NCBI GenBank assembly: GCA_021775575.1
Contig: JAJFHO010000147.1
Location: 1 to 57,518 of the forward strand
Length of the DNA stretch: 57,518 bases
Direction of reading: 5' to 3'
DNA from: Hyphomicrobiales bacterium
Lineage (GTDB): Bacteria > Pseudomonadota > Alphaproteobacteria > Rhizobiales > Methyloligellaceae
Positions 1 to 57,518 of the stretch are shown piece by piece. Numbering within the stretch: position 1 is the stretch's first letter; each line of letters begins with the position of its first letter. The notes under the pieces were generated by a model that saw only the letters and a program-made list of their open reading frames with translations, did no database searches and had not been told where the DNA came from. A program made the translations under genes and the position numbers.

Positions 1-752
1 TAGGCATGCCAGGTGGCGTGCCCGACCAGCGGAAAGACCACGATCATACCGACGAAAAGCGTGGCGAAGGCGAAGGCCATCAGGCCAGCGATCAGAACCG
101 CCCATAACAACATTGGCGCGGGGTTGCGCGCCACCGCCTGAATGCTTGTCAGCGACGCAGTGACGACATCGATCTTGCGCCGCATCAGCAGCGGTATCGA
201 TACCGCCGTCACGGCAAACACGAACAGCCCCAGGAGCGCGCCGGCCGCGGTTCCCACGATCAGCAGGCCGAGACCGCTCCAGGTGAACAGCAGGGTCGGC
301 ACGATATTCCCAAGTTGCAGCGATTGCGGTCCCAGAAACAGCATGAACAGCAGCAACGCGATTTCGAGCCAGACGAAATAGATGATCAGAAGAAAAGCGC
401 CCATGAAGGCGAGTTGCCCCGGCGAATGAACGCCGGAGGCGACGATGCTGGCGAGGGACACCTCTTCTCCGTCCTGAAGACGGCGCGAAGTTTCGTACAG
501 GCCGACGGCGATCATGGGTCCGAGCAGCAGAAAGCCGCCCGCCATCGGCAGTACGAGGGCCGCCCCGCCCGCCAGATAGAACCCGACCACAACGACCAGG
601 GACACCAGGGTAAAGAATGCGCCATAGCTGAGGCTCACTCCCGGCTTGCGCCACATATCGCGCCAGCCGGCGGCGAGCCATTTCCAGGCAGCATCGAACG
701 GTATGGTATTGATTTTCGGCGTTTCGGCCGCGAAGTCCTGAGTAGTTGCCAT
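1..752 (-). CDS. DUF2189 family integral membrane protein (C-terminus beyond window)
   Basis: Open reading frame on the minus strand that runs off the left edge: 250 codons from ATG at 752 with no stop. The translation starts MATTQDFAAETPKINTI and contains about six hydrophobic segments. Near the cut end it reads FPLVGHATWHAY, the GHATWH signature I associate with DUF2189 membrane proteins, which usually end soon after this motif. Only a few tens of residues are therefore probably missing. The biochemical role of DUF2189 is not known. It is divergent from the CoA transferase at 969, across a 216-base intergenic region that holds an inverted repeat. The family call rests on the C-terminal motif and topology. 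Confidence 0.8.
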   Translation of the reverse strand, partial: MATTQDFAAETPKINTIPFDAAWKWLAAGWRDMWRKPGVSLSYGAFFTLVSLVVVVGFYLAGGAALVLPMAGGFLLLGPMIAVGLYETSRRLQDGEEVSLASIVASGVHSPGQLAFMGAFLLIIYFVWLEIALLLFMLFLGPQSLQLGNIVPTLLFTWSGLGLLIVGTAAGALLGLFVFAVTAVSIPLLMRRKIDVVTASLTSIQAVARNPAPMLLWAVLIAGLMAFAFATLFVGMIVVFPLVGHATWHA

Positions 753-848
753 TAGTCGGATTTCCCTCCCGCCGCTGGTCCTACAATCGGCCCGATCCCC
801 GCTTCGATCATTGGCACGGGCCAATTTGCCCCACTTTGATATGAATCA

Positions 849-875
849 ACGGTCCTCCTGTTGACATTGGACCGT
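849..875. promoter_or_regulatory. Candidate operator: ACGGTCC-N13-GGACCGT inverted repeat over a TTGACA box
   Basis: Perfect 7-base arms (849-855 and 869-875) lie in the divergent region between the DUF2189 gene and the CoA transferase. A TTGACA hexamer (861-866) sits in the spacer, but I see no good -10 element 16-18 bases downstream. The geometry suits a dimeric repressor covering a -35 box. The regulator is unknown. Confidence 0.45.
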
Positions 876-968
876 GAGGCGTCATGCAGGTATCTTGCCC
901 AAGCAGAACAACATGCCCTCTGCAGGTCCGGTCTCTCTAGCATCATCCGCCTTAAATGTGAGCATTAA

Positions 969-2156
969 ATGCCATTTGAACCAGCAAGCGCCGTTCTTGA
1001 ACCTTATACCGTGCTCGATCTGACCCGGGTCCGTGCCGGTCCGACCTGCGTGCGGCAGCTCGCCGACTGGGGCGCGAATGTCATCAAGATCGAGATGCCG
1101 GTCAGCGACGACAGCGGCGATATGGGAGGGCCGCGCAGCGGCCCCGATTTCCAGAACCTGCACCGCAACAAGCGAGGCATGACGCTCAATCTGAAATCCG
1201 AACAGGGGCTGGAGATATTCAAAAAACTGGCCGCGACGGCGGATGTGGTCGTGGAAAATTACCGGCCCGATGTCAAAACCCGGCTGGGTATCGATTATGA
1301 GCACCTCAAACTTATCAATCCGCGGCTGGTCTATGCCTCGATTTCGGGCTTCGGCCAGGACGGTCCTTATCGCGACCGGCCCGGCTTCGACCAGATCGCG
1401 CAAGGCATGGGCGGGCTGATGTCGATCACCGGTGAGCCGGGCAAGGGTCCGATGCGTGTCGGCATTCCGGTCGCCGATCTGACCGCAGGGCATTTCTGCG
1501 CGCAAGGCGTGCTGCTGGCGCTGCTCGAGCGCGAGCGCTCGGGCGAGGGGCAATGGGTGCAGACGTCGCTGTTGCAGGCGCAGATCGCTATGCTCGATTT
1601 CCAGGCCGCGCGCTGGCTGATGGACGGCGATGTGCCGGGGCAGGCCGGCAACAATCATCCCACCAGCATTCCCACTGGCGTGTTCGAGACATCCGACGGC
1701 CATATCAATATTGCCAGCGCCGGTCAGCCGATCTGGGAGCGGCTCAAACAGTTGCTGGGCGATCCGGCGCTCGATGATCCGAAATTCGTCGACGGGGCGG
1801 GGCGTTCTGAAAACCGCGACACGCTGAACGCGCTCATCAATGCCAGCACCCGCAAGGAAAGCTCCGCCGTCTGGATCGCCCGGCTGAATGAGGCGGGCGT
1901 TCCCTGCGGCGAGATAAACAGCATAGACAAGGTGTTCGCATCGCCCCAGGTGAAGCATCTGGGGATGGCGCGCGATGTCGTTTCCCAGGAGCGCGGGCCA
2001 AGCCAGATCGTCGGTCAGCCGATCATCATGAGCCGTTCGGCAAGCGCAATCCGCCGCCCGCCGCCCTTACGCGGCGAGCATACCGATGAGATACTGGAGG
2101 AGCTCGGTTACGCCAGGGACGCCATTCAAACCATGCGTGATAACGAAGATATCTAA
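969..2156 (+). CDS. CaiB/BaiF family (class III) CoA transferase
   Basis: A 395-residue protein, the usual length for the family. The N-terminus carries VLDLTRVRAGPTCVRQLADW, typical of formyl-CoA/carnitine-type CoA transferases that move CoA between two carboxylic acids through an aspartyl-CoA thioester. The expected catalytic Asp is near residue 141 in GFDQIAQGMGG, followed by the usual LMSITGEPG. No clear ribosome site precedes the ATG, but the family N-terminus fits it. It is the first gene of a tight run: the next gene starts 10 bases after its stop. The substrate cannot be read from sequence; neighbours suggest activation of a small organic acid to its CoA ester for breakdown in the cytoplasm. 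Confidence 0.88.
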   Translation: MPFEPASAVLEPYTVLDLTRVRAGPTCVRQLADWGANVIKIEMPVSDDSGDMGGPRSGPDFQNLHRNKRGMTLNLKSEQGLEIFKKLAATADVVVENYRPDVKTRLGIDYEHLKLINPRLVYASISGFGQDGPYRDRPGFDQIAQGMGGLMSITGEPGKGPMRVGIPVADLTAGHFCAQGVLLALLERERSGEGQWVQTSLLQAQIAMLDFQAARWLMDGDVPGQAGNNHPTSIPTGVFETSDGHINIASAGQPIWERLKQLLGDPALDDPKFVDGAGRSENRDTLNALINASTRKESSAVWIARLNEAGVPCGEINSIDKVFASPQVKHLGMARDVVSQERGPSQIVGQPIIMSRSASAIRRPPPLRGEHTDEILEELGYARDAIQTMRDNEDI

Positions 2157-2166
2157 GGACAGGAAC

Positions 2167-2970
2167 GTGCAGGATATTGGACAGCCCGGCGATACGCTGA
2201 TCGGCCGGAGAGAGGGCGCGGTCGCCCATGTTATTTTCAACAATCCGGCGAAGCATAACGCGGTTTCGCTGGATATGTGGGAGAGGATGGACGCGCTGCT
2301 GCGCGATTTCGAAGCCGACGACGAGATCAGGGCCCTGGTGGTCTCCGGCGCCGGCGGCAAGGCCTTCGTGTCGGGCGCCGACATCTCCAAATTCGAATCG
2401 GAGCGTGCGACCAGGGAAGCCGTGGCGCAGTATAACAAGATCGCTCAAGCCGCCTGCGGCAGGCTCTATCATTTCCCCAAACCGACAATCGCCAGGATAG
2501 AGGGCTATTGCATCGGCGGCGGCGTCAATGTCGCGGCATGCTGCGACTTGCGCTATTGCAAGCAAGGTTCGCGCTTCGCGGTTCCGGCCGCGAAGCTGGG
2601 TCTCGGTTATGGCTATACCGGGTTGAAGCGGCTATCGGATATCGTCGGCGTCGCGCGAACCATGGAGATATTTTACACCGCGCGCCAATTTTCCTCGCAA
2701 GAGGCCTATGAGATGGGTCTCGTCAATGGCGTGGTCGCCGATGGCGATCTCGACGCCCATGTCGAGGAAATCACGGCGCGTATCGCGGGCAATGCGCCTC
2801 TGACCATCGCAACGGTCAAGGCGGCGGTGCGGGAAATCGGCAAGGACCCCGACAAACGCAATCTCGAGGAGATCGACGCCATGGTCCGGGCCTGCTTTGA
2901 ATCGGAAGATTATATCGAGGGCCGGCGCGCCTTCATGGAAAAGCGCAAACCGCAATTCAAGGGACGCTAG
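2167..2970 (+). CDS. Enoyl-CoA hydratase/isomerase (crotonase) superfamily protein with altered active site
   Basis: A 267-residue protein from GTG at 2167, preceded by AAGGACAGGAAC. An in-frame ATG at 2086 would overlap the CoA transferase by 71 bases and is unlikely. The crotonase oxyanion-hole segment AFVSGADIS (about residues 68-75) and the second glycine segment GGGVNVAACCD (about 117-127) are present. By alignment to rat crotonase, the catalytic Glu144 (GGGCELA) is Asn here and Glu164 (QPEI) is Ala (VPAAK). It should still bind acyl-CoA and stabilise an enolate, but ordinary hydration with two glutamates looks excluded. The reaction could be isomerisation, decarboxylation or C-C cleavage. 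It is probably co-transcribed with the CoA transferase and the aldolase. Confidence 0.82.
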   Translation: MQDIGQPGDTLIGRREGAVAHVIFNNPAKHNAVSLDMWERMDALLRDFEADDEIRALVVSGAGGKAFVSGADISKFESERATREAVAQYNKIAQAACGRLYHFPKPTIARIEGYCIGGGVNVAACCDLRYCKQGSRFAVPAAKLGLGYGYTGLKRLSDIVGVARTMEIFYTARQFSSQEAYEMGLVNGVVADGDLDAHVEEITARIAGNAPLTIATVKAAVREIGKDPDKRNLEEIDAMVRACFESEDYIEGRRAFMEKRKPQFKGR

Positions 2971-2991
2971 AACGGCAGGGAGAGACTACAG

Positions 2992-3765
2992 ATGACCGCA
3001 GCACAAGACTTGTCCGGGACCATGAGCGAGGCTGAATGGCAGGCCCGCGTCGATCTCGCCGCCGCCTACCGGCTGGTCGATATGTTTGGCTGGACCGACC
3101 TTCTCGGCACTCATCTTTCAGCCCGCGTGCCGGATGCGCAGGACCAGTTCCTGATCAACCCTTACGGGCTTTTATTCGAGGAGATTACCGCCTCCTCGCT
3201 GGTCAAGGTCGACGAGGAAGGGCATATCCTCTCGCCCACCCAATATATCATCAACCCGGCCGGCTTCGTCATTCACTCCGCGGTGCATATGGCCCTACCG
3301 GAGGCCATGTGCGTGATGCACACCCATACGCCGGCGGGCACCGGCGTGGCGACGCAAAAACAGGGATTGCTGCCGCTGACCCAGCATGCGCTCACGGTGA
3401 TTGCGGGCACCGCCTATCACGACTATGAAGGCATCGCGACCGACCTGGGTGAACGCGAGCGCCTGGTCCGCGATCTTGGCGACAATAATCTGCTGATCCT
3501 GCGCAACCACGGGCTGCTCACCGTCGGCGGATCGGTCGGAGAAGCCTTCGTGTGGATGTACCGCGCCGAGCGCGCCTGCCGCATGCAGCTGGCTTTTCAG
3601 CAGGCCGGCGCGGAAGCGATGGAAATCCCCGAAGAGGTCCAGCGCGTCACCATCGAACGCAACCGCGAGGCCAACTCCAAGACCGGGCATCGCCCGATTG
3701 GCGTCATGGAATGGCCGGCGCTGCTGCGCAAGCTCGACCGTGCCGATCAAAGCTACAAGGAGTAG
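2992..3765 (+). CDS. Class II aldolase/adducin family protein
   Basis: A 257-residue protein, normal for the family, with GGGAGAG upstream of its ATG. The zinc ligands are visible as MHTHTPAGTG (His pair near residues 110 and 112) and NHGLLTVG (third His near 173). The family covers fuculose-phosphate-type aldolases, ribulose-5-phosphate epimerases and many uncharacterised members that cleave or decarboxylate hydroxy-acids. It starts 21 bases after the crotonase gene and lies in the same direction, so an operon is likely. The exact substrate is unknown. This longer form, with an N-terminal helical segment and a C-terminal extension, is common next to CoA-ester catabolic genes. Confidence 0.85.
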   Translation: MTAAQDLSGTMSEAEWQARVDLAAAYRLVDMFGWTDLLGTHLSARVPDAQDQFLINPYGLLFEEITASSLVKVDEEGHILSPTQYIINPAGFVIHSAVHMALPEAMCVMHTHTPAGTGVATQKQGLLPLTQHALTVIAGTAYHDYEGIATDLGERERLVRDLGDNNLLILRNHGLLTVGGSVGEAFVWMYRAERACRMQLAFQQAGAEAMEIPEEVQRVTIERNREANSKTGHRPIGVMEWPALLRKLDRADQSYKE

Positions 3766-4005
3766 GTGGCCTACGCTTTGGCCAAGCGCTCGCCAGAGCG
3801 CGCAGGGCGGCAAAGCGGACAACCGGCCATGGCGTGCCGTCAGGCTTGCGGCCAGCAGAAACCTGGCTTTTATCGCTCCGCCGGACCGCGGCCGCAAAGG
3901 GATTTCAGCCCGACATTGTGGGCCTGGTCCGCTTGGTCAAAAAAATGCTCTCAATGGGCTTATGAATGAATTGGCGCAAATTCCGGCCAAAGGAGACTTC
4001 TTTCA

Positions 4006-4944
4006 ATGCCCAGAGTCATTCGCGTGGGTGGGGCTCAAATGGGGCCGCTGCAAAAATCGGACAGCCGGAAAGTCGCTGTCGATCGAATGATCGGCCTTCT
4101 TGACCAGGCCAGGGCGCGCGGATGCCGGCTGGTCGTCTTTCCCGAGCTTGCTTTGACGACATTTTTCCCGCGCTGGAACATGGATGATAAGCGCGAAGTC
4201 GACGGTTGCTTCGAAACGCAGATGCCGAACGCAGCGACCAAGCCGCTGTTCGATCGCGCAAAAGAATACGGCATCGCTTTTGCATTCGGCTATGCCGAGA
4301 TCGCGGAAGAAAATGGCGAACGCCACCACTATAACGCCTCGATACTCGTCGATGAGGCCGGCAATATTATCGGCAAATATCGCAAGACCCATCTTCCCGG
4401 TCATAGCGAGTTCGATCCCGGGCGCTCGTTCCAGCATCTTGAAAAAAAATATTTCGAGGTCGGCAACACCGGCTTTCGGGTATGGCGGTTCATGGACGGC
4501 ATTTTCGGCATGTGCATCTGCAACGACCGCCGCTGGCCCGAAACCTACCGCGTAATGGGATTGCAGGGGGTCGAGATGGTGCTGCTCGGTTTCAACACGC
4601 CGTCCGCCAATTCACAACGCGCCGATGAGCCTCGCGAACTGAGAGACTTTCACAACGACCTCTGCGTGCAGGCCGGCGCCTATCAAAACGGAACATGGGT
4701 GGTCGCCATTGCCAAGGCGGGTGTTGAGGACGGTCATGAGCTGCTTGGCGGCTCAGCCATCGTCCATCCGTCGGGACAAATTATTGCGCGCACGCAGACC
4801 AGTGGCGATGAATTGATCGTTGCCGACTGCGATCTCGATGATTGCAATTTTTACAAGGAAACGATTTTCGATTTCGCCAGGCACCGGCGACCCGAGCATT
4901 ATGGTTTGATCACCGGGCAGACCGGCGTCGTGCGCCCGGACTGA
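4006..4944 (+). CDS. N-carbamoyl-D-amino-acid hydrolase (nitrilase superfamily)
   Basis: A 312-residue protein close to the 304 residues of the Agrobacterium D-carbamoylase. Its catalytic triad falls at the same numbers: Glu47 in FPELAL, Lys127 in YRKTHLPGH and Cys172 in MCICNDRRWPE. These enzymes hydrolyse N-carbamoyl-D-amino acids to the D-amino acid, CO2 and ammonia in the cytoplasm, usually after a hydantoinase. No hydantoinase or racemase is visible in the window. An AAAGGAG site lies about ten bases before the ATG. It is 240 bases after the aldolase, so it may have its own promoter. A related ureido-acid amidase activity remains possible. Confidence 0.87.
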   Translation: MPRVIRVGGAQMGPLQKSDSRKVAVDRMIGLLDQARARGCRLVVFPELALTTFFPRWNMDDKREVDGCFETQMPNAATKPLFDRAKEYGIAFAFGYAEIAEENGERHHYNASILVDEAGNIIGKYRKTHLPGHSEFDPGRSFQHLEKKYFEVGNTGFRVWRFMDGIFGMCICNDRRWPETYRVMGLQGVEMVLLGFNTPSANSQRADEPRELRDFHNDLCVQAGAYQNGTWVVAIAKAGVEDGHELLGGSAIVHPSGQIIARTQTSGDELIVADCDLDDCNFYKETIFDFARHRRPEHYGLITGQTGVVRPD

Positions 4945-4959
4945 ACCGGCGTCCAAACC

Positions 4960-5478
4960 CTAAATCTCCGGGCTCCTCGGATTGAATACGCGCGGCGGTA
5001 CGGCGGGCTTCTTGAGCGGTTGCGTCGCGGGCGGGACGATCTCCACGCTGACCCCGCCGCGTTCCTCCAGCGAGCGTCTGGAAAAGGGATTGGTGATGAT
5101 CAGCGAAGAGCGTGTGCGCGTCGCCTGATCGACGGCGTCTTCCAGGTCTTCGGCATCCCTCTGCCGCCAGGGCAGCTTGTAGAAGCGCGGCTCTATCATG
5201 CCGTCGAGCCGCAGCCACATATAGATGGCCTTGCCTTCGTCAAAGCTGACGCTGAGGATTTCGGCGCGTTCGACACCGCGCTCCAGCCAAGCGAATTCGA
5301 CCGGTTTCGGCTTCGACAGAAGCCCGGTGAGCTGGATATAGGCGAGCGGCAGGAACAGGGTCGTCACCGCCAGTGCCAGGACGCGGACCTTGGTCTTGCG
5401 CGGCGCCCAGATCGCGATGGTCGAAAGCAGCGCCGCGATGCCCGTCGCGGCCGCGAAGACATAGTAGATGATATCCAT
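4960..5478 (-). CDS. Two-TM membrane protein of unknown function, third gene of an ExbB/ExbD-like unit
   Basis: A 172-residue protein starting MDIIYYVFAAATGI. An upstream extension to 5571 would overlap the previous gene and is less likely. Two hydrophobic helices lie at about residues 4-24 and 32-54. A soluble domain follows with the unusual stretch KAIYMWLRLDGMIEPRFYKL and a Pro-rich C-terminus ending PRVFNPRSPEI. I do not recognise a named domain. It lies 28 bases after the ExbD-like gene in the same direction, so it is probably a partner of that proton channel. It converges with the carbamoylase gene, with 15 bases between the stops. Confidence 0.75.
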   Translation of the reverse strand: MDIIYYVFAAATGIAALLSTIAIWAPRKTKVRVLALAVTTLFLPLAYIQLTGLLSKPKPVEFAWLERGVERAEILSVSFDEGKAIYMWLRLDGMIEPRFYKLPWRQRDAEDLEDAVDQATRTRSSLIITNPFSRRSLEERGGVSVEIVPPATQPLKKPAVPPRVFNPRSPEI

Positions 5479-5506
5479 CTCGTGCCTGTCCTTTCCCGTT
5501 AAACGG

Positions 5507-6115
5507 TCACTTGCTCCGCCGGTAGCCGGTAATGAGGGGGTGGCGCAGCGTCGAAACGCTGCCCTCGACAAGTTCTCCTTCCGCCGTCAGGCGAAACTTG
5601 AAGGCGGTTTCCTCCTGATTGCGGCGGTTCAGCTTCAGCGTCGTTTCCAGCAATTGCCGGGTGGTGTCGTATTTGGCGCGTACGCTCACCACGATCTTCA
5701 CGGGCACCACCAGTCCCTTCGGCACGATCGAATACATATGCACGTTGACAATATATTCGCCCGGCCGGATGCCCCGGCTGTAGGAAATTTCGTAATTCTC
5801 GTTTGTGGCGTCGCCGTCGATGCCGAGGTCGTCACGCAGCAGATTGAAAATGTCGTTGCCCTGGTTCCAGAAGCCGACCGGCGTGGCGTTCGGCGCGCGC
5901 ACCCACAGATCGACATCCACGATCATGTCGTTCGGCCAATGCATCTCGACGATGACATTGCCGGGCGCCTTGTGGTCCTGCGTCTCCTCTTTCTTTTTCT
6001 GAAGATGCGGCAGCAGCATGATCACCATGGCGATGAAGCCGATAAGCGCCAGCAGGATCACATCCCGGAAAACGGTGTCGGTGGTCGTGTCGTCGAACTC
6101 GTCATAAGGTGTCAA
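5507..6115 (-). CDS. ExbD/TolR-like single-TM protein with a large periplasmic domain
   Basis: A 202-residue protein with one N-terminal helix, VFRDVILLALIGFIAMVIML (about residues 15-34). An Asp (D18) sits at the start of the helix in the same setting as the proton-carrying Asp of ExbD/TolR. The rest, about 150 residues, is expected in the periplasm and contains IVDVDLWVRAP and GEYIVNVHMYS. That pattern recalls the beta-rich YfaP/DUF2135-type domain rather than a normal ExbD tail. Its ATG overlaps the stop of the MotA/TolQ/ExbB gene by four bases, so the two are co-translated. I infer a stator subunit whose output domain is unusual. The domain comparison is from memory of motifs only. Confidence 0.7.
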   Translation of the reverse strand: MTPYDEFDDTTTDTVFRDVILLALIGFIAMVIMLLPHLQKKKEETQDHKAPGNVIVEMHWPNDMIVDVDLWVRAPNATPVGFWNQGNDIFNLLRDDLGIDGDATNENYEISYSRGIRPGEYIVNVHMYSIVPKGLVVPVKIVVSVRAKYDTTRQLLETTLKLNRRNQEETAFKFRLTAEGELVEGSVSTLRHPLITGYRRSK

Positions 6116-6729
6116 CGCCGCTCTCCATGGTCTGCGATTTCCGACAGCAGATCGACGCTGCCGCTGGACAGGAGACGGTAATTGATACTCAGCCAGACGT
6201 TGAGAACGGCGCCGAGCAGGGTCGTGTAGAGGGCGATCGACATGCCGCGGATCAGGGTCGCGACCATGGTAGCGACGCTGTCGACCTGGGTGACCGCTTC
6301 CGGTTTCACACCCGACAGGGCAATGATGAAACCGATTACGGTGCCAATCAGGCCAAGAAAAACGAGCATACTGGCGATCTGCCGTATGATCTGGATCTCA
6401 TGCGACATCTTTAACCGCACCATGCCGATCTGGCCGGCGCGGGTTTGCGCATCAACCCTCTTGGCCGTTCCGAGATATTGGGCAGCGCGGGCCACCGCGG
6501 TTTTGCCGCCGCTTTTCATGTCGTTGAGGGCGGCGCTTGTCCGCCACACCTTGAAGCCGCACAGCGCGAGACCGTAAAGAAACACGGCAAAAACGATTGC
6601 CGACAATATGAAGGTTGTCCGGTCGAACAAGCCGTCCAGCCAGCCCTGCAAATAGGCGGCGGCAAGCAAGGCGAACGCCACCAGATTCAGCAGCGCAAAG
6701 CGCATGACCAGAAGATAACGGTGAGACAC
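6112..6729 (-). CDS. MotA/TolQ/ExbB proton channel family protein
   Basis: A 205-residue protein from GTG at 6729, placed six bases after GGGAGAG on the minus strand. Four hydrophobic segments are visible at roughly residues 8-30, 38-60, 117-142 and 155-180. The last two carry the family signatures LGLIGTVIGFI and GMSIALYTTLLGAVLN, which in ExbB/TolQ line the proton path. The length is close to ExbB and TolQ. It has no long cytoplasmic coiled coil, so it is not a ZorA-type defence protein. It heads a three-gene unit with the ExbD-like and two-TM proteins. No TonB, TolA or Pal gene is nearby, so the work done with the proton flow is unknown. Confidence 0.87.
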   Translation of the reverse strand: MSHRYLLVMRFALLNLVAFALLAAAYLQGWLDGLFDRTTFILSAIVFAVFLYGLALCGFKVWRTSAALNDMKSGGKTAVARAAQYLGTAKRVDAQTRAGQIGMVRLKMSHEIQIIRQIASMLVFLGLIGTVIGFIIALSGVKPEAVTQVDSVATMVATLIRGMSIALYTTLLGAVLNVWLSINYRLLSSGSVDLLSEIADHGERR

Positions 6730-6773
6730 CCTTGACTCTCCCTTTCAGCAGAAGCAGTCAATGTTAGTTCAGT

Positions 6774-6822
6774 GGGCCGGTCCTGTCATACGGCCCGTAA
6801 CCGGAACACTTTCAATTGAAAG
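6774..6822. promoter_or_regulatory. Two inverted repeats between the SDR and the ExbB-like operon
   Basis: The region contains GGGCCG-N11-CGGCCC (6774-6796) and a perfect 14-base palindrome CTTTCAATTGAAAG (6809-6822). Both lie downstream of the SDR stop and upstream of the ExbB-like GTG. The first could end the SDR transcript, though no T-run follows. The second looks like an operator. No experiment supports either role. Confidence 0.3.
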
Positions 6823-6833
6823 CGCGGGACGGA

Positions 6834-7580
6834 TCAGGTCTGGGTGCCGCCATTCACCTGTATCATCTGCCCGTTGATGAAGGCGCCGGCGTCCGACGCC
6901 AGCAGCGCTACGGCGGCGGCGATCTCTTCCGGCAGGCCCAGACGGCCCAAGGGGATTTTGCCCTTCTGCGCCTCGATATGGGCGGCCATTTCCGGATCGT
7001 CGGCATGATCGCCGGCGATCGGTCCGGGCGAGACGATATTGGTCGAGATGCCGCGACCGCCGAATTCCTTGGCCAGCGACTTGGTGAGCCCCCAGGCCGC
7101 GTGCTTGGCGACCGAGACATGGGAGCGTCCGTTATAACCCTGAATGGCGTTCATCCCGGCGATGTTGACGATGCGCCCCCAGCCCTTGTCGACCATGCCC
7201 GGAAGGCACTGGCGCGCCAGCCAGAAGGCGGAAGAAAGGTCCACCGCCAGCACCCGGTCCCATTCCGCTTCGTCCATCTCCAGAAACGGGCTCATGGGGC
7301 GGATCGCGGCATTGTTCACGAGTATGTCCACGGCGCCGAATGTGTCGAGCGCTTCGCCGGCAATCCGTTTGCAGTCGCTCGCCCGGCCCACATCGCCCAT
7401 GGCGATGAGCGTTTGCGCGCCGAGTTTCTCCGCCTCGCCCGCGACGGTCTCGCAAGCCGCCTTGTCGCGCGATCCGTTGAGCACCACATTATGCCCGGCC
7501 CGCGCCAGCTCGAGCGCGATCGCGCGTCCGATATTTTTTCCTGAGCCCGTGATGAGGGCCGTTCTGCGAAGGTCAGCCAT
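6834..7580 (-). CDS. SDR family protein lacking the canonical Ser/Tyr pair
   Basis: A 248-residue classical-length short-chain dehydrogenase/reductase, with GGAG five bases before the ATG. The nucleotide-binding TGSGKNIGRAIA (about residues 11-22), the NNA motif and the C-terminal INGQMIQVNGG are clear. In the catalytic segment NIAGMNAIQGYNG...HVSVAK the lysine is present, but alignment to FabG puts Val where the catalytic Tyr should be and Gly where the Ser should be. A subgroup of SDRs with an HVxAAK motif exists. Its reaction is not established to my knowledge. Annotation as 3-oxoacyl-ACP reductase would be unsafe. It stands between the ExbB-like operon and the dioxygenase gene, all on the minus strand. 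Confidence 0.85.
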   Translation of the reverse strand: MADLRRTALITGSGKNIGRAIALELARAGHNVVLNGSRDKAACETVAGEAEKLGAQTLIAMGDVGRASDCKRIAGEALDTFGAVDILVNNAAIRPMSPFLEMDEAEWDRVLAVDLSSAFWLARQCLPGMVDKGWGRIVNIAGMNAIQGYNGRSHVSVAKHAAWGLTKSLAKEFGGRGISTNIVSPGPIAGDHADDPEMAAHIEAQKGKIPLGRLGLPEEIAAAVALLASDAGAFINGQMIQVNGGTQT

Positions 7581-7598
7581 ATTATCTCCAGATCGGTG

Positions 7599-8471
7599 TT
7601 AGCGTGGTTTGTCGCCGGCCAGCGTAATCCGGTGCATGACGCGCTTGTAGCCCTGATAGTCGTTGATCGGATTGTGCTGTGTCGGGCGGTTGTCCCAGAA
7701 GGCGATGGAGCCGGGCGCCCACGAGAACCGGCAGGTGAATTCGGGCCGGATCTGGTGTTCGAAGAGGAACTCCAGGATAGGTTGGCTTTCGGCTTCCGTC
7801 ATGCCCTCAAACCGGATGGTGTGGGCAAGATTGACGTAAAGCGCCTTTTTGCCGGTCTCGGGATGAGTGCGCACAACCGGGTGGGTTGCCGTCAAGATAG
7901 TGTCGGGAGCCGCCTTTGCGCCCGTCTTTATGCGTTCCTGGCGCGTTTCCGTCACTTTCGGCGTATTCGAAACATTGACGCCCCTGAGCGGCGCCAATAA
8001 TTCCTTCATGCCATCCGAGAGCGTCTCATAGGCGAGGTACATATTGGCGAACAGCGTATCGCCGCCGGCCGGCGGCAGCTCGCGCGCCAGCAGGATCGAG
8101 CCCAACGGCGGCACATCCAGATAGGCGGTGTCGGTATGCCACAAACCGCCGAAATTGACAGTCTCATGTTCCAGCTTCACGATCGGTATGATGTCCGGAT
8201 AATCCTCAAGGCCTTTGACCAGAGGATACTGGATGATCTCCCCGAAACGTCTGGCGAAGGCAAGATGCTGTTCCGGCGTGATGTCCTGGTCACGAAAGAA
8301 AATCACCAGATGTTCGAGCAGGGCCTGGCGTATTTCTCCGATCGCTTCGTCGCTGAGATCGTCCGACAGATCGATACCGGAAATCTCGGCGCCAAGCGCG
8401 CCGGCGACGGGGCGAATGGAGAAGGACTTCGGCTCCAGCTGTGCGCGCTCAAGGGCCTGTGACATCGGCAT
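7599..8471 (-). CDS. TauD/TfdA family Fe(II)/2-oxoglutarate dioxygenase
   Basis: A 290-residue protein from ATG at 8471, with GGAGAG just upstream; a second in-frame ATG lies at 8465. Length and sequence match taurine/2,4-D-type dioxygenases, which use Fe(II), O2 and 2-oxoglutarate to hydroxylate a small substrate in the cytoplasm. The metal pair is in GLWHTDTAYLD (near residue 110). The distal His and the 2-oxoglutarate-binding Arg are in HNPINDYQGYKRVMHR near the C-terminus. The start of the frame up to 9209 belongs to another reading frame of the permease and is not part of this protein. The substrate is unknown. It lies 18 bases downstream of the SDR start, so the two may be co-transcribed. 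Confidence 0.88.
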   Translation of the reverse strand: MPMSQALERAQLEPKSFSIRPVAGALGAEISGIDLSDDLSDEAIGEIRQALLEHLVIFFRDQDITPEQHLAFARRFGEIIQYPLVKGLEDYPDIIPIVKLEHETVNFGGLWHTDTAYLDVPPLGSILLARELPPAGGDTLFANMYLAYETLSDGMKELLAPLRGVNVSNTPKVTETRQERIKTGAKAAPDTILTATHPVVRTHPETGKKALYVNLAHTIRFEGMTEAESQPILEFLFEHQIRPEFTCRFSWAPGSIAFWDNRPTQHNPINDYQGYKRVMHRITLAGDKPR

Positions 8472-8539
8472 TGCTCTCCGGAATAGGTTTTCGCCACTAT
8501 AGCGCCTCGGCAATCCGGCTGAAACGGGTTCCAGACCGC

Positions 8540-9640
8540 TCACGATGGTGAGGCGTCGGTCTGTTTCGTATCGATGCGAACGAGCCAGGATATCAAAAAC
8601 TGCGCGCCGATCACGATCACGATCACGCGCAACAGGTGATGCAGCGCCACATAGGCCGGGTCGAAATTGAGCACTAGCGCGATCAGGTTCATTTCCGGCT
8701 GGCCGCCGGGCGCATAGGCAAGCGCAACAGCATTTTGGTCGATGCCGGTGGCCCACACGACCAGAACCGCGAAGATTGCCGCGCCGATCATCAGCAAGAC
8801 CGAATAACCAAAGGCGATGGTCACGGTGGATAAAAGCTCGCGGGCCGTGACCCCGGCGAACTGACAGCCGATATGAACGCCGATGACAAGCTGGGCCGCG
8901 TTGACCAATTCCACCGGCACACGCACCTCCGCCAGTCCCAGCATGTGAACGGCGCCGTTGGCCAGCATCGGGCCGATGATCGCCGCGCCGGAGATCCTTG
9001 CCCATTTGGCGGCCAGATAGCCGCCAATACCGCACGTGGTGAGGATAAGAACTTCTTTCGGATCGATGCCGGTAAAGCCGGCCTGTGCGGGGATGGCATT
9101 GTTCAAATCCGCCGATCCGGAAAACTGAATCCAGATCGGCACAAAAAAGACGATCACCATTATCCGCGTGCTGTGCACGATCGAAAGACGCCGCAGATCG
9201 GCGCTGCAATCCTCACCGATCGCGACCATTGTCTGAAACCCGCCCGGAACGGAGGCGAGAAAGGCAGTGACCCGGTCAAAGTCGGAAAACAGCCGAAAAT
9301 AAGGGTAGCCGGTCAGGCCGAGGAACAGCACGTAAGGAAATACAAATGTCAGGCTTATCGCCATTTCCCCCGCGCGGTCGGCCATCTCCGGTGAAAAGGC
9401 GCTGCCGATGGCAAGCCCCAGCACGATGCGCATAACCAGGGTCAGAAAATAAGACCCGCCGACCGGAATACGCACAGCAAGCGCAGCCAGACAGGCGAGC
9501 ATGGACCCGAGAAACCAGGGAAGCGGCAGCGGGGTCCGCGCATAGGCGAATGCTCCGGCGATGCCGATACCAAGTGTCAGGGCGACCCGTGCCAGGTGCC
9601 GCCATCCAATGGAGCCGAACCTTGTCCGTAATGCGCGCAT
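8540..9640 (-). CDS. AbrB family membrane protein (PF05145 type)
   Basis: A 366-residue, very hydrophobic protein with about ten predicted helices. It shows the two-fold repeat of the AbrB family (often mislabelled ammonia monooxygenase), with a PxGG element in each half: ASVPGGFQTM and LAYAPGGQPEMN. The family is thought to be a transporter or regulator in the inner membrane; substrates are not settled. It is 68 bases upstream of the TauD-like gene in the same direction, so it may import that enzyme's substrate. The ATG at 9640 has no strong ribosome site, but the N-terminus is right for the family. Confidence 0.85.
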   Translation of the reverse strand: MRALRTRFGSIGWRHLARVALTLGIGIAGAFAYARTPLPLPWFLGSMLACLAALAVRIPVGGSYFLTLVMRIVLGLAIGSAFSPEMADRAGEMAISLTFVFPYVLFLGLTGYPYFRLFSDFDRVTAFLASVPGGFQTMVAIGEDCSADLRRLSIVHSTRIMVIVFFVPIWIQFSGSADLNNAIPAQAGFTGIDPKEVLILTTCGIGGYLAAKWARISGAAIIGPMLANGAVHMLGLAEVRVPVELVNAAQLVIGVHIGCQFAGVTARELLSTVTIAFGYSVLLMIGAAIFAVLVVWATGIDQNAVALAYAPGGQPEMNLIALVLNFDPAYVALHHLLRVIVIVIGAQFLISWLVRIDTKQTDASPS

Positions 9641-9963
9641 GGGATTGGAAGCGTCTTGTGTTTGGCGTTGGCGCCGCGGGGCGTCCGGCGCGGCAGCGTT
9701 CCCGGGAGAAGGGAAATTCGGGTATCGGTTTACGGGCCCGCATGGTCCGAAACCGGTCTTTTGGATTTACCGCCGCGCGCGGCAAAAGGAAAGAGATATC
9801 ATACTCCGGGCGCAGGCGGGCCTGCTTGCCTGGACACAGGGCAGGCATATGCCGCGATTACTGACCAAAAGTTCGTCGCGGGCCGTGGCCGCGAATGTTG
9901 AGCCGGGCAGCCGTATGACCTAATCTGCGCTGAAATAATCCCTTGGGTGGCGAGGACACAGAT
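9641..9963. other. Divergent intergenic region, no gene seen
   Basis: This 323-base region separates the AbrB-family gene (minus) from the PEP-mutase-family gene (plus) and must hold both promoters. The only structure I see is a GC-only 12-base palindrome at 9772-9783 and an imperfect inverted repeat TCGCGG-N7-CCGCGA at 9876-9894. The short frames here do not look like proteins. Confidence 0.5.
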
Positions 9964-10854
9964 ATGCCGATGACAAAACCGAAGAAACTGCGCGAGCTTC
10001 TCAGCCGGGACGGCATGACGGTCGCGCCTGGCGCCTATGACTGTATTACCGCGACGCTGATCGACCAGGCGGGCTTCCCGGCCGTCTATATGACGGGAGC
10101 GGGCACGTCGGCGACGTTGGGCTATCCCGATTTCGGTCTGCTGACGATGAGCGAGATGGTCCAGAATGCCACCAGGATAAACACGACCATCGGTGTGCCG
10201 CTGATCGCGGACGCCGATACCGGCTATGGCAACGAGCTGAACGTTGTCCGCACGATCCGCGAATATGAGCGCGCCGGCGTTGCCGCGATCCACATGGAAG
10301 ATCAGGAATTTCCGAAGAAATGCGGCCATCTGGATAACAAGAAGGTCATCCCGGCTGACGCGTATATCGCCAAGATCCGGGCCGCCGCCGATGCTCGCAG
10401 CGATCCGGATTTCATCATCATCGCCCGCACCGACGCCCGCGCCGTCATTGGCTTCGACGAAGCGATTGCGCGTGCCAACGCAGCGCTTGAGGCCGGCGCC
10501 GACATCGCCTTTGTCGAGGCGCCGCAGACGCTGGATGAAGTGAAGGCCGTTCCCGAACTCGTAAAGGGACCTTGCCTGCTCAATGTCGTGCGCCGCGGCA
10601 AGACGCCGGATATCGAGCTCGGCGACGCCGAGGCAATGGGATACAAGCTGGCAATCCTGCCGACATTGCTGTTTCGAAGTGTGATCGGCCTGTGCGAACA
10701 GCTTCTCTCCGAGCTTAAAGAGACCAATGTCTTCCCGACTCCGCCGGGCGATCTGACCGCCCATGATGCTTTCCGCCGCTTTGGCGCGGATGAATGGGAC
10801 GCATTGCGCGACAAATATAGCGTGGCGCGGGCGCCGAAAGCCGCCGCCGAGTAA
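9964..10854 (+). CDS. Isocitrate lyase/PEP mutase family enzyme
   Basis: A 296-residue protein from ATG at 9964, with GAGGA nine bases upstream. The family Mg2+ site is seen as DADTGYGN (about residues 82-89). The lyase-specific KKCGHLD (Cys near 119) is intact, which favours a C-C lyase such as a methylisocitrate or dimethylmalate lyase, or an oxaloacetate decarboxylase, over a true PEP mutase. The TARTDAR-like IARTDARAV segment is also present. It is a cytoplasmic TIM-barrel enzyme acting on 2-oxo or hydroxy dicarboxylates. It stands alone, divergent from the AbrB gene and convergent with the ABC operon. Confidence 0.85.
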   Translation: MPMTKPKKLRELLSRDGMTVAPGAYDCITATLIDQAGFPAVYMTGAGTSATLGYPDFGLLTMSEMVQNATRINTTIGVPLIADADTGYGNELNVVRTIREYERAGVAAIHMEDQEFPKKCGHLDNKKVIPADAYIAKIRAAADARSDPDFIIIARTDARAVIGFDEAIARANAALEAGADIAFVEAPQTLDEVKAVPELVKGPCLLNVVRRGKTPDIELGDAEAMGYKLAILPTLLFRSVIGLCEQLLSELKETNVFPTPPGDLTAHDAFRRFGADEWDALRDKYSVARAPKAAAE

Positions 10855-10875
10855 GTCGCCAGCGAGAGCAGGCAA

Positions 10876-10907
10876 CAAAAAACCGGCGGTCCCGGAGGGC
10901 CGCCGGT
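10876..10907 (-). terminator. Intrinsic terminator of the ABC importer operon
   Basis: A hairpin with arms ACCGGCGG (10882-10889) and CCGCCGGT (10900-10907); inner CCC/GGG bases can also pair. Read on the minus strand, the stem is followed at once by TTTTTTGTTG. This fits a Rho-independent stop for genes ending at 10938. It may also act on the plus-strand gene ending at 10854, where the T-run is poor. Confidence 0.8.
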
Positions 10908-10937
10908 CTTGGTTGGGTTATTCTGCTGTGCTTCCCG

Positions 10938-11840
10938 CTATTGCGAGCGCAGCTTCGGATCGAGCGTATCGCGCACCGAGTCCCCGAACAGGTTGAATCC
11001 GAACACGGCGAGCGAAACCGCCACGCCGGGCCAGATCGCGACCCAGGGCGCGCTTTCGGCATATTCCTCCGCGCCGCCCTGCAGCATCAGGCCCCAGGCC
11101 GGCACCGGCTCCTGAACGCCGAGGCCAAGATAGGAAAGCGATGCCTCGAGCAGGATCGCCTGGCCGACAAAAGCGGTGATCATGATCAGGAAGGGCGCCA
11201 TCACATTCGGCACCATATGGCGCAGGATGATACGTGCGTTTGAAAAGCCGTTAGCGCGGGCCGCGTCGATATACGGAATTTCGCGGATCGCCAGCGCGCT
11301 GGAGCGCACAACCCGGGCGCATCGCGGAATGAAGGGGATGGTGATGGCGATGATCACATTCTGGATGCCGGTGCCGAAAATAGAGACGACGGCCAGAGCC
11401 AGAATAATCAGCGGGAAGGCCATGAAGACGTCCATGACCCGCTGGAAGAGCAGATCGAAGCGTCCGCCGAAGAAGGCGCTCGCGACGCCGAGCACGAGAC
11501 CGGTTACCGAGCCGATAATGGCTGCGGTAAAGCCGACAAGCAGCGCCGTCCGCGCGCCATAGATAATGCGCGAAAGGATATCGCGGCCGAACTGGTCGGT
11601 GCCGAGCAGATATGTCGAGCTGTAGGATTCCAGAATGTGCTCATAGGAATTGTTGATCGGGTCGTGGGGCGCGATAAAATCGGCGAAAAGTGCTGAAAAC
11701 ACCATCACGAGAACAATAACCGCCCCGAAGGTTCCAAGCGGCTGTTTACGGGCGAATTCCTTGACTTTGGAGAGGAGCGGCCTCTCCACCGCAAGTTCTT
11801 CGAATGCGGCTTCGACGCGGGCTTCGGAGGTCGTAACCAT
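10938..11840 (-). CDS. ABC transporter permease, OppC/DppC type
   Basis: A 300-residue inner-membrane permease with six hydrophobic segments. The N-terminal OppC-type cap includes FADFIAPHDPINN and LLGTDQFGRDILSRI. The EAA-loop region, with ARANGFSNARIILRHMVPN, contacts the ATPases. It is the last gene of a five-gene operon (two ATPases, binding protein, two permeases), 12 bases after the OppB-type gene. It ends with QEPVPAWGLMLQGG and a FGFNLFGDSVRDTLDPKLR tail, both normal. The transporter imports oligopeptides, nickel or other small solutes; the substrate cannot be deduced. Confidence 0.92.
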   Translation of the reverse strand: MVTTSEARVEAAFEELAVERPLLSKVKEFARKQPLGTFGAVIVLVMVFSALFADFIAPHDPINNSYEHILESYSSTYLLGTDQFGRDILSRIIYGARTALLVGFTAAIIGSVTGLVLGVASAFFGGRFDLLFQRVMDVFMAFPLIILALAVVSIFGTGIQNVIIAITIPFIPRCARVVRSSALAIREIPYIDAARANGFSNARIILRHMVPNVMAPFLIMITAFVGQAILLEASLSYLGLGVQEPVPAWGLMLQGGAEEYAESAPWVAIWPGVAVSLAVFGFNLFGDSVRDTLDPKLRSQ

Positions 11841-11852
11841 CTCTCTTTATCC

Positions 11853-12824
11853 TTATGCGTATCTGATGCGCGGGTCGAGCCATGCATACACAATATCGAC
11901 CAGGAAGTTAGTGAAAATGAACACGCATACAACAACCATAACCAGGGCCTGGGTCATCGAAAAGTCCTGACTGGTCACCGATTCCACAAACAACTTGCCG
12001 AGTCCGTTCAGATTGAACACCTGTTCGGTGACGACGAGACCGCCCATCAGGAAGGCGAACTCGATCCCGATTACCGTGACCACAGGCAGCATAGAGTTTT
12101 TCAGGGCATGCCGGTTGATGATGAGTTTGTCCATCAGACCCTTGGCGCGGGCGGTGCGGATATAATCCTCACGCAACACCTCAAGCAGGGCCGAACGGGT
12201 CATGCGGGTCGCCACGGCGGAATAACGATAACCGGTGGCAACCGCCGGCCAGATGAGCTGGGACATATTCCCCCAGAAATCTTCCAGAGGCGAAACATAT
12301 TCGATGGGCGGCATCCAGGGCGTGCCAAACCAGGCCTGGGTCGTGATCAGCAGGCCGAGAATGATCATGATGCCGAGCCAGAAGGATGGAATCGCAATGC
12401 CCGCGATCGAAAAGGCGCGGACGAAATAATCGATCCAGGTGTTCTGCTTGACGGCGGAAATCGTTCCCAGCGGGATCGCGATCAGCGTGGCGGTAAGTGT
12501 GGCCATGATTGCAACCTGCAGGGAAAGCTGGAAACGCAGGCCGATCTCATAGGTGATCTCGCGGCCGGTCCACATGGACTTGCCAAGGTCGAAAACCAGG
12601 AACCCTGAGAAAAATTCCCAGAATTGCACCATGACTGAACGGTCCAGACCAAGCTCCGCCCGGCAAATATCGATCTGTTCCTGGTCCGCATAAAGACCGG
12701 CGCCCGCCATCTTCAATTCGCAAACGTCGCCGGGAATAAGCCGTAAAAGGAAAAATATTAAAATAGCTGCCCCGACCAGGGTCGGAATCATCAAAATCAA
12801 TCTTTTAAGAATATATTGCCACAT
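11853..12824 (-). CDS. ABC transporter permease, OppB/DppB type
   Basis: A 323-residue inner-membrane permease beginning MWQYILKRLILMIPTLVGAA, the standard OppB/DppB start. Six hydrophobic segments are visible. The EAA-type loop reads RTARAKGLMDKLIINRHALKN, and the end YAWLDPRIRYA is typical. Between helices one and two it has a longer periplasmic insert with a Cys pair (DVCELKMA, IDICRAELG). It follows the binding-protein gene after a 92-base gap that contains a long stem-loop and precedes the OppC-type gene by 12 bases. Confidence 0.92.
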   Translation of the reverse strand: MWQYILKRLILMIPTLVGAAILIFFLLRLIPGDVCELKMAGAGLYADQEQIDICRAELGLDRSVMVQFWEFFSGFLVFDLGKSMWTGREITYEIGLRFQLSLQVAIMATLTATLIAIPLGTISAVKQNTWIDYFVRAFSIAGIAIPSFWLGIMIILGLLITTQAWFGTPWMPPIEYVSPLEDFWGNMSQLIWPAVATGYRYSAVATRMTRSALLEVLREDYIRTARAKGLMDKLIINRHALKNSMLPVVTVIGIEFAFLMGGLVVTEQVFNLNGLGKLFVESVTSQDFSMTQALVMVVVCVFIFTNFLVDIVYAWLDPRIRYA

Positions 12825-12851
12825 GGTTTCCGGGCTCGCGCTTTAGAGGTT

Positions 12852-12887
12852 CTCCCCGCCCGGGAACAGAAGGTTCCGGGCGGGGAG
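12852..12887 (-). other. Long intercistronic stem-loop after the binding-protein gene
   Basis: The arms CTCCCCGCCCGGGAAC (12852-12867) and GTTCCGGGCGGGGAG (12873-12887) form a 15-pair stem with one bulged G and loop AGAAG. No T-run follows on the minus strand, so it is not a strong terminator. Such hairpins between a binding-protein gene and its permeases usually protect the upstream mRNA and raise binding-protein levels. Confidence 0.7.
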
Positions 12888-12916
12888 CAATTTTCGGTGG
12901 CAGCAGTTACCTGCCG

Positions 12917-14524
12917 CTACTTGTCCAGCCAGATATTGTCCAGATGCTGGTTCAGATAGTGGCTCGGTGCGATCTTCCAGCCCTTCACATAGGAGCGGTG
13001 CGGGTTGATCTTGTACCACCACAGCGTCGGGATGAGATGAGCCATCTCACCAATGGCGCGCTGCTCATACTCGCGCATGATGGTGCGTTGCTCGGCCTCG
13101 GTTCCCGCACGCAGGAGCCGGCTATAGATCTCTTCCAGCTTCGCGTCCTCGTACTGGCCATAATTATTGCCGGCCGATCCGAGATATTTGGTTACGTCGG
13201 CGATCGGATTGACGACTGACTGGCAGTTGAAGTCGATCGAAACATCAAAGTCATGGCTCTTCCGGAGCTTGTCGTAGAAGACCGGGCTCGGATTCACATG
13301 CTGTTCGGCTTCGACGCCGATCTGCTTCCACTGGTCGATCAACCAGGTGCCGACGACCTTGTAAGGCTGGTCGACGCCGCGATTGTTGAAGTCGATCTTC
13401 AGGTTCGGATGACCGGCTTCTTTCAGCAGACGCATGGCTTCCTTCCGGTTCGCCGCCACGTCAGTGCCGAAGCCCGGAATCTTCACCAGCTCTTCCTTGG
13501 TCGCCGCAAGCGGATGGTTCGGGAAAACCACGCCGCCGACCGTTTTCACGATCGCGATCTTGGAGAGATATTTCGAGCCGCCCCAGCGGTCGAGCGCCAG
13601 CGACAGGGCGCGCCGGACGCGCGCGTCGTCAAACGGCTTGCGCTTCTGGTTTGGCGTGGCGATCAGGATGCAGTTCCAGTCGCTTTCCTGGACTGTGATC
13701 TTGTCGCCCAGGGCTTTCACCAGATCATCACGGGCCTTTGGGGGGAAACCGCGGAATTCGATCGCGGCGCGGTCGCCGCGGATGGCCTGCAGACGCAGCG
13801 CCATCTTCGGCGCGGAAATCGCCTTGAAGCCATCAAGATAGGGTTTCCCCTTGTGATGATAACCGGCGTATTTCTTGCCTTCGACGAATGAGCCAGGCTG
13901 GTGCTGAACAAACGAAAAAGCGCCTGAGCCGTTGATGTTCGTCTTGTGCCAGGTGTAGCCATGCGAATCGAGGTCCTTCTTCGCGTAGACGAAGTTGAAC
14001 GGCATGGCGACTGAGGGAATGAAAGACCCGGACGGGAATTTCAGCTTGAAGGTCACCTCGTATTTGCCGGTGGCCTCGACGCTGTCGACCATCTTGAAGA
14101 ACGCCTTGCGCGCAGAGGCAATGCCTTTGGGCGGGAAGATGATCTTCTTGAAAGTGGCGACAATATCATCGGCCGTCAAAGGCGTGCCGTCGTGGAACTT
14201 GACGTCCTGGCGAATCTTGAAAACGTATTTCTTGAATCCGTCTTCGCCCTTCGGCAAATCGCCTTCGCAGAGATCGCAAACGAAGTCAGTCGGCGATGCC
14301 GGGTTATCGGGGTTGACCCGGATCAGCGTCGAGTAAAACGGCCGGATCGGGTGGATCATACCGAAGGTGCCTTCGATATGTCCGTCATAGGACGGAATCT
14401 TGGAGCCAACCACGAAGTTGAGCACGCCGCCGCTCTTCACGGCATGTGCCGAGTCAGCCATACCAAACGACAGGGCAAGACCCGCCGCCAATGGTAGGGC
14501 AAACTTCAAACGTGGGAATTTCAT
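12917..14524 (-). CDS. ABC transporter substrate-binding protein, family 5 (peptide/nickel type)
   Basis: A 535-residue periplasmic protein. A Sec signal peptide (about residues 1-28, ending SAHA) is followed by the family 5 layout: an early KSGGVLNF segment, YVFKIRQDVKFHDGTPLTADD near 105, and the lobe with VRRALSLALDR. An excellent GGGAGG site lies seven bases before the ATG. It captures peptides or similar solutes for the two permeases encoded downstream. It lies third in the operon, after the two ATPase genes. The ligand is not predictable from sequence. Confidence 0.92.
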   Translation of the reverse strand: MKFPRLKFALPLAAGLALSFGMADSAHAVKSGGVLNFVVGSKIPSYDGHIEGTFGMIHPIRPFYSTLIRVNPDNPASPTDFVCDLCEGDLPKGEDGFKKYVFKIRQDVKFHDGTPLTADDIVATFKKIIFPPKGIASARKAFFKMVDSVEATGKYEVTFKLKFPSGSFIPSVAMPFNFVYAKKDLDSHGYTWHKTNINGSGAFSFVQHQPGSFVEGKKYAGYHHKGKPYLDGFKAISAPKMALRLQAIRGDRAAIEFRGFPPKARDDLVKALGDKITVQESDWNCILIATPNQKRKPFDDARVRRALSLALDRWGGSKYLSKIAIVKTVGGVVFPNHPLAATKEELVKIPGFGTDVAANRKEAMRLLKEAGHPNLKIDFNNRGVDQPYKVVGTWLIDQWKQIGVEAEQHVNPSPVFYDKLRKSHDFDVSIDFNCQSVVNPIADVTKYLGSAGNNYGQYEDAKLEEIYSRLLRAGTEAEQRTIMREYEQRAIGEMAHLIPTLWWYKINPHRSYVKGWKIAPSHYLNQHLDNIWLDK

Positions 14525-14598
14525 ATGTTTTCCTCCCTAACTACTATTGGGGACTTGGCGTGTCCCCACAACGCATTCACCCTTCTCAAAGGGGTCTT

Positions 14599-15672
14599 TC
14601 AGATTTCCGAACAGGCCACCCAGTGGCCCGGCCGAATTTCTCTGAATTCTGGCATATTTTTCTTGCATGCATCAACAGCCATCGGGCAGCGCGGATGGAA
14701 TACGCACCCTGGCGGTGGGTTGATCGGGCTGGGAATCTCGCCCTTGATAATCTGGTGTTTGCGTTTCTGCTCGATCACCGGATCGGGGATCGGCACGGCA
14801 TCCAGCAAGGCCTGCGTATAGGGGTGCATCGGATTGTCATATAGCTCGTCGCACTCGGCGAGCTCGACCATGTTGCCGAGATACATCACCGCGACGCGGT
14901 GGCACAGATGCCGTACGACGCTGAGGTCATGGGCAATAAACAGATATGTGAGGTTGTATTCGTCGCGCAGGTCTTCCAGAAGATTGATGACCTGCGCCTG
15001 AATCGAAACGTCAAGCGCCGACACCGCCTCGTCGCAAATGATGAATTCCGGTTTCACCGAAAGCGCGCGCGCGATGCCCACGCGCTGGCGCTGGCCGCCG
15101 CTCATCTCATGCGGATAGCGGTCGGAGAATTTCGGGTTCAGCCCGCACACGCTAAGCAGTTCGCGCACGCGCTCCTGCCGGGCCGCTTCGTCGGGCTCGG
15201 TCTTGTGGACCATCATCGGCTCGGAAATGATCTCGCCGATTTTCATACGCGGGTTAAGCGAACTGTAGGGGTCCTGGAAAATGACCTGGATACGCTCGCG
15301 CATCGGCCGCATTGCTTTCCTGTCGGCCGTTGTGAGGTTCATGCCGTCATAGATGATTTCGCCGCCAGTCGCCTTTTCAAGCTGCAATATGCAACGCCCC
15401 GTGGTGGTTTTTCCGCAGCCTGACTCACCGACAAGCCCGAGCGTTTCACCCTTCTTGATATCGAAGTCCACGCCGTCCACGGCCTTCACATGGGCGACTA
15501 CCTTGGGAACGAGAACACCTTCGGTAACCGGAAAATACATTTTGAGGCCGCGGACGCTGATCAGCGTTTCGGCTTTGGACCAGTCGACTTTCTTGGCCGC
15601 TGGCCGTTTGGCTTTCGCTGCCCGGGCAGCCGGTTTGCGCGCGCGCGCGCCGCTTGCGGTTGCGCTGCTCAT
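14599..15672 (-). CDS. ABC transporter ATP-binding protein, OppF/DppF type
   Basis: A 357-residue cytoplasmic ATPase. After an Ala/Lys/Arg-rich leader of about 30 residues come Walker [12 protein letters not shown] (near 85), the ABC signature [15 protein letters not shown] and Walker [15 protein letters not shown]. The C-terminal oligopeptide-transporter domain has the Cys cluster [17 protein letters not shown], which in relatives holds a 4Fe-4S cluster or metal. Its ATG overlaps the stop of the OppD-type gene by four bases, so the two ATPases are translationally coupled. The basic leader is not part of the usual fold. Confidence 0.92.
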
Positions 15673-16715
15673 GACGCCTTCCTCACGGTTTTCCTGGCTG
15701 TTGCCGCGCCACGCGCGCGCGGCGTCCGCGTCGATTTCATGCTGACCTTCTTCTGTTCGAAGCAGGAAACGATAAGGGCGCCTTTGATCGACTCAAGAGC
15801 CGGAAAACTCGTGGCGCATTTTGCGACCGCGTAGCCGCAGCGCGGGCGGAACGAGCAGCCATCGTCGAGGCGGGTCAGGTCGGGCGGCTGCCCATCGACC
15901 GGATCGAGCTTGGCCTTGCGCGGCTGATCCATGCGCGGCACGGACTTGAGCAGAGCCAGTGTGTAGGGATGATGCGGATTGTGATAAATTTCGCGCGCCG
16001 TCCCGCTTTCGATGATCTTGCCGGCATACATCACATTCACCCGGTCCGCATAGCGCGCGACGACGCCGAGATTGTGCGTGATGACAATAAGCGCGACGCC
16101 AAGCTCGCGGGTGAGATTCTTCATCAGCTCGAGAATCTGCGCCTGGATCGTCACATCCAGCGCCGTGGTCGGTTCGTCCGCAATAATAAGCTTCGGCTCG
16201 CACATCAGGGCCATCGCGATCATCACGCGCTGGCGCATTCCGCCGCTAAGGTGATGCGGATATTGCTGGAGCCGGCGGTGCGGTTCGGAGATGCCAACCA
16301 GTCCAAGCATCTCGACCGCCCTGTCCTGGGCCGGTTTGCCTGTCAAGCCGAGATGCTCTTCGAGCGTTTCGGTGAGTTGGCGTTCGATCGTTAAAACCGG
16401 GTTGAGCGACGTCATCGGCTCCTGGAATACCATTCCGATATCCTTGCCGCGCACGTCGCGCATCTCGTCCTGGCTGAGCTTGAGGAGGTCTCTGTCCTGA
16501 AACCGGATGCTGCCCTCGACGATCTTGCCGGGCGGATCGGGAATAAGCTGCAGGATAGACATGGCGCTGACCGACTTGCCGCAGCCGGACTCCCCGACGA
16601 TCGCGACCGTCTCGCCCTCGTCGACGTCATAGGTGATGCCGTCAACCGCCTTGACGGTTCCTGCCGATGTGAAGAAATGAGTTTTCAGATTTTCAATCTC
16701 GAGTAACTTGGCCAC
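15669..16715 (-). CDS. ABC transporter ATP-binding protein, OppD/DppD type
   Basis: A 348-residue ATPase from GTG at 16715, six to seven bases after AAGGA. It carries Walker [13 protein letters not shown], signature [15 protein letters not shown] and Walker [14 protein letters not shown]. The C-terminal domain has [14 protein letters not shown]. It then ends in an odd basic tail ([20 protein letters not shown]), similar in composition to the leader of the next gene. First gene of the importer operon. The upstream region (16716-17012) should hold its promoter and has a 12-base direct repeat at 16923-16953. Confidence 0.92.
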
Positions 16716-16922
16716 AGACCGTCCTTCTCCCTAGACTCGGATTTTTTGGTCGCGGCTCTTCCGGCCGCGTGCCGCGCTTTGTCTTCAGCGGGACCATCAT
16801 AGAAAATGATCCTGCGCAGGCAGTCAAACACTATGCTGGGAATTGAACGGCTAATGTTCAGATTGGTTAGCGCCGGCGCCAATCCGTTCCGTTATTCCCC
16901 CCCTGTGAGGCCTTATCTAGAT

Positions 16923-16953
16923 CGAATGTCCGAACCTAGAACGAATGTCTGAA
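16923..16953. repeat. Direct repeat CGAATGTCYGAA, possible regulator site
   Basis: CGAATGTCCGAA (16923-16934) and CGAATGTCTGAA (16942-16953) differ at one base and are 19 bases apart. They lie about 210 bases upstream of the importer operon and just past the end of the MFS gene. Spacing near two helical turns suits a protein bound to one face of DNA. The rest of this 297-base region shows nothing else. Confidence 0.4.
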
Positions 16954-17012
16954 ATGGGCAACGGTGGGATTATTCATTTTTTTGTAAGGTGCCGCGTCGG
17001 TGGTCATTTGCC

Positions 17013-18266
17013 TCAGGCGGTGCCGCCGCTCCGCAGTGCCGCAAGAGCCGGCCGGAGCATAATGCAAAGCGGTAGCGTGAGGAATATGAGCGCGCCGTTG
17101 GCACGCAGCGCCCATTCGAGGCCGGCGGCGTCACTTACAAGCCCATAGAGTGCCGGGGCTGCCGCCGACGCACCGACGATCATCGTGTAAAAAAGCCCGA
17201 AAACCCGGGACCGGCGCTCTGGGTCGGCGAAATCGCCCACGGTTCCATACAGAACCGAGGACGTTCCGTTCAGCGCGACGCCAAGAACCGGCAATAAGGG
17301 CAAAATCCAGGCTATCGGTAGCGTCACCAGTATAATGATCATCGCGCCGGTAACAAATTCGGTGACGACGACGGAACGGATGATCCCGAAGCGTTCCGCC
17401 AAAAGACCGCATAACAGTTTCCCCGCGGCACCGCCGGCGAAAGTCAGGGCCAGCGCGAGGCCGATCATCTTGACGTCGGCGCCCTTCGCGGTCAGCAGAA
17501 AGGGCAGAAATGTCAGAAATCCGGCACGGGCAATGGAGTCGATGACGCCGATGCCGGACAGCAGCGCGAATCCGCGCCGCTGGCGGATGCCCCAGCCCTT
17601 CGCCCGGTCTGGAGTATTTTCGCCGGTCAGGGCTGTCCGGCCCGCGGGGCGGCTGCCGAGGTCCAGCCGCCGCAGTACGAAATAAACCGCGATTCCGGCG
17701 GTTGCCGCGAAGCAACCGAAGGCGAGGCTGCTATTTTCCCACCCCGCATAGGCGACGCCAAAGGCCATCGCTGCTGGAAAGATGACTTTGCCGAGATCGC
17801 CCATGAAATTATACGCGCCAAGCGCGGCGCGCTGGGAACCGGAACTGAATGCCCGTGCGATGACCGATGAGGCAAGAGGGTGCTGCACGCAAGAGCCGAG
17901 CCCGGCAAAGAGCAGGCAGAAAACCAGTCCGGTCAATCCACCCGCGGCGCCGAAGCCCGCATAACCGGCGCCGAGCATCACGGTCCCGAGCGCGAGCAGC
18001 CGCCGTTCGCCGATCCGCTCCGCCAGAATTCCGGCGGGAATCTGGAAACCGGCCATGGCGCCGGAAAACAGCGTCTTCAGCAGTCCAATCTGGGCATAGG
18101 ACAGCCCGAATGCCTCGGCCCAGAGGGGGAGCAGCACATACAGCGTATCGGTGTATCCGTCATGCAGCGTATGGGCACCGCCGCCTGCGATGATCGCCCA
18201 GCGCCGCTGGCGCGATTGGGGTCCGGTAGGGCGGCGGGAGGCTTGTTCCGTTTGGTGTCCGGACAT
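17013..18266 (-). CDS. MFS transporter
   Basis: A 417-residue protein with about twelve hydrophobic segments in two halves of six. The first-half loop reads PAGILAERIGERRLLALG and the matching second-half loop reads GKLLCGLLAERFGIIRS, as expected for the major facilitator superfamily. An early segment, GGGAHTLHDGYTDTLYVLLP, resembles the fosmidomycin-resistance (Fsr) type. It probably exports a small molecule from the cytoplasm. It is divergent from the polysaccharide locus. Substrate unknown. Confidence 0.87.
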   Translation of the reverse strand: MSGHQTEQASRRPTGPQSRQRRWAIIAGGGAHTLHDGYTDTLYVLLPLWAEAFGLSYAQIGLLKTLFSGAMAGFQIPAGILAERIGERRLLALGTVMLGAGYAGFGAAGGLTGLVFCLLFAGLGSCVQHPLASSVIARAFSSGSQRAALGAYNFMGDLGKVIFPAAMAFGVAYAGWENSSLAFGCFAATAGIAVYFVLRRLDLGSRPAGRTALTGENTPDRAKGWGIRQRRGFALLSGIGVIDSIARAGFLTFLPFLLTAKGADVKMIGLALALTFAGGAAGKLLCGLLAERFGIIRSVVVTEFVTGAMIIILVTLPIAWILPLLPVLGVALNGTSSVLYGTVGDFADPERRSRVFGLFYTMIVGASAAAPALYGLVSDAAGLEWALRANGALIFLTLPLCIMLRPALAALRSGGTA

Positions 18267-18705
18267 CGTGGCCTCGACCGTTGTGGAATCGCCGCCGAGA
18301 CTAGGTCATGAGCTCAAAAATGTCGTGCAATTCCGTTCGCAAAGGGTGGTTCGGGCGCAAGCGACCGGATCGATGGTCGGGCCGAAGCCTTTTTGAGAGC
18401 CGGTTGCGCCGCGGATAGGGCGCCCTTGGCCAGCCCTTCGGCGCGGTGGCGAGACCGTCATCGCCATTTTGCCGGGATCGAGCCGGACCGAGTTCGCCGC
18501 CGGCCCGAAATTGCGCGCCGGCGCGATAACCATGTTGGCCGCAGCGGTTAAGGTTATCCGCAGCATTGACTGGTTGTGGATGTGAGCAACGCGATAATTG
18601 GCGCGGGAATTGCGGTTGAATGCCCACGATCAGGTCTGGCCGTGCGCAATCATGGCTATTGCCGGCGATAAGCGGTGATCCGACCGGTACATGAGGAGGC
18701 AGAAA
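18267..18705. other. Divergent intergenic region upstream of the polysaccharide locus
   Basis: A 439-base region with no convincing gene. It contains one copy of the TTAAGGTTA motif at 18548-18556. TTGACT (18566-18571) and GATAAT (18593-18598) are too far apart (21 bases) to be a confident sigma-70 promoter. The end holds the AGGAGG ribosome site (18694-18699) of the BY-kinase gene. Confidence 0.5.
18548..18556 (+). promoter_or_regulatory. TTAAGGTTA motif, copy 1
   Basis: First of three intergenic occurrences inside the polysaccharide locus (others at 24323-24363 and 35913-35921). It is embedded in GCGG-TTAAGGTTAT-CCGC, so the outer four bases on each side pair. It is 150 bases upstream of the BY-kinase ATG. 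A shared regulator is inferred from recurrence only. Confidence 0.4.
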
Positions 18706-21009
18706 ATGTCCTTAATGTCGTCACGAGGCGATCTTACCCCGTTCACGGAGTTGCGATTTGAGCCGCACCGGCAAAACGCCTTCGCCGCGGGCGATCTGCT
18801 GGATTTGCGCCAGCTTTGGACCATCGTCTTGAGCCGAGGCAGGCTGTTCGCGGCCGTCGCCGGGCTCTTCGTGCTGCTTGCTGTTTCCTACCTGCTGCTC
18901 GTTCCTCCGACTTACACGGCGACGTCCGTTATTCTCGCCGATCCGCGTCAGGAGCGCATTTTGACATCGGAGGCGGTCCTGTCGGGTATTGGCGCCGATG
19001 CCGCCGCCGTTGAGAGCCAGGTGGAACTTATCCGGTCGACGGCGCTCGTCTCCAAGGTGGTGGACAAGCTGAATTTGATGGCGGACCCAGAATTTACCCA
19101 ACCCTCGATTTTGGGTGCGGTTATCGACGCGATTGCGCCCGGCGGGATGCAGGCCGACTCAGAGACGGAAGCGCTCCTGCAAAGGAACAAGGTGATTGGC
19201 CTTTTTCGCGAGAAGATGCTCGTCCGCCGGCGGGGACTGACATATATCCTTGAGGTCGACTTCGATTCAAAAGACGCCGCGAAGGCCGCCCGTATCGCCA
19301 ATACCATTGCCGATGTTTACCTCAATGACCAGGTGGAGGTCAGGAGCGACGCAACCAGCAGCGCCTCCCGGTGGCTGGACCAGCGTATCGCGAGTATGCG
19401 GACCAAGGTACGCGACGCCGACCGGGCGCTCGCCCAATTCAAGGCAGACAACAATGTTATCGATCTTGGCGGCACGAATTCCGGTCTGACTCTGATCAAG
19501 AGGCAGATCGAACAGATCAATAACCAGCTTATCCTGGCACGTGCGCGCGCCGCCGAGACCGAGGCCAAATTCAAACAAGTGAAAAGGATTACAGACGGCG
19601 GCATCGATCCCGGAAGCTTGCCGGCAGCGCTCAACTCCGATGTCATCGCCAAGCTGCGCGTCGCCTATTCAGCCGTTGCACGCGTCGAGGCTGATCTGAG
19701 CACGACCTACGGTCCCGGACATCCCAACCTTATTCGCATTCGTTCGCAGCTGTCGAAAATGCGCGAGCAGATAAAGAAGGAAATGGAGCGCATTGTCGTC
19801 GGCGCGAGGAACCAATATGAAACGTCGCGAAACCGTGTGGCGTCGCTTGCCCGCAGCTTGCAGGAGCTTGAGGACAAATCGGCCGGCGTCAATACGGTTG
19901 CGGTCCGTCAGGCGGAACTGGAACGCGAGGCGCAGGCCAATCGAACGCTGTTCGAGCAGTTGCTGTCCCGCTCCAAGGAAACCCATGAACAAAGCAGCCG
20001 ACAGCGATCGGATGCCCGAATAGTCGCCCATGCGATCCGGCCGGTCGAGCCCAGCCATCCAAGAGTGCTGATCGTTCTGCTCATTGCGTCTGTCGGCGGC
20101 CTGGCGGCGGGGGTCGGCTCGACGCTGGTTGCGCACAATCTGGACGCGAGCTATCGCTCGCGCCGGGCTCTCGAGGCGGATTTGGGCGTGCCCTGTCTGG
20201 CGGTTTGGCCCTTTGTCTCCCCATCGGAGCTGGGAATGGGTTCACGGTCCCGGTCATTGCTCATGTCCTGGTTCGGAGGCGCGCGGTACAGGAGCGGCGC
20301 GTCCGCCGGCGATGATGCGACCTACAGGCAATTGCTGGGTCTGGTCAGCATGGATCAGCCCGGCTCGCAATTTGCCGATGCCGTTCGCACCACGCGTCTG
20401 GCATGTGTGGCGGCCTGCCAGAGCCCGGCCCCAAAGGTTATTCTTATGTCCTCAACACTGCCGGGCGAGGGCAAGTCGACAATCGCCGCCAATCTGGCCA
20501 GGTCCCTTGCCCGAACCGGCGCCAACACGCTTCTGATTGATGCCGACAGCCGGGACGCCTCGCTGACCGGCCTGTTTTGCCAGCCCGATACAGCCGGCCT
20601 CAGCGAGGTTCTGGGCGGCAAGATGACTCTGAAGTCAGCGAGCGTGTACGAGGAGGAAAGCGGTCTGTTTTTCCTGCCGGCCGGACAGGACCGGCTGGAT
20701 TTGGATGAGACCGATCTGCTGGCCGGCGACAGGCTTGCCAACTTTCTCAGCTATTATCGTGAGGCGTTCGATCATATCGTAATCGATGCGCCGCCGGTCC
20801 TCTCCATGGCCGACGGGCGATTCCTCTACCGCTATGCCGACGCGGCTGTCTATGTCGTGGCATGGGGCGAAACCGATGCCGACGCCGTGATGGCCGGCTT
20901 CAGCGCTCTGGGCGGACTGCGGTCCAAGATTGTTGGAACGGTGCTGAACAAGGCCGATCCGGCGAGGTCCGAAACCTACGCCTACGGATATCGCGGTCGT
21001 TCAGCCTGA
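18706..21009 (+). CDS. Wzz/GumC-type polysaccharide co-polymerase fused to a BY (tyrosine) kinase
   Basis: A 767-residue inner-membrane protein. ATG at 18706 sits six bases after a perfect AGGAGG, so the upstream frame to 18691 is excluded. Order: cytoplasmic leader, TM1 near residues 45-65 with the Wzz motif LLVPPTYTATSVI, a long periplasmic region with coiled-coil and GNVR-like segments, TM2 near 450, then the kinase. The kinase has Walker A STLPGEGKST (near 583), Walker A' LLIDADSRD and Walker B HIVIDAPPVL. The tail ETYAYGYRG provides three Tyr for autophosphorylation. Such proteins set polymer length and couple it to export. A GNVR or Wza partner is not in the window. Confidence 0.92.
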   Translation: MSLMSSRGDLTPFTELRFEPHRQNAFAAGDLLDLRQLWTIVLSRGRLFAAVAGLFVLLAVSYLLLVPPTYTATSVILADPRQERILTSEAVLSGIGADAAAVESQVELIRSTALVSKVVDKLNLMADPEFTQPSILGAVIDAIAPGGMQADSETEALLQRNKVIGLFREKMLVRRRGLTYILEVDFDSKDAAKAARIANTIADVYLNDQVEVRSDATSSASRWLDQRIASMRTKVRDADRALAQFKADNNVIDLGGTNSGLTLIKRQIEQINNQLILARARAAETEAKFKQVKRITDGGIDPGSLPAALNSDVIAKLRVAYSAVARVEADLSTTYGPGHPNLIRIRSQLSKMREQIKKEMERIVVGARNQYETSRNRVASLARSLQELEDKSAGVNTVAVRQAELEREAQANRTLFEQLLSRSKETHEQSSRQRSDARIVAHAIRPVEPSHPRVLIVLLIASVGGLAAGVGSTLVAHNLDASYRSRRALEADLGVPCLAVWPFVSPSELGMGSRSRSLLMSWFGGARYRSGASAGDDATYRQLLGLVSMDQPGSQFADAVRTTRLACVAACQSPAPKVILMSSTLPGEGKSTIAANLARSLARTGANTLLIDADSRDASLTGLFCQPDTAGLSEVLGGKMTLKSASVYEEESGLFFLPAGQDRLDLDETDLLAGDRLANFLSYYREAFDHIVIDAPPVLSMADGRFLYRYADAAVYVVAWGETDADAVMAGFSALGGLRSKIVGTVLNKADPARSETYAYGYRGRSA

Positions 21010-21084
21010 TCGGGTTTGTCCCGGACACTCCAAACCGACTTTTGACAAGCCTGCCGGTGCGGCGCAGACGATGCCTGCCACCGC

Positions 21085-22344
21085 CTAGTGCCGCCACAGG
21101 CCGCGCGTGTCTATGATTGTCTTCTTTTGAAGCTGATTGGCGTCAATCATGCCGAATTGGCGATGGTCGACCAGCAGCAGGACTATACCGGACTCGTCGA
21201 TCGCGGAGAGCGCGTCCATGAACCGGGCGCCAGCCTTCGCCAAACAGGCGGGCGGTTTGCTGATATAGGGTTCCACCGCGATAATCCGGTCGCCATGCTG
21301 CTCGGCAAGCTTGCGCACGATATGGAGCGAGGGGCTGTTGCGCAGGTCGTCCACATTGGGCTTGAAGGACAGGCCCAGGCAGGCAATCGAGCCCGCACTG
21401 TTGCGTTTGAGCGCCTCCTTGGCCTTGCGCAGAACAAAATTCGGTTTGGCTTCATTAATCTCGCGCGCGGTTCTGATCAGCCGGGCCTGCTTCGGCGCCG
21501 CGTCCACGATGAACCACGGATCGACGGAGATGCAATGCCCGCCGACGCCGGGACCGGGCTGCAGAATATTGACGCGCGGGTGGAGGTTGGCCAGCGGAAT
21601 CAGGTCCCACACATTTATGTCGACATGATCGCAGATCAGCGACAGTTCGTTGGCAAACGCGATGTTGACGTCGCGATAGGCATTCTCGGTCAATTTGACC
21701 AGCTCGGCCGAGCGCGCATTCGACTGGTGGCATTGGCCCTGCAGGAAAATGTCGTACAGGCGGCACGCATGGCGGGCGCAGGCTGGCGTCAGGCCGCCGA
21801 TACACCGGTCGTTGTGGACCAGTTCCGTGAGTATCCGTCCGGGCAGGACCCGTTCCGGGCAATAGGCGATACTGACATCAGCCTTGCCGCCGCTTCCGTC
21901 CGGGAAAACCAGATCCTTGCGCAACCTTGCGAGCATTGCGGCAATCCGCTCGGTCGTGCCGACCGGAACCGTGGATTCGATAATAATGAGATTGCCGCGC
22001 TCGAGAACCGGCGCAATGCTCCGGGCGGCCTGCTGCACATAGGTGACATCGGGCTCACGGCTGGCCGTCAGCGGGGTTGGAACCGTGATAACGAAGGCGT
22101 CCGCCGGAGACACCTTCCCCTGCGCGGTCAGATTGCCGCTCGAAACCGCTTTCTGAACGAGACCGTCCAGATCCGGCTCGACAATATGAACCTGCCCCTT
22201 CGAGATCGTCTCCACGACCTTCTTGTTGACGTCGACGCCCAGAACGCGGACGCCGCGGCTGGCCAGCAGTGCTGCCGTGGGCAGACCGATATAGCCAAGG
22301 CCGATAACGGAGACCGTCTTGAACGAATTAACTTGCAAGGACAT
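21085..22344 (-). CDS. wecC: UDP-N-acetyl-D-mannosamine dehydrogenase
   Basis: A 419-residue cytoplasmic enzyme from ATG at 22344, which gives the standard start MSLQVNSFKTVSVIGLGYIG. The alternative at 22380 would add twelve residues not seen in relatives. It oxidises UDP-ManNAc to UDP-ManNAcA with NAD. NAD-binding GLGYIGLPTA, the catalytic Cys in GVGGHCISVDPWF (near residue 262) and the UDP-binding LSFKPNVDDLRNSP are all present. It overlaps the end of wecB by 17 bases. It is convergent with the BY-kinase gene, 75 bases apart. With wecB it supplies the acidic sugar of the polymer. Confidence 0.92.
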   Translation of the reverse strand: MSLQVNSFKTVSVIGLGYIGLPTAALLASRGVRVLGVDVNKKVVETISKGQVHIVEPDLDGLVQKAVSSGNLTAQGKVSPADAFVITVPTPLTASREPDVTYVQQAARSIAPVLERGNLIIIESTVPVGTTERIAAMLARLRKDLVFPDGSGGKADVSIAYCPERVLPGRILTELVHNDRCIGGLTPACARHACRLYDIFLQGQCHQSNARSAELVKLTENAYRDVNIAFANELSLICDHVDINVWDLIPLANLHPRVNILQPGPGVGGHCISVDPWFIVDAAPKQARLIRTAREINEAKPNFVLRKAKEALKRNSAGSIACLGLSFKPNVDDLRNSPSLHIVRKLAEQHGDRIIAVEPYISKPPACLAKAGARFMDALSAIDESGIVLLLVDHRQFGMIDANQLQKKTIIDTRGLWRH

Positions 22345-23446
22345 GTTCGGTAATTCTCTTTGCTGCGTTTCCGTCGCCATAGGGGTTCCGGGCCTGGCTC
22401 ATCGCGCGGTAGGCGCATTCGTCGTCGAGCAGGCGCTCGGTCTCCCGCACAATGCGTTTCTCGTCGACGCCGACCAGGATCGCGTTGCCGGATGCGATGC
22501 CTTCGGGGCGCTCCGTCGTGGTGCGCAGGACGAGGACAGGCTTTCCAAGCGCCGGCGCTTCTTCCTGGACGCCGCCGGAGTCGGTCAGGATCAGATGCGA
22601 ACGGCACATGAGTTCGACGAAGGGCAGATAGTCGAGGGGCGGGATCAGCGATACATGCCTGTGATCGCCGAGTATCGCGAACACCGTATCGCGCACCTTG
22701 GGGTTTGGGTGAACCGGATAGACAATATGCACATCGCCCCGGTTGGCGAGCGTGCGCAGGGCCCGGCATATCTGTCGCAGACCCTCGCCCCAATTCTCGC
22801 GCCGGTGGCTGGTGACCATGATGATCCGCTTGTTGCCGCTCTTGAGGGCCTTTTGGACAGGGGCAAGCGCGGGGTGAAAATGCTGTAGCCCGTTGAGCCG
22901 GCCCTTGATCTCGAACAGCGCGTCGATGACGGTGTTGCCCGTGACCTTGATCTGGCTTTCGGGAATATTTTCCTTCAGCAGATTGTCGCGCGCTTCCGGC
23001 GTGGGGGCGAAATGCATGTTGGCGATGGTGCTGACCACCTTGCGGTTAACTTCCTCCGGCCAGGGCGAGTAATTGTCGCCGCTGCGAAGGCCCGCTTCGA
23101 CATGGCCTACGGGTATACGCCGGTAATAGGCCGCCAGCGCGGTGGCCATGGTCGTGGTCGTGTCGCCCTGAACCAGAACTCTGTCGGGCTTTTCAGCGTC
23201 GAGAACCTCACCGATCGCCTTGAGCACATCGCTGGTGATATCGGTCAGGGTCGGAGAGGGCCGCATCAGATTCAGATCGTAGTTGGGCTCTAGCCCCAGC
23301 GGCTGCAGCACCTGATCGAGAATTTCACGATGCTGCGCGGTGACGCACACCTTGACCTGGGTTCCTTCGCGCTTGCTGAGTTCACGCACGACGGGGAAGC
23401 ACTTCACGGCTTCAGGTCTCGTGCCGAATACGATGAGTATCTTCAT
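22328..23446 (-). CDS. wecB: UDP-N-acetylglucosamine 2-epimerase (non-hydrolysing)
   Basis: A 372-residue enzyme starting MKILIVFGTRPEAVK, the family N-terminus. Longer in-frame extension to 23590 lies inside wecG and is rejected. It interconverts UDP-GlcNAc and UDP-ManNAc in the cytoplasm. The family residues in VQGDTTTTMATALAA, HVEAGLRSGD and LTDSGGVQEEAPALGKPVLVLR are intact. Its ATG overlaps the wecG stop by four bases, and the wecC start lies inside its end, so the three genes form one translation-coupled unit. Confidence 0.93.
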   Translation of the reverse strand: MKILIVFGTRPEAVKCFPVVRELSKREGTQVKVCVTAQHREILDQVLQPLGLEPNYDLNLMRPSPTLTDITSDVLKAIGEVLDAEKPDRVLVQGDTTTTMATALAAYYRRIPVGHVEAGLRSGDNYSPWPEEVNRKVVSTIANMHFAPTPEARDNLLKENIPESQIKVTGNTVIDALFEIKGRLNGLQHFHPALAPVQKALKSGNKRIIMVTSHRRENWGEGLRQICRALRTLANRGDVHIVYPVHPNPKVRDTVFAILGDHRHVSLIPPLDYLPFVELMCRSHLILTDSGGVQEEAPALGKPVLVLRTTTERPEGIASGNAILVGVDEKRIVRETERLLDDECAYRAMSQARNPYGDGNAAKRITEHVLAS

Positions 23447-24246
23447 GGTCCGACACCTTCGTTGCTGCTCAGGGAGGGTGGGATGGCGCGGCCCAGCAGC
23501 GCGCGCAACAGCATGAGCGCGTATTCGGCGTTGGAGAAAAGATAGCGCCGCCAGAGCCTGCGCGGCTCCTGAAGCATCCGGTAGAACCATTCGAGGCCCG
23601 ATTTCCGCATCCAGACCGGGGCCCGGGAGACATGCCCCGAAACCACGTCGATCGTTCCGCCGACACCCATCATGAAAGGCACGTCGATTTCGTCACGATA
23701 GGTGTGCACGAAATTTTCCTTGATTGGGCTGGATATGGCGACGAACAGGCAGTCCGGCCTCGCGGCCTTGATCCGGGCGGCGATTTCCGGCTGCTCCTCG
23801 GGCGAGAAATAGCCGTCCCGCCAGCCGGCAACCTTGAGGCCCGGATAGAGCCTGCCGATTTCGTCGATGAATTTCTCCAAGACATCCCGGCGCGCGCCAA
23901 GAAAGTAGGGACGGTATCCCTCGCGCTCGCAGACCTTCAGCACTTCCATCATCAGATCGGCGCCGGCGACCCGCTCTTTCACCTGCAGGCCAAGAAGTCT
24001 GCATCCCCACACGATCCCCATGCCGTCGATATTGATAAGATCGCTTTCGGTGACGTCGCGCGCCAGCAGCCTGTTGCGTTTCAGGGTGACGAGCTTTGCA
24101 ACGTTAATGACCACATGCTGAAGCCGCTCGCGGCGGCGCATTGCCCCGGAGATGAGTTCAACTGATTCCTGCATGTCGTATAGATCGACCGGACAGCCGA
24201 GGAAGTCGCTGCGACGTCGGCCGGCGATCGTGAAACGCTTCAACAA
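23443..24246 (-). CDS. WecG/TagA/CpsF family glycosyltransferase (GT26)
   Basis: A 267-residue protein. I place the start at TTG 24246 because GGAGG lies six bases upstream on the minus strand. Another TTG at 24261 would swallow that ribosome site. The GT26 fold is shown by NIDGMGIVWGCRLLG (near residue 75), YFLGARRDVLEKF and SSPIKENFVHTYRDE, then MGVGGTIDVVSG. Members transfer ManNAc or ManNAcA from UDP to a lipid-linked GlcNAc at the inner face of the membrane. The adjacent wecB and wecC supply exactly this sugar. The C-terminal basic/amphipathic region with RRYLFSNAEYA is the membrane-association segment. Confidence 0.9.
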   Translation of the reverse strand: MLKRFTIAGRRRSDFLGCPVDLYDMQESVELISGAMRRRERLQHVVINVAKLVTLKRNRLLARDVTESDLINIDGMGIVWGCRLLGLQVKERVAGADLMMEVLKVCEREGYRPYFLGARRDVLEKFIDEIGRLYPGLKVAGWRDGYFSPEEQPEIAARIKAARPDCLFVAISSPIKENFVHTYRDEIDVPFMMGVGGTIDVVSGHVSRAPVWMRKSGLEWFYRMLQEPRRLWRRYLFSNAEYALMLLRALLGRAIPPSLSSNEGVGP

Positions 24247-24322
24247 TTCAGGCCTCCACAAAGTGGGTTTGTTGACCTGAAACTAGTGCTGATTTTTCGC
24301 TCTGGCTCGTTTGATGCACCCT

Positions 24323-24363
24323 TAACCTTAAGCCTTCACCTAACGGCTTCGATCTTAAGGTTA
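24323..24363. promoter_or_regulatory. Inverted pair of TTAAGGTTA motifs between divergent EPS genes
   Basis: TAACCTTAAG (24323-24332) and CTTAAGGTTA (24354-24363) form a perfect 10-base inverted repeat with a 21-base spacer. They lie between wecG (minus) and the VpsJ-like gene (plus), where both promoters must be. The right arm continues as ACC, matching the copy at 35913 over eleven bases. This looks like a binding site for a dimeric regulator serving both directions. Confidence 0.5.
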
Positions 24364-24495
24364 CCTTGCGAGCCGGAATGCGTTTTGCGGCAAAAAATGA
24401 TTATCTCGGCCGGTAGAATCGAGGTCCTTGAGATGTTGGCGTGCGAGCCGGTTTCGATCCGCGTCCCGGCTCTCTTTTCGCGCAGGAGGTCCCAC

Positions 24496-25656
24496 TTGCT
24501 TACCCATTTCATCGTGCAGTCCACCAGGGACATGACAGCCGCTCACCTTCCGCTGATTGCCCCGCGGGCGAGGCCGCAAAGTGACGGCGTTCATCTCGAG
24601 GCCGCAGCCGGCTGGCTCATGAAATCCATAGAGGCATGCGGCGGCAACGCGTCCTCGAAGGGGTACAGATTCTTGAAGGGATGGCTGCCGCCCTACCCGG
24701 AGACCAGCGGCTACATCATCCCGACCCTGCTTGCGCTCTCGGAGGAAACAGGCGATCCCGAATACCGGGAGCGCGCACTTGCCATAGGGCGCTGGCTGAC
24801 GAGCATCCAGATGGACGAGGGCGGTTTTGTCGGCCGCGAACTGGGCAAGCTGGACAAGCCTGTCGTCTTCAACACAGGCATGATCCTTCTCGGCCTGAAT
24901 GCGCTCGCGCGGACGACGGGTGATGACGAATTCACCGCCTCGGCGCACCGGGCATCGGCCTTCCTGATGTCCTGCATGGACCCGTCGGGTTGTTTCGTGC
25001 GCAACCTCTCCAATGACATGGTGCACACCTATAATGTGCGTGCGGCCTGGGGGCTGGCCGCCTTCGGCAAGCTGTCGCATTGTCCAAGCTATGTCGGCGC
25101 GGGGATTGCCAATGCCGACTGGGCGCTGACCCAGCAGGAGCAGAACGGTTTCTTCCAGAACAACGCCTTCAAGCCGGGAGGTCATGCCAACTCGCACGGC
25201 CTGGCCTATGTCTTGCGCGGCCTTCTGGAGATTCACCGGCTCACCGGTGACAGACGCTATCTCGACGCCGTGCAACTGACCGCCGGCAGGATCGTGGCGC
25301 TCTATGGCGGCAGGCGCAGGATTGCCGCCGATCTGGGGCCGGACTGGAGCTATCTGTCAGGTCACATCTGCCTGACAGGCTACGCCCAGCTCGCCATCGT
25401 CTTGTTCAAACTGTTCGATCTGTCGGGTGACGAGAACTATCTCAACACGGCGCTCTGCCTGGTGGACGATGTTGCCGCTACGCAGAACATCACGGACACC
25501 GACGCGCCGCATTATGGCGGCATCAAGGGATCGCTGCCGATTTACGGGCGTTACGCGGCACTGCAATACCCCAACTGGGCAACGAAATTCTTCATCGATG
25601 CCCTGCTCCTCAAGAAACGGATATGGGCGCGCTATGCGGATCGCATTTCTGTTTAA
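24496..25656 (+). CDS. VpsJ-like (alpha/alpha)-barrel protein of the polysaccharide locus
   Basis: A 386-residue protein. TTG at 24496 is chosen because a perfect AGGAGGT (24484-24490) lies five bases before it; ATG 24532 has only a weak site. Repeated helical motifs such as GWLPPYPETSGYIIPTLLAL, GGFVGRELGK and SGHICLTGYAQLAIVLFKLF suggest an alpha-toroid of the kind in VpsJ and glycoside-processing enzymes. I see no signal peptide. The 5' end faces the wecG gene across the inverted repeat, and the formyltransferase-like gene begins 23 bases before its stop. Catalytic activity is unknown. It may modify the repeat unit or act as a scaffold. Confidence 0.72.
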   Translation: MLTHFIVQSTRDMTAAHLPLIAPRARPQSDGVHLEAAAGWLMKSIEACGGNASSKGYRFLKGWLPPYPETSGYIIPTLLALSEETGDPEYRERALAIGRWLTSIQMDEGGFVGRELGKLDKPVVFNTGMILLGLNALARTTGDDEFTASAHRASAFLMSCMDPSGCFVRNLSNDMVHTYNVRAAWGLAAFGKLSHCPSYVGAGIANADWALTQQEQNGFFQNNAFKPGGHANSHGLAYVLRGLLEIHRLTGDRRYLDAVQLTAGRIVALYGGRRRIAADLGPDWSYLSGHICLTGYAQLAIVLFKLFDLSGDENYLNTALCLVDDVAATQNITDTDAPHYGGIKGSLPIYGRYAALQYPNWATKFFIDALLLKKRIWARYADRISV

Positions 25657-26359
25657 CTACGCGCTTGTCGACAACAGGCCCTGGAAGCAGACGCTGATTG
25701 GCGAGCTTGCCGGGAACAACGAGCTGTTTGTCCTGTTCGGCAAGAACCGTATGCAGGACTATCTCAAAGGCTATCTGCGCCGCCGTGGCGAAATCGATGT
25801 GTCTGAGCGGGTGCGCAATACCGGGGCGGCAAGCGCGACCCGCCGCACTGTCGGCGCGCTGCGCGAGCTCGGCGTTCCCTTCGCGACCGTTTCAAGCGTC
25901 AACAACAAGGCCTGCCGCGACAAACTGCGTGAGTTCGCGCCGGACTATGTCGTCACGGCGCTCGATCAGAAACTCTCTGCGAAAACGCTGGAAGCCGCAC
26001 CGTTATTCCTCAATGCGCATTATGGCGTGCTGCCGCACATAAAGGGCTGGAACGCGACCGAGTGGTCGCTATTGCTCCGCCGTGAACTCACCGTCAGCCT
26101 GCACCGTGTCGCGCCGGGGCTGGACACGGGGGAGATTTTTCTGACACGGCCGGTGGCTGTCTGTGCGGAAGATTCGCTCGAAGGGCTGCGAGGCAAATGT
26201 CAAAATGTGGCGCTGGATATGTACCGGGACTTTTTCGCCGCGCCCGAGCATTATACGGCGCATCCCCAGGGCAACGAAGGCGGCGCGACATATTACGCCA
26301 TGAACCGCCAGATGAAGACGCTGGTGAGCGGGCTCGTCAGGGCGGGGCGCATATCATGA
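25634..26359 (+). CDS. Formyltransferase-fold protein in the polysaccharide operon
   Basis: A 241-residue protein from ATG 25634, overlapping the previous gene by 23 bases and the next by four. The methionyl-tRNA formyltransferase N-terminal fold is indicated by the catalytic Asn and His in LNAHYGVLPHIKGWN and the Asp in GLDTGEIFLTRPV. The order and spacing match N-formyl or acyl transfer from 10-formyl-tetrahydrofolate. It lacks the C-terminal OB domain of tRNA enzymes, so a sugar N-formyltransferase acting on an amino-sugar nucleotide is likely. This is inference from fold and context. Its acceptor sugar is unknown. Confidence 0.72.
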   Translation: MRIAFLFNYALVDNRPWKQTLIGELAGNNELFVLFGKNRMQDYLKGYLRRRGEIDVSERVRNTGAASATRRTVGALRELGVPFATVSSVNNKACRDKLREFAPDYVVTALDQKLSAKTLEAAPLFLNAHYGVLPHIKGWNATEWSLLLRRELTVSLHRVAPGLDTGEIFLTRPVAVCAEDSLEGLRGKCQNVALDMYRDFFAAPEHYTAHPQGNEGGATYYAMNRQMKTLVSGLVRAGRIS

Positions 26360-28365
26360 CGGATGCTGCGCCAATCCGGCATCCGGGTCTCGATTCCGCT
26401 TCCGACGATTTGGCCGCGCCGGGGACGCGCCGGGGGGGCAAATTCCGTTGGTACGCGCAACGCTTGCGCGGAATGAGTGCGGCTGAAATCTCCTACAGGC
26501 TGCATGAACGCCTCAAGCGGGATGTGTCGGCGCGCCGGGCGCACCAATGGTCCGATTTCTCCCTCGGCGAGGGTCTTGTCCCCAAGCTGCCGGAACCGGC
26601 AGCGAACCGGGGCGCGGTTGACGCGATACGTCCGGCAATGGAATCTGCCGCCAGATCGGTGACGTCCGGCGAAGTGCGGCTGATGGGACAGGCATGGCCG
26701 CTCCGGCGCAGCGCGGCCGACTGGCATCTGGATCCGGTGACCGGGCGGCACTGGCCGCGGGATGTGTTTTGTTTCGACGTGCCGTTTCGCCATGACCGGC
26801 ATTATGGCGACCCGAAATATATGTGGGAGCTCAACCGGCTTCAGCATCTCCAGCCCGTTGCCGCCTTGGCGCATATGTCGGGCGATGGGGTGTGCCGCGA
26901 TTTCTGTCTTGCCGAGATCGAAAGCTGGATGGAGGGAAACAGGCCGTTCAACGGACTCGCCTGGGCGACCGGTGTCGAAGTGGCGCTGCGGACGGTTTCG
27001 CTGCTGACGGTCTTTACGCTGCTCGATCTCGACACGGCCAGCGGCGAAACGCGCGCCCGACTGCGCACGTGCCTCGCGGCGCATGGCTATTGGCTCGCCC
27101 GGTTTCCGTCGCGGTTTTCCTCCGCCAACAATCACCTGATCGCCGAGGCGGCGGCACTCTTCCTGCTGGGGACATTATGGAACGACCTGCCTGCCGCGCC
27201 CGGCTACGCGCGATATGGGCGCGAGACGCTTATCGAGCAGGTGTCCCGGCAATTTCATGAAGACGGTGTCGGCGCGGAGCAATCGCCGACTTACGCCGCC
27301 TTTACGCTCGAATGGTATCTGCTCGCGCTGTACGTGGCCGACCGGACTGGCAGACCGTTTCCCGCCACCGTCCGTGATCGTCTCGAAAGAGCAGCGGAGC
27401 ATTTACGCTGGATAACCGATGCGGGCGGCAATCAGCCGCGTATCGGCGACGACGACGAGGGCCGCGTGCTGTCCTCGGGCGTCCCGGAACCGGGCTATGT
27501 ATCCTCCGTGCTTGGGTGCCTTTCCGCTTATCTGGAGCGGAGCGAGTTGGCCCCGCCTGCCGTGACGCCGGGTTTGCGGAACCTGTTTCTGGGATCTTCA
27601 GAGCCGGGCGAGAACGGCCCCTCTGGCCGTCATAATTTCGACGCCGGCGGGTATAGCGTCGTTCGAAGCGATCTGGCCGGCCGCAAGGTCATGCTGGTCA
27701 TGGATCACGGGCCGCTGGGCCACCTCTCCATCGCCGCGCATGGCCATGCCGATGCTCTGGCGCTTTGGCTGCATATCGACGACCAGCCGGTATTGGTGGA
27801 TGCGGGAACCTTTCTGTATCACGCGGGCGGGCGGTGGCGCGACGCATTCAGGGGCACAGCTGCGCACAATACGCTAACCCTCGATTTCGCGAATTCCAGC
27901 ACTATCGCCGGACCGTTCAACTGGACGCGCAAGGCGCGCGCCTGGCGGCAGCAAATAAAGCATCCGGGTGGCGCTTACGCCGCTGCTGGCGTCCATGACG
28001 GGTTCGAGCCCGGCTTTGGCGTGCTTCATGAGCGCGCAATCATAGAAAACGATGCCGGTTTCACGATCCGGGATAGGCTCTCGGGCGATCTGAAAAAACC
28101 GGCCGAAGCCCAGATATCCTATCTTCTGCATCCCGGGCTGGATGCGAGCGTCCACGGCACGAATGTTATCGTTTCCCGAAACGGGCGGCGGATACTGTCG
28201 ATCAACGGCGGCTGTCTGGACGTGAGGATTCACAAGGGAGAGACCCTGCCGCCGCGCGGCTGGTATTCACCGGCCTTTGGCGAGAAAGTGCCGGCGGCGC
28301 AGATCGTGTTTCGCGGAGCAGCCGCCACATCGCGCGACTTCGTAACGGAATTGTCTATTGCCTGA
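26356..28365 (+). CDS. Heparinase II/III-like protein
   Basis: A 669-residue protein from ATG 26356, overlapping the previous stop by four bases. The first half is helical, with FSSANNHLIAEAAALFLLGT (about residues 255-274) and SPTYAAFTLEWYLLALY. The second half has the beta domain, with DHGPLGHLSIAAHGHADALA, VDAGTFLYHAGGRWRDAFRG and AAHNTLTLD. This matches alginate-lyase/heparinase II/III family proteins encoded in exopolysaccharide loci. I see no clear signal peptide, although such proteins act in the periplasm. It may trim misdirected polymer or act non-catalytically. It is the last gene of the plus-strand run. Confidence 0.85.
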   Translation: MTDAAPIRHPGLDSASDDLAAPGTRRGGKFRWYAQRLRGMSAAEISYRLHERLKRDVSARRAHQWSDFSLGEGLVPKLPEPAANRGAVDAIRPAMESAARSVTSGEVRLMGQAWPLRRSAADWHLDPVTGRHWPRDVFCFDVPFRHDRHYGDPKYMWELNRLQHLQPVAALAHMSGDGVCRDFCLAEIESWMEGNRPFNGLAWATGVEVALRTVSLLTVFTLLDLDTASGETRARLRTCLAAHGYWLARFPSRFSSANNHLIAEAAALFLLGTLWNDLPAAPGYARYGRETLIEQVSRQFHEDGVGAEQSPTYAAFTLEWYLLALYVADRTGRPFPATVRDRLERAAEHLRWITDAGGNQPRIGDDDEGRVLSSGVPEPGYVSSVLGCLSAYLERSELAPPAVTPGLRNLFLGSSEPGENGPSGRHNFDAGGYSVVRSDLAGRKVMLVMDHGPLGHLSIAAHGHADALALWLHIDDQPVLVDAGTFLYHAGGRWRDAFRGTAAHNTLTLDFANSSTIAGPFNWTRKARAWRQQIKHPGGAYAAAGVHDGFEPGFGVLHERAIIENDAGFTIRDRLSGDLKKPAEAQISYLLHPGLDASVHGTNVIVSRNGRRILSINGGCLDVRIHKGETLPPRGWYSPAFGEKVPAAQIVFRGAAATSRDFVTELSIA

Positions 28366-28400
28366 CGCTGGCCCGGGAGCGTTATCCCAGGCGTCCATAC

Positions 28401-29843
28401 TCAAGCGCGTGCAGCCATCTGTTTGCGGAGATGATCGGCCAGCCGCAGGGAAAGCTGGACGATCGTGAATGTGGGATTCGCATGCCCCACGGACGGGAAT
28501 ACGGATGAGCCTGCTAGGTAAAAATTGTCAGAGCCGAACACAAGGCAATTAGCATCGACGACACCGGCCTCAGATGAGGCCGCCATCCTTGTTCCGCCCA
28601 TATGGTGATATCCGCCCATCTCGTCGAAGTCGGGCAGGTCGTTCCCGGTTTTCGTAAGCCAGTCCGCAAGCCGTACACGGCCGATGTCTGTTCTAGCGCA
28701 ATGCTTGGCGAAGGCGAGCGTTGTTTCCCGAACTGTCCGCAGGTCCTGGGCGTTGCGTGTCCAGTGCAGCACGGCACGCGGTATTCCGAATGCGTCTCGC
28801 TTATCGTCCAGCGTGATCCGGTTCGCGTGCACCGGTTCCTGCTCCCAGGCGGCCTTCAATTGCGCTACGCACGCCAGATCCTTGCCCAGTTGCCGCATCG
28901 CCCATTCACCCACAGCGGGTGCGGTGCAAAGTAGATCGGCAATGACCTCTTTTGCGCCGCCATATTTGGTTGTCTTCAGGTAGAGCTGGCAGTTGAGAGT
29001 GCTGTGACTTTCCATGAATGCTTTTGTGGGTGCGAAAAAATCGAGCGCAATATCATTGAATTTGAAGCTATGGGGTGAGGTGATCACTACATCGCCAACG
29101 GGCGCGTGCGGATGCTCCATCCAATAACGCCCGATAAGACCGGTCTGCACAGTTGCGGGCAACTGGCCTATTCGTTGCAGCCACAACAGCAGCCTGGAAT
29201 TCTCGATGCCACCACAAGCCAACACGAAGTTTCGGGCCCGGACAAGTCGTTCATTACCGTGATAATCACGGACCTTTACCGCTGTGATACGGCGCCCATC
29301 AAACTCGGTACCGACAAGATTAGCATTCAGAAGAACCTTGATGATCTTCTGCTGTTCTAATTCAACCTGATATTTTTCCCCGAACCGGACAGGCGGCGAA
29401 AATTCAAACGCTACCCGTTTCAGTCCCGAGGATCCGAGAACCTGATCGCCTACCCCTGTCTCTAATTCGAGAATTTCTCGGGTTTCCTTCAGATAGGGTT
29501 CGACCGCGTCAATGCTGATCGGCCAGGCAGTCAGTGGTTTGTCTTTCTTGGCGGCGAAGTCGTATTCGTCGAGTGGCCTGCACCAACCGCTCCAATGGTT
29601 TGTGCTTCCCCCAAAATAACGCAGCCGGGCGATCTCCAGATCGTAATAGGCATTGCCCTCGACTTGACCTTGGTAGTTGGATTGGGACTCATCGGCAAAA
29701 TCCAAACCGCCCGCTTCGCATAGTATGACACTACGCGATTGTTGCATCAGTTTCCGGGCGACCGTGATCCCGGCAGCTCCTGCACCAATGATGCATACAT
29801 CGGCTGACAGGGTTTCAGGCGATTGGTCGAGAGTTAGGATCAT
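28401..29843 (-). CDS. GMC family FAD-dependent oxidoreductase
   Basis: A 480-residue flavoprotein. FAD-binding IIGAGAAGITVARKL lies at about residues 18-32. The C-terminal GMC domain has the active-site His in YHHMGGTRM (near 412) and GHANPTFTIVQLSLRLADHL. Substrates of the group are alcohols and sugars, with electrons passed to a carrier in the membrane when the enzyme is periplasmic. It has no signal peptide of its own. The gene upstream, one base away, is a 40-residue protein with a twin-arginine motif. Base composition is lower in GC than flanking genes. It probably oxidises a sugar of the polysaccharide. Confidence 0.87.
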   Translation of the reverse strand: MILTLDQSPETLSADVCIIGAGAAGITVARKLMQQSRSVILCEAGGLDFADESQSNYQGQVEGNAYYDLEIARLRYFGGSTNHWSGWCRPLDEYDFAAKKDKPLTAWPISIDAVEPYLKETREILELETGVGDQVLGSSGLKRVAFEFSPPVRFGEKYQVELEQQKIIKVLLNANLVGTEFDGRRITAVKVRDYHGNERLVRARNFVLACGGIENSRLLLWLQRIGQLPATVQTGLIGRYWMEHPHAPVGDVVITSPHSFKFNDIALDFFAPTKAFMESHSTLNCQLYLKTTKYGGAKEVIADLLCTAPAVGEWAMRQLGKDLACVAQLKAAWEQEPVHANRITLDDKRDAFGIPRAVLHWTRNAQDLRTVRETTLAFAKHCARTDIGRVRLADWLTKTGNDLPDFDEMGGYHHMGGTRMAASSEAGVVDANCLVFGSDNFYLAGSSVFPSVGHANPTFTIVQLSLRLADHLRKQMAARA

Positions 29844-29844
29844 G

Positions 29845-29967
29845 TCAGTCGTCGTCCCTAAGAACCCAGCTGTTCTTCAGGCGTAGCGCTGTAGAACCGA
29901 AAATTACTCCTGAAAGAAGCAGGGTAAGGACCGACAGGTACGTGAATTTGCGTCTTGACAGCTTCAT
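29845..29967 (-). CDS. 40-residue twin-arginine-motif microprotein upstream of the GMC oxidoreductase
   Basis: A small gene I translated by hand: MKLSRRKFTYLSVLTLLLSG then VIFGSTALRLKNSWVLRDDD and TGA. The start matches the Tat consensus S-R-R-x-F-x-x-L, followed by a hydrophobic stretch and then a short acidic tail. AGGA lies seven bases before the ATG. The stop is one base from the GMC ATG (TGACATG), so translation is coupled. I infer that it brings the leaderless GMC enzyme to the Tat pathway as a small subunit, or anchors it. This is similar in principle to the larger gluconate-dehydrogenase subunit 3. Homology is not proven. Confidence 0.7.
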   Translation of the reverse strand: MKLSRRKFTYLSVLTLLLSGVIFGSTALRLKNSWVLRDDD

Positions 29968-30166
29968 CGGTTGGTCCTGAGAGAGACTACAATATCAATA
30001 GAATTGTCTCCTGATCCAAACACAGATCGGCAGAAACAATGCGAATATTTTAGCCCGTTGGTTAAAAGGAGATCCTAATCAACAGCAATCAGCAAATTAG
30101 CACACGTGCTTTCCATCACCCGAACCGGTTGATCTTCTTCCTTGCCACCTCATACAGAATGCAATT

Positions 30167-31519
30167 TTATCGAGCATGACGATGTTCTGCTTCGCTCTTC
30201 AGATGCCATGTCAGCAGCAAGACCAGTGCTACCGTCAAGGCGTAGACGATCAAAAAACGTGGGGTTTCGAGGCCCACATGCAGCATGGCCTGGGTAATGC
30301 CTGCTACCAGCAGGACATAAGCTGTCTGCAGATGTGGCAGATTGTGCGAAGCGATTTGGCTGATTTTGCGCATCAAGCCCGTCAACAAGATCAGATTGAA
30401 GGCCAGGAAGCTCAATCCGCCGGCGAGACCGGTACGGAAGAACATATTCACGAACGAATTGTGCTGCGCGCGCAGATACACCAGATCGTAAATTTCTGTC
30501 TTTCCGCTCCATGGCTCCGAACCACGCTTGAAGATGGTAAGCGCGTTTTCCAGATCCTGCGTCGTGATGGGAAAGTAAGGCGTCCCGAAGCCGATGCCAA
30601 GATACCCTGTTTCATGGAGCGTCTGAAAATTCGAGCGCCAGTTGGTAAATCGCCAAACGGCGTTCTTATCCGCCGAGAAGAGCTCGGGTGACACGGTACC
30701 TACAACGACAATGCCGATGACACAGGCCAGGACCAGCAGGAAAACCTGTGCAAACAGGATTGGCCGATTGCGCAGCAACAAGGCGATCAGCAAATAAAAC
30801 GCAAATAACAGGCCGGTCGACGCCTGAAACAGCGAACCGTAGGTCAGCAGTTTCGTTGCTGCTAGATATACGGTGATCAGGACGAAGGGGAAAAACCGCG
30901 AGTACCGTCTGGGATGGGTAATCCGCGCCATAAAAATAAATAGGAATATGAAATACAGCGTCAGCTTGTTGGCGAATTTGCTATAGCCATTGATCTCTCG
31001 AAACAGCGGATCACCGAAATAATAGGCAGAAATCAGGTCGCCAAGCATAATGGCCAGAGACAATGGCACAAAGTAACGGGCACTGAATTCATAGAGCCAT
31101 GGGTAAAGCCGTCGCCAGAAGACAAATCCCGCCATCAACGTCACGGGCAGAAGCACCAGGAAATAGGCTTGCCGGATGATAAAACGGTCCGACCGCGGCA
31201 GGCCGCCAATGTCGGGATAACCCAGAAAGGACAGGACAAGGGCGAAGGCCCCGGCGCCCGTGAATATATATAAAGCTGGATAGGGACCGTCGCCGCGCAA
31301 GGCCAGTCCGTTCCTCAAGGCCACCAGTGCTGAGGCGGCAGCCAGAGCTACGAAGCCCGGCAGCATTCCCGCGAACGTCCGGAAAACTAGATCATGAGTA
31401 AAGGTGCCGACAATAAGCCAGACGATAAGCACCACCGACAGGAATGTCTCAAGGTGGACGCTGCCCTTTCGCCGGCCCGGCACGCCATAGCTGGGCTCCT
31501 GTGTTGCGGCGCTGCTCAT
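30167..31519 (-). CDS. O-antigen polymerase/ligase family protein (Wzy/WaaL)
   Basis: A 450-residue inner-membrane protein with about eleven hydrophobic segments. The family loop includes YLRAQHNSFVNMFFRTGLAGG (the HN-x-G pattern near residue 354). It polymerises or transfers lipid-linked repeat units in the periplasm. It starts one base after the stop of the flippase gene, so the two are co-transcribed. Its GC content is low relative to the flanks, which is common for Wzy. A 199-base AT-rich gap (29968-30166) separates it from the microprotein gene. I see no hairpin with a T-run there. Confidence 0.83.
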   Translation of the reverse strand: MSSAATQEPSYGVPGRRKGSVHLETFLSVVLIVWLIVGTFTHDLVFRTFAGMLPGFVALAAASALVALRNGLALRGDGPYPALYIFTGAGAFALVLSFLGYPDIGGLPRSDRFIIRQAYFLVLLPVTLMAGFVFWRRLYPWLYEFSARYFVPLSLAIMLGDLISAYYFGDPLFREINGYSKFANKLTLYFIFLFIFMARITHPRRYSRFFPFVLITVYLAATKLLTYGSLFQASTGLLFAFYLLIALLLRNRPILFAQVFLLVLACVIGIVVVGTVSPELFSADKNAVWRFTNWRSNFQTLHETGYLGIGFGTPYFPITTQDLENALTIFKRGSEPWSGKTEIYDLVYLRAQHNSFVNMFFRTGLAGGLSFLAFNLILLTGLMRKISQIASHNLPHLQTAYVLLVAGITQAMLHVGLETPRFLIVYALTVALVLLLTWHLKSEAEHRHAR

Positions 31520-31520
31520 C

Positions 31521-32771
31521 TCAGGCCACCCCCAGCTTCATGTTTTCGCGAATGCCGCTGCGCAGCGTCAGCATCCCGACAAGAACAGGCAAGCGCAGCA
31601 GATGCGCGGCTGTCAGTATGCCGGCCAGGGCAATGATGGAGATCGATCCGCCGCCCGCAACAAGCGCCGCGGCGAGCAGAAATGCGCCGCCGCCGAGCAC
31701 CAGCCAGTTGGACAGAGCGAGCGTCATATGCAGGCCGGTGGCGTTGCACAGCGCCTTGACGATGTAGCGGACGCCGCGCGCCGCGACATAGAGGCCGAAC
31801 AGCCACGGCAGCATGGCCAGGCCGGAAAGCGATACATCATAGATGAGCGGAACCAGCAGATGCCCGCAAAGCGCGAAGGCGAGGCCGACGACGGCGCTGC
31901 CGGCGATCATGAGCGCGATGTCGCGGGCGGCGATGTCGCCGGCCCGCGCACGGGTGAACAGGTGGTTCGTCACCGGAACCGAGATCAGCAGATAGAGCGC
32001 CTCGGCGCGCGTCGCCAGATCGAAAAACAGGAAGTACAGACCGACATTGTAGTCGCCGCCGGCATCGAACAGGCGAATGGTGAGCTTGTCGAGCAAAAGC
32101 ACCAGTACCGTTGCCAGATTGGAGGCTATTGCGATGGCCAGTATACGGGGCCTGGCGTCGTCGAGATCGGCGCCGTCTTCGGCCGTTTCCGGCAGGGTGC
32201 CCCGCGCGCTACGGTACAGCAGCGCATAGTGGGTCAGCGACGCCGTCAGGACCGCGAAGGCAAAAGCGTGGTCGAGCGCGATCCCGGCATAGCGCAACAC
32301 CAGGAAGCCCGCCACGAGAAGGATCTGATAGGCCGTCCGGCAGGCGCGGATCTTCCAGTTGTCGTCGTTGGTTATAAGAACGGCAATGGAGGACTGCGAC
32401 CGGTAGTCGAGAAAGATCGCGCTGGCCACCGGAATGACAAGAAGCAGATCGAAACGCCCCGTAACGATCGCGAAGGCGATTGCTGCAATGCCGACGAGCC
32501 CGCAGTTGAAAAGGAGATAACGGCGGTTGAACGCATCGAATTTCGAGCGCGTTTGCGTCAGCGAATGGGTGATCAGGAAGCCTTCGTAGGCGCCGAGCGA
32601 AATCAGCGCGGTAACGGTGTTCAGAAGGAAGGAGAAGGCGCCATATTGTTCAATCCCGAACTGGCGGGTGTAGAGTATGGTGAAGCCGATGAAGACGAGG
32701 GCCGCAAGCGCGAAAAAGCCGGCATTGGAGGCCGAATTCCGCAAAAAACTTGCGCGCTGCGACTGTGTCAT
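31521..32771 (-). CDS. Wzx-type oligosaccharide flippase
   Basis: A 416-residue, almost wholly hydrophobic protein with about 12-14 predicted helices, typical of the MATE/MVF-like polysaccharide flippases. It begins with RNSASNAGFFALAALVFIGF, and YTRQFGIEQYGAFSFLLNTV follows. The role would be moving the undecaprenyl-diphosphate repeat unit across the inner membrane. It precedes the Wzy gene by one base. The 119-base gap to the aminotransferase stop is short and unremarkable. Confidence 0.86.
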   Translation of the reverse strand: MTQSQRASFLRNSASNAGFFALAALVFIGFTILYTRQFGIEQYGAFSFLLNTVTALISLGAYEGFLITHSLTQTRSKFDAFNRRYLLFNCGLVGIAAIAFAIVTGRFDLLLVIPVASAIFLDYRSQSSIAVLITNDDNWKIRACRTAYQILLVAGFLVLRYAGIALDHAFAFAVLTASLTHYALLYRSARGTLPETAEDGADLDDARPRILAIAIASNLATVLVLLLDKLTIRLFDAGGDYNVGLYFLFFDLATRAEALYLLISVPVTNHLFTRARAGDIAARDIALMIAGSAVVGLAFALCGHLLVPLIYDVSLSGLAMLPWLFGLYVAARGVRYIVKALCNATGLHMTLALSNWLVLGGGAFLLAAALVAGGGSISIIALAGILTAAHLLRLPVLVGMLTLRSGIRENMKLGVA

Positions 32772-32890
32772 CGGTCTTGCCTTCCACCTCTCCGGCAGGG
32801 CTGCCCAACGCGCGCCGGTTCAAGGAGCGTGCAAATTATGGTCCAGCACGGGGACCGCCCGCTGGTGAAACCGGACTCAGCGTTAATGCT

Positions 32891-34339
32891 CTAGCCTTTT
32901 GCGTGGCGCTTGATGAAGTCCCGGACAATGCGCAGGATTCCGCGCGCGAGCAGGGCGTCGAGCGCGTCAACGAAGGTATCGATATCCGTCTTGCGCACGA
33001 TCAGCGGCGGCTCCAGCCGGATGACATTGCGGTTATATTCGGTGAAGGCGACCAGCACGTTGTAGTCCGCGAGCAGCAAACTCCCCACGAAACCGCACAA
33101 GCTTCCCTTCAGCTTGTCGTCGAGCACGGATACAAGCTGTTTCACGCCAAACGGCATGGTGCTGGAGAAGTCCTGAAATTCCAGGCCGACCATCAGTCCG
33201 CGCCCGCGGACATCCTTGATGATCTTGGGATATTTCTGCTTCAGCGCGTTCAGTCGCTTGATGAGATAGTCGCCCTGCCTGGCTGCGTTCTCGATCAGCC
33301 TCTCGTCATAGAGGATGTTCAGCATCTCGATGGCGGTGCAGCAGGCTTCGCCGATGCCGCCAAAGGTGGCGGGCCCGTGAATGAGCGCGGTTTTCGGCTG
33401 GCCGTAGGCTTTCATATAGACGTCGCGTCTGGCGATCATCGCGCCCATGGCGCATTTTCCGCCGCCGAGCGATTTTGCAAGTGCAGTCACGTCGGGCACA
33501 ACGCCTTCATGCTCGAAGGCATAGAATTTGCCGGTACGCCCCAGCCCGCACTGAACCTCGTCGGCAATCCAAAGCACCTCATGCTCGTCGCACAACGCCC
33601 GCAGCGCTCGCCAGTAACCGGCGGGCGCCTCGACGATGCCGCCGCCGCCCTGGATGGTTTCCAGAACGACGATGCCGATTTCCGGATCGGCTTCGATCGC
33701 GCAGCGGATGGCGTCGATATCGCCGAACGGCACTCGAACTATATTGTCCAGAAGCGCGAAATCGGAGCGATAGAGAGGACCGTCCGTGATCGACAGCGCG
33801 CCCTTGGTTTTTCCGTGGAACGAATTCTCCGCGTAGACGATTTTGGAGCGCTTGGGGCCCTGCGCCTGTTCGGCGACCTTGATCGCCGCTTCCATCGCCT
33901 CCGATCCGCTCGAGCCGAGAAACACCATGTCCAGATCGCCAGGCGAAACGGCCGCGAGATTGCTGGCCAGCGCCGCGGCATATTGCGACAGGAACGCCAT
34001 CGCGATCTCGTGCCGGCGTTCATTGGCGAATTTCTTTCGCACCGCCAGGATGCGGGGGTGATTGTGGCCCGGGGCGAGCGATCCGAAACCGCCGAAGAAA
34101 TCGAGGATCCGGCGACCGTCCCGGTCGATATAGTGCATGCCCTCCGCGCGGTCGATGATGACCTTGTCGAAGCCGAGAAGTTTCATGAAGTGGAGCTGGC
34201 CGGGATTGAGGTGCCGGGTGAACAGATCCGCGACCGTGGCGGCGTCGAGGGTCTTGGCCTGCTCGACCGATATCAGCTCCGGTTTCGCCGGCGCCGTAGC
34301 GCCCTTGGCGTCATCGGCAGGGGTGTCAACGAGTGTCAT
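32891..34339 (-). CDS. Class III PLP-dependent aminotransferase
   Basis: A 482-residue cytoplasmic enzyme with AGAGGA upstream of its ATG. PLP-site features are GSSGSEAMEAAIK (phosphate cup), the aspartate in WIADEVQCGLGRTG and the lysine in TALAKSLGGGK (near residue 287). This is the fold of putrescine, ornithine and 2,4-diaminobutyrate aminotransferases. Its place between Wzx and a sugar epimerase suggests that it makes an amino sugar or attaches an amino-acid-like group to the polymer. Sugar aminotransferases are usually class V/DegT, so this assignment is unusual. It is 15 bases downstream of the epimerase gene in the same direction. Confidence 0.87.
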   Translation of the reverse strand: MTLVDTPADDAKGATAPAKPELISVEQAKTLDAATVADLFTRHLNPGQLHFMKLLGFDKVIIDRAEGMHYIDRDGRRILDFFGGFGSLAPGHNHPRILAVRKKFANERRHEIAMAFLSQYAAALASNLAAVSPGDLDMVFLGSSGSEAMEAAIKVAEQAQGPKRSKIVYAENSFHGKTKGALSITDGPLYRSDFALLDNIVRVPFGDIDAIRCAIEADPEIGIVVLETIQGGGGIVEAPAGYWRALRALCDEHEVLWIADEVQCGLGRTGKFYAFEHEGVVPDVTALAKSLGGGKCAMGAMIARRDVYMKAYGQPKTALIHGPATFGGIGEACCTAIEMLNILYDERLIENAARQGDYLIKRLNALKQKYPKIIKDVRGRGLMVGLEFQDFSSTMPFGVKQLVSVLDDKLKGSLCGFVGSLLLADYNVLVAFTEYNRNVIRLEPPLIVRKTDIDTFVDALDALLARGILRIVRDFIKRHAKG

Positions 34340-34354
34340 GGGCCTGTGTCCTCT

Positions 34355-35383
34355 CTACGATGCCGCGGTGCTGCGTTCGGCTGACGGGCGTGCCGGCGCA
34401 GGCTGGCCTTTTTCCGCCAGCCCGGCGCGGTATTCGCGGTAGGCGGCCAGCAGCATGTCGTCGTCGCGGTGTTTTGGCTGCCAGCCGATTTCACGCTCGG
34501 CGCGCGTGCAGTCCAGCACGCAATATTCATCGGCAATGAGATATTGCTCCGGGTCCATCAGTGGCATGTTGACGAAGTCGAGGGCGTTGAGCGTGGCCTT
34601 GACTGCCCAGGCCGGCGTCGGCAGCAGCGGCGAGCGGCTTCCCGCCTCGCGGACCAGCCGCCGCAGCAGGTCGCGCACGGGCGGTGGATCATCGGAACCG
34701 ATATTGTATTCCGCGTTGGGAAAGCCGGCCTTCCAGGCGCAAATAGCCGCGCTGGCGCAGTCGTATACAGAGACGAACTGGTAGGGGTTCTTGCCGGCGC
34801 CGATCATCGGAACGGGAAGGTTCGCATCGATCAGCTTGAACAATCTCACAAGAATGCCAAGCCGTCCGGGACCGATAATCAGCCGGGGCCGGAACACCGA
34901 GATATGCATGCCTTTCGCCCGGTATTCCCGGCACATCTCCTCGGTTACCAGCTTGCTCTCGCCATAGGGGCCGAGCGGGCGGGTCGGGTGATCCTCGGTC
35001 TGCGGGATGCACTCGGAGTGGCCGTAGACCATGTCGGTCGTAAAATGCACCAGTCGCGTGCATCCTTTCCGGTGCATGAATTTCAGCAGGTGCGCCACGC
35101 CGTCGCTGTTAACCGGCCAGAAGAAATCCCGCCGCCGGGCCCGCGGCAGGATGGGGCTGAGCATGCGCGCCGCCATGTTGTGGACAACGTCGTCACGCTT
35201 GAGATCAAGTGCGCCAAAGCTGGCCGGGTCGGTGATGTCCATCTCGACAAACGGCACGTCCGCGTAAACGGGATCGGCGCTTTTGTGGATGTCCGCGATG
35301 ACGGCCTTCTGGCCCAGCGCGTTCAAATCCGCCGCTAAATGGCGTCCGACAAATCCGTCACCGCCGATAATGATGTGTTTCAT
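34355..35383 (-). CDS. NAD-dependent epimerase/dehydratase family protein
   Basis: A 342-residue extended SDR. The nucleotide site IIIGGDGFVGRH lies at residues 4-15. The catalytic pair is YGESK (Tyr about 140, Lys about 144), with the Thr/Ser in HFTTDMVYG. It probably acts on a nucleotide sugar or a lipid-linked sugar. It precedes the class III aminotransferase by 15 bases. A role as the missing DprE2-type reductase in the adjacent arabinose pathway is possible but not supported by sequence. The C-terminus is Ala/Pro-rich and disordered. Confidence 0.85.
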   Translation of the reverse strand: MKHIIIGGDGFVGRHLAADLNALGQKAVIADIHKSADPVYADVPFVEMDITDPASFGALDLKRDDVVHNMAARMLSPILPRARRRDFFWPVNSDGVAHLLKFMHRKGCTRLVHFTTDMVYGHSECIPQTEDHPTRPLGPYGESKLVTEEMCREYRAKGMHISVFRPRLIIGPGRLGILVRLFKLIDANLPVPMIGAGKNPYQFVSVYDCASAAICAWKAGFPNAEYNIGSDDPPPVRDLLRRLVREAGSRSPLLPTPAWAVKATLNALDFVNMPLMDPEQYLIADEYCVLDCTRAEREIGWQPKHRDDDMLLAAYREYRAGLAEKGQPAPARPSAERSTAAS

Positions 35384-35413
35384 AGGTTGTTATCCGCCTG
35401 TTGGCGCGGCGTT

Positions 35414-35785
35414 TTATGCGCTGCGCGCGATCAGAAATGTCCCGGCGCAGATGAGCCCGATACCCGCGATCCGAACCGCATTCAGATCCTCTTTGAAGAT
35501 GAAGTAGGCGTAGAAGGCAGCCACCACATAAGCGAGGCTCAAAAACGGATAGGCAAAGCTGAGATCCACCCGGGAGAGCACGACCAGATGCGAGGCCATC
35601 GAAATCACGAAGACGCAGAGCCCCGCGAATACGAATGGGTTGAGCACCGTTCTGATCGCAGCGCCGAACAATTCGCTCGCTTCAAAGGAGAAGGTGCCGA
35701 CCGACAACATGCCCTTCTTAAGCATGATCTGGGCCGCCGCATTGGTCAGGACGGTGAACAGAATAAGAGGCACATATTTCGTCAT
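35414..35785 (-). CDS. EamA/SMR-type four-TM transporter
   Basis: A 123-residue protein with four hydrophobic segments and the start MTKYVPLILFTVLTNAAAQ from ATG 35785. The longer frame to 36040 would run into the next gene's promoter. The motif AQIMLKKGM and SRVDLSFAYPFLSLAYV recall ArnE/ArnF, which carry undecaprenyl-phosphate-aminoarabinose across the membrane. It lies in a locus with a polyprenyl-phosphate sugar pathway, so I infer a sugar-lipid flippase. It faces the initiating transferase gene across a region with a TTAAGGTTA motif. Confidence 0.78.
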   Translation of the reverse strand: MTKYVPLILFTVLTNAAAQIMLKKGMLSVGTFSFEASELFGAAIRTVLNPFVFAGLCVFVISMASHLVVLSRVDLSFAYPFLSLAYVVAAFYAYFIFKEDLNAVRIAGIGLICAGTFLIARSA

Positions 35786-35912
35786 GGGTTTCCATCTGTG
35801 CGCTTGCGTATTTCGGAACGATGCCGAATTCGGCCAATCCATAACGCTATTGGCTGCTCGCGCGCGATCCTTTCCTGCTGTGTTGGTTAGCAGGAAGGCG
35901 GTCTTGCGGGTT

Positions 35913-35923
35913 TTAAGGTTACC
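35913..35923 (+). promoter_or_regulatory. TTAAGGTTACC motif, copy in the EamA/initiating-transferase region
   Basis: TTAAGGTTA at 35913-35921 with ACC continuing to 35923 matches the right arm of the inverted repeat at 24354-24365 over eleven bases. It lies 128 bases upstream of the EamA-like ATG and 117 bases before the sugar transferase ATG. Single copy here, no inverted partner. Confidence 0.45.
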
Positions 35924-36039
35924 AAATGGTTTCCAATGACTTGGCATCTCGCAGCGTATCAATCTGAGGCTCGGAAATTGACACGGGCGGCCAACAGGTC
36001 GCCGGCGCGCGAGCCGCGCCGCAAGCGTGAAGAGAGCCA

Positions 36040-37515
36040 ATGTCGAAAATCGATATTTCGTGCGAGGCGGGCAGGGATGCCGCTCTTTTGGGGGCGGGCG
36101 CGGGACCGCGGACGCCGCGGCGCAAGCGGTCGGTATCGCTCGCGCTCATCATCGACGCCGTCGCGCTTCTGGAGGCGGCCCTCATCGTTCTGGCGGCCTG
36201 GGCTGCAAAAATCGGTTATCTGGATTTCTATCTCGGGGCGGTCGAGCAGACAGCTCCCTATATCGGCGTCGCCGTCCTCCTGGCCGTTATTACATCTCTC
36301 GCCTTTCGACGGCTCGGACTGTATAGCGCCGCCCGCATGCGGGAACCTTTCCTGCAGAACGGGCGCCTGTCGCTGGGATTGAGCGGTTCCTTTCTGGTGC
36401 TGGTCTCGGCGCTCTATGTCTTGAAGGAAGTAGAGCAATTCTCCCGCGGCTGGATGCTGCTTTGGTTCGTCGGCAGCGGCATCGCCATTCTGGCGTGCCG
36501 TTTGTTGCTGTGTGTCTTTCTCAGGTCATTTATTGCGCGGGACGCTTTTCGCCAGCAAATAGCCGTTTATGGAGCGGGAGAGCTGGGCAAATCCGTAGTC
36601 TCCTATTTGCGCGATCTCGCCTCCGATGTGGAAGTGATCGGCGTGTTCGACGATCGCCGGTCAGCGGATCGCGGCACGGTGCTGCCCGTGCATGGGGGGC
36701 TGAGCGAACTGGTCGACTTCGGCAAGCGCGAGCTGTGCGACAAGATCATCGTGGCGGTTCCGGTCTCCGAGCAGAGGCTTGTCCGGGTGATGGATCAGTT
36801 GAGCATCCTGCCCGTCGACGTGCAGCTGTGCCCGGAGACGATGCATCTGCCTTGCTCGGTCTTCGGTTTTTCAAGATTGGGCCGGCTGCAGCTTCTCGAC
36901 GTTCAGAGGCGGCCGATGTCGGCTCGCGATCATTACGTAAAGACCGCGATGGACTTCGTTCTCGCCGCAATCGGTCTCGTACTGGTGCTGCCGTTCTTTC
37001 CGCTCATCGCCCTTGCGATCAAGCTCGACAGTTCGGGGCCGGTTTTTTTCCGGCAGCGGCGCCACGGCTACAACCACCAGATCATACGTGTTCTCAAATT
37101 CCGCACCATGACCGTGCTGGAGGATGGCCCGGTCGTACAGCAGGCCCGCAAGGACGATGTGCGCGTGACCCGCGTCGGGCGCTTTCTGCGCGCCACCAAT
37201 ATCGATGAGCTGCCGCAGCTTCTGAACGTTCTGAAAGGCGACATGTCGCTGGTCGGGCCGCGGCCGCACGCGCTCGCCCATGACGCGTTCTATGCCGAAC
37301 TCGTGGACCGCTATGGCAGCCGCCTGCGCGTCAAGCCGGGAATTACCGGCTGGGCGCAGGTCAACGGCTTCTCCGGAGAGACGTCCGACCCGGAGCTGAT
37401 GCGCAAACGCGTCGAGCATGATGTCCACTACATCGACAACTGGTCGGTGTGGCTCGATGCGGAAATCATCCTGTGGACCGTATTCATGGCCCTGACCGGG
37501 CGTCTGGTTCATTGA
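36040..37515 (+). CDS. Undecaprenyl-phosphate sugar phosphotransferase (WcaJ/WbaP type)
   Basis: A 491-residue inner-membrane initiating enzyme. N-terminal TM segments (about residues 28-170) are followed by a Rossmann-like CoA-binding domain, [14 protein letters not shown]. The C-terminal Bac_transf catalytic domain starts near 300 with [15 protein letters not shown] and includes [37 protein letters not shown]. It transfers a sugar-1-phosphate, probably glucose or galactose, onto undecaprenyl phosphate as the first step of the repeat unit. AAGAGAG precedes the ATG. It is first in the plus-strand run to 43270. Confidence 0.93.
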
Positions 37516-37528
37516 CGGAGCAATTTGG

Positions 37529-38977
37529 GTGATGTTGAGAAGCGTACATACCGATGTCAGGAACCGGCCCGTCTGTGTCGATCTGGACGGCACGCTGTTT
37601 CGCGGCGATTTACTGGTCGAGTCGGTCATCGCCTTGCTGAAGATCAATCCGCTATTCCTCTTTCTGCTGCCCGTCTGGCTGATCGGCGGCAAGGCGCATC
37701 TCAAGCAGCAGATCGCGAACCGCGTCGATATCGATCCCGTGGCATTGCCCTACAACAAGCCGTTCCTGGCCTGGCTCAGGAAACAGAAAAAGGCCGGCCG
37801 TCCGATCGTCCTGGCGACGGCGTCGAACGTGAAATTCGCTAGAGCGATTGCCGGCCATCTGAAGCTCTTCGACCTGGTTCTCGCCAGCGATGCCGAGAAT
37901 AATCTTTCCGGTGACGCCAAGCTGGCGCGGTTGCGCGAGGAATTTGGCGATGGCAATTTCGACTATGCGGCCAATGCCAGGGTTGATCTGAAAGTCTGGC
38001 GCCACGCCAATGCGGCCATCGTGGTCAATCCCGAATCCGGCGTGCGCCGCGCGGTGGAGAGCCGCATGCCCGTCGCCAAAGTATTTGACGACCGGGACGA
38101 TCGCCTGCGCCATTGTCTGAAAGCGATGCGTCTGCATCAGTGGCTGAAGAATCTTCTCGTTTTCGCGCCGCTGGTTCTGGCGCACCGGCTGTTCGAGCAG
38201 CAGTTGGTGGTTCAGGCCTGTATCGCTTTCTTCGCCTTCAGCCTGTGTGCGTCCAGCGTCTATCTGCTGAACGACATCCTCGATCTCGCCGCCGATCGCC
38301 GCCACCCGAAGAAGCGGTTGCGTCCGTTCGCCAGCGGCGCGTTGCCCGTGCTTCACGGTGTCCTGCTCGCGCCGGTTCTGCTCGCTGGCGCGCTGGCGCT
38401 ATCGCTGTTTCTGCCGCCGCTGTTCGGCGTCATGCTCGCGCTGTACTATCTGACGACGCTTGTCTATTCGCTGTTCATAAAGCGGACCGTGCTGTTCGAT
38501 GTGCTCGTCCTTGCCGGCCTGTTCACCTTCCGCCTCCTGGCCGGTGGCGCGGCGGTGGGCGTACCGCTCTCCTTCTGGCTGCTCGCCTTTTCCATGTTCC
38601 TGTTCCTCTCGCTGGCGCTGGTGAAGCGCTATGTCGAGTTGAGAATGCTCCCGAACGAGCCGGGCCGGCAGCTTGCCGGGCGCGGTTACCAGGCCGCCGA
38701 TCTGGAGACGCTCGCCCATTTCGGCATCGTCAGCGGTTACATGGCGGTGCTTGTTCTGGCGCTCTATATCGACAGCCAGGCGGTCACCCTGCTGTACGGG
38801 CATCCGGAAATGATTTGGTTCCTGTGTCCGCTGATTCTCTATCTGGTCAGCCGCATCTGGCTTCTCGCGCGGCGCGGCGAAATGCATGACGACCCTGTCG
38901 TATTCGCGGTCAAGGACAGCCGCAGCCTCGCTGTTGTCGCGCTCGGCGGCGCGTTGATGTGGGCGGCGACCCTGTGA
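37529..38977 (+). CDS. HAD-UbiA fusion: likely decaprenyl/polyprenyl-phosphate phosphoribosyltransferase
   Basis: A 482-residue protein. GTG 37529 or ATG 37532 could be the start. N-terminal HAD domain: DLDGT (near 18), LATAS and VDLKVW. The C-terminal UbiA membrane domain has NDILDLAADRRHPKKRLRPF (about 248-267) and FDVLVLAGLFTFRLLAGG, the DPPR-synthase pattern of mycobacterial Rv3806c. That enzyme joins PRPP to polyprenyl phosphate. A fused HAD phosphatase could then remove the 5-phosphate. It starts 13 bases after the initiating transferase, and its stop overlaps the next gene. HAD motif III is not obvious (DYAANARVD). Confidence 0.82.
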   Translation: MMLRSVHTDVRNRPVCVDLDGTLFRGDLLVESVIALLKINPLFLFLLPVWLIGGKAHLKQQIANRVDIDPVALPYNKPFLAWLRKQKKAGRPIVLATASNVKFARAIAGHLKLFDLVLASDAENNLSGDAKLARLREEFGDGNFDYAANARVDLKVWRHANAAIVVNPESGVRRAVESRMPVAKVFDDRDDRLRHCLKAMRLHQWLKNLLVFAPLVLAHRLFEQQLVVQACIAFFAFSLCASSVYLLNDILDLAADRRHPKKRLRPFASGALPVLHGVLLAPVLLAGALALSLFLPPLFGVMLALYYLTTLVYSLFIKRTVLFDVLVLAGLFTFRLLAGGAAVGVPLSFWLLAFSMFLFLSLALVKRYVELRMLPNEPGRQLAGRGYQAADLETLAHFGIVSGYMAVLVLALYIDSQAVTLLYGHPEMIWFLCPLILYLVSRIWLLARRGEMHDDPVVFAVKDSRSLAVVALGGALMWAATL

Positions 38978-40329
38978 GCGGCTCCATGGATGCGACCTAT
39001 CAGTCATGGGGACGTTTTCCAGCCGCGCGCCAGTCCGGCGTCGTGCCGAACCATCGTGATGCGCCGCTCCCCCTGGATCGCGCATCCGGCAATACCTATC
39101 TGCCCTTCGGCAACGGGCGCAGTTATGGCGACAGTTGCCTGAATGACGGTGGTGTGCTGATCGACTGCCGCGGCCTTGACCGGGTCATCGCGTTCGACGC
39201 CACCGCGGGCGTGCTGCGCTGCGAGGCCGGCGTTCTCCTCGCCGATATCCTGCCGCTGATTCTGCCGGAGGGGTGGTTCCTGCCGGTGACTCCGGGAACC
39301 CAGTTCGTCACCGTCGGCGGCGCCATCGCCAACGATGTGCATGGTAAAAACCATCATGTCGCGGGCACGCTCGGCCGCCATGTGCGCCGCTTCGAACTGC
39401 TGCGCTCCGACGGTTCGCGGCGGATTTGCTCACCGCGCAAAAACACCGAGTGGTTCCGCGCCACCGTCGGGGGGCTCGGGCTGACCGGTGTGATCACCTG
39501 GGCCGAAATCCAGCTCAAGCCGGTCGCCAATGCCGCGATCGAACAGGAGGTGATCCGCTTCTCGGGGCTCAGGGAGTTTTTCGAGCTCTCCCGGGAATCG
39601 GAAGTCTCGCACGAATATACGGTGTCATGGGTCGATTCCCTGGCTGGCGGCGCGGCGCTCGGGCGCGGTCTGTTCATCCGGGGAAACCACGCCGGGGAGG
39701 GCGCCGGACCGGTACCGGGCGCGCCGGGCAGGCCGGTCGAGTTTCCGCTCGATCCGCCATTTCCGCTGCTGAACCGGTTGACCCTGCGGGCTTTCAACAC
39801 GCTCTATTACCGCAAGCAACTGTCGAAGCAGAAACGCGCGCTGGTGCATTGCGAGCCGTTTTTCTACCCGCTTGACCGGGTCCGCAAATGGTACCGGCTC
39901 TATGGGCCGAAAGGTCTGTTGCAGCATCAATCCGTGATACCGCATGAAGCGGGCGAGGCGGCCGTGCGCGAGTTGTTGGAGCGCTCTCTTAACGCCGGCG
40001 CGGGATCGTTCCTGACCGTCCTCAAGGAGTTCGGGCCGCTCCCCTCCGCGGGCATGATGTCGTTCCCGCGGCCCGGCGTCACCCTGACGCTCGACTTCGC
40101 CAACCGGGGCCGAAAGACGCTGGCGCTGCTCGATGAGCTCGACAGTGTCGTGCGCGAGGCCGGCGGCGCCGTCAACCCATACAAGGACGCCCGCATGAGC
40201 GCGGAGAGCTTTCAGGCGTTTTTTCCGCAATGGCGTGCCTTCACCGCCTATGCGGACCCGTGCTTCTCGTCGAGTTTCTGGCGCCGTGTAACCGATGGCG
40301 CGCGGGTCAAGCAGGAGGTGCCGGCATGA
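38974..40329 (+). CDS. DprE1-like FAD-dependent oxidoreductase
   Basis: A 451-residue flavoprotein from GTG 38974, whose GTGA overlaps the previous stop; ATG 38986 is an alternative. FAD-binding PFGNGRSYGDSCLNDGG and the very conserved TVGGAIANDVHGKNHH (near residue 120) match DprE1. YKDARMSAESF near 404 carries the Lys equivalent to Lys418 of the mycobacterial enzyme. DprE1 oxidises decaprenylphospho-ribose at C2' so that an SDR (DprE2) can reduce it to arabinose. No DprE2 gene is in the window. It is linked by overlap to the UbiA and GT-C genes. Confidence 0.86.
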   Translation: MSGSMDATYQSWGRFPAARQSGVVPNHRDAPLPLDRASGNTYLPFGNGRSYGDSCLNDGGVLIDCRGLDRVIAFDATAGVLRCEAGVLLADILPLILPEGWFLPVTPGTQFVTVGGAIANDVHGKNHHVAGTLGRHVRRFELLRSDGSRRICSPRKNTEWFRATVGGLGLTGVITWAEIQLKPVANAAIEQEVIRFSGLREFFELSRESEVSHEYTVSWVDSLAGGAALGRGLFIRGNHAGEGAGPVPGAPGRPVEFPLDPPFPLLNRLTLRAFNTLYYRKQLSKQKRALVHCEPFFYPLDRVRKWYRLYGPKGLLQHQSVIPHEAGEAAVRELLERSLNAGAGSFLTVLKEFGPLPSAGMMSFPRPGVTLTLDFANRGRKTLALLDELDSVVREAGGAVNPYKDARMSAESFQAFFPQWRAFTAYADPCFSSSFWRRVTDGARVKQEVPA

Positions 40330-41675
40330 CCGCCCGCGCCGCTTTCGATCCGTTCATTCGGGCATTCTTGAGCATCGTTGCCGCGGCCCATGTCGCCTTG
40401 GTGCTTTTCGTTCCCGATATGGCGGAGAAATTCCAGCTCGGCGACCGGGCCTGGGATCGTTCGGCCAAGATCGATGCCCTGCTGCGAGCCCCTGATTTCG
40501 AAGCCGGCATCGCGGCCCTGTTCTACAATGGCGCGCCGGGCGACTATATCTTCTTCCTGCCAGCCTATGCCGGTTTCGGGCCGGCCGGCGTAATCGCGCA
40601 GAATATCGTCCTGCTGCTTATCGGCCTTTGGTTCCTGTACCGGATCGGACTTGCCTGGCTCTCGCCGGCAGCCGCGCGGATCGCGGTTATTGCCTATGCG
40701 CTTTTGCCAGCGACAATCTTCCATCCGCACGTATTCGCCAGCGAGGCGATCTGCAATCCCTTGCTGATTATCGCGACCTGGTATGCCGGCCGTCTGCTTA
40801 CGAGCGACCGTCCGGCGCTTCGTGATGCTGCGCTGTTCGGCCTTGTTTGCGCGGTGCTCGTGTTTACCCGCCATATCTATCTGCTGTTCCCGGCGATGGT
40901 GGCCGGTCTGATGCTGGTGCGGCAGGGTTTTGCGCGCCGCTCCATTGCGGCGCTGTGCATGGTGCTGGCGCTGTCCTTTGCGATGACTGGAGGCTGGCGC
41001 GCGGCAAACTGGGCGACCGAGGGCCGCTATGAGGTGGCGCCGAGTTTCCACGGGCTGGAGTCGAACCTGTTTCTGCGCGCCGAGCGCATGGCGGCGACGG
41101 GTGGTTTTGCCCTTGTATCGGAAATTTCGCGGCGCCGCGCCATCAGCCCTGCCGATTTTGCTGAGCTCGCCATCGGGCATCCCGCGCCGCTGCTGCGGAC
41201 CGTCGTTTCCGATGCGGTCAATCTGACCGGCAACACGGGCGTGTCGATGGTCTATGGGCGTTATTTAGGCCTGTTCGACCTCGGCGAAAAGGGCGATGCG
41301 GACGTTTTCAAATGGCGCGACATCCGCGACCGGGACGGCACCATCGCCATGCTCGCCTATATGGGCCGAACCGCGCCGCTGGCGCTTGTTTTCAATGCGG
41401 GCTTTGCGCTCATGTGGGTGGCGCTGCTTGTTGTCTCCCTGCTCGGCGCGTTCCGGTTTCTGTTCGATGGCACAAGCGGAATTGCGCTGCGCCTGCTGTT
41501 CGCGGGCGTGCCGCTCTATGTTTTCACGTTTACCTTCGTATCCGGGTCGGTGCGATGGGACCACCGCTCGCCGATGGAATTTGTGATCTGCCTTTTCTTC
41601 GCTGCGGGAATACCTGTTTTGCTCTCGCTCTTCGACAAGGCGGACAACAGACTTCCTATTTCAGAAGCCGGGTGA
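40326..41675 (+). CDS. GT-C type membrane glycosyltransferase (polyprenyl-phosphate-sugar dependent)
   Basis: A 449-residue inner-membrane protein from ATG 40326, whose ATGA overlaps the DprE1-like stop. About ten hydrophobic segments. The first periplasmic loop carries FQLGDRAWDR, where GT-C enzymes hold catalytic acids, though I could not align it strictly. Helices such as FFLPAYAGFGPAG and IAQNIVLLLIGLWFLYRIG are typical of the GT39/ArnT type, which transfers a sugar from a polyprenyl phosphate to an acceptor in the periplasm. With its operon partners it likely uses polyprenyl-phosphate arabinose. Confidence 0.78.
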   Translation: MTARAAFDPFIRAFLSIVAAAHVALVLFVPDMAEKFQLGDRAWDRSAKIDALLRAPDFEAGIAALFYNGAPGDYIFFLPAYAGFGPAGVIAQNIVLLLIGLWFLYRIGLAWLSPAAARIAVIAYALLPATIFHPHVFASEAICNPLLIIATWYAGRLLTSDRPALRDAALFGLVCAVLVFTRHIYLLFPAMVAGLMLVRQGFARRSIAALCMVLALSFAMTGGWRAANWATEGRYEVAPSFHGLESNLFLRAERMAATGGFALVSEISRRRAISPADFAELAIGHPAPLLRTVVSDAVNLTGNTGVSMVYGRYLGLFDLGEKGDADVFKWRDIRDRDGTIAMLAYMGRTAPLALVFNAGFALMWVALLVVSLLGAFRFLFDGTSGIALRLLFAGVPLYVFTFTFVSGSVRWDHRSPMEFVICLFFAAGIPVLLSLFDKADNRLPISEAG

Positions 41676-41743
41676 CTACACAGCGCGTCGTATCGCGTCG
41701 CCATATCAAGGCGTGCGAGCGTCCACGCCGAGACAGGGCGATC

Positions 41744-42541
41744 ATGAAGATTGCAGTAGCCGCAACGCTGGTCATGTTGCTCGCTGGCGCCGCACCGTGC
41801 GGCGCCGGCGTGGATTTGCCGCGCGACGTGGCCAGCGGTTGGGACTTCGACGTCAGTCTGAGACGTGGTTTTAGGCCTTGGGGCTACAAGCTTGTCAGCA
41901 TCGCCGACGGCCATCCGGTGCGCGCGGGAAAGCAATCGCTTCGCTTCGAGGTCCGCCCCGGAGACTGCAGTGAAAACTCCATGGGACATGACGATTGCGC
42001 TACCGACAGGGAACGGCACGAGCTCGTTCAGATCGGACGGACACAAGAGGAGGGCGATGAATGGTGGTACGCCTGGTCGCTCTATCTCCCTCTCGACTAT
42101 CCGAATGTGTATCCAACCAAGGTCGCCCTGGCCCAGTTTCATCAGCATCCGGAAGTCATCTGGATGTTTCGCAACAAGGATGGCGGCTATTTCGTCAACC
42201 GGCAGGAGGAACTCGGGCGCGGCTATGGCTTCGACCGGATCCTCGAGGACGCCGATATGCGCGGGCTGTGGAACGATATGCTGGTCCACGCCCGTTGGAC
42301 CCGCAAGGGCGACGGCTACTTCAAGGTCTGGGTCAGCAACGTGCTGGTCTATGACTATAAGGGGCCGACCATGGGCGCGGACACGACCGTCTATTTCAAG
42401 ATCGGCATCTACCGCACCTTTGTCAGCCGTTACAAGAAGGCGAAAGGCGTGCAGGCAGTCCCCGCGCAGGTCGTCTATTTCGATGAAGTCCGGCGCGGCA
42501 AGACGCGGGCGGACGTTGCGATCGGTGCACGGTCCCGTTGA
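41744..42541 (+). CDS. Secreted polysaccharide lyase (PF14099 type)
   Basis: A 265-residue protein with a Sec signal peptide (about residues 1-22, ending CGAG). The lyase signature region is ERHELVQIG then EGDEWWYAWSLYLPLDYP and ALAQFHQHPEVIW, with a beta-jelly-roll fold expected. AGGG lies upstream of the ATG. It should act on acidic polysaccharide in the periplasm or outside by beta-elimination. The product's ManNAcA residue would be a suitable site. It follows the GT-C gene in the same direction, 68 bases on, and is most likely a polymer-trimming enzyme. Confidence 0.82.
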   Translation: MKIAVAATLVMLLAGAAPCGAGVDLPRDVASGWDFDVSLRRGFRPWGYKLVSIADGHPVRAGKQSLRFEVRPGDCSENSMGHDDCATDRERHELVQIGRTQEEGDEWWYAWSLYLPLDYPNVYPTKVALAQFHQHPEVIWMFRNKDGGYFVNRQEELGRGYGFDRILEDADMRGLWNDMLVHARWTRKGDGYFKVWVSNVLVYDYKGPTMGADTTVYFKIGIYRTFVSRYKKAKGVQAVPAQVVYFDEVRRGKTRADVAIGARSR

Positions 42542-42559
42542 CCGGATAGGAACAGCCGC

Positions 42560-43270
42560 ATGCCCAAGACGGTATTGGAAATGCTCAAGGCTATTGGCAT
42601 CGGATATTCACGCCGCCGCCGGCGGCATCGGGCGGCTCTGCTGCACAGTTGGTTCGCGCTCGGCAGCGAGCGGACGATACTCGATCTCGGCGGCGGTGAC
42701 GGTGGCCACGCACATATGATCTGGCCCGATCACAGCAATATCATGATCGCCGATCTCGACCCGGACGCACTTCTGCGCGCCAGGGACCGGTACGGATACG
42801 CCACTATTCCGCTCGACGCGACGGCGACATTGTCCTTCGTCGACAAGGAATTCGACCTCGTTTTCTGCTCCAGCGTGCTGGAGCATGTGACCGGCCCCAA
42901 GGCCAAGATGATTGCGATGACGGACGACAAACGCTTCAAGCGCGTGGCATCGGAACACCAGGCCCGGTTCGCGGACGAGATCAAACGGGTAGCGAACGGC
43001 TATTGGGTCCAGACGCCCTATAAATATTTCATGATCGAAAGCCACAGCTGGTTGCCGGGTCTGATCGTGTTTTTGCCGCGCAAGATCCTGCTGCCGCTTC
43101 TGAAGCTGTTTGCCGGGTTCTGGCCCAAGGCCACCCTGCCGGATTGGAATTTGCTGACTCGCGCGGATATGACCCGGCTGTTTCCCGGAGCTGAAATCAT
43201 CACCGAATATTCGTTCGGCCTTCCGAAATCGCTGATCGCCTATCAGGCTCCCGACCGGGGCTCTGGATAG
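42560..43270 (+). CDS. Class I SAM-dependent methyltransferase
   Basis: A 236-residue protein with AGGA eight bases before the ATG. The SAM motif ILDLGGGDGGH lies near residues 40-50, with IADLDPDALLRARD and FCSSVLEHVTGPKAK following, so the class I fold is complete. Long basic N-terminus (SRRRRRHR) and a hydrophobic amphipathic insert, LIVFLPRKILLPLLKLF, suggest membrane association. Likely O-methylates a sugar or the chain end. It is the last gene of the plus-strand run and converges with the PP2C gene 67 bases away. Confidence 0.85.
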   Translation: MPKTVLEMLKAIGIGYSRRRRRHRAALLHSWFALGSERTILDLGGGDGGHAHMIWPDHSNIMIADLDPDALLRARDRYGYATIPLDATATLSFVDKEFDLVFCSSVLEHVTGPKAKMIAMTDDKRFKRVASEHQARFADEIKRVANGYWVQTPYKYFMIESHSWLPGLIVFLPRKILLPLLKLFAGFWPKATLPDWNLLTRADMTRLFPGAEIITEYSFGLPKSLIAYQAPDRGSG

Positions 43271-43337
43271 CCCGGTCGCCGCGCAAGTTCATGGCCGATT
43301 CCGCTCTGTCATGCAGCCGCCGTAAGGGGCGGTGGCG

Positions 43338-44846
43338 TCAAAAATATTGAATACCGGGCCTATCGCCGAAATAGCGCCTGCAATAGTCCGGCAATGACAG
43401 GACCGGGCCCGCCTGGCTCTGGGCGCGAAGCTGGCAGTCGAATGCCGGCAGGCTTTGCGGCACGACCCGCTTGGTTTCCTTCGACTTCTGCCGGGGTGGT
43501 GCGAAGGAGGCGGGCGGCGCGTCGGCTTTACCGGGGGCAGGCTCGGGACCAATCGGCGCGCTGTTCTCCAGCGTGTCGGGCGCCGGCACTGTATTTTCGG
43601 GGCTTTTGGTCTCCGGCTCCTTCAAGTCCGGTTTCGCCTGCCGGGCCCGGCCGGGCGTATCTTTTTCAGGCGCTGGCTTGGCTCTGCCCAACTTTTCGTC
43701 CGCGTTTCCGGACTGGTCGGAGAGAGGCTTGCTCGGGGCTTGTTTGGAGGCCTTCGGCGTCGAAGGCTTGGTTGGTTTCGGTTCGGCTGATTTAGGGCCG
43801 ACGGATTTCTCCGGTACGGGCTTCGAAACGGCCGGTGTTTGTATCGCCTGCTTCGCTCCGGGGACTTGCAGATACCACCAGGCCCCGCCGGCCAGAAGCG
43901 CAACAAGCAGAAGCGCGGCGAAGACCCATTTGGAGCCTGATGTTGTCTGCACGACGGATTTGGCCGACGGCGCGGCGCTTTCAGCCGCCAACTTGTCGGC
44001 ATCGACATCCAGCGGGCCGCGCGGGCCTCCCGGTGCGTGCGCCCGCGGCGGAGCCGCCACCGTTGCGGCGTCTCCGGCAGGAAGCGCCGCCCCGCCTTCG
44101 ATGCGGGCGACGACGACGGTCGTGTTATCCTGGCGCGGCTGGCGTTCGGTCTCGACCGCGGAGAGCAAAATGGCGGCGATCTTTTGCGGCGGGGCATTGG
44201 CCAGTTCACTGACAAGCGCTTCGACTTTCTTCGTGGGCAGGGTGTCGAGCCCGTCGGAGGCGAGCAGGACAATATCGCCGCGCTGCAAGCGCACCGGCTG
44301 TTCGGGCAGGTCGATATATTTGATTTCCTCGCCCGAGACCGCGGAGGCGATAACGTTGCGGAACTCGTCGAGAGCCGGATCGTCGGGGGCGTGCTTGCCC
44401 GATTTTACCATGAGGGTTGCAAGCGAATGGTCTTCGTTGAGTTTGCGCAACTTGCCGTCGCGGAAAAGATACAGATGGCTGTCGCCGATGCTCACCCATT
44501 GCAGGGTGTCTTCGGAGGCGATTGCCGCAACCAGCGTGGTCGCCATACCGTCCAGATTTGGCTTCGCCGTGATTTCGGCGCGGACACGGTCATTCAATTC
44601 TTCAAGGGTTTCGCCCAGCGCCTCGCGTTGCCTGGAACCTTTGTCGAAGGTGCCCGATGCGGCGGCGTTAAGCAGGGTGTCGACGGCAATTCGCGAGGCG
44701 GTGGCGCCGCCGGTCTGTCCGCCGACACCGTCGGCGAGCACCAGCAGATGGCTTGCCGCCCTGTCGTTCAGCCGTGCGCTTCCCGCGGCGTCCTGCTGCT
44801 CGGAACGCTTGCCGATATAGTCGGCGGTATGAGTTTCAATCGTCAT
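43338..44846 (-). CDS. PP2C-type protein phosphatase with TM segment and Pro-rich tail
   Basis: A 502-residue protein from ATG 44846. N-terminal PP2C domain (about 1-240) with metal-binding motifs LADGVGGQTGG, GMATTLVAAI, VSIGDSHLYLF, LLASDGLDTLP and DNTTVVVARI, all intact. One TM helix (about 306-327) is followed by a Lys/Pro-rich linker of about 130 residues and a short Cys-containing end (FDCQLRAQSQ, LPDYCRRYFGD). A cytoplasmic phosphatase tied to the membrane with a periplasmic linker is inferred. It overlaps the FHA gene by four bases. No Ser/Thr kinase is in the window. Confidence 0.9.
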   Translation of the reverse strand: MTIETHTADYIGKRSEQQDAAGSARLNDRAASHLLVLADGVGGQTGGATASRIAVDTLLNAAASGTFDKGSRQREALGETLEELNDRVRAEITAKPNLDGMATTLVAAIASEDTLQWVSIGDSHLYLFRDGKLRKLNEDHSLATLMVKSGKHAPDDPALDEFRNVIASAVSGEEIKYIDLPEQPVRLQRGDIVLLASDGLDTLPTKKVEALVSELANAPPQKIAAILLSAVETERQPRQDNTTVVVARIEGGAALPAGDAATVAAPPRAHAPGGPRGPLDVDADKLAAESAAPSAKSVVQTTSGSKWVFAALLLVALLAGGAWWYLQVPGAKQAIQTPAVSKPVPEKSVGPKSAEPKPTKPSTPKASKQAPSKPLSDQSGNADEKLGRAKPAPEKDTPGRARQAKPDLKEPETKSPENTVPAPDTLENSAPIGPEPAPGKADAPPASFAPPRQKSKETKRVVPQSLPAFDCQLRAQSQAGPVLSLPDYCRRYFGDRPGIQYF

Positions 44847-45241
44847 TGCCGAACGGAAATCGCCAGGATGAACTGCCCCAGCTCGACTTCGCCGCCGCCT
44901 TTCAACGGCACATATTCGCCATGCACCGCAGTCCCGTCGACAAAGGTGCCGTTGGTGGAGTCCAAATCGCGAATGCACAATCCCATGCCGGGAATATATT
45001 TCAGCCTGGCGTGAGCGCGCGACACGGTTGGCTCCTGCACCGGATGATCGCAGTTGGCCGGATCGCGCCCGAGCACAACGTAAGGCCGCTGGGGCGTCGC
45101 TCCGGTTTCGCTGCCGGGTTCGCGAAACTCGATTTCGACCAGGACTCCATGCGCGTCAAAGCCGGCAAGCCGCCAAACGCGGTGCGAAGGTCTCTCATTC
45201 TGCTCTTTCGAATAACCCGTTTCAGACATCTCGGAACTCAC
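44843..45241 (-). CDS. FHA domain protein
   Basis: A 132-residue protein, essentially one forkhead-associated domain. Phosphothreonine-binding residues are present: GRDPANCDHPV, TVSRAHARL and DSTNGTFVDG. It starts with GTG 45241, overlapping the NagZ-like stop as GTGA; ATG 45229 is an alternative. Its ATGA overlaps the PP2C start. It would bind a phosphorylated Thr on a partner, perhaps one the PP2C dephosphorylates. Placement between a cell-wall hydrolase and a phosphatase suggests that it recruits or reports on envelope proteins. Confidence 0.88.
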   Translation of the reverse strand: MSSEMSETGYSKEQNERPSHRVWRLAGFDAHGVLVEIEFREPGSETGATPQRPYVVLGRDPANCDHPVQEPTVSRAHARLKYIPGMGLCIRDLDSTNGTFVDGTAVHGEYVPLKGGGEVELGQFILAISVRQ

Positions 45242-46878
45242 CCGCGGGCATCTGCTGGCGGCACCAGGGCCGGCCGGCCGGAGTCCTTTCGGTCCGTTGG
45301 CTTGGCCGGGGTAGCCGTCCGGCTATATTGGCAGCTATCCGATGTCGATGAAAAGGGCCGAAACGCCGGATTGCCGCTGGCGCATACGTGCGGATGCGGG
45401 GCTTGCGCCTTTCTCGGGACAAGACGCTGTTTGAGCAAACGGATACGGCTATAGGACTCCTCGATCCGGGCGCGCAATTCGGGGTCCCGCCGCGCCGCCC
45501 CGGCGATCTCGGCGATATATTTGCCGGGCAGGCCGATTTCAGGCTTGGCGGAATTGGACACGATGAGCAGATCGACGCCGGCCTTTATCGCGCGAATGGC
45601 CGCCTCATAGGTCGAATAAAGCTTGCGGATGGCGCCCATTTCCATGTCGTCGGAAATAACCACGCCACGATAGCCGAGCTCATTGCGGAGCAGTCCGGTG
45701 ACAATCTCCGGCGACAGGGTGGCTGGGTATTTCTGCGGGCTGTCCGCGCTCTGGAACTGCGCCAGGTAAAGATGGCCGATCATCACCATGTCGGCCCGTC
45801 CCGCTCCGATCAGCTCCCGGTAGGGCCGGAGCTCATCCGACTTCTTCCAGCTGCGCGTGATGTCGACAAATCCCAGATGACTGTCCTTTTGGCTGCTGCC
45901 ATGGCCCGGAAAATGCTTCAGCGATGTGATGATGCCTTTCTGGCGGTGCGCATCGATGAAGGTGCGCGCGAAGGCCGACACTTTGGCGGGGTCGGAGGAA
46001 AAGCTGCGGCCCAGCTTGCCGATAATCGGGTTTGCCGGGTGGATGTTGACGTCGGTAACGGGGCCGAGATTGACATTGAAGCCCCAATCCCTGAGCACGC
46101 TCGCCATCTGATCATAGCGTGTCCGCGCGGCTTCGAGCGAGCGGCGCGCGACGGCTGCATGCGACGGCCATTGCTGGACGCCGACTTTCGGCCCGAGGCG
46201 CTGGACGCGGCCGCCTTCCTGGTCGAGGACAAAGAACGGCGGCAGCGCGGCCTTGCCTCCGGCGGCGCGAAAATATTTCATCAGCCGCCGCGCGTCGGCG
46301 CGATTCTTGAGGTTGTAGCCAAGAAAAATGACACCGCCGAGCTCCCCGGATTGCAGCTGCCGGGCGACCGCCATTGGCCATTTCTGCTCCGGTGCCGACC
46401 CCTGAAACCCGAAGATCAGCATCTGGCCGATCTTCTTTTCAAGGGGAGTAGTGGATTGCGCCGCCGGCGCGGGAGGTGCGGGCAAGGGTGCCGGATGTGC
46501 CGCCGCTGGCGCGGCCTCCGCAGGGCTGGCCGTTGGCTGAGGCTCCGTCTTTTGAACAGGAGTCGGGTCGAGCGTGCCGCGCAGTGTCTGATCGACCTGG
46601 GCATCGAGCGCCTTGCGGTCGTAAGCGGGCTCCTGCGTTGAGTGCGTTGTCCGCGAGGGCTCCGGTGTGTCGGGTCGAGCACCCGGCGTTTGCTGCTGCG
46701 CGTCGTCCGTCACCGAAACCGCAGTCCCGGGCTGTGGGGACGGTGTTGGAGTCTGTGTTGGCGAGACTGGTGAACTGGTCTGCTGCGCCTCCATGTGATC
46801 GATATAGGTAACGACAACGCCGATACCGGTGGCAAAGGCGATGATAAGCGCAAATATGTAGAGAAAGCGCAGATCCAT
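45238..46878 (-). CDS. Membrane-anchored GH3 beta-N-acetylglucosaminidase, NagZ-like
   Basis: A 546-residue protein. N-terminal TM helix (about 5-25), then a Pro/Ala-rich linker to about 130, then the GH3 catalytic domain. The NagZ acid/base His motif KHFPGHGSSQKDSHLG (near residue 320) and the nucleophile in VISDDMEMGA (near 410) are both present. NagZ removes GlcNAc from muropeptides. The bacterial NagZ of E. coli is cytoplasmic and lacks the anchor, so this copy is expected to act in the periplasm. Ends with a 60-residue disordered tail. It lies 149 bases downstream of the NamZ gene and may also be transcribed from a CtrA-type promoter site. Confidence 0.88.
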   Translation of the reverse strand: MDLRFLYIFALIIAFATGIGVVVTYIDHMEAQQTSSPVSPTQTPTPSPQPGTAVSVTDDAQQQTPGARPDTPEPSRTTHSTQEPAYDRKALDAQVDQTLRGTLDPTPVQKTEPQPTASPAEAAPAAAHPAPLPAPPAPAAQSTTPLEKKIGQMLIFGFQGSAPEQKWPMAVARQLQSGELGGVIFLGYNLKNRADARRLMKYFRAAGGKAALPPFFVLDQEGGRVQRLGPKVGVQQWPSHAAVARRSLEAARTRYDQMASVLRDWGFNVNLGPVTDVNIHPANPIIGKLGRSFSSDPAKVSAFARTFIDAHRQKGIITSLKHFPGHGSSQKDSHLGFVDITRSWKKSDELRPYRELIGAGRADMVMIGHLYLAQFQSADSPQKYPATLSPEIVTGLLRNELGYRGVVISDDMEMGAIRKLYSTYEAAIRAIKAGVDLLIVSNSAKPEIGLPGKYIAEIAGAARRDPELRARIEESYSRIRLLKQRLVPRKAQAPHPHVCASGNPAFRPFSSTSDSCQYSRTATPAKPTDRKDSGRPALVPPADARG

Positions 46879-46942
46879 AAACCAGCTCGAGCCAATCGGG
46901 CGACGGGAGGACTTTCCTCCCCGCCACCCTAGACAAATGACG

Positions 46943-46958
46943 TTAACCGCGGATTAAC
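46943..46958. promoter_or_regulatory. CtrA-type binding site TTAA-N7-TTAAC
   Basis: TTAA (46943-46946), seven bases, TTAAC (46954-46958): exact match to the alphaproteobacterial CtrA consensus. It lies 65 bases upstream of the NagZ-like ATG, between the NamZ stop and the NagZ-like gene. CtrA control of cell-wall enzymes is established in the Alphaproteobacteria. Binding here is inferred. Confidence 0.65.
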
Positions 46959-46961
46959 CAT

Positions 46962-46996
46962 AAAAACTCGCGCAACGAGGCGAAGTTAGACGCCTC
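46962..46996 (-). terminator. Possible terminator after namZ
   Basis: GAGGCG (46977-46982) and CGCCTC (46991-46996) form a six-pair stem with an eight-base loop. On the minus strand it is followed about ten bases later by TTTTT (46962-46966). The T-run is not adjacent to the stem, so the call is weak. It would separate namZ from the CtrA-linked NagZ operon. Confidence 0.35.
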
Positions 46997-47027
46997 AGAA
47001 GGCGACATTGTGAGCAGCGCCCGGGGC

Positions 47028-48302
47028 TTATTTGTACAGGAGATAGGGCTTTCGGCGCTCGCGAAAGTCCTGTGTGTCGGCTTTCCACGCGGCGATGATA
47101 CGCTCGGGCGAAAAGCCCTTTCGCAGCATGCCGTTGACGCGGGTGGTGCCGGTCAGTTTCGCCAGCCAGTCCGGCCGGTTGATGAAGCTGGCGCGGCGCG
47201 CGCGGGCCTGCTCGCGGAACGCATGGAGAAGATGGATGCCGGTTTCGACCGGGCGGAAGGTTCGAATGTCGGTGATTGTGAGCTTTACGCCGTGTATCGC
47301 GCGCGCCTTCCATTTCGGGTCCGCGGCCATGCCCGCCAGCCGGCGCGGCGTGAATGCCGCCGCCTCGAAGCCGATGCCGGGCAGGGATTTTTTCGCTAGC
47401 GCCGCGGCAAGGGCCGGCCCGTCCGCCCAGGGCGCACCGACCTGCTTGAAGGGTTCGCCGGTGCCCCGGCCTTCGCTGGCCGCCGTCGCCTCGAAAAGAC
47501 CGGAGCCGGGATAAAGAAATGCGGTCTCGAAATCGGGAATGTTCGGGCTTGTCGGCACCCATTCGAGCCCGGTGTCGGGCCACAGCATGTCGCGCCGCCA
47601 GCCCTCCATTCCGACCACTTCGAGTTGCAGGTCTTCCAGACCAGGGAGCATTTTCTCGCCCTTGATCATCCGCGCAAGCTCGCCGGTGGTCAGTCCGTGC
47701 GCGAGCGGGACCGGATACTGGCTGACGAATGAAATATTGCGCCGGTGCACTGAAAAGCCTGCGACATAGAGGCCGCCAAGCGGGTTGGGCCGGTCAAGGA
47801 CGATGAAGCGTACGCCGTGGCGGGCCGCCGCCTGCATCGCCAGCCCCATGGTCGAGATATAGGTGTAAAAGCGAGCGCCGATATCCTGGATATCGAACAG
47901 CATTATATCGACGCCGCGCAGCATGGCCCGCGTCGGCTGGCGGGTTCTGCCATACAGGCTGTAGATGGGGACCCCCGTCGTTGCGTCGCGGCCATCGGCC
48001 ACGCGTTCACTGGCGTCGGCCAGCCCCCGAAGACCGTGCTCCGGACCGAACAAGGCGGCAAGCGTCACATTGGGGCTGGCATGGATAAGATCGGCAAGAT
48101 GGTCATCGCCCACCCGTGCCGTATGGTTGGCGATCAATGCGACGCGCCGGTCCGCCAGCATGGCGAAACCGCTACTCGCGAGAAGCTGCGCTCCGGTCTT
48201 CACGGGGATCGTGCCGTCTTGTGATGTCGTTTCGCTCGTGGCCGATGTCGGCCCGCCCGCCACAATGGCCAGCAATGCGAGCAGACGCAATGCGGCGCGC
48301 AT
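47028..48302 (-). CDS. namZ: DUF1343/NamZ family exo-beta-N-acetylmuramidase
   Basis: A 424-residue protein from ATG 48302, which gives a clear signal peptide (about 1-25). A GTG at 48338 would add twelve residues. The DUF1343 signature is strong: LFGPEHGLRG, IYSLYGRTRQPT, MLFDIQDIGARFYTYISTMG, LDRPNPLGG, and the C-terminal TGIHLLHAFREQ. NamZ removes terminal MurNAc from peptidoglycan fragments, working with NagZ in Bacillus and others. It lies upstream of a NagZ-like gene here, which strengthens the call. AAAGG precedes the ATG. It is divergent from AsmA. Confidence 0.88.
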   Translation of the reverse strand: MRAALRLLALLAIVAGGPTSATSETTSQDGTIPVKTGAQLLASSGFAMLADRRVALIANHTARVGDDHLADLIHASPNVTLAALFGPEHGLRGLADASERVADGRDATTGVPIYSLYGRTRQPTRAMLRGVDIMLFDIQDIGARFYTYISTMGLAMQAAARHGVRFIVLDRPNPLGGLYVAGFSVHRRNISFVSQYPVPLAHGLTTGELARMIKGEKMLPGLEDLQLEVVGMEGWRRDMLWPDTGLEWVPTSPNIPDFETAFLYPGSGLFEATAASEGRGTGEPFKQVGAPWADGPALAAALAKKSLPGIGFEAAAFTPRRLAGMAADPKWKARAIHGVKLTITDIRTFRPVETGIHLLHAFREQARARRASFINRPDWLAKLTGTTRVNGMLRKGFSPERIIAAWKADTQDFRERRKPYLLYK

Positions 48303-48370
48303 GGGTCGGATACCTTTATTGTGCTTTTGACGCGTCACGCCTTGAAATTAGCCCGCTGCGGGGCTTTATA

Positions 48371-48439
48371 CCATTTCGTAGCGAAGACGTTACCAGAAGG
48401 AAATGGAATCCCAACCAATTCTCACCCTATTCTCACCCT
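48371..48439. repeat. Inverted and tandem repeats in the namZ/AsmA divergent region
   Basis: CCATTTC (48371-48377) and GAAATGG (48400-48406) form an inverted repeat with a 22-base spacer. Immediately after comes a tandem duplication of ATTCTCACCCT (48418-48428 and 48429-48439). The region sits between two divergent start codons, so regulatory use is likely, but I recognise no regulator. Confidence 0.4.
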
Positions 48440-48526
48440 ATTAAAGCGCCTAAGCTTGGCGCGACATAATACGATTCGCCGCGGTGTCCGGGTCACCGCA
48501 TGAAACCGGTATAAACAGCGGAACCC

Positions 48527-50755
48527 ATGCGCTTCCTCTTAAAGGCTGTCTTTACATTGGCGATGCTTGCCGTACTGGCGTTCGGTGCGATCGCTTTTCT
48601 CGTTCCCCGCGACGTTGTGCGCGACCAGGCGATTTCCCTGGTCAAGCAGCAGACCGGGCGCGACCTCGCTGTCAGGGGCGAGACCTCCTTCACTTTCTAT
48701 CCCAGTGTTGGCGTCGCGCTTTCGGACGTGACGCTCTCCAATCCCCCCGGGATGGAGGGCGGACCGATGCTGCGCATGGATTCCCTGACCCTCAATTTGA
48801 AGCTCTTGCCGCTGATCAGCCGCAGCGTCGAGGTTGAGCGCTTTTCGCTGGTGCGGCCGGTTTTCGATCTGCGCGTCGATGCAAAGGGCCGGAGAAACTG
48901 GGATTTTGCAAAAAAGCAGGCCGCGGCGCCGGCGGCCGCGCGGAGAAATGGCGATGCCGCGGCTGCGCGGGGCCCGGTTTTCATTCAGGCACAGGCCGGC
49001 GGGCTTGGTGGCGGTCTGATCCAGGATATCAGCCTCGGCACGATCCGGATCGAGGACGGCGTTGTCCTTTACGCCAATGCGCTCGATGGAGCCAGCCACC
49101 GCCTGGACGCGCTCAACGTGTCGCTGCAACAGGATGATCTCGACCAGCCGCTCAATGCCGACGGGGATCTGGTGTGGAAGCGTGAGAAGATCGAATTCCA
49201 GGGTCAGGTCGGCTCGCTCACCGCGCTATTGCGCGGCGGCTCTTCGGCGATCAGCATGGCGCTGAGCTCGGCGCTCGGCAAATGCGATTTCAACGGCCGG
49301 GCCGCCTCCCGCGCCAACGCATTGTCCGCCGAGGGCGATCTGAAGGGCGACACGCCCTCCGTGCGCGCCCTCGCCGACTGGACCGGAAGCGCGATGACGC
49401 CCGGCAAGGGGTTCGGACCGGCCAAGGTTGCCGGGCATCTGAAATTCCAGGACCAGGTCCTCGCCTTCACCAAAACCACATTCTCCCTCGATGGCATGAA
49501 CGGTCAGGGCAACGGCACCGTGACACTCAAGGGCAAGAAACCCTATATCCGCGCCGCTTTCGCCGTCGACAAGCTCGATCTCAATATCTATGCGGGACCC
49601 GGCGAACCGGCGCCGCTTCCCCGCCGCACGCTCCAGCCGCCGCCCGCGCAGCCGAAGCCCAAAGCCCTTCCGCAAGCTGCCCCCAAGCCGAAAGACGGCC
49701 AGTCGCTGACCGATTTCATCGAGGATCTGAACAAGGGGGGAAAGAAGCCGGAGGTGCGGGCGTGGAGTCAGCGTGCCATGGACTTCGCCGGCCTGAACAC
49801 GGTCAACGCCGATGTCAACTTCAATGCCGGCGCCATATTCTACCAGCAGATCAAGACCGGCGCCGGCGCCGTTTCCGCAAGCCTGAAAAAGGGCGTGCTG
49901 ACCGCAAATCTCAACAAGCTCGCGCTCTATGACGGGACGGGAACCGGCCGGCTTACCCTGAACGGCGCGCGCGCCGTGCCGGCGATCGCCCTGGCGGTCG
50001 ATTTGCGGGGCCTTTCCGCGCTGCCATTCATGCGCGCTGCCATGAAGATCAAACGGATTTCGGGACGGGCCCATCTGGTGTTCAACGTGTCGGGCGCGGG
50101 ACGGACCCAAAGCCAGATGGTGACGACGCTGAGCGGCAATGGCAATTTGCGCTTTACCAATGGCGCCATCGAGGGCATCAACATCCCGGCCATGATCCGG
50201 GGCCTGAAGCAGGGACGGTTCGCGGGCTGGAAAACAACCGAGCGCGAAAAAACCGACTTCTCCAGCCTGTCGGGCAGCTTCACGATGAGCAATGGCATCG
50301 CCAGCAATCCCGACCTCAGCCTGATCGGCCCGCTGCTCCGCATGACCGGGAAGGGGACGATCGATGTGCCGCGCGAGTATCTCGATTATGCGCTTACGCC
50401 CCGCCTTGTCGCCAGCCTGCAGGGGCAGGGCGGTGAGACGGATCGTGAGGGCATCGTTATTCCCGTGCGCGTGCGCGGCCCCTGGGGCAACCCCAAGGCC
50501 GTGCCCGACCTGAAACGGATACTTGAGGATCCGGAACTCGCCCGCGATGCGCTCGAAAAGGCCGGCAAAGCAGTCAAGGGCCTGAAGGGCAAGAAGATTA
50601 CCGGTGAGGATGTCGAGCAGATCCTGCAGGGCGTTCTTGGCGGCGGCCAGCAGCCGCAACCCGCAGCACCGGGCGAGCCCGCACAGGCTCAGCCGCAACA
50701 GCAGCAGAAGGTCGACCCCGAAGAGCTTCTGAAGAAATTCTTCAAAAAGAGATAG
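48527..50755 (+). CDS. AsmA family protein
   Basis: A 742-residue protein with an N-terminal TM helix (about 4-26), then an AsmA domain starting with [20 protein letters not shown] and including [18 protein letters not shown] Pro/Lys-rich linker follows near residue 370. The C-terminal AsmA repeat region ends with [17 protein letters not shown] and a QPQQQQ tail. The family spans the inner membrane with a large periplasmic part and affects outer-membrane lipid or protein assembly. It is divergent from namZ. The gap to RimO is 76 bases. Confidence 0.9.
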
Positions 50756-50831
50756 ACGCGCGGGCGCTTGTCCTCGCCCGGCAATCGGTGACTTGCTGAC
50801 GGCGCGCCTTCTCTCCCCTATAAGAACGCAC

Positions 50832-52184
50832 ATGAGCGCACCTGTATCACGTCGGACCTCCGGCTCGCCGGCCAAGGTCGGCTTCGTTTCTCTCGGCTGC
50901 CCGAAGGCGCTGGTGGATTCAGAACGCATCATCACGAGATTGCGCGCGGAAGGGTACGAGATCGCGCCCGACTATGACGGGGCCGATGTGGTCGTGGTGA
51001 ACACCTGCGGCTTCCTCAACTCCGCCAAGCAGGAATCGCTCGACGCGATAGGCGAGGCGATGGCCGAGAACGGCCGGGTCATCGTGACGGGGTGCATGGG
51101 TGTCGAGGAGAAACGCATTCGCGCGGAATACCCGCAAGTGCTCGCGGTCACCGGTCCCCATCAATATGAGCAGGTGGTCTCGGAAATTCACAATGTGGTG
51201 CCGCCGGCCCATGACCCTTATCTGGACCTGATCCCGCCGGAGGGCCTGCGGCTGACGCCGCGCCACTACGCCTATCTGAAAATTTCAGAGGGCTGCAATA
51301 ACAAATGCTCCTTCTGCATCATCCCCTCTTTAAGGGGCCGGCTGCAAAGCCGGCAGGCCGCCGATGTGATGCGCGAGGCGGAGCGGCTAGTGGAAGCCGG
51401 TGTCCAGGAACTGCTGGTCATCTCGCAGGACACCAGCGCCTACGGGCTCGATTTAAAATATGCGCAAAGCGACTGGAATGGTGAAAACCTGAAGGCGCGC
51501 TTTGCCGATCTGGCGCGCGCGCTTGGCAGCCTGGGCGTCTGGGTGCGGCTGCATTATGTCTATCCCTATCCGCATGTCGGCGACGTGGTCCCGCTGATGG
51601 CGGAAGGGAAATTGCTGCCCTATCTCGACATGCCCTTCCAGCATGCCTCGCCGCGAATTCTCAAAGCCATGCGCCGCCCGGCCGCGCAGGAGAAGACGCT
51701 GGAGACGATAGCGCACTGGCGCGAGATTTGCCCCGACCTCGCGATCCGTTCAAGCTTCATCGTCGGCTTTCCCGGTGAGGGGGAAGAGGATTTCCAATTC
51801 CTGCTCGACTGGCTTGAAGAGGCGAAGCTTACCCGTGTCGGCTGCTTTAAATATGAGGATGTCGACGGCGCCGCGGCGAACGCGCTTCCGGGCCATGTCC
51901 CGCAGGACGTAAAAGACGAGCGTTTTCACCGCCTGATGGAAACCCAGAAAGCGGTCAGCGCGGAAATTTTTGGCACTCGTATCGGCAAGACTATTGATGT
52001 GATCGTCGATGAGGTGGACGGGGAGGGCGCCATCGCGCGTTCGGCCTGGGACGCGCCGGAGATCGATGGCTGTGTTTTTCTGAATGGCCAGAGCCAGCTC
52101 GCACCCGGGGACAGGCTTGTGGTTCGCATCGAGCATGCGGATGAATATGACCTTTGGGGCGTGCCGACGGAGGCATCGCATTGA
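50832..52184 (+). CDS. rimO: Ribosomal protein S12 methylthiotransferase
   Basis: A 450-residue radical-SAM enzyme from ATG 50832, which gives the normal N-terminus. The upstream frame to 50793 adds thirteen residues with no relatives. N-terminal MTTase domain begins [17 protein letters not shown] with cysteines in VVNTCGFLN and VTGCMG. The radical SAM motif CNNKCSFC (CxxxCxxC) is near residue 155. The C-terminal TRAM domain carries [11 protein letters not shown]. It methylthiolates Asp88 of S12 in the cytoplasm. No good ribosome site precedes the start. Confidence 0.95.
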
Positions 52185-52438
52185 GCAATCCGGCGACTTG
52201 GCGGGAGATCAGGGGCCGGCTTGAAGCGCGGCTCAAGGCGGTCAATGCGGAGATTGCCGCTTACCCCGCACCGATACCGGGCTGTGACGCTCAGTTTAAT
52301 TATCTGCTTGAACGCCGTAGCGGCCTCTCCGGCGAGCTTGGCAGGCTGGAGGAAGCGCAGGCATCCGGCAAGCCAAGCACGGCGGACGAGTTCCTGTCCA
52401 CATGCGCTTTCCTGACAGGGTGCGGAGAAGAAGAATGA
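52181..52438 (+). CDS. Small uncharacterised protein, coupled to RimO and to the dehydrogenase
   Basis: An 85-residue protein from TTG 52181, seven bases after CGGAGG. The start overlaps the rimO stop as TTGA. The in-frame ATG 52154 lies upstream inside rimO and is rejected. The sequence is largely helical: [20 protein letters not shown], then [18 protein letters not shown] and a C-terminal [14 protein letters not shown]. Three Cys are present. I recognise no family. Its last four bases overlap the next ATG, so it is translated with the dehydrogenase. It could be a partner or chaperone of that enzyme. Confidence 0.7.
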
Positions 52439-53496
52439 AACTGCTGATCCTGCCATGCGACGGCATCGGGCCCGAAATCGTCGACGCCACCGTTGACGTT
52501 CTGCGGGCCGTGAATGACGCGCGCGCTCTCGGGCTCGAATTCGAGCATCAGGATATCGGCTTTGCCAGCCTGGAGAAATACGGGACCGCTATGCGGCCGG
52601 AAATTCTCGACATGGCGCGCACGGCGGGCGGTGTCATCCTCGGGCCGCATGACAATGTCAACTACCCGCCCCCGGAAGAGGGCGGTGTCAATGTCTCCGC
52701 CGTTTTCCGCAAACAACTCGACCTCTATGCCAATGCGCGGCCCGCGCGTACCCGCCCCGGCGTCGCGGCCGGCAAGGAAGGCATGGATCTCGTCATCATG
52801 CGGGAGTTGACGGAGGGTTTCTATGCGGACCGGAATCTGCATTTGGGTTCGGGCGAATTCATGCCGACCCCCGACACGGCCATGTCGATGCGCAAGATTA
52901 CAGTGACCGGCTGCGAACGGATCGCGCGGCGCGGATTCGAGCTGGCGATGCGGCGGCGCAAAAAGCTGACAGCCGTGCACAAAGCCAATGTGCTCAAGGT
53001 GACGGACGGGCTCTATCTCGATACCGTGCGCCATGTCGCGAAGGATTTTCCCGAGGTTGAACTCGACGATGTTCTCATCGACGCCATGGCGGCCTATCTG
53101 GTGCGCGACCCGGCCCGCTTCGATGTCGTGCTGACGACCAATATGTATGGCGATATTCTCTCCGATCTGGCGAGCGAGCTGTCGGGCAGTCTCGGGCTGG
53201 CTGGCTCGACCATGGCCAGCGACACGATTTGCGTGGCGCAATGCCAGCATGGTTCCGCGCCCGACATTGCCGGTGAGGACAAGGCCAACCCCGCGGCGAT
53301 GATCCTGTCGGCGGCCATGCTGCTGCAGTGGCTTGGCGGCAGGCATGGCCGTGAGGACCTGCACGCGGCGGGTTCGGCCATCGACGCCGCGCTGGATGCG
53401 GCCCTTGCCGATCCGGCATCACGGACCGCCGATCTTGGCGGGACACTCGGCACCAAGGCGTTCGGCGCCAAGATGGCGGAGCTGGTCACGGGCTAG
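52435..53496 (+). CDS. Isocitrate/isopropylmalate dehydrogenase family enzyme
   Basis: A 353-residue protein from ATG 52435. NAD(P)-linked beta-decarboxylating family: LPCDGIGPEIVDATVDVLRA, then the substrate-binding Arg-rich stretch ANARPARTRPG and VIMRELTEGFY. The conserved metal-binding NMYGDILSDLASELSG is complete. It could be an isopropylmalate, tartrate or homoisocitrate type; the Arg-rich loop is closest to the tartrate/malate-like group in my judgement, not demonstrated. Neighbours RimO and the small Cys-containing protein give no clear pathway. Confidence 0.87.
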   Translation: MKLLILPCDGIGPEIVDATVDVLRAVNDARALGLEFEHQDIGFASLEKYGTAMRPEILDMARTAGGVILGPHDNVNYPPPEEGGVNVSAVFRKQLDLYANARPARTRPGVAAGKEGMDLVIMRELTEGFYADRNLHLGSGEFMPTPDTAMSMRKITVTGCERIARRGFELAMRRRKKLTAVHKANVLKVTDGLYLDTVRHVAKDFPEVELDDVLIDAMAAYLVRDPARFDVVLTTNMYGDILSDLASELSGSLGLAGSTMASDTICVAQCQHGSAPDIAGEDKANPAAMILSAAMLLQWLGGRHGREDLHAAGSAIDAALDAALADPASRTADLGGTLGTKAFGAKMAELVTG

Positions 53497-53535
53497 CGTA
53501 AACCGGGTTCCCCCGGCTTTCCGATCCACTCGACC

Positions 53536-54279
53536 CTAGTGGCAGCTTTTCACATAGGCGCCAAAGCGGCCCGCCTGCGCCGCGAAGGCCTGCGCCTGCC
53601 CCTTGGCAAAGGGGCCGGCGGTCGCGATCCAATAGCCATTGCGGAAGTTCGGGCATTGCCTTGTGTTCATGATGAACCACGCGCCGCCGCCAAGCTGCCC
53701 GACCCTGGCCTGAGCTTGTCCCTGCTTGCCAAAGGAGCCGGCGATTGCATACCAGTCGCCGCCCCCCGGTTGCGGAGCCGGGGCCGGGGCAGGTCCGGCC
53801 AGGACGCATTGTCCGCCTGAAAGGACATAGCCCGCGGGGCAGCTTGGCTGAACCACCGGCGGACCCGCCGCCATGAGCGTGAACACAAGCGTGTCCTGAC
53901 GGTGTTTCGCGATCCGGCAGTTGGAGCCGCGTACCGGCGCGGTGCCTCTGAGTATGATAGAATTGCCTTGCTGCCGGCCGGAGACCGGATAGGTGATGAC
54001 GCCGCAGCGGGCGCTGAACAGCCGCGCATTGCCGAAGATCTGGCCGTTCGCCCCGCTTTGACCGTCAAACAAAAGAGTGCCGCTCCGAACGCCCTGCCGA
54101 GCCATGCCGGAGCGTGGATTGAGGTAGGATATCGTGATGGCGCCGCCGTCGCAGACGTGGAACTCCATCACCGAGCCATTGTGATCATACTGGTCGGTGG
54201 CGCAATTGCTGGCCCGGGCCGGCGAGGCGGCGAGCATGAACCAGGCGATTGTGCTCAAAACCAAAAACAACTGTCTCAT
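53536..54279 (-). CDS. SPOR-domain protein with a novel N-terminal domain
   Basis: A 247-residue secreted protein. Signal peptide (about residues 1-23, ending ARAS), then a Cys-containing domain of about 120 residues with GVRSGTLLFDGQSGANGQI and ARCGVITYPVSG, a Pro-rich hinge with a Cys pair (CPAGYVLSGGQC), and a SPOR-type end. The SPOR repeats DWYAIAGSFGKQGQAQA and GYWIATAGPFAKGQAQA are clear. SPOR domains bind denuded peptidoglycan at septa. The N-terminal domain appears in other alphaproteobacterial proteins without a named function. It stands alone between the dehydrogenase and the AOR operon. Confidence 0.83.
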   Translation of the reverse strand: MRQLFLVLSTIAWFMLAASPARASNCATDQYDHNGSVMEFHVCDGGAITISYLNPRSGMARQGVRSGTLLFDGQSGANGQIFGNARLFSARCGVITYPVSGRQQGNSIILRGTAPVRGSNCRIAKHRQDTLVFTLMAAGPPVVQPSCPAGYVLSGGQCVLAGPAPAPAPQPGGGDWYAIAGSFGKQGQAQARVGQLGGGAWFIMNTRQCPNFRNGYWIATAGPFAKGQAQAFAAQAGRFGAYVKSCH

Positions 54280-54361
54280 CCTGCTTTTCCCTTGCCCTTA
54301 AATCCGTGCAAAGACTATCGCATCGGCGCGCCGTGGCCCAGCCTGTTCGCGCGCTGGCCTG

Positions 54362-54661
54362 CTAACCGCCGCCGCGCTGAAAGGCCTGGTCGAAGCGGGC
54401 GAGGAAGGCGCTTCGCGCTGTCTCGCCCACGGCATCGAAGGTGAGGGTGACGCGCGCGCGCGGCAGGGAGAGCAGGCCGCCCAGGGTCTGGCTCTCCAAC
54501 GCCGCAAACTCAATCTCCACCTTACCGCCCTCCACGGCGAGGGAAATGGCCGATTGCCTGCCGCCGATGGCCTCCCCCGGCGCCAGCACCTTCAGGCTGC
54601 GGTGGAAGTCGGCGAGGGTCAGCGACATCAGCTTTTCGACCGCCGCAGGCGTTGTGCCCAT
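54362..54661 (-). CDS. Small protein of the AOR operon, unknown function
   Basis: A 99-residue protein from ATG 54661, five bases after the MoaD-like stop. The sequence MGTTPAAVEKLMSLTLADFH then AISLAVEGGKVEIEFAALES and QTLGGLLSLPRARVTLTFDA suggests a small beta-rich fold. I recognise no family, but similar proteins often follow MoaD-like genes in aldehyde ferredoxin oxidoreductase clusters, from memory only. Not membrane-spanning. It is the last gene of the visible operon. A role in cofactor handling is plausible. Confidence 0.7.
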   Translation of the reverse strand: MGTTPAAVEKLMSLTLADFHRSLKVLAPGEAIGGRQSAISLAVEGGKVEIEFAALESQTLGGLLSLPRARVTLTFDAVGETARSAFLARFDQAFQRGGG

Positions 54662-54666
54662 GGGGC

Positions 54667-54918
54667 TCAGCCGCCCGCGACCGGCGGCCACACAGCCAGC
54701 GTATCGCCATCAGCGAGCACTTTGGCATCGACCGTGGCGGGAGCTGCGAAACTCCCGTTCACCAGAACGAGATGGCAGATTTCGCGCGGCACCCGATGCG
54801 CTGCCAGAATCTGGCCGGCGGTCGTGCCTTCCGGCATTTCGAGCTGGATCATGTTGCGCTGCGCACCGGGAGGAAGAAATGTGCCGAGCGAGGCATAGAG
54901 CTTCAAAGTAACTTTCAT
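54667..54918 (-). CDS. MoaD/ThiS family sulphur-carrier protein
   Basis: An 83-residue protein with a ubiquitin-like fold and the essential C-terminal Gly-Gly (VWPPVAGG). It begins MKVTLKLYASLGTFLP, as in MoaD. MoaD proteins donate sulphur to pyranopterin in molybdenum or tungsten cofactor synthesis. It is next to a tungsten-type aldehyde ferredoxin oxidoreductase, so a dedicated carrier is likely. Seven bases after the FAD-oxidoreductase stop, same strand. Confidence 0.88.
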   Translation of the reverse strand: MKVTLKLYASLGTFLPPGAQRNMIQLEMPEGTTAGQILAAHRVPREICHLVLVNGSFAAPATVDAKVLADGDTLAVWPPVAGG

Positions 54919-54925
54919 CGCGGGA

Positions 54926-56182
54926 TCAAACCGGCCCGATACCCTGCGCCGTGGCGATATAAGCTTCCGCCAGCCGCTCCGGCGCCTTGAGCAGCTTGTC
55001 CTTCCAGCCGCCGAGCCGGAGTCCCGTCTGGATCAGTCCGCGCATGATACCGACATGATCGGTGAGGCCCACCGCCTGGCCGCCGGCCAGCCGGTCGCCG
55101 TCGAATTCCAGCCGCAGATAACGGTAGCCGTCCTTATCGAGCAGGCGCGCACTCTCACCGCTCTTGACTCCGCTCCAGGCGCCGAAAGAGGAGGAGATCA
55201 GTCCGATCGTGTCGAGCACATTCATGTTCAGGCTGCCCTCATGGGGCGTGTCCAGTCCGGCCATATTCTGCGCGGCGATGCGGCCATGTTCGACCGCCGC
55301 CGGCTGGATCGCCAGTACCGAATAGGTGCCGCTCGACAAATCCATCGCCTGGGCCACGTCGCCGGCCGCATAAATGTCAGGGACGCTGGAGCGCAGCCGG
55401 TCGTCGACCTTTATACCCACATCGGTCTTGATGCCGCTGCCGTTCAGGAAATCGATATTGGAGCGCACGCCGGCGGCAACCACCACCAGTTTTGCCGGAA
55501 TCGAGTCCTTGCTCTTGCCGGAAAGCTTCACGGTCAGCCCGTTCTTGCCTTTTTCGATTTTCTTGATCTTGGTGCCGGTCAGGACCTTGACGCCCTTCGA
55601 CTTGCACCAGCGTTTCAACATCGCCCCGGCATTCTTGTCGAGCATGCGCGGCACCATCCGGTCCTCCATCTCGACGACGCTCAGCTCCGCGCCTCGCGCG
55701 ACAAGCGCCTCGAGAATGATCGAACCGATAAAGCCGGCCCCGAGCAGCACTACAGGCGCGCCTTTCCCGGCGAGTTCCGCAATGTCGCGGGCGTCTTGAA
55801 GCGTCCAGCAATGATGTACGCCGGGCAGGTCGAGGCCGTCGATCTTCGGACGGATCGGGCTGGCGCCGGTGGCGATCAGCAACCGGTCGTAGGAGAGGTC
55901 ATCGGATTTCTTCAGCCCCAAACTCTTTTGCTTGACGTCAATGCTCTTGGCGCGGGCTTGCACGACATTGATTCCGAGATCGTCATAATGGCCCTTTTCA
56001 TGACGCAGATAAGTGCCTTCCTCGCCGATCTGTCCGGACAGATAGTAGGGGATCGCCATACGCGAATAGGGCGGCTCGCCCTCGCCTCCGACGAGCGTGA
56101 TTCTGGCATCGGGCGCGTGCTTGCGCAGCGTTTCCGCCGCGACGACCCCCGCGGGGCCGGCTCCAAGGATGACGTGGTGCAT
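54926..56182 (-). CDS. FAD/NAD-dependent oxidoreductase, likely AOR partner
   Basis: A 418-residue protein. FAD motif ILGAGPAGVVAAETL at the N-terminus, NAD motif VVLLGAGFIGSIILEAL near residue 145, and second FAD motif VPDIYAAGDVAQAM near 265. It resembles ferredoxin-NAD reductases and nitrite-reductase-type flavoproteins. Next to an AOR it should pass electrons from ferredoxin or the AOR to NAD, as AorC does in Aromatoleum. No clear ribosome site. It is 108 bases downstream of the AOR gene, with a hairpin between. Confidence 0.85.
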   Translation of the reverse strand: MHHVILGAGPAGVVAAETLRKHAPDARITLVGGEGEPPYSRMAIPYYLSGQIGEEGTYLRHEKGHYDDLGINVVQARAKSIDVKQKSLGLKKSDDLSYDRLLIATGASPIRPKIDGLDLPGVHHCWTLQDARDIAELAGKGAPVVLLGAGFIGSIILEALVARGAELSVVEMEDRMVPRMLDKNAGAMLKRWCKSKGVKVLTGTKIKKIEKGKNGLTVKLSGKSKDSIPAKLVVVAAGVRSNIDFLNGSGIKTDVGIKVDDRLRSSVPDIYAAGDVAQAMDLSSGTYSVLAIQPAAVEHGRIAAQNMAGLDTPHEGSLNMNVLDTIGLISSSFGAWSGVKSGESARLLDKDGYRYLRLEFDGDRLAGGQAVGLTDHVGIMRGLIQTGLRLGGWKDKLLKAPERLAEAYIATAQGIGPV

Positions 56183-56240
56183 GGGTTCAAATCCTGTCGG
56201 TCATATCAAATCCAGGCGTTACAGCAGTGACCGCGAAGTC

Positions 56241-56264
56241 CACCCTCCCCCGGCGGGGAGGGTG
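56241..56264 (-). other. GC-rich hairpin between AOR and the FAD gene
   Basis: CACCCTCCCC (56241-56250) and GGGGAGGGTG (56255-56264) are perfect complements with a four-base loop CGGC. No T-run follows on the minus strand, so it is not a clear terminator. It may protect or process mRNA between AOR and its partner. Similar GC-rich palindromes are scattered in alphaproteobacterial genomes. Confidence 0.5.
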
Positions 56265-56290
56265 TTCCTGAATGGCGCCTGGAACCAGGC

Positions 56291-57518
56291 TCAAAGCGCC
56301 AGCCGGTTCAGCGTTTCGTTGGTCGGTACGCCTTCCTTGGTCCAGCCGCGCAGCTCGTAATATTCCGGCAGCATCTTGTCGAGGCCGCTCACCAGACCCT
56401 TGGCCGGGCCGGTCTTGGCCGCGTCCTTGAGCAGACGTTTGGGAAGCGTGTCGTCTTTCGCCGTGAAGCCTGCCTTGTTGTTGAACTGCCGCTCCAGGTT
56501 CCAGGTCCTCTCGCCAACCTCCAGGAGCTTGTCGACGCTCCAGTTGCCCTCGCAGGCCGCGTCGACTTGCGGCGCGATGTCTTCAAGCGTCCAGGCAAAT
56601 GTGGTGAACACGCACAGGCCCGAGGAGTCCACCGCCGCCGTCGCGTCCTGGAACGCCTTGACCAGGCCCGCCTTTCCGTCGGTGGCGAGCGGGTCGGTCT
56701 TCTCCGGAATGCCGAGGATTTCCGATGACACCGTATAAGAGCGCAAGTGACACGCGCCCCGGTTGGCGGTGGCATAGGTCAGCCCCATGCCCTGGATGCC
56801 GCGCGGGTCGTAGGCCGGGAACTCCTGGCCCTTCACTGTCATTGACAGCTCCGGCTTGCCATACTTGTCACACATACGCTTCGAGCCCTGCCCCAGCTCC
56901 TTGCCGAATCCTTCCGCCTTGCCGGTAAGCTCGGTGGCTTGCGTAAGGGCTTCAGCGGAGCCGAATTCAAGTTTCAGCCCGCCGGTGTCCTTGTCGGTGA
57001 TGGTGCCGTCCTTATAGAGTTCCATCGCCGCGCCAACGGTTGCCCCGAAAGAAATCGGGTCGATTCCCTGCTCGTTGCAGATGAAGTTGGCGTAGGTCAG
57101 CGCGTCGAGATCGTTGACGCCGGTCGCGGCGCCAAGCGCCCAGGCCGCCTCATATTCGAGCCCGCCGGAAGCATGCCAATATTCCGGCTTGTTCTGGACG
57201 GTGTAATGCTCCTCATTGACCTTGGAGATGCGGCCGCAGGCTATCGTGCAGCTGAAACAGGCCTGGTTGGTGAGCAGGTTCGGCTTGCCGTCCTTGCCGG
57301 AGGGCTCCGCCATGGCTTCGGCGGAAATGTCATGGGCGCCGTCGAACTGAACGTCGCGCGAATTGCGGGTCGGCAGCGCGCCGGCCTCGATGATGACATT
57401 CATCAGCACCTGGGTGCCGAAGGTCGGCAGGCCCTGGCCGGTGACGGCATTGTCGGCCAGCACCTTCTTCCCCGCGTTGGTGGCGTCCAGGAAAGCCTTG
57501 AAGTCCTTGACCTTGACA
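56291..57518 (-). CDS. Aldehyde ferredoxin oxidoreductase (5' end beyond window)
   Basis: The frame is open to the right edge (409 codons including the stop visible); the GTG at 57463 is inside the protein, since codons before it continue as VKVKDFKAFLDATNAGKK. The iron-sulphur cysteines CFSCTIAC and the later Cys of SSGLCVF are present, as is GMGLTYATANRGACH, typical of tungsten AORs. They oxidise aldehydes to acids with a tungstopterin and a 4Fe-4S cluster. About 200 N-terminal residues are missing. First gene visible of the AOR-FAD-MoaD-99 residue operon. Confidence 0.9.
   Translation of the reverse strand, partial: VKVKDFKAFLDATNAGKKVLADNAVTGQGLPTFGTQVLMNVIIEAGALPTRNSRDVQFDGAHDISAEAMAEPSGKDGKPNLLTNQACFSCTIACGRISKVNEEHYTVQNKPEYWHASGGLEYEAAWALGAATGVNDLDALTYANFICNEQGIDPISFGATVGAAMELYKDGTITDKDTGGLKLEFGSAEALTQATELTGKAEGFGKELGQGSKRMCDKYGKPELSMTVKGQEFPAYDPRGIQGMGLTYATANRGACHLRSYTVSSEILGIPEKTDPLATDGKAGLVKAFQDATAAVDSSGLCVFTTFAWTLEDIAPQVDAACEGNWSVDKLLEVGERTWNLERQFNNKAGFTAKDDTLPKRLLKDAAKTGPAKGLVSGLDKMLPEYYELRGWTKEGVPTNETLNRLAL

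Follow-up and report, generated by a model that had tools for sequence, protein, structure and literature searches.

A predicted polyprenyl-phospho-pentofuranose pathway variant with a class-III aminotransferase in the place of DprE2

Genes and proteins of the locus

The window, i.e., the whole stretch of DNA that was analyzed, comprises 57,518 nucleotides of a Hyphomicrobiales contig. The following features were assigned on its two strands:

30167..31519, minus strand: Wzy-like polymerase/ligase (Wzy_C 25 bits, below the cut-off of 31.7; syntenic homologue in locus L128)
31521..32771, minus strand: Wzx-like protein, name guessed from position (open reading frame; syntenic homologue in L128)
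32891..34339, minus strand: AT3, a class-III PLP aminotransferase that presumably acts on the 2-ketone left by DprE1, instead of its reduction by DprE2 (Aminotran_3, conserved residues, linkage)
34355..35383, minus strand: extended SDR (SDRext), GalE-like, presumed lipid-linked pentofuranose epimerase (Epimerase match, motifs, conservation)
35414..35785, minus strand: ArnE/F-like small transporter (EamA), presumed lipid-linked sugar flippase (ArnF and EamA, below cut-offs; linkage)
36040..37515, plus strand: WcaJ-type initiating sugar-phosphate transferase of EPS (TIGR03023 450 bits, cut-off 411)
37529..38977, plus strand: HAD-UbiA fusion, polyprenyl-phosphate phosphoribosyltransferase and 5'-phosphatase of the PPPRS-PRP type (PRK08238, UbiA, 8j8j, motifs)
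38986..40329 (alternative GTG start 38959), plus strand: DprE1-type FAD oxidase, predicted to form a 2-ketone on a lipid-linked pentofuranose (NF053785, solved DprE1 chains)
40326..41675, plus strand: possible GT-C transferase (sub-threshold PMT_2; homologue in L128)

Open reading frames and profile matches define a plus-strand unit of HAD-UbiA, the DprE1-type oxidase and the possible GT-C transferase, with the WcaJ-type gene upstream of HAD-UbiA in the same unit and the transporter gene nearby. On the minus strand the SDRext and AT3 genes adjoin the transporter gene, and both recur together with UbiA-DprE1. The Wzx-like gene, for the product of which no Pfam match was found, lies downstream of AT3 in the minus-strand unit. 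A sequence-only reading had recognized a module for polyprenyl-phosphate-arabinose in an EPS locus of Gram-negative type; the present analysis supports a polyprenyl-phosphate-pentofuranose module at this place. The end-to-end overlap that it had described was verified for the DprE1 and GT-C genes, which share an ATGA, but an overlap of DprE1 with HAD-UbiA requires the GTG start of DprE1, and otherwise eight bases lie between them. The ArnE/F-like transporter that it had placed at 35414 is real, and its start is likely at 35785 rather than at the TTG at 36040. A formyltransferase gene at 25634-26359 (PF00551) raised the idea of N-formylation, which is mentioned here in passing, as no homologue was present in the syntenic stretches of L169 and L128.

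The HAD-UbiA protein reached 651 bits with the NCBIfam model PRK08238, well above the cut-off of 351, and 132-165 bits with models of decaprenyl-phosphate phosphoribosyltransferases, which is under the cut-offs of those models. The UbiA match had 73 bits, the HAD match had 24 bits (under the cut-off of 27), and the solved phosphoribosyltransferase 8j8j matched with 106 bits. The motifs NDILDLAADRRHPKKRLRP and DLDGT were found, in agreement with the earlier assignment. The matches to PRK08238 and 8j8j point to the PPPRS-PRP synthase of the three-component pentofuranose system.

The DprE1-like protein scored 338 bits against NF053785, under the cut-off of 500, and solved DprE1 chains aligned to its residues 43-443 with 234 bits. 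Although the score is below the NF053785 cut-off, the window probably encodes the DprE1 oxidase of the DprE1/DprE2 pathway, as had been read from the sequence before. The residues at the positions aligned to Y60, H132, K134, Y314, Q334, Q336, K367 and K418 are identical, and Thr is present at the positions aligned to N385 and C387. We take Cys387 of DprE1 to be the covalent benzothiazinone site; because of the Thr at this position, the DprE1 inhibitor test that had been suggested could mislead here if covalent benzothiazinones were used.

For the membrane protein encoded at 40326-41675, PMT_2 scored 20.7 bits, below the cut-off of 26.1, and thus the earlier GT-C label is plausible, with a sub-threshold profile match. 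Among the fetched loci a homologue (56% identical) was present in L128 only, a PDB sequence search yielded only matches of E 0.3 or worse, and the AlphaFold model (pLDDT 43, 2 sequences) was too poor for a fold search. The best model for the transporter was ArnF with 48.5 bits (cut-off 99), followed by ArnE with 33 bits (cut-off 92), and thus it passes neither cut-off of the Arn (Ara4N) pathway; the EamA match of 27.8 bits was also under the cut-off (28.2). Homology below the cut-offs together with linkage suggests that it is the ArnE-like flippase of the three-component system, with flipping being predicted. As ArnF and ArnE serve Ara4N, an amino pentose, these matches count for an amino pentose. 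On the other side, ArnE-like transporters have been proposed to serve neutral pentoses as well (PMC11127046, as far as this source was available), which counts against it.

The aminotransferase AT3 had been left unconnected to the module in the sequence-only reading. It matched Aminotran_3 with 298 bits, its nearest PDB entries were 4ppm and putrescine aminotransferase, and K289 in LAKSLGGG as well as D260-E261 were invariant in 10/10 sequences. Among the best 25 of 69 NCBIfam models, AT3 passed no curated equivalog cut-off; the top scores were obtained with PigE (373 bits, cut-off 850) and putrescine aminotransferase (316 bits, cut-off 612). The AlphaFold model (pLDDT 54, 10 sequences) was too poor for a fold search. 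Class-III aminotransferases act mostly on open-chain aldehydes or ketones, and we know of no relative of AT3 that acts on a ring ketone. SDRext matched Epimerase with 121 bits and 3ehe, which is named GalE-1, with 71 bits. It contains the motifs GGDGFVG, TTDMVYG and YGESK, and thus has the GxxGxxG and YxxxK patterns of a GalE-like extended SDR.

Distribution of DprE2, AT3 and SDRext

The genome of the window was searched for DprE2, and none was found; the best SDR had 50-53 bits, compared to 180-246 bits in seven chosen DprE2 controls. The sequence-only reading had proposed a D-arabinose step, to be given up if neither a DprE2 homologue in the genome nor arabinose in the product turned up. The first half of this is what was found, and D-arabinose is unsupported as the product because the genome of the window contains no DprE2.

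When 80 loci were picked by DprE1 similarity alone, 73 contained a DprE2-like SDR, five contained AT3, none contained both, and two, of which one lies at the end of a contig, contained neither. The DprE2-like SDR gene followed directly after DprE1 in 72 cases and was located elsewhere on the contig in L114. UbiA was directly upstream of DprE1 in 70 loci of this sample, and thus the pairing is not due to chance. The DprE2 label was checked: the best solved match of the profile was the DprE2 chain 21gq_C with 130 bits, and the next match had 74 bits. Seven members with this label reached 254-340 bits with PRK07102 (six of them over the cut-off of 267) and 157-197 bits with the DprE2 model, under its cut-off of 250.

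After inclusion of AT3-directed sampling, 120 DprE1 loci were available, 86 with DprE2, 31 with AT3, none with both and three with neither (L072, L160 and, at a contig end, L087). Forty AT3 loci were read, most of them from one order. DprE1, UbiA, SDRext and the transporter were each present in 39 of them, and DprE2 in none. Locus L197 has AT3, SDRext and the transporter, and no UbiA or DprE1 in the about 62 kb examined of its 207 kb contig. In genus g67 an orthologous DprE1 was found in 47/61 genomes, all 47 of which have AT3; AT3 is present in 48/61. All five genes were seen in 19/19 loci read from this genus, and AT3 occurs also in other genera of the order. The search in g67 gave six further DprE1 matches, each with DprE2 beside it, and for five of them AT3 was present in the same genome; G853, G865, G881 and G899 are genomes with both. 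With at most four candidates scored per genome, AT3 was rare, i.e., it was found in 2/385 genomes of the class and 7/398 of the phylum, the genome of the window included.

These results bear on the view that an arabinose pathway operates after all, with DprE1 and an unlinked or non-homologous reductase yielding D-arabinofuranose while AT3 serves another sugar. The homology of UbiA and DprE1 fits this view, and an unlinked DprE2-like SDR is possible, as exemplified by genome G071, in which the cluster is without AT3 (best 164 bits genome-wide) and a DprE2-like SDR of 201 bits is encoded elsewhere. However, 13/13 tested AT3 genomes had SDRs at background level only (51-79 bits) and no DprE2, AT3 and DprE2 do not share a locus among the 120, and the linkage of AT3 to DprE1 holds even in L139 and L092, which lack obvious polysaccharide genes in their ORF lists as judged by eye. 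L092 is from the soil strain Bosea lathyri DSM 26656. We regard this view as quite unlikely.

A second alternative is that SDRext is a 2-keto reductase that replaces DprE2, leading to arabinose or ribose, and that AT3 aminates another carbon or molecule. Extended SDRs can reduce keto sugars, and SDRext accompanies AT3 in nearly all AT3 loci. Against this, SDRext was found beside DprE1 and DprE2 in L188 and L193 (in L192 likewise as a fragment), it occurs with HAD-UbiA and without DprE1 in L206, and the genome of L040 keeps AT3 and DprE1 without SDRext, an absence that is soft in a MAG of 2.8 Mb. SDRext as a DprE2 substitute was rejected on L188, L193, L206 and L040, and the alternative is unlikely. 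Because SDRext occurs with DprE1 and DprE2 and also without DprE1, it is AT3, not SDRext, that takes the place of DprE2.

The adjoining genes for AT3 and SDRext would also fit oxidation of C3, or another carbon, by SDRext and amination there by AT3, yielding a sugar with the amino group at C3 or at that other carbon, while the product of DprE1 would be handled otherwise; GalE-like SDRs act via a transient keto sugar. This third alternative, a 3-amino sugar, appears improbable, as the genome of L040 has AT3 without SDRext and as the DprE1 ketone would be left partnerless, yet so few DprE1 loci lack both DprE2 and AT3.

The Thr at the Cys387 position together with NPYK was considered as a DprE1 signature specific for AT3 and was rejected, because L160 retains it whereas L040 and L127 do not have it. 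It tracks the main AT3 clade and not AT3, and is thus no proof of amination. At the position aligned to Tyr314, Arg is found in 23 of the 31 AT3-linked DprE1 proteins, and Tyr in the window. In a quick DprE1 tree four changes of the AT3 label were needed, at least three of which were forced by well-supported branches; gains as well as losses could account for these changes, and the branch of L127 is long, so that no number of independent origins is claimed.

Proposed pathway

Gene presence, linkage and the exclusion of AT3 and DprE2 are the observations made here, and the reactions and the product are predicted from them. The two strands probably encode a variant of a polyprenyl-phospho-pentofuranose pathway with a class-III aminotransferase in the place of DprE2. 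HAD-UbiA, with an architecture like that of Citrobacter ORF15, would use PRPP to load polyprenyl phosphate with ribose-5-phosphate, the 5'-phosphate of which would then be stripped by the HAD domain. SDRext would invert C3, if it acts like Citrobacter ORF13. By homology, DprE1 would oxidize C2 to the ketone, which, as the genome context suggests, AT3 would transaminate to a 2-amino-2-deoxypentofuranose. The product would be polyprenyl-phospho-2-amino-2-deoxypentofuranose. The ArnE/F-like protein would flip this donor, and the membrane transferase would put the sugar on the exopolysaccharide. The gene set thus suggests an amino sugar that is made on a lipid carrier for surface coats. Points that weigh against this pathway are the usual open-chain substrates of class-III aminotransferases, the rarity of AT3 in the wide samples, the gene content of L197, the Arg at the Tyr314 position in most AT3-linked DprE1 proteins, and the genomes that have both AT3 and DprE2.

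More generally, we lean slightly towards a modular, combinatorial code. In it, a single scaffold made from PRPP would be altered by SDRext, where this is present, and by DprE1, after which DprE2 would reduce or AT3 would aminate the sugar. Swaps of single enzymes would thus give pentofuranose donors of the arabino, xylo, 2-amino-2-deoxy and possibly lyxo type. If true, the AT3 branch is a new route to amino sugars, in which a ring ketone is aminated while bound to polyprenyl phosphate. The pathway predicts an undescribed activated amino sugar, aminated on the lipid carrier and not as a nucleotide sugar; in the open-access literature searched, no description of the gene set or of a 2-amino-2-deoxypentofuranose donor was found. 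Charge and recognition of a surface polymer would change if it bore such a basic pentose. The exchange of DprE2 for AT3 is a one-gene swap that is directly testable, and DprE1-like genes should be used with caution as arabinose markers.

Comparison with known systems

The Arn pathway (undecaprenyl-phospho-L-Ara4N) resembles the predicted pathway in its lipid-linked amino pentose and its ArnE/F-type transport. Arn aminates UDP-sugars with a DegT-type aminotransferase, whereas the window would aminate a lipid-linked furanose with a class-III enzyme, and its transporter is under the ArnE/F cut-offs. The mycobacterial DPA pathway (Rv3806c, Rv3807c, DprE1/DprE2, Rv3789) shares the UbiA phosphoribosyltransferase and the DprE1-type oxidase; in contrast to it, the window has a fused HAD 5'-phosphatase, no DprE2, the Thr at the Cys387 position, and an aminotransferase. 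For noeCHO of Azorhizobium caulinodans, which concerns arabinosylation of the Nod factor, a rhizobial use of the mycobacterial arabinose chemistry was proposed from similarity (PMC2443382). In this respect it resembles the window; an aminotransferase is not named in the available part of the account.

The O1/O2 loci of Citrobacter youngae encode the PPPRS-PRP protein ORF15, the activity of which was proven, the ArnE-like ORF14, the GT136 enzyme ORF12 and the epimerase ORF13 (PMC11127046). As far as this source was available, the HAD-UbiA fusion, the small ArnE-like transporter, a membrane transferase, which is putative in the window, and a GalE-like SDR are common to this system and the window, and so are auxiliary enzymes that diversify the pentose. 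The diversifying enzymes named in the available part are epimerases only (ORF13, DprE1/E2), and unlike the Citrobacter system the window contains DprE1 and a class-III aminotransferase and lacks DprE2. Taken together, the gene set extends the three-component pentofuranose systems known so far by a new variant.

Genes of the module in the window

The sequence-only reading had described a D-arabinose module of three overlapping genes on the plus strand, and all three were confirmed as real open reading frames. The GT-C label of the third is plausible: it encodes a membrane protein, and its family is suggested by a sub-threshold PMT_2 match. The transporter nearby had also been named, while its neighbours, a GalE-like extended SDR (SDRext) and a class-III aminotransferase (AT3), had gone unmentioned.

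36040-37515, plus strand: WcaJ, 5' of the next three genes
37529-38977, plus strand: HAD-UbiA (ORF, family models)
38986-40329 (GTG alternative start 38959), plus strand: DprE1-type oxidase (ORF, family models)
40326-41675, plus strand: membrane protein, weak PMT_2 match (ORF, Pfam)
35414-35785, minus strand: ArnE/F-like transporter, divergent from the plus-strand genes
34355-35383, minus strand: SDRext, after the transporter
32891-34339, minus strand: AT3, after SDRext
beyond AT3, minus strand (strand order): Wzx-like and Wzy-like genes

HAD-UbiA retains both the aspartate motif and the HAD motif DLDGT. The DprE1 matches the solved enzyme at Y60, H132, K134, Y314, Q334, Q336, K367 and K418, and has Thr at the positions aligned to N385 and C387. 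Arg occupies the Y314-aligned position in 23 of 31 AT3-linked DprE1s. The solved structures nearest to AT3 were 4ppm (272 bits), which we take to be PigE, and a putrescine aminotransferase (256 bits), and AT3 passed no NCBIfam cut-off among the best 25 of 69 models. K289, aligned to the PLP lysine, and D260-E261 were unchanged in 10 of 10 aligned members.

The exopolysaccharide locus also contains a formyl transferase (PF00551, 25634-26359, plus strand), the target of which may be an amino sugar in the polymer. Two polysaccharide lyase-like proteins (41747-42541 and 26356-28365, both plus strand; PF14099 and Hepar_II_III) are encoded as well, together with a probable UDP-ManNAc epimerase and dehydrogenase (21085-23590), named from ORF reading alone.

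Distribution of AT3 and DprE2 beside DprE1

The best 80 loci of at least 587 confirmed stretches were chosen on DprE1 similarity alone. A DprE2-like SDR was present in 73, and in 72 of the 80 it ended 300-1100 bases past the DprE1 stop; at L114 the contig stops after DprE1 and the SDR lies elsewhere on it. Five of the seven loci without DprE2 had AT3 (L040, L082, L092, L094, L110). Neither gene was seen at L072, nor at L087, which stops at a contig edge. AT3 and DprE2 occurred together in none of the 80. With loci of relatives and AT3-directed loci added, which makes the set no unbiased sample, 120 DprE1 loci comprised 86 with DprE2, 31 with AT3, none with both and three with neither. Twenty HAD-UbiA regions were taken from relatives (25 genomes exceeded the cut-off); DprE1 was found in nine, accompanied by DprE2 in seven, AT3 in one and neither in one.

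Among 40 AT3 loci, DprE1, UbiA, SDRext and the transporter were each present in 39, DprE2 in none and the window's GT-C in two; at L040 the gene after AT3 encodes a clear PMT_2 protein (55.9 bits). L197 counts against linkage: AT3, SDRext and the transporter were present, and neither UbiA nor DprE1 was found in the roughly 62 kb examined. The gene set is not one fixed block, because gene order varies (L127, L135, L199-L201). AT3 is rare in wide samples, with at least two of 385 genomes of the class and at least seven of 398 at phylum scale, the window's genome included, when up to 4 candidates were scored in each genome. A quick DprE1 tree, with L127 as a long branch, required four changes of AT3 label, gains and losses being indistinguishable.

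Two further observations concern single loci. The UbiA ORFs of six AT3 clusters (L082, L092, L094, L127, L135, L198) span about 300-340 aa and leave no room for an N-terminal HAD domain, so that a separate 5'-phosphatase would have to act. L086 goes under the title Comamonas sp. KCTC 72670, yet its DprE1 falls inside Myxococcaceae on the tree; it is either mislabelled, contaminated or recently transferred.

In genus g67 (61 genomes), AT3 was found in 48 and an orthologous DprE1 in 47, each also with AT3; in the 48th, AT3 lies at the beginning of a contig. Thirteen genomes were without AT3: DprE1 had no match in 12 of them, and its match in G869 was more distant. DprE2 adjoins all six further DprE1 matches of the genus (L188-L193), five of which come from genomes also carrying AT3 (G853, G865 twice, G881, G899). 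Thus both can coexist in a genome, yet each of these DprE1 clusters has one or the other.

SDRext was judged unlikely as the DprE2 replacement, since it coexists with DprE2, occurs without DprE1 and is missing where AT3 stays. L188 and L193 unite HAD-UbiA, transporter, SDRext, DprE1 and DprE2 in a single cluster; L192 has an SDRext fragment beside HAD-UbiA, DprE1 and DprE2, and no transporter was seen there. L206 (G1027), a candidate xylofuranose system, has an SDRext relative (46% identity), HAD-UbiA and a small transporter, with DprE1 absent. SDRext was not found in the genome of L040 (best score 53 bits), a 2.8 Mb MAG in which HAD-UbiA, DprE1 and AT3 are present. When 397 genomes of the order were searched starting from SDRext, with up to 5 candidates scored in each, at least 20 had it, and AT3 adjoins it in 18 of these 20, the exceptions being G071 and G1027. 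SDRext is thus an independent option, as expected of an epimerase like ORF13, and AT3 alone alternates with DprE2.

DprE2 in genomes with AT3

A D-arabinose product would call for DprE2, which the sequence-only reading had noted as missing from the window. A DprE2-like query taken from another locus matched nothing beyond ordinary SDRs in the window's genome, the best at 50 bits and 27% identity. With that genome at 98.75% completeness and split into 281 contigs, this absence alone would be soft. A profile of three DprE2-like proteins was run over 21 genomes. Seven controls, picked for DprE2 adjoining DprE1, scored 180-246 bits, and their second-best SDRs up to 95. In 13 of 13 AT3 genomes DprE2 was not found, the profile reaching 51-79 bits, the level of the controls' second-best SDRs, with a clean gap between the two groups. 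Repeated across AT3 genomes, the absence is not soft, and the arabinose assignment was not sustained.

G071 has a cluster of UbiA, DprE1, transporter and SDRext without AT3, and a DprE2-like SDR (201 bits) unlinked to it. AT3 scored 749-1083 bits in three AT3-bearing genomes and at most 203 in nine others (G071 164). Against solved structures, the best profile match was 21gq_C, a chain named DprE2 reductase (130 bits; next 74). On seven members PRK07102 (cut-off 267) gave 254-340 bits, six above it and the G071 protein at 340; the DprE2 model (cut-off 250) gave 157-197 bits, none above.

Proposed chemistry and known pentofuranose systems

By the known chemistry, polyprenyl-phosphate-ribofuranose would be made first and then oxidised by DprE1 to its 2-ketone. 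DprE2 would reduce this ketone to give arabinose; with AT3, transamination to a 2-amino-2-deoxypentofuranose would be the simplest reaction. We infer the amine, its position and its configuration. SDRext, where present, would invert C3. An amino pentose would suit the ArnE/F-like carrier as cargo, but an ArnE-like carrier has been proposed for neutral pentofuranoses too (PMC11127046). In L188 and L193, and in part L192, C2 and C3 might both be inverted, giving lyxofuranose, a sugar in no solved carbohydrate structure according to PMC11127046.

No report of the UbiA/DprE1/AT3/SDRext/transporter set was found in the open-access literature searched. Three-component pentofuranose systems are the subject of PMC11127046, in which the sugar is diversified by ORF13 or by DprE1/E2; its available text names no aminotransferase, the word itself not occurring. 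Deletion of ORF13 in Citrobacter youngae changed xylofuranose side chains to ribofuranose (PMC11127046). SDRext is likened to this epimerase as an optional auxiliary enzyme.
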